Shown in pieces: positions 1-37,028 of a stretch of 37,028 bases of DNA. The notes beneath the pieces are model-generated. The model did no database searches, was not told the DNA's origin, and worked only from the letters and a program-made list of their open reading frames with translations. The stretch is taken from contig JAFAJB010000090.1 in the NCBI GenBank assembly GCA_019236395.1, positions 1 through 37,028 on the forward strand, in the 5' to 3' direction. Positions within the stretch are counted from its first letter, which is position 1. The number at the start of each line of letters is the position of its first letter. The translations under genes were made by a program, and so were the position numbers. The DNA comes from Cupriavidus sp. (GTDB taxonomy: Bacteria > Pseudomonadota > Gammaproteobacteria > Burkholderiales > Burkholderiaceae).

Positions 1-2352
<2,352 letters not shown>

Positions 2353-2371
2353 AGCTGTTGTAACCGGGTGC

Positions 2372-2417
2372 AAAGGCCGGGACGCCGCCCCCACGCGGCG
2401 TCCCGGCCTTTCTGTTT
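2372..2417 (+). terminator. Intrinsic terminator of metH
   Basis: Perfect 17-bp inverted repeat: arm 2372-2388 and arm 2395-2411, with a 6-base loop. The downstream arm ends in TTT and is followed by a short T-rich stretch (TCTGTTT). The left arm begins AAA, so it may also work on the opposite strand. It lies 20 bases after the metH stop. Confidence 0.92.
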
Positions 2418-2597
2418 CCGGCGCAGGCCGTTGATGTCCAACGGGATTCCGGGGGGCGCGGTGCGCAGCGCATCGTACGGGGGCGTGCCCGCTGCTGCCG
2501 GCAACCTCTTCACCTCTGCTTACAGGGCATTACAAGTGCTCACAGAAGTGCACGGAGAGACTCCATAGACTGAGCCTCAGTTCACGTGACACCGCGT

Positions 2598-2632
2598 GAA
2601 TGCCGCGGCGAATGTTTCGCTGCGGGGCATTC
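2598..2632 (+). promoter_or_regulatory. 5' UTR hairpin just upstream of a ribosome-binding site
   Basis: GAATGCC (2598-2604) pairs with GGCATTC (2626-2632). An inner stem of G2605-A2612 pairs with T2616-C2623, with one G-T pair, a 3-base loop and a 2-base bulge at 2624-2625. That makes about 15 pairs, ending 5 bases before the AAAAGGAG ribosome-binding site of the gene starting at 2652. It could stabilise the mRNA or control translation; function is inferred from position only. The other bases of 2412-2597 show nothing clear apart from a short inverted repeat (TTCACG 2581-2586 / CGTGAA 2595-2600). Confidence 0.5.
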
Positions 2633-2651
2633 CAGAAAAGGAGTCTCTTCC

Positions 2652-2993
2652 ATGAACAAGCTGCTGATCTCCCTGTCCGTCCTGTCGATTGCTGCAGCCT
2701 CGTCGCTGGCGATGGCGCAAGGTACCGGCGCCACCACTGGCGCCACCACTGGCGCACAGGCCGGCGTTGGTGCCGCAGTCAACGCGCCCTCCATTCAGTC
2801 CGGCGCTGGTGCCAGCGTGAACGCATCGGGTGGCGCGGTGACCCCGGGTGCCGCGGCCGATGCTGGCGGCGGTGCGAAGGCGGAGTCGTCGAAGAGCCAC
2901 CATGGCACGCATGCCAAGGCCAAGTCGAAGAAGGGCGAGACCGGCGAAGTCGGCGCCAATGCCGGCGCCGATGCTGGCACGAAGATGCAGTAA
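2652..2993 (+). CDS. Small secreted Gly/Ala-rich protein, function unknown
   Basis: A 113-residue protein of no family I can name. The start at 2652 is set by AAAAGGAG about 7 bases upstream; an in-frame ATG at 2586 has no such site and would precede the signal sequence. Residues 1-22 (MNKLLISLSVLSIAAASSLA and on to AMA) form a clear Sec signal peptide, with probable cleavage after AMA. The mature part is low-complexity: GATTGATTG repeats near the N-terminus, long Gly/Ala/Asn-rich stretches, a basic Ser/Lys/His patch around residues 80-95, and a GANAGADAG tail. There are no cysteines. It is probably a disordered periplasmic or outer-surface protein. It is monocistronic between two terminators and preceded by a UTR hairpin. 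The signal peptide is clear; any function is unknown. Confidence 0.85.
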   Translation: MNKLLISLSVLSIAAASSLAMAQGTGATTGATTGAQAGVGAAVNAPSIQSGAGASVNASGGAVTPGAAADAGGGAKAESSKSHHGTHAKAKSKKGETGEVGANAGADAGTKMQ

Positions 2994-3046
2994 CCACGAT
3001 TGAGGCCGGCGCGGGCCCCTCCAGACCACGCCGGCCGGGAATTCGA

Positions 3047-3090
3047 CAGAAAAGCAGGACGGGCGCTCAGGCGCCCGTCCTGCTTTTCTG
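3047..3090. terminator. Strong bidirectional intrinsic terminator
   Basis: Perfect 20-bp inverted repeat (3047-3066 and 3071-3090) around a 4-base loop TCAG. One arm carries AAAA and the other TTTT at the outer ends, so a U-tract is present on either strand. It closes the secreted-protein gene and insulates the response-regulator gene downstream. Confidence 0.93.
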
Positions 3091-3229
3091 ATGGCTCAGA
3101 CAAGTGGGCTTGTGGCCCGGCATGTCAGCCTGACACCGACATATTTGCGTGGCATCCGGCACTACAATGCAAGCAGCCGGCCCGGTCCCTTGCGGCATAC
3201 GGGCCGTTCCCCCCACCGTGGAGACACTG

Positions 3230-3862
3230 ATGATTCGCGTCCTGATCGCCGACGATCACGAGATCGTGCGTGCAGGTCTGCGCCAGTTCATCGCCGAGGA
3301 ACCCGACATCGAGGTGACGGGCGAAGCCGGAAGCGGCGACGAAGTGATGGCGCAGTTGCGCGACAGCGAGTTCGACGTCCTCGTGCTCGATATTTCCATG
3401 CCGGACCGTAACGGCATCGACGTGCTCAAGTTGATCCGGCAGCGGCTGCCTGACCTGCCGGTGTTGATCCTGTCGACCTATCCCGAAGACCAGTACGCGA
3501 TCAACCTGATCCGCGCAGGGGCGTCAGGCTATCTGACCAAGGAATCCGCGCCGGATGACCTCGTCAAGGCGATCCGAACCGTGGCGCAGGGCCGCCGCTA
3601 TGTCAGCGCGACCGTCGCCGACCTGCTGATCGGCGGCCTGGACAAACCTACCGATCAGCCCGTGCACCAGATGCTGTCGGAGCGCGAGTTCCAGATCTTC
3701 TGCAAGCTGTCACGCGGACAGTCGGTCTCCGTGATCGCCGACGAACTGTTCCTGAGCGTGAAGACGGTGAGCACGTACCGGTCACGCATTCTCGAGAAAA
3801 TGGGTATGAAGACCAATGCCGACCTGACCTACTACGCGATCAAGAATGGTCTGGTGGAGTAA
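3230..3862 (+). CDS. NarL/FixJ-type two-component response regulator
   Basis: A 210-residue cytoplasmic transcription regulator. The receiver domain spans about 2-118, with acidic pair D8-D9, phospho-acceptor D54 (VLDISMP), T83 and K104. The LuxR-type helix-turn-helix spans about 146-208 (LSEREFQIFCKLSRGQSV, then SVKTVSTYRSRILEKMG). The start at ATG 3230 follows a GTGGAG ribosome-binding sequence; a longer in-frame reading from 3149 would add residues before the beta-1 strand and is unlikely. A TACAAT hexamer at 3163-3168 could be the -10 element, but no well-spaced -35 is visible. The likely partner is the histidine kinase at 4312-5730, which has the HisKA_3 type that pairs with this regulator class. 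The target genes are unknown. Confidence 0.93.
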   Translation: MIRVLIADDHEIVRAGLRQFIAEEPDIEVTGEAGSGDEVMAQLRDSEFDVLVLDISMPDRNGIDVLKLIRQRLPDLPVLILSTYPEDQYAINLIRAGASGYLTKESAPDDLVKAIRTVAQGRRYVSATVADLLIGGLDKPTDQPVHQMLSEREFQIFCKLSRGQSVSVIADELFLSVKTVSTYRSRILEKMGMKTNADLTYYAIKNGLVE

Positions 3863-3925
3863 AGACCCAAGGCCCCAGGAATCCAAGCTACTGCCCCAAC
3901 CGCCAGCCTGAACAACCATCCCGCC

Positions 3926-4333
3926 ATGCCGGAGCAACCTGCGGCCTCCCCGCCCCGATCGTTACGAGTCCTCCTGATCGAGGACTCGGTGGTTCTCCGG
4001 CGCATGCTGATGGAGTACCTGACGTCGTTTTCATTCATCGAGGCCGTGGACTGGGCCGACACCGAGAGCATGGCAGTGCGGCTGGCCGCGGCCGGGCACT
4101 ACCACGTGGTGATCGTCGATCTGCAACTGCGCCAGGGCAATGGCATCAACGTGCTGCGCGCGATGCAGAGGGCCGGGCTCCCAGGCATCCGCATCGTCTA
4201 CACGAACCACGCCCAGGTGCCGATGTACCGGCGCCAGTGCGCCGAGGCCGGCGCCGACTATTTCTTCGACAAGTCGCTCGAACTGGAGCAGGTGTTCCGC
4301 GTGATCGAGGACTACGCGATGTCGGCGCCCTGA
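3926..4333 (+). CDS. Stand-alone receiver (CheY-like) protein
   Basis: A 135-residue protein consisting only of a receiver domain after a 12-residue Pro/Ser-rich N-terminus. The acidic pair is E19-D20, the phospho-acceptor D65 (VIVDLQLRQGNG), with T93 and K116 (FFDKS) in the usual places. No output domain follows, so it probably acts as a phosphate sink, a relay, or a protein-binding switch for the neighbouring kinase. It lies 63 bases after the LuxR-type regulator on the same strand, and its last 22 bases overlap tail-to-tail with the kinase gene on the other strand. The start at 3926 lacks a strong ribosome-binding site, so translation may depend on coupling to the gene before it. Confidence 0.88.
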   Translation: MPEQPAASPPRSLRVLLIEDSVVLRRMLMEYLTSFSFIEAVDWADTESMAVRLAAAGHYHVVIVDLQLRQGNGINVLRAMQRAGLPGIRIVYTNHAQVPMYRRQCAEAGADYFFDKSLELEQVFRVIEDYAMSAP

Positions 4334-5730
4334 GTATCGGCGCCTTGAGCCAGCGATTCTTCCGTCGCCAGCACCGCCGCCGTCAGCGGTACTTCAATGC
4401 AGATCGTCACGCCGCGTCCCGGCGTCGAGTCCACATGCATCGTCCCGCCCAGCGCCAGCACACGCTGCTCCATGCCGAGCAGGCCGTGGTGACCGGCGAT
4501 GCTGCCGGCGTCGAAGTCGGGCGGCAGTCCCTGGCCGTTATCGCGCACGGTCAGCGTCAGCTGCTCGGTCGTGCAGGCCAGGCCGACCGAGACCTGCTTC
4601 GCCCGGGCGTACTTGCTGGCATTGGTCAGCGACTCCTGCACGATCCGGTACAGCGCGATGGCGGCGTTGTCGCTGAGCCGCGGCAGCGTTTCGGGCAGGT
4701 CCAGCGCGGTATCCCACTGGTTGCGCGCGCCAACGTCTTCTACTAGCTGCACGATGGCTTCGCGCAGGCCCAGGTTCAGCAGCACGGTCGGGCGCAGGTC
4801 TTCAATCAGCTGTCGCTTGATCTGGATGGCCTGGTCCGCATGCTGCATCACGCGCGTAAGCTTGTCGTGCGCCTCGGGGTGGGTGCCTTGTATGCGCATC
4901 CGCACCCAGTGCAGGTCGAGCTTGATCGCCGTGAGGATCGCGCCGAGTTCGTCGTGCAGTTCGCGTGCCAGGCGCGTTTTTTCATCTTCGGTCACGCGCT
5001 GCAGGTGTCCGGCCAGGGCGGATAGCTGGCGCGTGCGCGCCCGCACCTTGCGGTCGAGCCGGGCGCTTTCTTCCTCCAGCTGAACCCGCGCGGCGTCGGC
5101 CATCGCCATGCGGCGCGCGTGTCCCAGACCCACCGTGATCAGCAGCGCGATGTTTATCGCCGTGAGCAGCCCGATGCCGTAGCGTGAAAGCTGCAGGTCA
5201 TGCTCGGCCGATTCGAGGTTGTGCGTGATCGTGCCGGATTCCCGCTCCTGCAGGTGTTCCAGCCCGCGCCGCGCGCTTTCCATCGTCTGCTTGCCAAAGT
5301 CGGTGCGGATCATGTCCAGCGCCACGTCGACATCGCGCTTGCCATAGACCAGCGTCAGTGCCATCTCGTTGAGCTTGCGCGTGACGAACTGCGAGGCCTC
5401 CCCGAACTGGCGCAGGCCCTCGGGGTCGTCCGCGTAGTGCTGGCGGATGCGTGCCATCAGTTCGTCGATACGCGGCAGCGCCTTGTAGTACGGATCGAGG
5501 TAGCTGTCCTTGCCGGTCAGCAGGAAGCCGCGCTGGCCGGCTTCGGCATTGACGAGTTCGGTGATCAGGTCGCCCAGGTCGTTCTGCAGTTGCTGCGCGC
5601 GGATTGCCTGGGTGTAGCCCTCTCGCAGGCGCAGGTTGCCGGTCTCCGATGCGATGAGCACAGCCAGCGTCAGCAGGATGCCGCTGGCAATCAGGAGGGT
5701 GTTTCGCAAGAGTTGGGAATGCTTGGCCAT
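4312..5730 (-). CDS. CHASE3-domain sensor histidine kinase (HisKA_3 type)
   Basis: A 472-residue inner-membrane sensor kinase. TM1 spans about 9-28. A periplasmic CHASE3 domain (about 35-180) carries the typical NAEAGQRGFLLTGKDSYLDP segment. TM2 spans about 184-204, followed by a coiled linker (210-245). The HisKA_3 dimerisation domain has phospho-acceptor H259 (ARELHDELGA), and the HATPase has N-box N370 (ESLTNASKYA), G1 DNGQG at 397-401 and G2 HGLLGM at 415-420. All catalytic motifs are intact. It should phosphorylate the LuxR-type regulator at 3230-3862, the receiver at 3926-4333, or both; it faces them convergently. The ligand is unknown. The stop (TAG at 4314-4312) lies inside the receiver gene. 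Confidence 0.93.
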   Translation of the reverse strand: MAKHSQLLRNTLLIASGILLTLAVLIASETGNLRLREGYTQAIRAQQLQNDLGDLITELVNAEAGQRGFLLTGKDSYLDPYYKALPRIDELMARIRQHYADDPEGLRQFGEASQFVTRKLNEMALTLVYGKRDVDVALDMIRTDFGKQTMESARRGLEHLQERESGTITHNLESAEHDLQLSRYGIGLLTAINIALLITVGLGHARRMAMADAARVQLEEESARLDRKVRARTRQLSALAGHLQRVTEDEKTRLARELHDELGAILTAIKLDLHWVRMRIQGTHPEAHDKLTRVMQHADQAIQIKRQLIEDLRPTVLLNLGLREAIVQLVEDVGARNQWDTALDLPETLPRLSDNAAIALYRIVQESLTNASKYARAKQVSVGLACTTEQLTLTVRDNGQGLPPDFDAGSIAGHHGLLGMEQRVLALGGTMHVDSTPGRGVTICIEVPLTAAVLATEESLAQGADTQGADIA

Positions 5731-5997
5731 CAGAAGTCACCGGTTAGATGCACGCCGGCCCCGGCGGGCGGCCATGAAGTCACATCGGGTATGCGTGGTC
5801 AATCGTATCGGCAGGCGGGCCACGGCGCACCCGGTGCGGTGCGTGGCGCGCTGTAGGACTCGGCTTACAACCGAATCGGTCCGGTTTTGGTGTCTGGTCC
5901 GCAGCGCGAAACCTACGATGAGGCTATGAGCTTGCGCGCCGTGGCGCAAGCCGGACGCACCAGCGCCGGTGCGCCCATCAGCCTCGGGAGACTGGCC

Positions 5998-6162
5998 ATG
6001 CTGCAATACGCACTTGTCTTTTTTATTGTCGCCCTGATCGCGGCGATCTTCGGGTTTGGTGGTATCGCCGCCGGCGCGGTGGAAATCGCCAAGATCCTGT
6101 TCTTCATCTTCCTGGTGGTGGCCCTCGTGACGTTCGTGATGGGCCTGGTGCGCCGACGGTAG
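5998..6162 (+). CDS. DUF1328 (YtjA-like) small membrane protein
   Basis: A 54-residue protein with two hydrophobic segments, about 5-22 and 29-49, ending in Arg-Arg-Arg. The sequence between ([19 protein letters not shown]) matches the DUF1328 family pattern of tiny inner-membrane proteins common in proteobacteria. The start at 5998 is chosen because GGGAG at 5986-5990 sits 7 bases upstream; an in-frame extension to 5887 would add a non-conserved leader. The next gene, a DUF883 protein, starts 39 bases later on the same strand, and the two probably form one transcript ending at 6788. Function is unknown; homologues are often linked to envelope or osmotic stress. Confidence 0.88.
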
Positions 6163-6201
6163 ACCTCGACTGGTTCGCCCGATCTGCAAACAGGAGATCT
6201 C

Positions 6202-6618
6202 ATGCTTACGCAAAACCCCAAGGTCCGCAAGGAAATCAACCATCTGCACGACAGCGCCGATGCGGCGGTACGCCAGATCCGGCATGCCGCGCGCGATACG
6301 CGCGATGCCGCCGGCCCGGTATCGGAAGACGTCAAGGCACTGATCGCGCAACTCCAGCAAACCATCGACGTGCTGGCGCGCGAAGGCTCGGCCGAGAGCC
6401 TGGCCGCCGGCCGTCGTCTGGCTGACCGTGCGTACGACATGGCGGAACGGCTGCGCGCCAGCGGCCGCGACGGCATGGAGTGGGCGCGCGACCGGATGGA
6501 CGTGGCCGTCGACCAGAGCCGCCAGCGCGTGGTGGAATCCCCGCTCGCAGCCGTGGGTATTGCCGCGCTGGCCGGCGTGCTGATCGGCCTGCTGCTGGCC
6601 GGCCGGCGTAACGAATAG
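6202..6618 (+). CDS. DUF883 family (ElaB/YqjD-like) membrane-anchored protein
   Basis: A 138-residue protein with a long charged, helical N-terminal part (about 1-108, rich in Ala, Arg, Asp and Gln with heptad-like spacing) and one C-terminal transmembrane segment (about 113-132) ending in the family-typical LLLAGRRNE. ElaB/YqjD proteins are C-tail-anchored inner-membrane proteins, and some bind ribosomes in stationary phase. That role is family knowledge, not visible here. AGGAG at 6191-6195 gives a well-spaced ribosome-binding site. It is probably co-transcribed with the DUF1328 gene and followed by a terminator. Confidence 0.85.
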   Translation: MLTQNPKVRKEINHLHDSADAAVRQIRHAARDTRDAAGPVSEDVKALIAQLQQTIDVLAREGSAESLAAGRRLADRAYDMAERLRASGRDGMEWARDRMDVAVDQSRQRVVESPLAAVGIAALAGVLIGLLLAGRRNE

Positions 6619-6752
6619 CACGAATAACGGGTCTGAAAGCGGGACCGGACGCGATACCGGACGCGGGACTGACCGGGAGACGGACGGCAATGAACCGCCT
6701 GCTGCCCTTCCAATCCAGCACCCCCTTTTCCGGATATATCCCTGATCCGGGT

Positions 6753-6788
6753 CGCCCGGCCGCCGCGCGGTGACCGGGCGCTTTTTTT
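6753..6788 (+). terminator. Intrinsic terminator of the DUF1328-DUF883 unit
   Basis: CGCCCGG (6753-6759) pairs with CCGGGCG (6774-6780). A second inner stem forms after one mismatch, around a GCGC loop. A run of seven T residues follows at 6782-6788. Confidence 0.88.
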
Positions 6789-6885
6789 CATGCGCGCCGC
6801 TCATGGAAGCGTAACCTTTCAGATAGCTTTCTGAGGGTGGGCAAGCCTGTGCGGGCGGGCGCAATGCCGCCGGGGGATGGTGCAG

Positions 6886-6912
6886 CCGGGCGCCACGAAT
6901 TGCGGCGCCCGG
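6886..6912 (-). terminator. Hairpin downstream of the DUF1840 gene
   Basis: Perfect 9-bp inverted repeat (6886-6894 / 6904-6912) with a 9-base loop, 14 bases beyond the stop codon on the minus strand. No T-run follows on that strand, so it may be an RNA-end stabiliser rather than a true intrinsic terminator. Apart from this hairpin and the preceding terminator, 6619-6926 shows nothing. Confidence 0.4.
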
Positions 6913-6926
6913 AGCCGTTCAGCGGG

Positions 6927-7247
6927 TCAGATGCCCCACATCACGTCAGAGCCTTCCTTGGCGGAGGCGCGAAGCATGTCGAGGAACGGATAGGCGCGCT
7001 GGCCCAGGTGCAGCGGCTCCTCTTCGCGTTCGTCTTCCTTGCCAGGGTGCACGGTGCTTTCGGCCGGATGAACCTTCTTGGCATCCTGGACGGCAGCCTC
7101 GAGCTTGCGGATCGCCGCGGGCATTTCCTCGGCCTTGATCACCCCGCGCTCGCCCATATGCTTGCCGATGATGCCAAGCAGCGTGATGGCAAGATCCTTC
7201 ATCATGATCAGGTCTTGCGACGCGTGGGATTTGAAGGTGATCAGCAT
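6927..7247 (-). CDS. DUF1840 family protein
   Basis: A 106-residue soluble protein beginning MLITFKSHASQDLIMMKDLA, the typical opening of the DUF1840 family, which is found mostly in betaproteobacteria. The middle part is charged (HPGKEDEREEEP); the C-terminal part (LGQRAYPFLDMLRASAKEG) is the second conserved block. The ATG at 7247 is preferred because GAAAGGA lies 6 bases upstream; an upstream in-frame GTG at 7262 has no such site. It stands alone, divergent from argS. No function is established for the family. Confidence 0.85.
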   Translation of the reverse strand: MLITFKSHASQDLIMMKDLAITLLGIIGKHMGERGVIKAEEMPAAIRKLEAAVQDAKKVHPAESTVHPGKEDEREEEPLHLGQRAYPFLDMLRASAKEGSDVMWGI

Positions 7248-7424
7248 GATGGTTCCTTTCACGAGTGGCGGTGCCTGGCGTCGGGCGCACAGGCGGAGCG
7301 CATGATGTCAGCATAGCACCTGATAAAATTCCGCGTTTCCCGATTTCCACCGCCGGTCACGCGGCGCGGCGTTCACATCGCCGCCGCCTGGCCGAAGCGT
7401 TTCCGCCCCAGGGCCCAGATATCC

Positions 7425-9233
7425 ATGCTGCCTGTTCAGACCTCCCAACTTGCCGCCGCGTTCACTGATGCCGTGCGCGCGATCGCTCCCGCCGATGCCA
7501 ACCTGCCCGCGGTGACGTTCGAGCGCCCCAAGGCGGCCGCCCACGGCGACCTGGCCTGCAACATCGCCATGCAGGTGGCCAAGGCACTCAAGACCAACCC
7601 GCGCGAGCTGGCGCAGAAGGTCGTCGACGCGGTCAAGGCCGATCCGCGCGCTTCGGCGCTGGTGGCCGCGCTCGAGATCGCCGGTCCCGGCTTCATCAAC
7701 CTGCGCCTCTCCCCGGCGGCCCGCGCGGAAGTCCTGCGCGCCGTGCTGACCGATGGCGACCGTTTTGGCGCGCGCCCGGCCGGCGAGCATGGCCAGGTGC
7801 TGGTGGAATTCGTCTCCGCCAACCCGACCGGGCCGCTCCACGTGGGCCACGGCCGCCAGGCCGCGCTGGGTGACGCGCTGGCCAACCTGCTGGCCTGGCA
7901 GGGCTGGGCGGTCCACCGCGAGTTCTATTACAACGACGCCGGCGTGCAGATCCACACGCTGGCGATCTCGGTGCAGGCCCGTGCCCGCGGCCTGAAGCCG
8001 GGCGATGCCGGCTGGCCGGAGGCCGCCTACAACGGCGACTACATCGCCGACATCGCCGCCGACTTCCTGGCTGGCAAGACCGTGTCCGCCTCGGATGGCG
8101 AGCCGGTGACCGCCTCGGGCAACATCGAGGACCTGGAGTCGATCCGCAAGTTCGCGGTCACATATCTGCGTAACGAGCAGGATATCGACCTGCAGGCGTT
8201 CGGCGTCAAGTTCGACCGTTACTACCTGGAGTCGTCGCTGTACAGCGACGGTCGCGTGGAAGCGGCCGTGCAGTCGCTGATTGCGAAGGGCAAGACATAC
8301 GAGAACGAAGGCGCGCTGTGGCTGCGCACCACCGACGACGGCGACGACAAGGACCGCGTCATGAAGAAGTCCGACGGCACTTACACGTATTTCGTGCCGG
8401 ACGTGGCCTATCACACCACCAAGTGGGAGCGCGGCTTCGCCAAGGTCATCAACGTGCAGGGCAGCGATCACCACGGCACCATCGCACGCGTGCGCGCGGG
8501 CCTGCAGGGCCTGGATATCGGCATTCCGCAAGGCTATCCCGACTACGTGCTGCACAAGATGGTCACCGTGATGAAGAACGGCGAGGAGGTGAAGATCTCC
8601 AAGCGCGCCGGTTCGTACGTCACCGTGCGCGACCTGATCGAATGGAGCAACGGCGGCGACGAGACGATTCGCGGCTGCATGGAGGCCGCCGTGGCCGACT
8701 GGCCCGCGCACTTCACGCGCGGCCGCGATGCGGTGCGCTTCTTCCTGCTGTCGCGCAAGGCCGACACCGAATTCGTGTTCGACGTAGACCTGGCGCTGAA
8801 GCAGAACGACGAGAACCCGGTGTACTACGTGCAGTACGCGCACGCCCGCATCTGCTCGATTTTCGAGGCCTGGGGCGGCGCGGACTGGGAATCGCGTCTG
8901 GGCGAACTGGCCGGCGCCGACCTTGCCGCCGTGACCGCGGTGGACGTCAGCGCGCAGGCCATCGCGCTGGGCCGCCGCCTGGCGGAGTTCCCGGATATGC
9001 TGGCGGCAGCGGCCGGTGAACTGGCCCCGCACGCGGTGGCGTTCTACCTGCGCGACCTGGCCGGCGATTTCCACGCGTTCTACAACGCCGACCGCGTGCT
9101 CGTGGACGACGAGACGGTCAAGCGCGCCCGCCTGGCGCTGCTGGCCGCCACGCGCCAGGTGCTCAAGAACGGCCTGGCCGTGATTGGCGTGTCGGCGCCC
9201 CAGCGCATGGACCGCGAAGCGCCCGCCGCCTGA
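7425..9233 (+). CDS. argS: Arginyl-tRNA synthetase
   Basis: Charges tRNA-Arg with arginine in the cytoplasm. It has 602 residues against 577 in E. coli, with no gaps. The N-terminal additional domain (about 1-115) recognises the tRNA D-loop. The class I HIGH signature appears as HVGH at 139-142 in [15 protein letters not shown], and the second signature as KISK at 390-393. The C-terminal helical domain that binds the anticodon stem contains [17 protein letters not shown]. The start at 7425 fits the family N-terminus, though the ribosome-binding site is weak. It begins a same-strand run with the SPOR gene, dsbA and an SDR, but a separate promoter lies before the SPOR gene. Certain. Confidence 0.98.
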
Positions 9234-9346
9234 CCGGCTGACCCGGTGGCGTGCCGCAGGCGCGCCACCCGCCTTTGGCGCAGCATCAACGATCGACATT
9301 CACCAATTTGAGACGAATCTGAAGCTGTGCGTCACGGGACTGGCTC

Positions 9347-9352
9347 TATAAT
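9347..9352 (+). promoter_or_regulatory. Consensus -10 element before the SPOR-domain gene
   Basis: A perfect TATAAT at 9347-9352, 25 bases before the ATG at 9378, in a GC-rich context where such a hexamer is rare by chance. No good -35 is seen at 16-18 bases upstream, and there is no TGn extension. It may need an activator, or be a weak or fortuitous match. Confidence 0.5.
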
Positions 9353-9377
9353 CCCCGGCATCACTGAAGAGGACTTC

Positions 9378-10142
9378 ATGCAACAGATTGCCAAGCGCGC
9401 CTCGCGCACCGTCCGCCACACCAAGACGCAGCGTGGCGGCACGTTCCTGGGCCTCGTGCTCGGGTTGATAGTCGGCCTGGCCATCGCCGTGGTCGTTGCG
9501 CTGTACATCACCAAGTCGCCGGCGCCGTTCCAGCAGAAGGGTAGCAATGGCGCTCCGGCCCCGCGCCCGACCGAGCCCGGCAACGTGGTCAGCACCCTGC
9601 CGAACCCGGCCCAACAGGCGCAGCAGGCCGAGCCGCCGACGGACCCCAACAAGCCGCTATGGAGCAAGACGCCCGCCAAGCCGGTAGGCCAGCCCGAGCA
9701 GGCCCAGCCTGGGCAGTCCGCCCAGCCGGCACCGGCGCCGCAGCAGCCTCCGGTGGCGACCAGCCGCCCGGCTGACACCGGCAACGGCGCAAGCGCCGGC
9801 GGCGCCACGATCGCCAGCAAGCCGCCCGAGAAGCCTGCCGCCCGCCCGGCCGAAAAGCCAGTGGCTGACCCCATCGCAGAAATTGCCCAGGCCGACGCCA
9901 ACAAGGTCGGATACCTGTTGCAGGTGGGGGCATTCCGGTCGCAGGATGACGCCGATCGGCAGAAGGCCAATCTGGCCATGCAGGGCTTCGAGGCCAAGGT
10001 GACCGACCGCGACGTCAACGGCGTGAAGATGTACCGCGTTCGTCTGGGGCCGTTTGCCCGCATCGACGACATGAACCGGGCACGCGACCGCCTGCAATCG
10101 GCCGGCTTCGATGCCTCGGTCATCCGCTATTCCAAGCAGTAA
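9378..10142 (+). CDS. SPOR-domain cell-envelope protein (FtsN-like)
   Basis: A 254-residue bitopic inner-membrane protein. A basic cytoplasmic tail (1-20) precedes one transmembrane helix (about 22-45), a long Pro/Ala/Gln-rich periplasmic linker (about 46-170), and a C-terminal SPOR domain (about 178-252: GYLLQVGAFRSQDDADRQKA, then VRLGPFARIDDMNRARDRL). SPOR domains bind glycan strands stripped of stem peptides at the division septum, and this architecture is that of FtsN. The start at 9378 follows an AGAGGA site; a longer frame from 9327 would run through the promoter. It lies between argS and dsbA. Whether it is the essential FtsN or a paralogue cannot be told from here. Confidence 0.9.
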   Translation: MQQIAKRASRTVRHTKTQRGGTFLGLVLGLIVGLAIAVVVALYITKSPAPFQQKGSNGAPAPRPTEPGNVVSTLPNPAQQAQQAEPPTDPNKPLWSKTPAKPVGQPEQAQPGQSAQPAPAPQQPPVATSRPADTGNGASAGGATIASKPPEKPAARPAEKPVADPIAEIAQADANKVGYLLQVGAFRSQDDADRQKANLAMQGFEAKVTDRDVNGVKMYRVRLGPFARIDDMNRARDRLQSAGFDASVIRYSKQ

Positions 10143-10151
10143 CAGTATCAG

Positions 10152-10185
10152 GGCGGCCGCGGGCGGTGAACCGCACGCGGCCGCC
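10152..10185 (+). terminator. GC-rich hairpin after the SPOR gene
   Basis: Ten-base perfect arms (10152-10161 / 10176-10185), with a further CGGT/ACCG pairing inside. No T-run follows, so intrinsic termination is uncertain. Confidence 0.4.
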
Positions 10186-10291
10186 GCGGTCATAGCCTGA
10201 AGCTGTCGGTCAGGCAATACGCCGACGGTCGTTTTACTGCTGCCTTGCCATACCCTTGCACATCCTCGTTTAACCGGAAGGCCCTTCGAAC

Positions 10292-10930
10292 ATGAAGAAA
10301 ATCGCCGCACTGTTTGCCACTGTAGCCGCCGTGAGCGGCCTGCTGATGACCGCGCCAGCCGCCATGGCCGCACCGACGGAGGGCAAGGAATACACGGTTC
10401 TGAAAGCGCCGCAGCCCGTGCCGGCCGGCAAGATCGAAGTCACCGAGTTCTTCTGGTACGGTTGCCCGCACTGCTACGACTTCGAGCCCGAGCTAGAGGC
10501 GTGGGTCAAGAAGCAGGGCAAGGAAGTGGTGTTCAAGCGCGTGCCGGTGGCGTTCCGCGACGACCTGCTGCCGCACACGAAGATCTTCTATGCGCTGGAA
10601 GCGCTCGGCAAGCTCGATGCCATGCATGCCAAGGTGTTCGACGCCATCCACAAGCAGCGCAAGCGCATGCTGACCACCGACGAGATCGCTGATTTCATGG
10701 CCCAGAACGGCATCGACAAGAAGCAGTGGCTGGACGCCTACAACTCGTTCTCGGTGACCACGAACGCCCAGCGCGCCAACAAGATCGCCGACGCCTACAA
10801 GATCGACGGTGTGCCGACCGTGGTGGTGCAGGGCAAGTACGAAACCTCGCCGTCGATCGCCGGCACCATTCCGGCCGCTGTTCAGGTGATGGATTTCCTG
10901 GTCACGGGCGTACGCGACAAGAAGCTCTGA
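10292..10930 (+). CDS. dsbA: Thiol:disulfide interchange protein DsbA
   Basis: Periplasmic oxidase that introduces disulfide bonds into secreted proteins and is re-oxidised by DsbB. It has 212 residues: a signal peptide of about 27 residues (MKKIAALFAT, ending in AMA-AP) and a thioredoxin fold with active site C58-P-H-C61 (FFWYGCPHCYDFEPELE). The DsbA helical insert follows, then the cis-proline loop GVPT (P175). The CPHC dipeptide is the strongly oxidising DsbA type, not the CGYC of DsbC. The gene lies 149 bases after the SPOR gene and ends at a strong terminator, so it may form its own unit. Confidence 0.96.
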   Translation: MKKIAALFATVAAVSGLLMTAPAAMAAPTEGKEYTVLKAPQPVPAGKIEVTEFFWYGCPHCYDFEPELEAWVKKQGKEVVFKRVPVAFRDDLLPHTKIFYALEALGKLDAMHAKVFDAIHKQRKRMLTTDEIADFMAQNGIDKKQWLDAYNSFSVTTNAQRANKIADAYKIDGVPTVVVQGKYETSPSIAGTIPAAVQVMDFLVTGVRDKKL

Positions 10931-10951
10931 TCGCAGCCTGCGCCACTGGTG

Positions 10952-10993
10952 ACGGCCCGGTGCACTTCGCGGTGCGCCGGGCCGTTTTCTTTT
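10952..10993 (+). terminator. Intrinsic terminator of dsbA
   Basis: A 14-pair stem: ACGGCCCGG at 10952-10960 pairs with CCGGGCCGT at 10977-10985, and five more pairs (one G-T) close a 6-base loop. TTTTCTTTT follows at 10985-10993. Confidence 0.92.
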
Positions 10994-11028
10994 GTGTCGT
11001 AGATCTGCGACTTCGCTATATTGACGCG

Positions 11029-11826
11029 ATGCAACCACAGAAAATCTTCCTTACCGGGGCGTCGAGCAGCATCGGCCAGGCGCTGGCACGCGCGTATGCG
11101 GAGCAGGGCGCCGTGCTCGGGCTCGTCGGCCGGCGCGAGGACGCGCTGCGCGCCTTTGTGAACGGCCTGCCAAATCCGGGCGCCGTTCGGGTCTATGCCG
11201 TCGACGTGCGCGATGCCGACGCCATGAGTGCCGCCGCCGCGGATTTCCTCGCGCACTTCGGGTGCCCCGACGTCGTGATCGCCAACGCGGGCGTCTCGGT
11301 GGGCACCGTGGCCAGCGAACGCGAGGATCTGGAGGTCTTCCGCACGGTCATGGATACCAATTGGTTCGGTACGCTGACCACGTTCCAGCCATTCGTCGGG
11401 CCCATGCGCGAGCAGGCGCCCGGCCCCGGCGGGTGGCGTGGCACGCTGGTCGGCATTGCCAGCGTGGCCGGTGTGCGCGGGTTGCCCGGAGGTGGCGCCT
11501 ATAGTGCGTCGAAATCGGCTGTGATCAAGCTGCTGGAAAGTCTGCGGCTCGAACTGGCGCGCGAGAGGATTCGCGTGGTGACGATCGCACCGGGCTATAT
11601 CCGTACGCCGATGACCGCGCACAACCCGTACCGCATGCCGTTCCTGATGGATGCCGACGTGTTCGCCCGGAAGGCGCTGCGGCGAATTGCCGCAGGCAGA
11701 CGCTTTGTCGTGATTCCCTGGCAGATGGGCGTGGTGGCATCGCTGCTGCACCTGATGCCCCGCTGGCTTTACGACGCATTGTTCTCACGCGCGCCGCGCA
11801 AGCCGCGCCGGCCCCGGAGCGCGTGA
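11029..11826 (+). CDS. Short-chain dehydrogenase/reductase (SDR)
   Basis: A 265-residue classical SDR, NAD(P)-dependent. The dinucleotide loop is TGASSSIG (9-16), followed by NAG at 86-88, a Ser at 145 and the catalytic YxxxK pair Y158/K162 (AYSASKSAV), then PGYIRTPM. R35-R36 after beta-2 suggests an NADPH preference. The basic C-terminal tail (RAPRKPRRPRSA) follows a hydrophobic stretch (about 230-252) and may touch the membrane. The start is ATG 11029, just after the dsbA terminator; reading frames beginning earlier overlap dsbA. The stop overlaps the start of the next gene by one base (TGATG), so the two are translationally coupled. The substrate is unknown. Confidence 0.9.
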   Translation: MQPQKIFLTGASSSIGQALARAYAEQGAVLGLVGRREDALRAFVNGLPNPGAVRVYAVDVRDADAMSAAAADFLAHFGCPDVVIANAGVSVGTVASEREDLEVFRTVMDTNWFGTLTTFQPFVGPMREQAPGPGGWRGTLVGIASVAGVRGLPGGGAYSASKSAVIKLLESLRLELARERIRVVTIAPGYIRTPMTAHNPYRMPFLMDADVFARKALRRIAAGRRFVVIPWQMGVVASLLHLMPRWLYDALFSRAPRKPRRPRSA

Positions 11827-12662
11827 TGTGGATTGACGCGATCGGCCAGGCACACGAGACGGCGAGCGGTGACGTACGCATCGCATCGCTTGTCCCGTCG
11901 ATCACCGAGTTGCTGTTCGATCTCGGGCTTGCAGATCGCCTCGTGGCCCGTACCGGCTTCTGCGTCCACCCCGAGCCCGCGGTGCGTGCCTTGGCGAAGG
12001 TGGGCGGCACCAAGGACGTCAAGCTCGACCGCCTGCGCGCGCTGGCGCCGACGCATGTGGTGGTCAACATCGACGAGAACCGCAGCGAGACCGTCGATGA
12101 GATCCGCAGCTTCGTGCCGCACGTGATCGTGACCCATCCGTGCGCGCCAGAGGACAATTTCGCGCTCTATCGCCTGCTTGGGGGCATCTTCGACAGGGAC
12201 GCGCAGGCCGAGGCGCTGGCCGCTCAATTACGCGCCGCGCTCGACGACATCCGGGCCCGGGCCTGGCCCGCACGGCGGGTGCTCTACGCGATCTGGCAGG
12301 ACCCATGGATGACGGTGTCGCGCGCGACCTATATCAGTCGCATGCTGGCGCTCGTGAACTGGGCGACCTGGCCCGACGACGGCGATGCACCGGCGGCCTG
12401 CGCCGATGGCGATTGCAGCCGCCCGAACGCGCCGGGCGAACGTTACCCCACCTTCCGCTGGAGCGACTCGCTGGTCCGGCAACTGGACGCCGTGCTGCTG
12501 TCAACCGAACCCTATCGCTTTACCGAGGACCATGCCGACGCGCTGGAGCGCCAGATCGGCAAGCCGGTGCTGCTGGTCGATGGCGAGATGCTGTCGTGGT
12601 ACGGCAGCCGCGCCGTGGCAGGGGTTCGCTACTTGAATGGGTTGGCGTCAGCGGGGATTTGA
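11826..12662 (+). CDS. Helical-backbone metal receptor (BtuF/FecB-like) without signal peptide
   Basis: A 278-residue protein of the periplasmic-binding superfamily that includes the cobalamin-binding BtuF. It opens with RIASLVPSITELLFDLGL, the family signature, then VGGTKDVKLDRLRALAPTHV and a second lobe with WQDPWMTVSRATYISRML, FRWSDSLV and LLVDGEMLSWYG. No signal peptide or lipobox is present, and no permease or ATPase gene is nearby, so it is probably cytoplasmic and not a classical uptake protein. An insert with ACADGDCSRPN (about 189-199) holds a Cys pair. ATG 11826 overlaps the SDR stop; GTG 11823 is an alternative. The ligand (a corrinoid or other metal chelate) is inferred from the fold only. 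Confidence 0.82.
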   Translation: MWIDAIGQAHETASGDVRIASLVPSITELLFDLGLADRLVARTGFCVHPEPAVRALAKVGGTKDVKLDRLRALAPTHVVVNIDENRSETVDEIRSFVPHVIVTHPCAPEDNFALYRLLGGIFDRDAQAEALAAQLRAALDDIRARAWPARRVLYAIWQDPWMTVSRATYISRMLALVNWATWPDDGDAPAACADGDCSRPNAPGERYPTFRWSDSLVRQLDAVLLSTEPYRFTEDHADALERQIGKPVLLVDGEMLSWYGSRAVAGVRYLNGLASAGI

Positions 12663-12664
12663 TA

Positions 12665-12697
12665 CGCCGGCCCTACCCCCGGGGGAGAGGGCCGGCG
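12665..12697. repeat. Inverted repeat of the CCCTCTCCC family
   Basis: CGCCGGCCCT (12665-12674) pairs with AGGGCCGGCG (12688-12697). Between them are a CCCCC and a GGGGG run that can extend the stem. It immediately follows the stop at 12662 and shares the GGGGAGAGGG core with the palindromes at 25039-25152 and 35702-35733. It may serve as a transcript end for both convergent genes. Confidence 0.7.
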
Positions 12698-12703
12698 CGC
12701 AAA

Positions 12704-12747
12704 GCTCAACCGCGGCTCAACCGCGGCTCAACCGCGGCTCTACCGCG
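12704..12747. repeat. Tandem repeat, 4 copies of an 11-base unit
   Basis: Unit GCTCAACCGCG at 12704, 12715 and 12726 (identical) and 12737 (one change, A to T). The array ends one base before the stop of the convergent MBL gene. Each junction forms a CCGCGG palindrome. It is too short and lacks spacers, so it is not a CRISPR array. Confidence 0.9.
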
Positions 12748-12748
12748 A

Positions 12749-13828
12749 TCAGCCCGCCTTCCGGAACCGGATCACCCCGTCGTCACCGCACTCGCGCACC
12801 AGTTCTCCGCGATGCCAGAGCGCGTGCAGGTGAGCCAGCGCTTCGCCCATTGCGAACGTGAGCTGGTGGATGTCGAACTGGCGGCGGAAGATCACGCCGA
12901 CGATATCGTGGGCATTGCACGGCTTCTCGGCGCAGGCGGCCAGCGTTTCGGCCAGGCGTTCGACGTGATGTTCGCGAAGCTGGCCAATACGTGTGTGGAG
13001 ATTGCGGAACGGACGGCCGTGGGACGGCAGGATCAGCACGTCCTGGGGCAGGCCCTCGTATTTGCCGAGGGAGTCCAGGTAGAGCTGCAGCGGGTTGGCT
13101 TCCGGCTCCATGTCGAACACGCTGACGTTGGTCGAAATGCGCGGCAGCACCATGTCGCCGGAAATCAGCACGTTGGTGGCCGGGTTGAACAGTGCGACGT
13201 GTTCTGGTGCATGGCCGTAGCCGGTGATCACGCGCCACGACGACGAGGCCGGATCGGCGCCGATCGAAACCGTGTCGCCATCCATCAGGCGGCGGTACTG
13301 CGTGGGCAGGTCGGGCACCAGCGACGGGTAGTAGCTCTTGCGGGCGCGCAGCTTCTCGAGGTTGTCGGGGTCGGTCAGGCCGTGGCGTGCAAAGTGGCTG
13401 GCCGCGAAGTCGCCGCCCGCATTGGAGCCCACGCCAGAACCACCAGCCATCACGCGCGCCGACATGTAGTCGCCCAGGCTCATCCACAGCCGCACATCCC
13501 AATGCTTGCACAGCCAGTGCGCCAGGCCGACATGGTCCGGGTGGCAGTGCGTGACCAGCACGCGCAGCACGGGCAGGCCTTCGAGCTCGTTGGCGAAGAT
13601 GGTTTCCCAGTGGGCCCTGATGGTGTCGTTGGTGATACCGCAATCGACGATCGTCCACCCGTCGCGCCCGTCGATGCGGTCACGCAGCAGCCAGAGATTG
13701 ATGTGGTCCAGCGCGAACGGCAGCGGCATGCGCAGCCAGTACACCCCAGGCGCCACTTCCTGCCGGGCCCCCGGTTCGGGCATGGTTTCGCCAAACGGGT
13801 ATTGAAGCTGGTGTTCGAGTGCGTTCAT
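12749..13828 (-). CDS. Metallo-beta-lactamase-fold hydrolase, LiuR-linked
   Basis: A 359-residue MBL-fold protein with all metal-binding motifs: H94-x-H96-x-D98-H99 (THCHPDHVGLAH), H206 or H210 (GYGHAPEH), D225 (LISGDMVLP) and H270 (LPSHGRPF). A C-terminal helical domain of about 80 residues (280-359) resembles the winged extension of glyoxalase II-like and LACTB2-like proteins, so thioester or ester hydrolysis is plausible. It is divergent from liuR. The intergenic region holds a LiuR-type palindrome at 13862-13883, so it is probably co-regulated with leucine degradation, perhaps hydrolysing an acyl-CoA by-product. That role is inference; the fold is certain. Confidence 0.88.
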   Translation of the reverse strand: MNALEHQLQYPFGETMPEPGARQEVAPGVYWLRMPLPFALDHINLWLLRDRIDGRDGWTIVDCGITNDTIRAHWETIFANELEGLPVLRVLVTHCHPDHVGLAHWLCKHWDVRLWMSLGDYMSARVMAGGSGVGSNAGGDFAASHFARHGLTDPDNLEKLRARKSYYPSLVPDLPTQYRRLMDGDTVSIGADPASSSWRVITGYGHAPEHVALFNPATNVLISGDMVLPRISTNVSVFDMEPEANPLQLYLDSLGKYEGLPQDVLILPSHGRPFRNLHTRIGQLREHHVERLAETLAACAEKPCNAHDIVGVIFRRQFDIHQLTFAMGEALAHLHALWHRGELVRECGDDGVIRFRKAG

Positions 13829-13861
13829 GGGGCTGTCTCTGGTCGTTGTCAGGCGCTAGAC

Positions 13862-13883
13862 TTGACGCTAACGTTAACGTCAA
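13862..13883. promoter_or_regulatory. LiuR-type operator between liuR and the MBL gene
   Basis: A 22-base imperfect palindrome with outer arms TTGACG/CGTCAA and core TAACGTTA. Only one base pair breaks the symmetry (C at 13868 against A at 13877). It has the same arms and spacing as the operator at 14423-14446. It sits 33 bases before the MBL start on the minus strand and 78 bases before the liuR start on the plus strand, so it can serve autoregulation and control of the MBL gene. Confidence 0.85.
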
Positions 13884-13961
13884 TCTGCGTTTTGTGCTTG
13901 TCATCTTAGACGAAAAGTTGATTGCGCAACGAACGACCGTTCACTTTTACCGGACGACACC

Positions 13962-14387
13962 ATGTCGGCACTGCCATCTTCCGCCACCTACACGATTACC
14001 GATCTCGCGCGCGAATTCGACATTACACCGCGTGCGATCCGGTTCTACGAGGACCAGGGCCTGCTGGCGCCCGACCGCGAAGGCCCGAGCGGCCGCAAAC
14101 GCGTCTACAACGGCCGTGAGCGCACCCGCCTGAAGCTTACGCTGCGAGGCAAGCGGTTAGGGCTCACTCTCAACGAAATCCGCGAAATTCTGGATCTGTA
14201 CGAGTCGCCGCGCGATACCGCGCCGCAACTTGAACGCTTCCTGCACCTGCTGGGGCAGCATCGCGGCACGCTCGAGCGTCAGCTTGAGGACCTGCAGGCC
14301 CAGCTAGCCGAAATCGACCAGCACGAGCGCCAGTGCAAAGCGCTGCTGGCTGCGCATCATGCGGGCGACAAGACCCATTCCGCCTGA
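13962..14387 (+). CDS. liuR: MerR-family regulator of leucine/isovalerate catabolism
   Basis: A 141-residue MerR-type regulator. The winged helix-turn-helix spans about 9-78 (TYTITDLAREFDITPRAIRF, then GPSGRKRVYNGRERTRLKL). A dimerising coiled coil spans about 88-125. The C-terminus has only one cysteine (C125), so it is not a metal sensor of the MerR/CueR type. It is adjacent to ivd and to two palindromes with TTGACG arms. LiuR proteins of this family repress branched-chain catabolic genes until an acyl-CoA intermediate accumulates; that is family knowledge. The DNA-binding sites here fit it. The ribosome-binding site before 13962 is weak. Confidence 0.88.
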   Translation: MSALPSSATYTITDLAREFDITPRAIRFYEDQGLLAPDREGPSGRKRVYNGRERTRLKLTLRGKRLGLTLNEIREILDLYESPRDTAPQLERFLHLLGQHRGTLERQLEDLQAQLAEIDQHERQCKALLAAHHAGDKTHSA

Positions 14388-14422
14388 ATCCGCCATCCCG
14401 GCGGCACGGTGCACGACTTTTA

Positions 14423-14451
14423 ATTGACGTTTACGTAAACGTCAATACAAT
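14423..14451 (+). promoter_or_regulatory. LiuR operator over the ivd promoter
   Basis: A perfect 24-base palindrome at 14423-14446, each half ATTGACGTTTAC. Its first half contains a -35-like TTGACG (14424-14429). Sixteen bases further is a -10-like TACAAT (14446-14451), so the palindrome fills the whole -35/spacer region. A bound dimer would block polymerase or, as in other MerR proteins, distort the spacer. The ATG of ivd is 41 bases beyond the -10 element. Confidence 0.88.
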
Positions 14452-14492
14452 ACCTGACACCGATCCTCATCGATACAACAGGAGACACCACC

Positions 14493-15674
14493 ATGACCGA
14501 ACTCCCCGGCCTGAGATTCGACCTCGGCGAAGACATCGAGATGCTTCGCGAATCCGTGCGTAGCTGGGCGCAAGCCGAACTCGCACCGCGCGCGGGCGAG
14601 ATCGATCGGACCGACCAGTTCCCGATGGACGCCTGGAAGAAGATGGGCGACCTCGGCGTGCTGGGCATCACGGTGGCCGAGGAATACGGCGGCGCCAATA
14701 TGGGTTATCTGGCGCACATGATCGCGATGGAGGAGATCAGTCGCGCGTCGGCATCGGTCGGCCTGTCCTACGGCGCCCATTCGAACCTGTGCGTGAACCA
14801 GATCCACCGCAACGGCACGGCCGCCCAGAAGGCGAAGTACCTGCCGAAGCTGGTTTCGGGCGACTGGATCGGCGCGCTCGCCATGAGCGAGCCGAATGCC
14901 GGCTCGGACGTGGTCAGCATGAAGCTGCGCGCCGAATTCAAGGGCGACCGCTACGTGCTCAACGGCACCAAGATGTGGATCACCAACGGCCCGGACTGCG
15001 ACGTGCTGGTGGTCTACGCCAAGACCGAGCCTGAACTGGGCGCACGCGGCATGACCGCCTTCATCGTCGAAAAGGGCATGAAGGGGTTCTCGGTCGCGCA
15101 GAAGCTGGACAAGCTCGGCATGCGCGGATCGCACACCGGCGAACTGGTGTTCCAGGACGTGGAAGTCCCGGTGGAGAACATCCTAGGTGCCGAGAATGGC
15201 GGTGCCCGTGTGCTGATGAGCGGCCTGGACTACGAGCGCGCCGTGCTGTCGGGCGGCCCGGTCGGCATCATGCAGGCCTGCATGGACGTGGTCACGCCGT
15301 ATATCCACGACCGCAAGCAGTTCGGCCAGAGCATCGGCGAATTCCAGCTGATCCAGGGCAAGGTCGCCGACATGTACACCACGCTGCAGGCCGCGCGCAG
15401 CTACCTGTACACCGTGGGCAAGAACCTCGATGCGCTGGGGACTGACCACGTGCGCCAGGTGCGCAAGGACTGCGCCGCCGTGATCCTGTACACGGCGGAA
15501 AAGGCCACCTGGATGGCCGGCGAGTCGGTGCAGATCCTGGGCGGCAACGGCTACATCAACGAGTACCCGGTCGGCCGCCTGTGGCGTGACGCCAAGCTGT
15601 ATGAGATCGGCGCCGGCACTTCGGAAATCCGCCGCATGCTGATCGGCCGCGAGCTGTTCGCTGAAACGAAGTAG
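14493..15674 (+). CDS. ivd: Isovaleryl-CoA dehydrogenase
   Basis: FAD enzyme oxidising isovaleryl-CoA to 3-methylcrotonyl-CoA and passing electrons to ETF. It has 393 residues with the acyl-CoA dehydrogenase signatures [13 protein letters not shown] (about 128-140) and [20 protein letters not shown] (347-366). The catalytic base separates it from other family members: Glu248 lies in [15 protein letters not shown], where human IVD has its base, and Ala374 ([12 protein letters not shown]) replaces the Glu that most acyl-CoA dehydrogenases use. A GGAGA ribosome-binding site precedes ATG 14493. It is the first gene after the LiuR operator/promoter and heads the leucine operon. Also called liuA. 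Confidence 0.96.
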
Positions 15675-15692
15675 GCCTGAAAGTGATGCAAG

Positions 15693-15730
15693 AGGCGTTC
15701 GGTAGACCCCGAGGCAAGTGCCGAACGCCT
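15693..15730 (+). terminator. Hairpin between ivd and aceK
   Basis: AGGCGTTCGG (15693-15702) pairs perfectly with CCGAACGCCT (15721-15730) around an 18-base loop. Only two or three T residues follow. This could be a partial terminator giving more ivd than downstream mRNA, or a processing site. Confidence 0.55.
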
Positions 15731-15779
15731 TTACAATCTCCAGACCGCCGCCCGTCCCAAGCCTCCGCGCTTCCAATCC

Positions 15780-17603
15780 ATGTCCCACTTCCCCAAGCTG
15801 CTCTCGTCGCAGATTGCCTACGATGTGGCGCGGACCATGCTGGACGGCTTCGACACGCACTACCGGCTGTTCCGCGAAGTCAGCATCGAGGCCAAGGCGC
15901 GCTTCGAGGCCGGAGACTGGCACGGCCTGCAGCAACTGCAACGCGACCGCATCGCGTTCTACAACCAGCGTGTGCACGAAACGATCGTGACGCTGCAGGA
16001 TGAGTACGACGCCGAACGGATCGAGGACGGGATCTGGCAGCAGATCAAGCTGCACTACATCGGCCTGCTGACCAATCACCACCAGCCGGAGTTGGCCGAG
16101 ACGTTCTTCAACTCGGTTTTCACGCGCATACAGCACCGCTCGTACTTCAACAACGATTTCATCTTCGTGCGTCCGGCGATCTCGACCGAGTACATCGAGA
16201 ACGAGGAGTCGCCCACCAAGCCGACCTATCGCGCCTACTACCCCGGCAGCCGCGAAGGCATGGCGGCCTGCTTCGAGCGGGTCGTGCACAACTTCCAGCT
16301 CGAGCTTCCGTTCGAAGACCTCAAGCGCGATATCGGCTACGTGGTCCGGGCAATCACCGAGCATTTTGGCGACTTCCGCACCGCGCAGAATTTCCAGGTG
16401 CATACGCTGTCGTCGCTGTTCTTCCGCAACAAGACCGCGTTCATCATCGGCCGTGTGCTCAACGGCGACAAGAGCTATCCACTGGTGATACCGATCATCC
16501 ACGGGCCTTCGGGCAAGCTGGTGCTGGACACCGTGCTGCTGCGCCCGGAGCAGATACTGATCCTGTTCTCGTTCGCGCACGCCTACTTCATGGTCGACAT
16601 GGAGATTCCGTCGGCCTACGTCACGTTCCTGCGCGACCTTCTGCCGCGCAAGTCGCGGGCGGAGATCTACACGTCGCTGGGTTTGCAGAAGCAGGGCAAG
16701 AACCTGTTCTATCGGGACTTCCTGCATCACCTGCAGCACTCGTCGGACAAGTTCATCAGCGCGCCCGGCATCAAGGGGCTGGTGATGCTGGTGTTCACGC
16801 TGCCGTCGTTCCCGTACGTGTTCAAGGTGATTCGCGACTTCTTCCCGGCGCCGAAGGAGACCACGCGCGAGCTCGTGAAATCGAAGTACCAGCTCGTCAA
16901 GCAGCACGACCGCGTCGGCCGCATGGCCGATACGCTCGAATACTCGGACGTGGCCTTTCCGCTGTCGCGCTTCGACGATGCACTGGTGCGCGAACTGGAG
17001 CAGCACGCACCGTCGATGATCGAGTACCAGCGCAGCAAGGACGGCGAGAACGAGATCGTCGTACGCCATGTCTATATCGAGCGCCGCATGACGCCGCTGA
17101 ACATCTGGCTCCACGAGGGGACGGACGAACAGGTGGACCACGGCATCCTCGAGTATGGCAATGCCGTCAAGGAGCTGATCGCCGCGAACATCTTTCCCGG
17201 GGACATGCTCTACAAGAACTTCGGCGTTACCCGACATGGCCGCGTGGTTTTTTACGACTACGACGAGATCGAGTACCTGACCGACTGCAATATCCGCCGC
17301 GTGCCCGAGCCACGCAACGAAGAAGAGGAAATGTCGGGCGAGGTGTGGTACACCGTACATCCGCACGACATCTTTCCGGAGACCTACGGCACGTTCCTGC
17401 TGGGCGATCCGCGCGTGCGCGCCGCATTCATGCGGCACCACCCCGATTTCTTTGACGCTGCGATGTGGCAGCACCACAAAGACCGGCTCCTGGCCGGCCA
17501 CGTTCATGACTTCTTCGCGTACCAGACTAAAGAACGCTTCATCCACCGCTACGGCGCCGGCGCAGCCGGCCACGCAACCGAAGAGCCAAGGAGGGCAGCA
17601 TGA
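15780..17603 (+). CDS. aceK: Isocitrate dehydrogenase kinase/phosphatase
   Basis: Bifunctional enzyme that phosphorylates isocitrate dehydrogenase (inactive) or dephosphorylates it, steering isocitrate to the glyoxylate bypass on acetyl-CoA-yielding substrates. It has 607 residues (E. coli 578), intact. The N-terminal regulatory half has [20 protein letters not shown]. The kinase-like half has [20 protein letters not shown] and [11 protein letters not shown]475, N480 and D493 match the catalytic/metal residues of the E. coli enzyme (D457 and D475 there). It is usually beside aceA/aceB in enterics. Here it follows ivd, which links it to acetyl-CoA made from leucine. Its last four bases (ATGA) overlap the carbonic anhydrase start. 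Confidence 0.97.
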
Positions 17604-18271
17604 GTGACGCTATCGCCCAACTGTTCCGCAACAACCGCGATTGGGTAGACCGCGTCAACGCGGAAGACCCGACGTTCTTCACGCGCCTGGCCAACCAGCA
17701 GGCGCCCGAGTACCTGTGGATCGGCTGCTCGGACTCCCGCGTGCCTGCCAACCAGATCCTGGGCCTGGCCCCGGGCGAGGTTTTCGTCCACCGCAACATC
17801 GCCAACGTGATCTCGCACAGCGACCTGAACGCGCTGTCGGTGCTGCAATACGCAGTCGACGAGCTCAAGGTGCGCCACATCACCGTGGTCGGCCACTATG
17901 GCTGCGGCGGCGTGGGCGTGGCACTCAAGCGCCAGCGTATCGGCCTGGCCGACAACTGGCTGCGCCACGTGCAGGACGTGGCCGACAAGCACTCGGCCTA
18001 TCTGGGCACCGTGCTGCGTGAGGACGATGCACACACCCGCCTGTGCGAGCTGAACGTGATCGAGCAGGTCAACAACGTCTGCCAGACCACCGTGGTCCAG
18101 GACGCCTGGGCGCGCGGACAGCTCGTGACCGTGCACGGCTGGGTCTACGGCGTGTCCGACGGCCTGCTGCGCGACCTTGGAATGGCCGCCAACAACAACG
18201 AGGAATTGCAGGAGCAGATTGCCGCTGCCCTGCGTCAGTACGGCGATCCGCCACAAGCATCGATTCGCTGA
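17600..18271 (+). CDS. Beta-class carbonic anhydrase
   Basis: Zinc enzyme interconverting CO2 and bicarbonate in the cytoplasm. It has 223 residues. Zinc ligands are C43, H99 and C102, with the D45-R47 dyad ([25 protein letters not shown]). The C-terminal half contains the usual [12 protein letters not shown] segment. It overlaps aceK by ATGA and is therefore translationally coupled; GGAGG lies at 17590-17594. In a leucine operon its likely job is to supply bicarbonate to methylcrotonyl-CoA carboxylase or recycle CO2. That is an inference from context. It resembles Can/CynT, but the symbol is left open. Confidence 0.95.
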
Positions 18272-18313
18272 GCCCAACCACCGAAGCCCCACCCCCTGCT
18301 TCAGGAGACAGAC

Positions 18314-19498
18314 ATGCATCAAGATCCAGTCGTTATCGTTTCTGCCGCGCGTACCCCGATGGGTGCGTTCCAGAGTGAACTGAGCAGTCTGACGGCGCCG
18401 CAGCTCGGCGCCACGGCGATCCGCGCCGCGGTCGAGCGTGCCGGTATCAGGCCGGACCAGGTGCAGGAGGTGGTGTTCGGATGCGTGCTGCCGGCCGGGC
18501 AGGGCCAGGCCCCCGCGCGGCAGGCTGCGCTTGGCGCCGGCCTGCCGCTCGACGTGGCATGCACCACCGTCAACAAGATGTGCGGCTCGGGCATGCGCGC
18601 GGCGATGAGTGTCTACGATGGCCTGCTGGCCGGATCGTTCGACATCGCCGTGGCTGGCGGCATGGAAAGCATGACCAACGCGCCATACCTGATCCCGAAG
18701 GCACGCGGCGGCTATCGCATCGGTCACGGCATGATCTACGACCACATGATGCTCGACGGCCTCGAGGACGCGTATGACAAGGGCCGCGCAATGGGCACCT
18801 TCGGCGAGGACTGCGCCGCAAAGTACCAGTTCACGCGCGAGCAGCAGGATGCATTTGCGATGGAGTCGGTACGTCGCGCACAACGCGCCACCGAGCTGGG
18901 CGACTTCCGCTGGGAGATCGTGCCGGTAACGGTGTCGGGCAAGGGCGGTGATACGGTCGTCGATACCGACGAAGGTCCGCGCCGCATCAAGGTCGACAAG
19001 ATTCCGTCGCTGAAGCCGGCCTTCGCCAAGGATGGCACGATCACCGCCGCATCGTCGTCGTCGATCAGTGACGGCGCCGCCGCGCTGGTGATGATGCGCG
19101 AATCCACTGCGAAGTCGCTCGGGCTGGTGCCGATCGCGCGCATGCTGGGACACACCTCGCACGCGCAGGCGCCGGGCTGGTTCACCACCGCGCCGGTGGA
19201 GGCCATCGCCAAGCTCTACCGCAAGCTCGACTGGACCAGCACGAGCGTGGATCTGTTCGAGATCAACGAGGCCTTCGCCGTGGTGCCGATGGCCGCGATG
19301 CACGATCTCGACATCCCGCACAACAAGGTCAATATCCACGGCGGCGCCTGCGCGCTCGGCCACCCGATCGGCGCATCCGGCGCGCGCATCATGACCACGC
19401 TGATCGGCGCGCTGCGCAAGACCGGTGGCAAGCGCGGCGTGGCCAGCCTCTGCATTGGCGGCGGCGAAGCCACTGCGGTCGGCATCGAAATCTACTGA
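18314..19498 (+). CDS. Acetyl-CoA C-acetyltransferase (thiolase)
   Basis: Condenses or cleaves acetoacetyl-CoA/acetyl-CoA in the cytoplasm. It has 394 residues, the usual length for biosynthetic-type thiolases. The nucleophile is C90 (NKMCGSGMRAAM), the NEAFA motif is present, H350 lies in GGACALGHPIGASGAR, and C380 in SLCIGGGEA. AGGAGA lies 6 bases before ATG 18314. In this operon it probably splits acetoacetyl-CoA formed from the HMG-CoA lyase product acetoacetate after CoA transfer; a role in 2-methylacetoacetyl-CoA cleavage (isoleucine) is also possible. No CoA-transferase gene is in the window. Confidence 0.94.
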   Translation: MHQDPVVIVSAARTPMGAFQSELSSLTAPQLGATAIRAAVERAGIRPDQVQEVVFGCVLPAGQGQAPARQAALGAGLPLDVACTTVNKMCGSGMRAAMSVYDGLLAGSFDIAVAGGMESMTNAPYLIPKARGGYRIGHGMIYDHMMLDGLEDAYDKGRAMGTFGEDCAAKYQFTREQQDAFAMESVRRAQRATELGDFRWEIVPVTVSGKGGDTVVDTDEGPRRIKVDKIPSLKPAFAKDGTITAASSSSISDGAAALVMMRESTAKSLGLVPIARMLGHTSHAQAPGWFTTAPVEAIAKLYRKLDWTSTSVDLFEINEAFAVVPMAAMHDLDIPHNKVNIHGGACALGHPIGASGARIMTTLIGALRKTGGKRGVASLCIGGGEATAVGIEIY

Positions 19499-19529
19499 TT
19501 CGCACCCGAACGTCAAAAGGAGGCTGACC

Positions 19530-20210
19530 ATGCCCACCGCTCTCGTCCTCGGCGCCTCACGCGGCCTTGGTCTCGAATTTGTCAGGCAGTATCGCGCCGA
19601 TGGCTGGCGCGTCATCGCGGCCGCGCGCAGTGATGAAGGCGTGGCCGCACTCAAGGCGCTTGGCGCGGAGGCGCACAAGCTCGACCTGACCGATGCGGCC
19701 GCCCTGGCGGGGCTGGGCTGGAAGCTCGATGGCGAGACGCTCGACGTGGCGATCTACAACGCCGGTGTGATCGGCCCGCGCTCCGAAACGGCGGAGCCGG
19801 TCACGCGCGAGGACTTCGATGCCGTGATGCATACCAACGTGCTCGGACCGATGATGGCGTTGCCGCTGCTGTTGCCGTTCGTCGAGAACGGCAACCACGG
19901 CCGCGGTGGCGTGCTGGCGGTGCTGTCATCGCGCATGGGCAGCATCGGCGCGATGGACAGCAACCGGAGCTGGCTCTACCGGGTCAGCAAGGCATCGGCC
20001 AACGCGGCCCTGAAAGCGATTTCGCTCGAAGCACGCCACGCGATCTGCGTGGCCCTGCATCCGGGCTGGGTGCAGACCGACATGGGCGGTCCGAAGGCCG
20101 ATATCACCCCGCATCAGAGCGTTTCCGGCATGCGTCGCGTGTTGGCGGGCGTCACGCGCCACGACAACGGCAGCTTCCACAATTACGACGGCACACCAAT
20201 TCCCTGGTAA
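19530..20210 (+). CDS. Short-chain dehydrogenase/reductase in the leucine operon
   Basis: A 226-residue SDR of the C-factor-like (CsgA-type) atypical group. The glycine motif is GASRGLG (8-14) after PTALVL, followed by YNAG, Ser in LSSRMGSIG, and YRVSK as the YxxxK catalytic pair, then HPGWVQTDMGG. The C-terminal SFHNYDGTPIPW is typical of the group. A strong AAAAGGAGG site precedes ATG 19530; an in-frame start at 19425 would lie inside the thiolase gene. It sits between thiolase and acyl-CoA dehydrogenase with only 31 and 18 bases on each side. Its substrate is unknown, perhaps a hydroxyacyl-CoA or carbonyl intermediate. Confidence 0.9.
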   Translation: MPTALVLGASRGLGLEFVRQYRADGWRVIAAARSDEGVAALKALGAEAHKLDLTDAAALAGLGWKLDGETLDVAIYNAGVIGPRSETAEPVTREDFDAVMHTNVLGPMMALPLLLPFVENGNHGRGGVLAVLSSRMGSIGAMDSNRSWLYRVSKASANAALKAISLEARHAICVALHPGWVQTDMGGPKADITPHQSVSGMRRVLAGVTRHDNGSFHNYDGTPIPW

Positions 20211-20228
20211 GAGACCTGGTAACAAGAC

Positions 20229-21359
20229 ATGCTGCTGACCCCCGAACAGGAAATGATCCGCGACGCCGTGCGGCAGTTCGCGCAGGACATCATCGCGCCG
20301 CAGGCGGCGCAGTGGGATCGTGAAAAGACGTTTCCGAAGGATGTGCACAAGGAACTGGCCCGGCTGGGCGCCTATGGCGTGGCCGTGCCCGAAGCGCTCG
20401 GTGGCGCCGGGCTCGATTACCTGTCGCTGGCGCTGATCCTGGAAGAAATCGCGGCTGGCGACGGCGGTACGTCCACCGTCATCAGCGTCAACAACTGCCC
20501 CGTGTGCAGCATGCTGATGGCCTTCGCCAACGATGCGCAGAAGCAGCAGTGGCTGGTGCCGCTGGCGCGCGGCGAAATGCTCGGCGCGTTTTGCCTGACC
20601 GAGCCGCACGTCGGCTCGGACGCCGCCGCGCTGCGCACCACGGCCACGCGTGATGGCGATCACTACGTGCTCAACGGCGTGAAGCAGTTCATCACCAGCG
20701 GCAAGCATGCCGACGTGGCGATCGTGATGGCCGTGACCGACAAGGCCGCCGGCAAGCGCGGCATCAGCGCGTTCCTGGTGCCGACCTCGGCGCCGGGCTA
20801 CATCGTCGCGCGCCTGGAGGACAAGCTCGGCCAGCATTCCTCCGATACCGCGCAGATCGTGTTCGAGGATTGCCGGATTCCGGCCGCGAACATGCTCGGC
20901 GAGGAAGGCGCGGGCTACAAGATGGCGCTGTCCGGTCTCGAGGGCGGCCGCATCGGCATTGCCTCTCAGAGCATCGGCATGGCCCGCGCCGCGTTCGAGG
21001 CCGCGCTGGCCTATGCGAAGGAACGCGAGAGCTTCGGACAACCCTTGTTCCAGCACCAGGCCGTGCAGTTCCGGCTGGCCGACATGGCCACGCAGATCGA
21101 TGTGGCGCGCCAGATGGTGTGGCACGCTGCGGCGCTCAAGGACGCTGGCCGCCCATGCCTGAAGGAAGCGGCCATGGCCAAGCTGTTTGCCAGCGAGATG
21201 GCCGAGCGCGTCTGCTCGGACGCCATCCAGGTGTTCGGCGGCTACGGCTATGTGAACGATTTCCCGGTCGAACGGATCTATCGTGATGTGCGCGTATGCC
21301 AGATCTATGAAGGCACCAGCGATATCCAGAAGATCCTGATCGCCCGCGCGCTAGGCTGA
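20229..21359 (+). CDS. Acyl-CoA dehydrogenase (short/branched-chain type)
   Basis: A 376-residue FAD enzyme introducing a 2,3-double bond into an acyl-CoA. Signature 1 is AFCLTEPHVGSDAA and signature 2 is QVFGGYGYVNDFPVERIYRD. The catalytic base is E361 in QIYEGTSDIQK, the standard position for butyryl-, medium- and short/branched-chain dehydrogenases and different from Ivd upstream. It is therefore a second, distinct activity, probably for 2-methylbutyryl- or isobutyryl-CoA (isoleucine/valine) or butyryl-CoA. The substrate cannot be fixed from sequence. It follows the SDR by 18 bases. Confidence 0.93.
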   Translation: MLLTPEQEMIRDAVRQFAQDIIAPQAAQWDREKTFPKDVHKELARLGAYGVAVPEALGGAGLDYLSLALILEEIAAGDGGTSTVISVNNCPVCSMLMAFANDAQKQQWLVPLARGEMLGAFCLTEPHVGSDAAALRTTATRDGDHYVLNGVKQFITSGKHADVAIVMAVTDKAAGKRGISAFLVPTSAPGYIVARLEDKLGQHSSDTAQIVFEDCRIPAANMLGEEGAGYKMALSGLEGGRIGIASQSIGMARAAFEAALAYAKERESFGQPLFQHQAVQFRLADMATQIDVARQMVWHAAALKDAGRPCLKEAAMAKLFASEMAERVCSDAIQVFGGYGYVNDFPVERIYRDVRVCQIYEGTSDIQKILIARALG

Positions 21360-21415
21360 ACAGCAGCAAGCCGCAGTTTCCCCCAACCGTTATCCGTGAA
21401 CCGGAGCATATTGCG

Positions 21416-22075
21416 ATGAGCGCCCCCATCGACTTCTACTTCGATTTCTCCTCGCCCTACGGCTACTTTGCCAGCACGTGCATCGACGATATCGCCCAGA
21501 AGTACGGCCGCTATGTGGCCTGGCATCCGATCCTGCTGGGCGTCGTGTTCAAGACCACCGGATCGGCGCCGCTGCCAAGCATTCCGATGAAGGGCGAGTA
21601 CTCGTGGCGTGATTTCGAGCGCACCGCGCAGTTTCACAACATCGACTACAAGCGGCCCGCGCATTTTCCGCTGCCGACGCAACACGCCGCGCGTGCAATG
21701 CTGTGGCTCCAGAACCAACACGGCGCGGACGTGGCCACGGCGTTCGCCAAGGCCGTCTATCGCGCGCTGTTCGTCGATGACATCAACATTGCCGAACCCG
21801 CCGAGCTGGCCCGGCTGGCCGAGCCGCTCGGCATCGACCCGATCGCCATGAACGAGGGCGCCACGAACTACCAGATCAAGGACCAGCTCAAGGCCGAGAT
21901 CGAAGTGGCGATGGCCAAGGGCGTGTTCGGCTCGCCGTTCGTGATCGTCGACGGCGAACCGTTCTGGGGCTTCGACCGCTTCGAGCAGGTGGAGGCCCAC
22001 CTGAAGAGCCGACGGCAGACCGAACTGCGCGCCGTCGGCGGCAACGACATCAACAAGGAAAAGAAACCCGCATGA
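21416..22075 (+). CDS. 2-hydroxychromene-2-carboxylate isomerase-like (DsbA-fold, GST-kappa type)
   Basis: A 219-residue thioredoxin-fold protein with the family opening FYFDFSSPYGYFAS; S13 before the Pro is the glutathione-thiol-activating residue. The cis-Pro strand is GVFGSPFVIVDGEPFWGFDR. There is no CxxC, so it is not a disulfide oxidase. Proven members isomerise 2-hydroxychromene-2-carboxylate in naphthalene degradation with glutathione, or are kappa GSTs. No aromatic-degradation genes are near, so the true substrate here is probably different. It lies 56 bases after the acyl-CoA dehydrogenase and overlaps the HAD gene by ATGA. Confidence 0.9.
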   Translation: MSAPIDFYFDFSSPYGYFASTCIDDIAQKYGRYVAWHPILLGVVFKTTGSAPLPSIPMKGEYSWRDFERTAQFHNIDYKRPAHFPLPTQHAARAMLWLQNQHGADVATAFAKAVYRALFVDDINIAEPAELARLAEPLGIDPIAMNEGATNYQIKDQLKAEIEVAMAKGVFGSPFVIVDGEPFWGFDRFEQVEAHLKSRRQTELRAVGGNDINKEKKPA

Positions 22076-22755
22076 CCGCAGCAAACCAGGCCGCACGCTT
22101 CGATTGCGTGATCTTCGATTGCGACGGTGTGCTCGTCGATAGCGAGCCCATCGTCCACCGTGTGCTCAACCGCGTGCTTAACGAGCTTGGCATCGATATC
22201 ACGCTCGAGGAATCCACGCAGTGGTTCCTCGGCCGTGCCGTGCGCGACGAACTCGGGAATATCGAGGCACGCCTTGGCAAGCCGCTGCCCAGGAACTTCC
22301 TGTCGGAATGGTTCGTGCGTCGCGACGCCGCGCTCATCGAGGAGCTGGAGGCCGTGCCGCACGTCCGTGAGGCTATCGAGGCCATCAAGGCGCGTGGCCT
22401 GCCGGTGTGCGTGGCGTCTGGTGCAGACCGCATCAAGGTCAAGCTGCAGCTCAATCACACGAAGCTGGTGGAACTGTTCACGGACGACGCCGCACGCGAG
22501 CACATCTTCTCGGCAACCGAGGTCGAGCACAGCAAGCCCGCGCCTGACGTGTACCTGCTCGCCGCGCGCACGATGGGTGTCGAGCCGTCGCGCTGCGCGG
22601 TGATCGAGGACAGCCCGACCGGCGCCACGGCGGGCGTGGCAGCAGGCATGACCGTGTTCGGCTATGCCGCGCGCAACGACGCCGATGCGCTGCGCGCAGT
22701 CGGCGCCACAACGATCTTCAACGACATGCGCGAGTTGCCGGAGCTGATCGGATGA
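22072..22755 (+). CDS. HAD-family phosphatase (phosphoglycolate/beta-PGM-like)
   Basis: A 227-residue HAD hydrolase of subfamily IA. Motif I is FDCDGVLVDSE with D16 nucleophile and D18 acid/base. Motif II is the Ser in VASGAD, motif III the Lys in HSKPAPD, and motif IV EDSPTGATAGVAAGM. The helical cap lies between residues 26 and 100, and a Glu after DVDS (VDSEP) is typical of small-sugar-phosphate phosphatases. It overlaps both neighbours by ATGA, so translation is coupled. The substrate is unknown; a role as a house-cleaning phosphatase is the safest reading. Confidence 0.93.
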   Translation: MTAANQAARFDCVIFDCDGVLVDSEPIVHRVLNRVLNELGIDITLEESTQWFLGRAVRDELGNIEARLGKPLPRNFLSEWFVRRDAALIEELEAVPHVREAIEAIKARGLPVCVASGADRIKVKLQLNHTKLVELFTDDAAREHIFSATEVEHSKPAPDVYLLAARTMGVEPSRCAVIEDSPTGATAGVAAGMTVFGYAARNDADALRAVGATTIFNDMRELPELIG

Positions 22756-23177
22756 CAAAGAAGCGGCAGGCCGGTGCGGGCCAGTCGCCGTGTCCGTGCG
22801 GCAACGGTGCCTTTGATGCGTGCTGTGGCCGCTTCCATCGCGGCGAAGCCCTGCCGCCCACGGCCGAGGCGCTGATGCGGTCGCGCTATAGCGCCTATGT
22901 GCTCGGCAACGTGGACTGGCTGCGCCAGACCTGGCACGCCTCCACCTGCCCGGGCGATCTGTCGCCCGATGGTGGCACGCAGTGGCTCGGCCTGACAGTG
23001 AAATCTCACGCGCAGCAGGACGATACGCACGCCACGGTCGAGTTCATCGCCCGCTACAAGGTCGGCGGCCGCGCGCATCGCTTGCATGAATTGAGCCGTT
23101 TTGTGTTCGAGCCCCGGGCGGAGGGCGAGCCGGCGCGCTGGCTCTACGTGGACGGTGATCTGCGGGAGCCGGCCTGA
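22752..23177 (+). CDS. ychJ: YchJ-family SEC-C motif protein (UPF0225)
   Basis: A 141-residue soluble protein. An N-terminal zinc-binding SEC-C-like motif has C14, C16, C24 and C25 (SPCPCGNGAFDACCGRFHRG). The NTF2-like body follows, with the family-typical EALMRSRYSAYVLGNVDWL and WLYVDGDL. It overlaps the HAD gene by ATGA. The family is widespread and of unknown function. A second SEC-C motif at the C-terminus, found in some members, is absent. Confidence 0.93.
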   Translation: MTKKRQAGAGQSPCPCGNGAFDACCGRFHRGEALPPTAEALMRSRYSAYVLGNVDWLRQTWHASTCPGDLSPDGGTQWLGLTVKSHAQQDDTHATVEFIARYKVGGRAHRLHELSRFVFEPRAEGEPARWLYVDGDLREPA

Positions 23178-23237
23178 CCGGCGGCGACCGCAAATTCGGC
23201 GCACTGCGCCTGTAGCGTTTTCTGAAGAAGGTTGGTT

Positions 23238-24167
23238 GTGAAGTCTCGCGTTGTTTCCTCCGTCTGTTGCATCGTCGCCGCGCTTGCGTGCCTGGCATGG
23301 GGCGACTCGGCCGTCGCCCAGGTGGCGCTGCCCGCGAGAACGATCGAGCAGGTCGTGATGGTGCCGAAGGTTGGACCAGAGGACACGGTGGATATCGAGA
23401 CGACGATTTTCCGGCCGCCCGGTGAAGGACGCAGGCCGCTGGTGGTCATCAACCACGGCAAGTCGCCGGGCAAGCCTGCATTCCAGCGGCGCGCACGCTT
23501 TGCCGCGCAGACGGCGGAGTTCGTGCGGCGCGGCTATGTCGTGGCGCTGCCGATGCGGCAGGGCTTCTCGAAATCGGGCGGCAAGTATGTGGGCGGAAGC
23601 TGCGATGTAGGCGCGAGCGGCATGGCGCAGGCCGAGGACGTGATCGCCGCGCTCGACTACCTTGTTCAGCAGCCCTACGTCGACCCGACACGGATCATCG
23701 TCATCGGCCAGTCATACGGTGGTCTGTCGACGATGGCCCTATCGACGATCGGTTATCCGGGCGTGGTCGGCGTGGTCAATTTTGCGGGCGGGCTGCGCAA
23801 CGAGAATTGCAACGGCTGGGAAAACAACCTCGTCGATGCATTCGGAGACTACGGCCGCGGTGCCCGCTATCCATCGCTCTGGGTCTATGGCGATAACGAC
23901 AGCTTCTGGCCTTGGCCGCTGCCGGAGCGCATGTTCAACAGCTACAAGGCCAATGTGACGGGCGCCGCCACTGACACGCGCTTTGTCGATATCGGCGAGT
24001 TCGATGGCGACTCGCATCGGCTATTCGGCGAACTCGCGGGCAATGGTGTGTGGCTTCCGGAAGTCGAGGCATTCTTCCGCGAGCTGGGACTGCCGTTCGA
24101 CGTGGAGCCGCCAGACGAAGAGCCGGTCACGCGAGGCACGGCCAGCGCCAGGCACAGAAGATCCTGA
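23238..24167 (+). CDS. Secreted alpha/beta hydrolase (dienelactone hydrolase-like)
   Basis: A 309-residue periplasmic or exported hydrolase. A signal peptide of about 27 residues ends AVA (SSVCCIVAALACLAWGDSAVA). The catalytic triad is probably S159 (IGQSYGG), D221 (YGDNDSFWP) and H260 (FDGDSHRLF). The GTG at 23238 is chosen because AGAAGG lies about 6 bases upstream; the in-frame TTG at 23232 abuts that site. The fold matches BAAT/dienelactone-hydrolase-like esterases, with an extra Cys pair (C122, C191) that could form a disulfide. It is the only exported protein in the leucine operon, and its substrate is unknown. It lies 60 bases after ychJ. Confidence 0.85.
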   Translation: MKSRVVSSVCCIVAALACLAWGDSAVAQVALPARTIEQVVMVPKVGPEDTVDIETTIFRPPGEGRRPLVVINHGKSPGKPAFQRRARFAAQTAEFVRRGYVVALPMRQGFSKSGGKYVGGSCDVGASGMAQAEDVIAALDYLVQQPYVDPTRIIVIGQSYGGLSTMALSTIGYPGVVGVVNFAGGLRNENCNGWENNLVDAFGDYGRGARYPSLWVYGDNDSFWPWPLPERMFNSYKANVTGAATDTRFVDIGEFDGDSHRLFGELAGNGVWLPEVEAFFRELGLPFDVEPPDEEPVTRGTASARHRRS

Positions 24168-24207
24168 TTCAGTTCAAACCAGTTCATATCGGTTATTCGG
24201 AGGAGAC

Positions 24208-24996
24208 ATGCAATTCACCACGCTTACGGTTACCGCCGAACGCCACGTTGCGACGGTCACGCTCAATCGGCCCGACGTGCGCAATGCGTTCAATGAGACC
24301 GTCATCGCCGAGTTGACCGGTGCATTCCGCGCACTTGGCGATACCCCTGAAGTGCGCGCGATCGTGCTGGCCGGCAATGGTCCGGCCTTCTGCGCCGGGG
24401 CGGACCTGAACTGGATGAAGAAGATGGCCGGTTACTCGAATGACGAGAACCGTGCCGACGCGCTGACGCTGGCGCAGATGCTGTACACGATCTGGGTCTG
24501 CCCGAAACCGGTGATCGCCCGCGTACAAGGCGACACCTACGCCGGCGGCATGGGTCTGGTGGCGGCATGCGATATCGCCGTGGCGGCCGAGGGAGTGAAT
24601 TTCTGCCTGTCGGAGGCCCGCCTTGGCCTGCTGCCGGCGACGATCAGCCCGTATGTGATCCGCGCGATGGGCGAGCAGGCTGCGCGCCGGTACTTCATCA
24701 CCGCCGAGCGTTTCGATGCGGCGGAGGCCCTGCGGCTCGGTTTTGTCCATGCCGTGGTGCCAGCGGCGGGCCTTGATGCGAAGGTGGCCGAGATTGCCGC
24801 CACGCTGGTCGCCAACAGCCCAAATGCGGTGCGCGAAAGCAAGCGGCTGGTGCAGGAAGTGGCAGGACAGGACATCGACAACGACCTGCTGGCCGATACC
24901 GCCAATCGGATCGCGGCGATCCGCGCGTCTGACGAAGGGCGCGAGGGCGTGCGTTCGTTCCTGGAAAAGCGCGCGCCTTCGTGGAAGCCGCAATAG
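24208..24996 (+). CDS. liuC: Methylglutaconyl-CoA hydratase (enoyl-CoA hydratase family)
   Basis: Hydrates 3-methylglutaconyl-CoA to HMG-CoA, the third CoA-level step of leucine degradation. It has 262 residues of crotonase fold. Oxyanion-hole segments are FCAGADLNWMKKM (about 61-73) and YAGGMGLVAACDIAVA (111-126). Of the two crotonase glutamates only E136 (FCLSEARLGLLPATISPYV) is kept; the other position is G116. This pattern and the LPATISPYV block are typical of bacterial LiuC proteins as I know them. AGGAGA precedes ATG 24208 closely. A generic enoyl-CoA hydratase is the alternative. It is the last gene of the run; the repeat block at 25039 follows. Confidence 0.85.
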   Translation: MQFTTLTVTAERHVATVTLNRPDVRNAFNETVIAELTGAFRALGDTPEVRAIVLAGNGPAFCAGADLNWMKKMAGYSNDENRADALTLAQMLYTIWVCPKPVIARVQGDTYAGGMGLVAACDIAVAAEGVNFCLSEARLGLLPATISPYVIRAMGEQAARRYFITAERFDAAEALRLGFVHAVVPAAGLDAKVAEIAATLVANSPNAVRESKRLVQEVAGQDIDNDLLADTANRIAAIRASDEGREGVRSFLEKRAPSWKPQ

Positions 24997-25038
24997 CGAT
25001 AGCAGTAGTAGCTGTAGCTGTAGCGATTCAGGCGCTTG

Positions 25039-25152
25039 CCCTCTCCCCGAACCCCTCTCCCGCATGCGGGAGAGGGGAGCAAGCAGACAGTATTTGAAAT
25101 GCTCGCGGTTGTCCTCCCTCTCCCGCGCGCGGGAGAGGGGCGGGGGAGAGGG
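25039..25152. repeat. Composite palindromic (REP/BIME-like) element
   Basis: Two perfect palindromes built on CCCTCTCCCGC/GCGGGAGAGGG: 26 bases at 25052-25077 and 24 bases at 25116-25139. They are framed by an outer inverted pair CCCTCTCCCC (25039-25048) and GGGGAGAGGG (25143-25152), so the 114-base block is symmetrical as a whole. The same core recurs at 35702-35733 and, weaker, at 12665-12697. It lies between liuC and the bio operon and may end the upstream transcript. Before it, 24997-25024 has a short AGCTGT/AGCAGT slippage-like run. Confidence 0.88.
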
Positions 25153-25157
25153 TGCAG

Positions 25158-25181
25158 CGCATCCAATGCGACAAATTTTTT
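25158..25181 (+). terminator. Small hairpin followed by T6
   Basis: CGCAT (25158-25162) pairs with ATGCG (25166-25170) over a 3-base loop. Six T residues follow at 25176-25181 after a 5-base gap. This is a weak intrinsic terminator at best, possibly acting together with the repeat just upstream. Confidence 0.35.
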
Positions 25182-25294
25182 AGATAGCGTTAGCCGAAGT
25201 TATCGGCGAGAACGCGGTGCTGGGGCGATGTGTGCAGCACTGCGGGTGACAAGATCGCGCAACGTCTGCGAAATCGCACCCATCATGCCGATTG

Positions 25295-25330
25295 CGGTTG
25301 GTTTGCCAACCGGGTAGGGACCTTTCTACC
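25295..25330 (+). promoter_or_regulatory. Tandem hairpins in the bioA leader
   Basis: Hairpin 1: CGGTTGG (25295-25301) pairs perfectly with CCAACCG (25306-25312), loop TTTG. Hairpin 2: GGTAG (25313-25317) pairs with CTACC (25326-25330), directly abutting the first. The second ends exactly at the ATG of a 16-codon ORF, 91 bases before bioA. It looks like an RNA-level control element, but I match it to no known riboswitch class. The rest of 25182-25294 shows nothing I can name, and no BirA- or BioR-type operator was recognised. Confidence 0.5.
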
Positions 25331-25381
25331 ATGAGCACTCCCATCCGTCCGGCAGTTCCGCGTGCCCCGGCCTCCCAGTGA
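25331..25381 (+). CDS. Possible 16-codon leader peptide upstream of bioA
   Basis: ATG at 25331 to TGA at 25379-25381 encodes MSTPIRPAVPRAPASQ, rich in Pro, Ala and Arg. AGGGA at 25316-25320 lies inside the second leader hairpin, about 10 bases upstream, so folding would hide it. It could be a leader peptide coupling translation to bioA expression, or a chance ORF. The composition gives no hint of sensing biotin or any amino acid except proline. Confidence 0.3.
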   Translation: MSTPIRPAVPRAPASQ

Positions 25382-25420
25382 CCAGCGCGAACACGGACGG
25401 GCAATCATAGGAGAGTCCCT

Positions 25421-26827
25421 TTGACACATCCTGTCCCCAATCCCGAAGGCGGTGACACGTCGCTCGCGGCGCGCAGTCAGCGCGCCGTGTGGCACCCATG
25501 CACGCGCCTGCGTCCCGATGCAGGCGCCAACGAGCCGCCGCTGGCCATCGTGCGTGGCGAAGGACCCTGGCTGATCGACGCCAACGGCAAACGCCATTTC
25601 GACGCCATCAGCTCGTGGTGGGTCAACCTGTTCGGCCATGCCAATCCGGTCATCAATGCCGCGCTCACTGCGCAACTGCAGACGCTGGAACACGTGATGC
25701 TGGCCGGCTGCACGCACGAGCCGGCCGTGGAGCTAGCCGAGCGCCTGGCGGCGCTCACCGGTGGCGCGCTCGGCAATGTGTTCTATGCGTCCGATGGCGC
25801 ATCGGCCGTCGAGATCGCGCTCAAGATGAGCTTCCACTACTGGCGCAACACGGGCCTGTCGGCCAAGCGCGAGTTCGTCTGCCTGCGCCACGGCTATCAC
25901 GGCGAAACGGTGGGCGCACTGGCGGTGACCGATGTGGAAATCTTCCGCGATGCGTACGACCCACTCACGCGCCGCGCCCACGTGGTGATGTCTCCCGATG
26001 CGCGCCAGGCCACACGCGGTGAAACCGCCGCCGACGTGGCGGCTCGCGCGCTGGCTGAACTCGAAGCACTGCTGCGCGACCGCGCGGGCCATATTGCCGC
26101 GCTGATCGTCGAGCCGCTGGTGCAGGGCGCGGCCGGCATGGCGATGTACGACCCGTCGTATCTTGAAGGCGCACGCGCGCTGTGCGATCGCTACCGCGTG
26201 CACCTGATCGCCGATGAGATCGCGGTGGGCTGTGGCCGCACCGGCACGTTCTTCGCGTGGGAGCAGGCGCGCGGCGGTGATGCCGTGCCCGCCCACGCCT
26301 GGCCCGATTTCCTTTGCCTGTCGAAGGGCATCACGGGCGGCTACCTGCCGTTGTCGCTGGTGCTGTCGCGCCCGGAGATCCAGCGGGCGTTCATCGCCGA
26401 CGACATCGCGCGCAGCTTCCTGCATTCGCATTCGTACACCGGCAACCCGCTCGCGTGCCGCGCGGCGCTGGCCACGCTCGACCTGTTTGCCGCCGACGAT
26501 GTGCTCGCGCGGAACCGCGAGCGTGCGCAATGGCTCGCCAACGCCATGGCGGGCATCGCCGCCGATCCGCGTGTCACCAACGTGCGCCAGCGCGGACTGA
26601 TCTGGGCGGCCGATATCGATGCGGACGCGGCAGGCGCGAACTTTGCCGCGCGTTTCCATCTGGCGGCGCGCGAACGCGGCGTCCTGGCGCGGCCGATCGG
26701 GCACACGCTCTACGTGATGCCGCCGTATGTTTTCGATGCCGAACTGGCCAACTGGCTCGGCGAACAGTTGCTGGACACGCTGCAGGCAGTGCTGGTTCCG
26801 GCGGAGGACGCACGCCATGCTGCTTGA
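25421..26827 (+). CDS. bioA: Adenosylmethionine-8-amino-7-oxononanoate aminotransferase
   Basis: PLP enzyme converting KAPA to DAPA with SAM as amino donor, in biotin synthesis. It has 468 residues. It has WHPCTRL (25-31), [13 protein letters not shown] (64-76), [14 protein letters not shown], the PLP-binding Asp D265 ([13 protein letters not shown]) and Schiff-base lysine K302 ([13 protein letters not shown]). The start is a TTG at 25421 with AGGAG 7 bases upstream; no other start lies before the conserved WHPCT block. The rare start may keep expression low. The 3' end overlaps bioF by 11 bases. First gene of bioA-F-D-B. Confidence 0.96.
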
Positions 26828-28037
26828 TCACCTGAAACGCGCCGCCGCGGAACGCGAGGCCCAGTCGCTGACGCGCCGTCGTCGCATCGCCCATACGGCC
26901 TGCGCGCCGCACCAGTCGGTCGGCGCAGTCGACGCCACGCCCACGCCGTTGCTCACGTTCTGCAGCAATGACTACCTTGGCCTGGCCGATCACGGATCGA
27001 TCGCCCATGCGCTGGCCGAAGGCGCGCATCGCTACGGCGCGGGCAGCGGCGCATCGCATCTGGTCAGCGGCCATTCGCTTGCGCATGCACAGCTCGAACA
27101 CGAACTGGCGCGCTGGCTGGCCCCGTACATTCCGCAGGCGCAGGCGCTGTACTTCTGCACCGGCTACATGGCAAACCTGGCCGTGCTGACGTCGCTCGGC
27201 ACCGCCGGCGCGACGCTGTTCTGCGAGACCCTGAACCATGCTTCGTTGATCGATGGCGCACGCCTGGCACGTGCTGACGTGCAGCGCTATCCGCATGGCG
27301 ACACCAAGGCGCTGGACGCACTGCTGGCCGCCAGCGCGAGCGAACTGAAGCTGATCGTGACCGACAGCGTGTTCAGCATGGATGGCGACATCGCGCCGCT
27401 TGCCGCGCTGCTGGAAGTGGCGGAGCGCCACGACGCGTGGATCATCGTCGATGATGCGCACGGCTTCGGCGTGCTCGGCGAAAACGGCCACGGCGTGTTC
27501 GAACACCTGGGCCTGCGCTCGGAGCGGCTGGTCTATGTCGGCACGCTCGGCAAGGCGGCCGGCGTGGCGGGCGCATTCGTGGCCGCGCACGAGACGATCA
27601 TCGAGCATCTCGTCAACACGGCGCGCCCGTACATCTACACCACGGCCGCGCCGCCGGCCGTCGCGCATGCGTTGCTGACGAGCCTCGACATCATCGCCGG
27701 CGAAGAAGGCCACTCCCGTCGTGCCCATCTGGCCGATTTGATCGCACAACTGCGTGCCGGACTCGGCGCGCTTGCAGCACAGGCGGGCTGGACGCTCGGC
27801 GAGAGCGAGACGGCCATCCAGCCGCTGATCATCGGCGACAACGCGGCAGCGCTGGCGCTGTCGGCCGCGCTCGAAGCCGATGGCATTCGCGTTGGCGCGA
27901 TCCGGCCGCCGACGGTGGCTGCGGGAACCGCGCGGCTGCGCATCACGCTGTCGGCGTCGCATACGGTGGCAGATGTGCAGCGGCTGCTGGAGGCGATCGC
28001 ACGCGCGATGCCGCAGCGGCACCAGGAGGCCGCATGA
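26817..28037 (+). CDS. bioF: 8-amino-7-oxononanoate synthase
   Basis: PLP enzyme condensing pimeloyl-ACP/CoA with alanine to give KAPA, the step before BioA. It has 406 residues of the alpha-oxoamine synthase family: [14 protein letters not shown] (47-59), [24 protein letters not shown] (210-221) and Schiff-base lysine K246 ([12 protein letters not shown]). ATG 26817 lies inside the end of bioA, with GGAGG about 10 bases before it. The last four bases overlap bioD (ATGA). Confidence 0.96.
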
Positions 28038-28789
28038 CGGTCATCGCCAACAGGCCGGAGCGTTTCGCCTGCTTCATCACCGGCACCGATACCGGCGTGG
28101 GCAAGACCCATGCAACCGCCACGCTGCTGCATGCGCTCCACGAGGCGGGTTACAGCACGGTGGGCATGAAGCCCGTTGCCGCTGGCGGCGAATGGCTCGA
28201 CGATCACTGGCAGAACGACGACGTCGATCAGCTTCGCGCAGCAGGCTCGGTGATCGTGCCGCAGGAAGAGATGTGCCCGTTCTTCTTTCACACCCCGGCA
28301 TCGCCGCACCTGGCCGCCGCGCTGGAAGGCGTGCGTATCACGCGCAAGCCGATTCGCGAGGCATTCGAGTCGCTGAGCCAGCGTGCCGAGGCAGTGGTTG
28401 TCGAAGGCGTGGGCGGATTCATCGTGCCGCTCGATGTCGGCGCCGTGCGCTGGAACACGGCGGACCTGGCCGCGATGCTCGACGTGCCGGTGATCATGGT
28501 GGTTGGCATCCGCCTGGGCTGCCTCAGCCACGCAATGCTGACCGCCGAAGCGATCCGGGCGCGTGGACTGAAGCTTGCCGGCTGGATCGCCAATCGCATC
28601 GATCCCGAGATGCTGCTGGCCACCGAGAACATCGTCACGCTGCAGGATGCAATCGACGCGCCGATGCTCGGCGAGCTGCCCTGGCAGGTCGCGCCGGCCG
28701 TTGCCGCCCAATACCTCGACCTCGCGCCGCTGCTGTCCGGCGTGGCACCCGTCGTCTCCCATAACAATGCCGCCGCGCATCGCGCGTGA
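28034..28789 (+). CDS. bioD: Dethiobiotin synthetase
   Basis: ATP-dependent carboxylation of DAPA to dethiobiotin. It has 251 residues. The P-loop GTDTGVGKT is at 17-25. [11 protein letters not shown] carries the substrate-binding Lys, and [11 protein letters not shown] is the second metal/ATP-binding block. It also has the ANRID segment seen in BioD. It overlaps bioF by ATGA; bioB starts 28 bases after it. An N-terminal extension of about 10 residues precedes the fold. Confidence 0.95.
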
Positions 28790-28817
28790 GCTGCCCCAAC
28801 CGAACCCTCAATCGATC

Positions 28818-29855
28818 ATGACGCAACGAACCCACTACACCATCGCCACCGTCTCCCCCGAATCGCTGCGCCAGTCGGCCCGCAACATCGCGGCCGCCGC
28901 GCCGAAGGAAGGCGATGCCTGGCGTGTCGACGATGTTGCCGCACTGTTTGCACTGCCGTTCAACGACCTGCTGTTCCGCGCCCAGCAAGTGCAGCGCGAG
29001 AACTTCGATGCGAACACCGTGCAACTGTCGACGCTGCTGTCGATCAAGACCGGTGGCTGCGAAGAGGATTGCGGCTACTGCTCGCAGAGCGCGCACCACG
29101 AGGCCGGTGTGAAGGCCGAGAAGCTGATGGACCTGGAGGCCGTGCTCGATGCCGCCAAGTCCGCCAAGGCCAACGGCGCCACGCGCTTCTGCATGGGCGC
29201 CGCCTGGCGCAGCCCGAAGGACCGCCACCTGGAGCCGGTGATGGACATGGTGCGCGAGGTGAAGGCGCTGGGCATGGAAACCTGCATGACGCTGGGCATG
29301 CTCAAGGCCGAACAGGCGCAGCAGCTGAAGGAGGCGGGGCTGGACTACTACAACCACAACCTCGATACCTCGCCCGAGTACTACGGCAAGATCATCACCA
29401 CGCGCACCTACCAGGATCGCCTGGACACCATCGGCCATGTGCGCGAAGCGGGCATCAACGTCTGCTCCGGCGGCATCGTGGGCATGGGCGAAACGCGCGA
29501 GGCGCGTGCGGGCCTGATCGCGCAACTGGCCAATATGGACCCGTACCCGGAGTCGGTTCCCATCAACAACCTGGTGCCGATCGAGGGCACGCCGCTGGCC
29601 GGCACCGAGGCGCTGGACCCGTTCGAGTTCGTTCGCACGATTGCTGTGGCACGCATCACGATGCCGCGCGCGAAGGTACGGCTGTCCGCTGGCCGCGAGG
29701 TCATGGACGAAGCGCTGCAGGCGCTGTGCTTCATGGCGGGTGCGAACTCCATTTTCTATGGTGAGAAGCTGCTGACGACCGGTAATCCGCAGGCAGAGCG
29801 CGATCGTGCTTTGCTGGCACGACTCGGTATTCGTGCGGAGGGGCACGCGGGCTGA
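28818..29855 (+). CDS. bioB: Biotin synthase
   Basis: Radical-SAM enzyme inserting sulfur into dethiobiotin. It has 345 residues. The [4Fe-4S] cysteines are C81, C85 and C88 ([13 protein letters not shown]); the second-cluster cysteines and the [12 protein letters not shown] block are present. ATG 28818 is preferred by family length; longer in-frame readings overlap bioD. It ends the biotin operon, with a hairpin 14 bases after the stop. Confidence 0.97.
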
Positions 29856-29868
29856 TAGAGGGAGCGAT

Positions 29869-29891
29869 GGAGGCGCGCCGTGTGCGCCTCC
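29869..29891 (+). terminator. Hairpin after bioB
   Basis: GGAGGCGC (29869-29876) pairs perfectly with GCGCCTCC (29884-29891), 7-base loop. There is no T-tract after it, so it may be an mRNA-end structure rather than an intrinsic terminator. Confidence 0.4.
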
Positions 29892-30000
29892 GTTGGGGGC
29901 CGTTGTGTGATGTGTCGTGCGCGAGCGTTGACCGCGCACAAAGTGTGTTCAGGGCTCGTCCCGTAGCGTGGCAACGGTGTTTCTCAAACGAGAGTGGAGC

Positions 30001-30351
30001 ATGAGCGCCGTTGTCCCTGAAATTGATCGCAGACGGGTGTGGTCAGTGACTGAACGCTGCATACGGATCCTGTGGTCCGTACTCCTTGCCATTACGTTGA
30101 TCGGTGGCGTCATCGATATGCTGTCTGTCAGCGGCCAAATCGATAGTGGACTTCCTCCCGATTTGCCGCTCTGGAGACTGCACGGCTTCTCGGATGCAAG
30201 AGCGTTTTACGATTCCAATGGCACAGGCATAGTCAATGCCTGCTTTGCGCTTGTGGGCCTGTGGCTACCCCGGCGAAGCCGCTGGCTGAGATGGGCGTGG
30301 TCCATTCCCTTCGTGGCGTCGACAGCCATCAACAGCTATCTCTATCTCTAG
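30001..30351 (+). CDS. Small membrane protein, unknown
   Basis: A 116-residue protein with three predicted transmembrane segments (about 24-43, 75-91 and 96-114) and a basic N-terminus. No family is recognised. The end of TM2 reads LPRRSRWLRW, echoing RMPRWLRW in the membrane protein on the other strand at 30363-30656, whose stop lies 11 bases away. The start at 30001 follows GTGGAG; an upstream GTG at 29968 is less likely. Base composition drops from here to about 31300 compared with the neighbours, suggesting acquired DNA. Its function is unknown, possibly a partner of the DUF2778 gene. Confidence 0.6.
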   Translation: MSAVVPEIDRRRVWSVTERCIRILWSVLLAITLIGGVIDMLSVSGQIDSGLPPDLPLWRLHGFSDARAFYDSNGTGIVNACFALVGLWLPRRSRWLRWAWSIPFVASTAINSYLYL

Positions 30352-30362
30352 CAAGCGCGCGT

Positions 30363-30656
30363 TCAGCCGTTGGTGATGTAAGGCACCACGAAGTACATAC
30401 CGAGGCACAGCCAGCGTAGCCATCGGGGCATCCGCTGGATCAGGACCGCAGCGATGGCAATCGGCGTAAGCAGGATATGTATCGCAGCGGCCACGAGATA
30501 GTTTTGCTGGGATTTGTATGCCCACACACCAGCGACTGCCTCGGCGTTGAACGGATATTGCTCCGGAAAATGCCAGGCGTGCCACATTTCCACGGTGAGT
30601 GCTATGCCCCAAAAGACCAGAAGGCCCGTGGCAATCCATTTAATAGATGACGTCAA
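30363..30656 (-). CDS. Small membrane protein, candidate immunity partner of the DUF2778 protein
   Basis: A 97-residue protein with three hydrophobic segments (about 6-23, 52-72 and 78-94), a loop rich in aromatic residues between the first two (MWHAWHFPEQYPF) and the basic turn QRMPRWLRW. The start is a TTG at 30656 with AAAGGA 8 bases upstream, inside the 3' end of the DUF2778 gene: the two overlap by 17 bases and are translationally coupled. A competing frame that starts at the TAAATG junction (30639) gives an Arg/His/Pro-rich sequence with no membrane pattern and was not chosen. The coupling and membrane location fit an immunity protein for a periplasmic toxin, but no homologue is recognised. 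Confidence 0.65.
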   Translation of the reverse strand: MTSSIKWIATGLLVFWGIALTVEMWHAWHFPEQYPFNAEAVAGVWAYKSQQNYLVAAAIHILLTPIAIAAVLIQRMPRWLRWLCLGMYFVVPYITNG

Positions 30657-31245
30657 GGCTCATGTCCTTTGCGTAGTAGATGAATTCCTTGATAAACGCC
30701 TGCAAGGCGCTGGTCAGGTCGATGCATCCAAGCGACCCGGGAACGGTCCCACCGTGTATCGAGAAATCCGATCTGCCAAACGTTTCTGTTCCGGCCTGTG
30801 GTTTCAGCCAGACTCTATGAGTTCCCCATGCGACTGATCCACCGGGAAAGTTCGTCCACGTATCAAATGGATAGTAGCTGGCAATTTTCCTTATCAGACT
30901 GAGGTCATCCCACCGCTGATACTGGGATTGCATTGCCGTGTAGCGTCCGGCCAGTATTGGGCCCGTACTCCGCTTGTGTTGATGTTCGGGGCCCGAGAAT
31001 CCCCGCTTGCCAGAGGTTGCCGGCCATTGATGCGTGACTCGTCCATCTTCAATCCAGGCGAGCGATGTGCCATTGAAACGCAGTCGAGCATGGCGGCGCT
31101 CGATGCGACGCGTTACCTCTTCCAGATTCAGGTACCGGACCATTTGCAGCGTCGAGATGTCCGGGGACATAAAGCCACCGAGCCGGTGAAATTCCGAGCG
31201 AAGGTTTTCGTTGTCGATGATCCAGGCGATTCTTGATGCATCCAT
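30640..31245 (-). CDS. DUF2778/Tlde1-like L,D-transpeptidase-fold protein
   Basis: A 201-residue protein. After about 54 unplaced residues comes the domain: RLRFNGTSLAWIEDGRV (54-70), QWPATSGK, GPILAGRYTA (95-104), GTHRVWLKPQ (141-150), then the catalytic block FSIHGGTVPGSLGCIDLT with H164 and C174. This His...Gly-Cys-Ile pattern is that of DUF2778, which includes type VI L,D-transpeptidase effectors (Tlde1) acting on peptidoglycan. No signal peptide is seen, as with secretion-system effectors. ATG 31245 has GAAGAGG about 10 bases upstream; longer starts at 31305, 31386 and GTG 31392 are possible. It is followed by a coupled membrane protein. No secretion genes (VgrG, Hcp, PAAR) are in the window, so the toxin role is inference. 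Confidence 0.72.
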   Translation of the reverse strand: MDASRIAWIIDNENLRSEFHRLGGFMSPDISTLQMVRYLNLEEVTRRIERRHARLRFNGTSLAWIEDGRVTHQWPATSGKRGFSGPEHQHKRSTGPILAGRYTAMQSQYQRWDDLSLIRKIASYYPFDTWTNFPGGSVAWGTHRVWLKPQAGTETFGRSDFSIHGGTVPGSLGCIDLTSALQAFIKEFIYYAKDMSLDVIY

Positions 31246-31501
31246 GATGCTTCTACCTCTTCCAGTTGGCTTGTTGTCTGAAATATTCTTTTCACTGGGG
31301 GCCATCGATCCTGCCACGCCCCGCTCTCCCCCGACTAGGCCAACCGAGCGATATGCAATGCACTTTCGCTGATCCCCTACGCCCATAAGCACGCCCCCTC
31401 AGAGATCCGCCATGCGGAACCCCTTCCCGCAACCCAAGCGCCGACGCGCGACCTCTGCCAAAATGCTTCATCCAACAAGAGAAAAGCACACTGGAGTCGA
31501 G

Positions 31502-32443
31502 ATGAAGTTGCAGCTGTACGTGCCGGATGGCCGCTATGCGCCGTGGATCGAAGGCTTTGCCGAGGTATTGCCGGAAGCGCAATGCCTGACCTGGGAAGAG
31601 AGCCAGGGCCAGCAGGTGGACTACGCCGTGGTGTGGCGTCCGCCGGTGGAAATGCTGCGTGGCCGCACCGATCTGAAGGCCGTCTTCAATCTCGGCGCCG
31701 GTGTCGACGGCATCCTGCGCCTGCGCGACCGCGACCCGCAGGCGCTGCCCGCCGGGGTGCCGATCGTCCGGCTCGACGACGCGGGCATGGCCGCGCAGAT
31801 GAGCGAATACGTCACTGCTGCCGCGTTGCGCTACTTCCGCAAGCTTGACGCCTACGACGTGCAGGAGCGGGCCGGTACGTGGAAATTCCTGAAGCCGCAT
31901 CGCCGTGCCGATTTCACGATCGGCGTGATGGGCATCGGCACCCTCGGCTCGCATATCGCGCGCACGCTGGCTGGCTTCGGCTTCCCGGTACGCGGGTGGA
32001 GCCGCTCGCCGAAGACGGTGGAGGGCGTGCAGTCATTCCATGGCGACGACGGCCAGGCCGCATTCCTCGATGGTTTGCGCGTGCTCGTCAACGTGCTGCC
32101 GCTGACGCCCGAGACCGAGGACATCATCGACACTGGCCTGCTGTATCGCCTGGCGCACGGCGCCTATGTGATCAACGTGGCGCGTGGCCAGCACCTTGTG
32201 GAAGAGGACCTGCTGGCAGCCGTGCAGGACGGCCAGATCGCGGGCGCCACACTCGATGTATTCCGTACCGAGCCGCTGCCGGCCGATCATCCCTACTGGC
32301 AGGAGCCACGTATCACGATCACGCCGCACATCTCGGCGCTGACGCTGCGCGAGGACAGCATCGCGCAGATCGCCGGGAAGATCCGCCTGCTCCAGGCAGG
32401 CAAGCCGATCGTCGGCGTGGTGGATCTGCAGCGCGGCTACTAG
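31502..32443 (+). CDS. ghrA: Glyoxylate/hydroxypyruvate reductase A-type 2-hydroxyacid dehydrogenase
   Basis: NAD(P)H-dependent reduction of glyoxylate or hydroxypyruvate in the cytoplasm. It has 313 residues. The nucleotide loop is G144-x-G146-xx-G149 (GVMGIGTLGS), with WSRSP after beta-2 (NADPH type). Catalytic R228 (NVARGQHLVEEDLL), E257 (DVFRTEPLP) and H276 (TPHISAL) are all present. The start at ATG 31502 gives the usual GhrA length; longer in-frame readings add a poor leader. It sits 41 bases before the HMG-CoA lyase gene. With AceK in the same region, glyoxylate would be a natural substrate. Confidence 0.9.
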   Translation: MKLQLYVPDGRYAPWIEGFAEVLPEAQCLTWEESQGQQVDYAVVWRPPVEMLRGRTDLKAVFNLGAGVDGILRLRDRDPQALPAGVPIVRLDDAGMAAQMSEYVTAAALRYFRKLDAYDVQERAGTWKFLKPHRRADFTIGVMGIGTLGSHIARTLAGFGFPVRGWSRSPKTVEGVQSFHGDDGQAAFLDGLRVLVNVLPLTPETEDIIDTGLLYRLAHGAYVINVARGQHLVEEDLLAAVQDGQIAGATLDVFRTEPLPADHPYWQEPRITITPHISALTLREDSIAQIAGKIRLLQAGKPIVGVVDLQRGY

Positions 32444-32484
32444 CCCACGGCAGCCACGCTTTCACCGGGGAACAGGAGACAGAC

Positions 32485-33417
32485 ATGACAATGCCCCAAT
32501 ACGTGAAGATCGTCGAAGTCGGCCCGCGCGACGGCCTGCAGAACGAGAAGGCTATCGTGCCGACCGACGTCAAGGTCGCGCTGGTCAACAAGCTGTCCGA
32601 CGCGGGCTTCGTCAATATCGAGGCCGCGTCGTTCGTCTCACCCAAATGGGTGCCGCAGATGGCCGACGGCGCCGACGTGATGGCGCGCATCGCGCGGCGT
32701 CCCGGCACGCTGTACTCGGTGCTGACGCCGAACATGAAGGGCTTCGAGGCCGCCGTGGCCTCCGGCGCCGACGAGGTCGTGATTTTCGGCGCGGCCAGCG
32801 AGGCGTTCTCGCAGAAGAACATCAACTGTTCGATCGCCGAGTCGATCGCGCGCTTCGAGCCCGTGGCCGCAGCCGCGAAGGAACAAGGCGTGCGGCTGCG
32901 CGGGAGCATTTCGTGCGCGCTGGGCTGCCCGTATCAGGGCGAGGTGCCGGTCCACGCCGTGGTCGACGTGGTGCGCCGCATGCGCGCGCTGGGCTGTGAC
33001 GAGATCGACATCGCCGATACGATCGGCGTCGGCACGCCGACGAAGGTGCAGGAAGTGATGCGCGCGGTGTCGGCGGAGTTTCCGATCGATCGACTGTCGG
33101 GCCATTTCCACGACACCTATGGCCAGGCGCTGTCGAACATCCTGGCCAGTCTGGAAGTCGGCATCGGCATCTTCCATGCATCGGTGGCGGGCCTGGGTGG
33201 CTGCCCGTACGCGAAGGGGGCCACCGGCAACGTGGCCACGGAGGACGTGCTCTACATGCTGCACGGCATGGGCCTGCACACGGGCATCGAGCTCGATGAC
33301 GTGGTGCGTGCTGGCGACTTTATCTCGCAGGCCATCGGCCGCCCCAACAACTCGCGCGTTGGTCGGGCGTTGCTCACCAAGTGGGCAGCCCAGGCTGGCG
33401 AGACCGCCTGCGTCTGA
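32485..33417 (+). CDS. liuE: Hydroxymethylglutaryl-CoA lyase
   Basis: Cleaves HMG-CoA to acetyl-CoA and acetoacetate, the last step of leucine degradation; also called mvaB or hmgL. It has 310 residues of TIM barrel. VEVGPRDGLQNE contains catalytic R15 and metal ligand D16, the metal histidines are H207 and H209 (GHFHDTYGQ), and the active-site loop cysteine is C240 (VAGLGGCPYAKGATGNVATE). ACAGGAGAC sits just before ATG 32485. It is about 7.5 kb from liuC, separated by the biotin genes and the AT-rich islet. No LiuR palindrome was seen before it or before ghrA. Confidence 0.96.
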   Translation: MTMPQYVKIVEVGPRDGLQNEKAIVPTDVKVALVNKLSDAGFVNIEAASFVSPKWVPQMADGADVMARIARRPGTLYSVLTPNMKGFEAAVASGADEVVIFGAASEAFSQKNINCSIAESIARFEPVAAAAKEQGVRLRGSISCALGCPYQGEVPVHAVVDVVRRMRALGCDEIDIADTIGVGTPTKVQEVMRAVSAEFPIDRLSGHFHDTYGQALSNILASLEVGIGIFHASVAGLGGCPYAKGATGNVATEDVLYMLHGMGLHTGIELDDVVRAGDFISQAIGRPNNSRVGRALLTKWAAQAGETACV

Positions 33418-33459
33418 TCAGTAAATACAATCAGAAGAAACAAGAAGGAGAATGGATCA

Positions 33460-33957
33460 ATGAGCGAAACCACCGTGCTCCCCGAAGCCGCGCAACGCGT
33501 GGCCGACCTGCTGGCCGGCATCGGCCACGACCGTCCCGTGGTGATGCTGCCTGCCACCGGCAAGACCTCGGCGGAAGCCGCCGCCGGTCTTGGTTGCAGC
33601 GTCGCCGAGATCGCCAAGTCGATCATCTTCCGACGTGTGCAGGACGATTTGCCCGTGCTGGTGATCGCCAGCGGCAGCAACCGGGTCGATGAAGCCAAGG
33701 TGGCCGCGCGCGTAGGTGCGCTTGGCAAGGCCGATGCGAAGTTCGTGCGCGAGAAGACCGGCTACGCGATCGGCGGGGTCTGCCCGATCGGCCATGCGGT
33801 CGCGCCTGTGATGCTGCTCGACCAGGACCTGTTCCGCTATGAGAGCGTATGGGCGGCTGCCGGTCATCCGCACGCCGTCTTCAACCTGACGCCGCAACAG
33901 CTCCAGACGATGACTGGCGCGGAAGTGGCTGACGTTGCGCAGGCGAGCGAGGCATGA
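33460..33957 (+). CDS. YbaK/ProX-type aminoacyl-tRNA deacylase
   Basis: A 165-residue single-domain protein of the YbaK/EbsC/ProX family that hydrolyses mischarged tRNAs (Cys- or Ala-tRNA-Pro). It has the family-typical [15 protein letters not shown] with the active-site Lys, [14 protein letters not shown] and [20 protein letters not shown] about 9 bases before ATG 33460 gives a clear site. It overlaps the DUF1289 gene by ATGA and leads a four-gene coupled group after HMG-CoA lyase. The exact mischarged substrate cannot be read from sequence. Confidence 0.9.
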
Positions 33958-34208
33958 CGTCCGCGCAACGCCGTCTCCTGGCTGACCTGGTACGCGGCGC
34001 CGCCGCGGCGCAGATCGTCGAGCCCGTGCCGTCGCCGTGCCGCAACGTCTGCAGGATGGACGCGGCGAGCGGCTTTTGCGAAGGCTGCCTGCGCACGATC
34101 GAGGAGATCGCGGGCTGGTCAAAGGCCGACGACGCCGAACGCCGCCGCATCTGGGCACGGCTGCCCGCGCGCGTGTCGAGCCTGTGCCCGGCGGGGAGCG
34201 ACGCATGA
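33954..34208 (+). CDS. DUF1289 family protein
   Basis: An 84-residue protein with the DUF1289 motif [20 protein letters not shown], continuing [20 protein letters not shown], then RIWARLPAR. Four cysteines (CRNVC and CEGC), plus a later one near the C-terminus, could bind a metal. The function of the family is unknown. It overlaps the YbaK-like gene and the MBL gene by ATGA on both sides. Confidence 0.9.
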
Positions 34209-35134
34209 GCACGCCACCGCTACTGCCAGCGACGATGCGCGTGTTCGAGCGCGGTTGGCTCTCGGCGAACAACGTACTGTTCATCGACGATGCCAGCGGC
34301 GAAACCGCGCTTGTCGATACGGGCTACGTGACGCACGCCGCGCAGACCGAAGCGCTCGTGGCGGCTGCGCTCGCTGGCCGGCCCCTGCATCGCATCGTCA
34401 ACACCCATCTGCACTCCGATCACTGCGGCGGCAATGCCGCACTGCAGGCGCGCTGGCATCCGCGCACCGCCATCCCCGCCGCAGAGGCTGCGGCCGTCTC
34501 GTCGTGGGATCAGGACGCGTTGTCGTTCAAGGCCACGGGCCAGCAATGTGCACGCTTCGGCTTTGATGCCGAACTGCACGATGGCGAGCGCCTGCATCTT
34601 GGCGGGATCGACTGGGAAGTGGTGGCCGCGCCGGGACACGACCCACACGCCGTGATGCTGTTTGCCCCGTCGCATCGCATCCTGATCTCGGGCGATGCGC
34701 TCTGGGAGAACGGCTTCGGGGTGATCTTCCCCGAGCTCGATGGCGAAAGTGGGTTCGCCGAGCAGGCCGCGGTGCTTGAACGGATCGAGACGCTCGACGC
34801 GCGCATCGTGATTCCCGGACACGGCCGCGTGTTCGACGATGTGGCGGGTGCCGTTGCGCGTGCGAAGGGCCGGCTCGATTATCTGCAGGGCGACGCGCTG
34901 CGCAACGCCACGCATGCCGTTCGCGTGCTCGTGAAGTTCAAGCTGCTCGAACTGCAGTCGGTTTCGCGCGACGCACTGTTCGCGTGGATGTGCGGCACGC
35001 CGCTGATGCAGCGGATTCATGCGCGGTTCATGGCCGCGCAGCCGGTCGAGGCCGTCTTCGAACAGACCCTGCAGGCGCTGGCCCGCGCAGGCGCGCTGGC
35101 CGTCGAAGGCGATCGGGTCGTCAACCGGGACTGA
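34205..35134 (+). CDS. Metallo-beta-lactamase-fold hydrolase
   Basis: A 309-residue MBL-fold protein with a complete binuclear site: H68-x-H70-x-D72-H73 ([11 protein letters not shown]), H145 (APGHDPHA), D164 (LISGDALW) and H206 (IPGHGRVF). A helical C-terminal extension (about 235-309) follows. It differs from the MBL protein at 12749-13828 in length and motif context, so the two are not recent duplicates. ATG 34205 overlaps the DUF1289 stop (ATGA). Hydroxyacylglutathione or acyl-CoA thioester hydrolysis is possible; the substrate is unknown. Confidence 0.9.
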
Positions 35135-35136
35135 GC

Positions 35137-35688
35137 ATGCTGCCGCTGCGGGGTAAGGATTTCCTGCTGAGACCGTTCCGCGCCGGCGATGTGGCGCCCT
35201 TCGTCGCCGCGGTGCGCGAGTCGATGGCGACCGTGGGCGTATGGATGCCGTGGGCGCATCCGGACTACAACGCCTATGACGCCCAGGAGTGGTTCGCGCG
35301 CTGCGCGGCGAACATGGAGGAGGGCACGGCCTACGACGTCGGCGTGTTCTCGGTCGATGGCCATACCTTTTACGGTGGTGTGGCCATTAACCAGATCCGC
35401 CGCGAGGACAACCTGGGCAATCTCGGCTACTGGATTCGTCAGAGCCACCAGCGCCAGGGGCTGGCGTCCGGTGCCGCGACGATGATGGCTTGCCACGGGT
35501 TTCACGCGCTTGGGCTTACGCGGCTCGAGATCGTGGCAGTCGAGACCAACCTCGCAAGCCGCGGCGTCGCCGAGAAAATCGGTGCCGAGTTCGAATGCAT
35601 CGCGCGGAATCGCCTGATCCTGCGCGGGCGGCCCGTGGCGGCCGCCGTGTATTCGCTCGTGCCCGAGTCATTTGATACTTCGCGCTAG
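35137..35688 (+). CDS. GNAT-family N-acetyltransferase (RimJ/RimL-like)
   Basis: A 183-residue acetyltransferase. It has the RimL-type opening LRPFRAGDVAPFVAAV, the beta-4 strand LGYWIRQSHQRQGLASGAAT containing the acetyl-CoA pyrophosphate loop (Q-x-x-G-L-A variant), and LEIVAVETNLASRGVAEKIG. RimJ/RimL relatives acetylate N-termini of ribosomal proteins or small molecules; the substrate is not known here. It starts 2 bases after the MBL gene stop and probably ends the coupled group. The REP-type hairpin at 35702 follows. Confidence 0.9.
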   Translation: MLPLRGKDFLLRPFRAGDVAPFVAAVRESMATVGVWMPWAHPDYNAYDAQEWFARCAANMEEGTAYDVGVFSVDGHTFYGGVAINQIRREDNLGNLGYWIRQSHQRQGLASGAATMMACHGFHALGLTRLEIVAVETNLASRGVAEKIGAEFECIARNRLILRGRPVAAAVYSLVPESFDTSR

Positions 35689-35701
35689 CCGTGGTAATGC
35701 G

Positions 35702-35733
35702 CTCCCCTCTCCCATGCAAATGGGAGAGGGGAG
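35702..35733. repeat. Palindromic repeat of the CCCTCTCCC family, convergent transcript end
   Basis: CTCCCCTCTCCCAT (35702-35715) pairs perfectly with ATGGGAGAGGGGAG (35720-35733), loop GCAA. It lies 14 bases after the GNAT stop and 17 bases beyond the TonB receptor stop on the opposite strand. Same core as 25039-25152. Confidence 0.85.
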
Positions 35734-35750
35734 ACAGACACCTACACCGC

Positions 35751-37028
35751 TCAGAACATCGTGCGCATGCCGATCTTGACGCTGCGGCCAGGCAGCGGCG
35801 CGATCTCGCGCAGGATCGAGGTGGCGCTGCGGGCCTCGGTGTTGGTCAGGTTGTCGCCACGGAGATAGAACAGCGTCTGCGTGCCAGCCATCTTGAGCTT
35901 GTACGTCACCGACACGCCGAGCATCGTGTAGGCATCGGTCGGGGTGTCGCCGGTAGGCACCCGGGTCTGGCGTGCGTTCCAGTCCACGTTGATGCGCGCG
36001 CCCCACGGGCCGGATGCGTAGACCAGCGCGCCGCCCAGGCGCAGCGGCGCCAGGCGTGGCAGCGGTTCACCGTTGCTGCGGTTCTCGCCGTGCACATAGT
36101 CGGCCCGGGCCTCGAAATCGAGCGTATCGGCAGAGTTCAGCATCTTCTGCGCCAGCCGCGCCTTGCCTTCGGCCTCGAAGCCATACAGCGTGGCAGGCAC
36201 ACCTGTGTACTGCAGCACAGGCAGCGCGCCTTCGCTACCGGCGGTCACCACATTGCCTTCGGCATCGCGGAACGTGCCGGTGTTCAGCAGCGCCAGATAG
36301 TTTTGGAAGTGGCTGTAGTAGCCCGAGATGCCGCCGCTGTTCGGCCCCTGCTTGAAGCGCATGCCGAGGTCGATCGACGTCGCGCGTTCCTTGTTCGCGT
36401 TCGGGTCGCCGACCTCGAATGCGTTGGTGGCCAGGTGCGGGCCGTTTGCATAGAGTTCGTAGAACGTCGGCGCGCGCTCCGTGTACGACAGGTTCGACGT
36501 GACCGTCCATGCCGGGTTGAGCTTGTACAACAGGCCGGCCGAGGCGCTGCCGGCGTTGAAGCTGCGGTTGCCATCGGTGAAGCGGTCATTGCCATTGGCG
36601 CTGGCCTTGACGCTGCTGTGGTCGATGCGGCCGCCCAGATTGAGCTTGAGATCGCCGGACGACACCAGCGGCATCTCCTCGAAGACGAACAGCGCGGCGT
36701 TGTCGGTGGTGGTGCTCGGTACGAAGGCTTCCTCGCCCAGCGCCGAAAAATCGGAATGGCCGAACTGCGTGCCGATCACGCCGCTCATGTTGCCGATCTT
36801 GCCGTGCGTGGCCTCCAGTCGTGTGTCCCATCCGCGATTCTTGAACGTCGTGCCGGTCACGCCGTTGTCGAGTTCGCGGTGCTCGTAGTCGGTGTAGTTG
36901 AAATTGGCCTTGACCGATTCGATGATCCCGTTGGTCGCGCCGGCCAGGTTGCGTGCCTCGCCCGCCAGGCCGATGCGGTCCTGCCGCATCTTGATGCGTG
37001 CTTCCTCGTCGGCCGGCGTGCCGTACTC
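35751..37028 (-). CDS. TonB-dependent outer-membrane receptor, C-terminal part (ZnuD-like)
   Basis: Outer-membrane beta-barrel for energy-dependent uptake. The 5' end lies beyond base 37028; 425 residues are visible. It shows alternating amphipathic strands ending in the receptor C-terminus SVKIGMRTMF with terminal Phe, and TonB-box-distal barrel motifs (NLSYTERAPTFYELYANGPH, then LFYLRGDNLTNTEAR). The visible beginning EYGTPADEEARIKMRQDR resembles the end of the plug/first strands in ZnuD-type zinc receptors, where a short YG...E/D..RI(D/K)M(R/K)Q pattern occurs. Zinc or another metal is therefore a possibility, but siderophore uptake is not excluded. No His-rich loop is visible in this part. 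Confidence 0.85.
   Translation of the reverse strand, partial: EYGTPADEEARIKMRQDRIGLAGEARNLAGATNGIIESVKANFNYTDYEHRELDNGVTGTTFKNRGWDTRLEATHGKIGNMSGVIGTQFGHSDFSALGEEAFVPSTTTDNAALFVFEEMPLVSSGDLKLNLGGRIDHSSVKASANGNDRFTDGNRSFNAGSASAGLLYKLNPAWTVTSNLSYTERAPTFYELYANGPHLATNAFEVGDPNANKERATSIDLGMRFKQGPNSGGISGYYSHFQNYLALLNTGTFRDAEGNVVTAGSEGALPVLQYTGVPATLYGFEAEGKARLAQKMLNSADTLDFEARADYVHGENRSNGEPLPRLAPLRLGGALVYASGPWGARINVDWNARQTRVPTGDTPTDAYTMLGVSVTYKLKMAGTQTLFYLRGDNLTNTEARSATSILREIAPLPGRSVKIGMRTMF

Follow-up and report, generated by a model that had tools for sequence, protein, structure and literature searches.

A predicted LiuR operator overlapping the ivd promoter of Cupriavidus sp., with conservation in related Burkholderiales

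The liuR-ivd locus

The analysed DNA (37,028 nt, hereafter the window) contains a palindrome that overlaps the core elements of a promoter, located between the gene of a MerR-family regulator, liuR, and an acyl-CoA dehydrogenase gene on the same strand (Table 1). The dehydrogenase gene is followed by aceK and a series of further genes. None of the curated models was matched above cut-off by the ivd product; the name ivd/liuA comes from the original prediction and from gene context, which suggest an isovaleryl-CoA type enzyme.

Table 1. Features of the liuR-ivd region and a candidate operator elsewhere in the genome. Positions are those of the window unless a contig is given.
Feature	Position	Strand	Basis or remark
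MBL-fold metallo-hydrolase gene	12749..13828	-	divergent from liuR
Second LiuR operator (predicted), TTGACGCTAACGTTAACGTCAA	13862..13883	.	1 mismatch; between liuR and divergent MBL gene
liuR, MerR-family regulator, 141 aa	13962..14387	+	PF13411, PF09278, PF00376; structure model; fold matches
Conserved LiuR operator core (predicted), TTGACGTTTACGTAAACGTCAA	14424..14445	.	within perfect 24-nt palindrome; at most 1 difference in 37/37 distinct Cupriavidus/Ralstonia loci
-35 element TTGACG (5/6)	14424..14429	+	inside operator
-10 element TACAAT (5/6)	14446..14451	+	16 bp after -35; base 14446 common with palindrome
Expected ivd transcription start	14457..14459	+	predicted from -10
AGGAG, likely ribosome-binding site of ivd	14480..14484	+	sequence
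ivd/liuA, acyl-CoA dehydrogenase, isovaleryl-CoA type by context	14493..15674	+	presumed substrate
aceK, isocitrate dehydrogenase kinase/phosphatase	15780..17603	+	NF002804, 900.6 bits, cut-off 488; 105 bp after ivd
Rest of candidate transcription unit	17600..24996	+	carbonic anhydrase, thiolase, SDR, second acyl-CoA dehydrogenase, DsbA-like, two short ORFs, hydrolase, enoyl-CoA hydratase
Terminator-like hairpin with T tail	25158..25170	+	after enoyl-CoA hydratase gene; weak: shuffles predict 11.2 hits of this kind in the region, 6 found
Third operator (candidate)	contig C104:3009-3030		3 mismatches in 22-mer; 197 nt upstream of icmF

The original prediction described a perfect 24-base palindrome, and this is what the sequence contains: two adjoining arms of 12 nt, 14423-14434 (ATTGACGTTTAC) and 14435-14446, its exact reverse complement, are 100% complementary and have no spacer between them. 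It also placed a TTGACG -35 element in the first half and a TACAAT -10 element at the palindrome end, 16 bases on. Both elements are where they were described, with one T (14446) shared between palindrome and -10. The spacer (14430-14445) is thus 16 bp long. When TACAAT is paired with the hexamers upstream, the -35 match is 5/6 at 16 bp, 1/6 at 19 bp and 3/6 at 20 bp, so no other of these spacings offers a good -35 than 16 bp. A promoter scan of 12700-31000 ranked this site, with 10/12 consensus matches, best of four hits; chance would yield 3.0 hits, so that by itself the scan is weak evidence.

Taken alone, the length of the palindrome is only moderately surprising. Perfect palindromes of at least 24 nt arose in 4 of 200 first-order Markov windows, and the case for an operator therefore rests on conservation. 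Two other perfect palindromes, G+C-rich, similar to each other and REP-like, lie just past the enoyl-CoA hydratase gene at 25052-25077 (26 nt) and 25116-25139 (24 nt).

The genes from ivd to the enoyl-CoA hydratase gene may be co-transcribed, since the ivd promoter is the sole plus-strand promoter-like site that the scan found in 12700-25303. We take the two short ORFs of this unit to be HAD-like and YchJ-like. Beyond the cluster, at 25421-29855, Pfam matches (class-III aminotransferase, class-I/II aminotransferase, AAA_26, and radical SAM with BATS) point to biotin-synthesis-like genes, for which bioA/F/D/B are probable names. Methylcrotonyl-CoA carboxylase of the leucine pathway requires biotin.

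The structure model of the regulator (mean pLDDT 84.5, pTM 0.55) comprises a winged helix-turn-helix, two further helices and a long C-terminal helix (residues 87-140), with no separate domain. The predicted structure is thus that of a short MerR protein lacking a sensor domain. Its best PDB folds in Foldseek are CueR and then HiNmlR, both on promoter DNA. HiNmlR (PDB 5d8c/5d90) is likewise a short MerR regulator that is described as having no sensor domain, although its identity to LiuR is only 24-26%. Metal sensing by LiuR was considered and rejected: the protein reached no curated family cut-off (bits/cut-off: PRK09514.1, 60.4/143; ZntR, 56.8/167.95; CadR-PbrR, 54.3/151.45; CueR, 49.2/147.4; MerR, 47/150.85), and it has a single, non-invariant Cys column, occupied in 19 of 29 sequences. 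As the model contains no sensor domain, the direct sensing of acyl-CoA hinted at in the original prediction is unproven.

The name LiuR is suggested by protein family, neighbourhood and motif conservation. As in LiuR regulons, the regulator has a MerR-family fold, its gene lies beside ivd/liu, and a conserved palindrome, the predicted operator, precedes genes of branched-chain amino acid metabolism. The LiuR motif was reportedly defined by Kazakov in 2009.

Conservation of the operator and position of the -10 element

We compared 41 listed Cupriavidus/Ralstonia loci, 40 of which have a site behind liuR; 37 distinct loci, the window included, were left after removal of three duplicates. One listed locus, L142, entered through a non-liuR site and shows no liuR. 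The 22-mer at 14424-14445 takes one of three sequences in the 37 distinct loci, and TANAAT follows it directly (offset 0) in all of them while the flanks drift; these loci are close kin, so 37/37 does not amount to 37 independent events. Mean column information is 1.95 bits across the operator and 1.80 bits across the seven bases that follow it; in the flanks it drops to 0.41 and 0.29 bits. The base following the 22-mer is T in all 37 loci and is the first T of the -10. The base preceding it is A in 32 loci and G in five, and the 24th base pair is therefore not clearly part of the operator. Of the length originally given, the 24-nt palindrome stands and the 22-base motif proposed for testing proves apt, the conserved element being the 22-mer.

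That promoter, operator and regulator come together at this place, as originally proposed, is supported by the adjacent MerR gene, by the acyl-CoA dehydrogenase gene downstream and by the joint retention of operator and -10. This conservation in relatives and a second site 562 bp away place the predicted operator beyond chance.

At wider range, LiuR searches matched 70 of 200 genomes of the order (E 1e-15) and 107 of 299 of the phylum (E 1e-20), and a search in named genomes returned 595 confirmed stretches, the best 80 of which we call the named loci. The top eight of these are from Cupriavidus, which marks the window as Cupriavidus-type. With up to four mismatches allowed, 138 liuR loci (duplicates and window included) have a site behind liuR in 90 cases, in front in 111 and in either position in 128; the corresponding numbers for the named loci (best 80 of 595) are 44, 65 and 72. 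Neither operator position is therefore universal. In 28 re-examined loci of the phylum search, which include members of the order, the closest match to the motif around liuR has 0 to 7 mismatches, and cores like TTTACGTAAACG recur, which suggests a shared motif in more distant loci. Longer arrays of a 6-bp unit (ACGTNN) extend the operator in some relatives (L015:1468-1495, L017:427-460, L024:61-88) and would perhaps give room for more than one dimer.

Other Burkholderiales keep the predicted operator with the -10 in other registers. We assigned groups from record titles; for three MAGs (L064, L085, L106) the flanking pattern itself helped to decide the group, which makes these three assignments circular. 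Of 27 listed Oxalobacteraceae loci and 21 listed Comamonadaceae loci, those with a site behind liuR were counted. Paraburkholderia and kin were counted only at the site in front of liuR, and the order-level loci L011-L038 and the named loci L049, L050, L081, L095, L098, L105 and L118 stand outside the register counts.

In Cupriavidus/Ralstonia the -10 directly follows the operator at 37/37 sites and the first TTGACG would serve as -35. The Oxalobacteraceae have a -10 (at least 5/6) seven bases after the operator at 18 of 19 sites behind liuR, where it pairs with the second unit of the operator, TTTACG, as -35, the implied spacer being 17 bp. At 11 of 13 Comamonadaceae sites behind liuR, CATAAT (nine) or GATAAT (two) ends on the first base of the operator; no conserved -35 was seen upstream of these hexamers. 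The Comamonadaceae register is the weakest of the three, and in L083 the CATAA contains the stop codon of liuR.

A second operator, further sites and neighbouring genes

The 22-mer occurs twice in the window at three mismatches or fewer and in none of 100 shuffles. The second operator, 562 bp upstream of the one at ivd and missed in the original prediction, is 33 bp from the start of the MBL gene and 78 bp from liuR. Sites in front of liuR are present in 40 of the 41 listed Cupriavidus/Ralstonia loci, and an MBL homologue in 68 of the 80 named liuR loci (best 80 of 595). Neither direction from the second operator shows a -10-like hexamer that recurs at a constant distance in Cupriavidus/Ralstonia, and we therefore do not assign the gene that it controls. 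The front site is accompanied by a recurring -10-like hexamer in the direction of the MBL gene in Paraburkholderia and kin (13/15), and in the direction of liuR in Oxalobacteraceae (10/16) and Comamonadaceae (7/20). Between the second operator and liuR (13884-13960), a block like CATCTTAAGCGAAAACTT is often kept in the Cupriavidus/Ralstonia loci seen; the window has CATCTTAGACGAAAAGTT.

The window is contig C67 of a 3.2-Mb genome that is 54% complete. At three mismatches or fewer, the 22-mer has eight forward places in this genome versus one for the reversed control: the two window sites, a site before icmF and five others with three mismatches. Restricting the search to a 16-mer core with 0-1 mismatch leaves only three places, the one before icmF and the pair in the window. 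With up to two mismatches the core has 21 forward and 21 control places, so weaker sites are indistinguishable from noise, and genome-wide scoring of weak sites was dropped. As a model for genome-wide search, the role originally foreseen for it, the 22-base motif is thus suited to near-perfect sites and fails for weaker ones.

The icmF product was identified as a fused isobutyryl-CoA mutase, IcmF, with model NF045497; the 434-aa fragment encoded here scores 695.6 bits over positions 1-411 of 1076, where the cut-off for the whole protein is 1500. Of 60 relatives, ranging from members of the genus to members of the order, 42 have the motif at two mismatches or fewer. Among the matches listed for same-genus genomes, 25 are non-liuR sites, nine of them before icmF, 15 before one SDR family and one (L166) before neither, and the 24 listed icmF and SDR sites stand 22-120 nt upstream of their gene. 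SDRs of this sort presumably act in isoleucine breakdown. The best match to the SDR target in the window genome is only 37% identical; absence of the target means little in a genome that is 54% complete.

The ivd neighbour is 92-98% identical in the 10 named Cupriavidus/Ralstonia loci, and an ivd homologue (at least 72% identity) lies on the same strand near liuR, within the flank examined, in 64 of the 80 named loci (best 80 of 595). In the Cupriavidus loci looked at, ivd is about 600 bp from the operator. In four Cupriavidus loci (L040, L041, L045, L046) an additional ORF of about 150-185 aa separates operator and ivd; by its appearance we take it to be a PaaI-type thioesterase, and the window has no room for it.

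Downstream of liuR, aceK is present in 57 of the 80 named loci (best 80 of 595), on the liuR strand in 57/57, and 44 of these loci also have ivd. The remaining 23 of these 80 have no aceK within the flank examined, which is short in some. The 13 loci with aceK and no ivd in the flank comprise 12 from Paraburkholderia, Burkholderia and Caballeronia and one Burkholderiales MAG. By hand comparison of L066, L067, L071 and L073, the aceK match starts no more than about 120 bp from the end of the liuR match or its stop. This gene order suggests that LiuR may control aceK. A literature search for papers on both aceK and isovaleryl-CoA dehydrogenase found none, and the main text of the study of LiuR regulons (PMC5343134) mentions neither aceK nor icmF.

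Mode of control and its meaning

Position 14424-14445 is very probably the operator of LiuR, which is encoded just upstream. A LiuR dimer bound to the palindrome would cover the -35 and the whole spacer and touch the -10 of a well-formed sigma-70 promoter, keeping RNA polymerase from engaging. During branched-chain amino acid degradation LiuR would be released, either directly or via another protein, and the promoter would then fire at about 14458 and drive ivd and, probably, the downstream genes including aceK. Through the second operator LiuR would control its own gene, the divergent MBL hydrolase gene, or both. To this reading as a whole, with a LiuR operator at 14424-14445, occlusion until LiuR is released and a second operator for liuR and/or MBL, we assign a probability of about 0.83.

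LiuR is described as a repressor in other bacteria. It is a MerR-family regulator with 103 regulons in Table 1 of the study of these regulons (PMC5343134), and the Shewanella protein is given as a MerR-family repressor (PMC3223726). For P. aeruginosa, PMC8871633 gives LiuR a repressor role and reports that its action is opposed by a putative protein responsive to leucine or citronellol. As in the LiuR regulon of Proteobacteria, a MerR-family regulator stands here beside an acyl-CoA dehydrogenase gene, with palindromic sites before pathway genes; it differs in that sites precede icmF and, among relatives, also an SDR gene, and that ivd is followed by aceK. The predicted Shewanella regulon differs in its additions, which are aceBA (glyoxylate shunt), gltBD and thrABC (PMC3223726).

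How LiuR would act on the promoter is the point on which the classical MerR-type switch competes. In such a switch the free regulator, bound between -35 and -10, is a repressor, and on a signal it twists the DNA so that the promoter is activated, as at MerR, CueR and BmrR promoters. The MerR fold, the match to CueR and HiNmlR on promoter DNA and a palindrome overlapping the core promoter are what the ivd locus shares with those systems. It departs from them in the spacer, 16 bp rather than 19-20 bp, in having the -35 itself under the operator and in its lone Cys column. A review gives 19-20 bp as the typical spacer of MerR-regulated promoters and describes shortened ones as unresponsive to activation (PMC9909328), and the implied Oxalobacteraceae spacer of 17 bp also falls short. 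Given the 16-bp spacer and an operator over the -35, plain occlusion is the most likely way for LiuR to block RNA polymerase, and we regard a classical switch as improbable. CvkR, a MerR-type repressor, offers a precedent for repression at a short spacer: its tnsB promoter has a spacer of only 17 nt and its site overlaps the start and part of the -10 (PMC9938897). CvkR differs from LiuR in a potential effector-binding domain, a 15-nt motif, a 21-nt spacer at the cas12k promoter and its other function (PMC9938897).

Two further explanations concern the site itself. The palindrome could belong to some other regulator, one of the breakdown of fatty acids or amino acids, with liuR a mere neighbour. 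Such regulators exist, LiuQ of the TetR family being one that serves the same pathway in betaproteobacteria (PMC5343134), and the link between motif and liuR loosens outside the order, where the 28 re-examined loci, some still within it, range up to seven mismatches. Yet the motif stands before or behind liuR in 72 of the 80 named loci (best 80 of 595, up to four mismatches), and we think it very unlikely that liuR is a bystander. A chance palindrome over an ordinary constitutive promoter would fit the frequency of such palindromes in Markov windows, but scarcely the fact that this one persists in all 37 distinct loci of its own and closely related species with drifting flanks on either side, or that two more copies lie close to genes of linked function. 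Conservation argues strongly against chance, which we consider negligible here.

The site is a correct finding and another case of a known kind of element. In Cupriavidus, a genus with uses in biotechnology, it locates the promoter of the leucine-degradation genes together with the operator and the likely regulator, and near-perfect copies of its motif mark a small regulon. It also provides a natural case of a MerR-family protein with its operator on a normally spaced promoter, which is useful for asking whether short MerR proteins are plain repressors. In related bacteria the same switch appears to be wired to shifted start signals, and the position of aceK in this neighbourhood suggests that the degradation of branched-chain amino acids is linked to the glyoxylate shunt. 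Tentatively, and with rather less than even confidence, we propose that the operator is the fixed element around which the promoter shifts, that the sensor-less LiuR may be a plain occluding repressor, and that LiuR, by way of the aceK gene behind it in many Burkholderiales, may couple leucine breakdown with the isocitrate branch point between the TCA cycle and the glyoxylate shunt.
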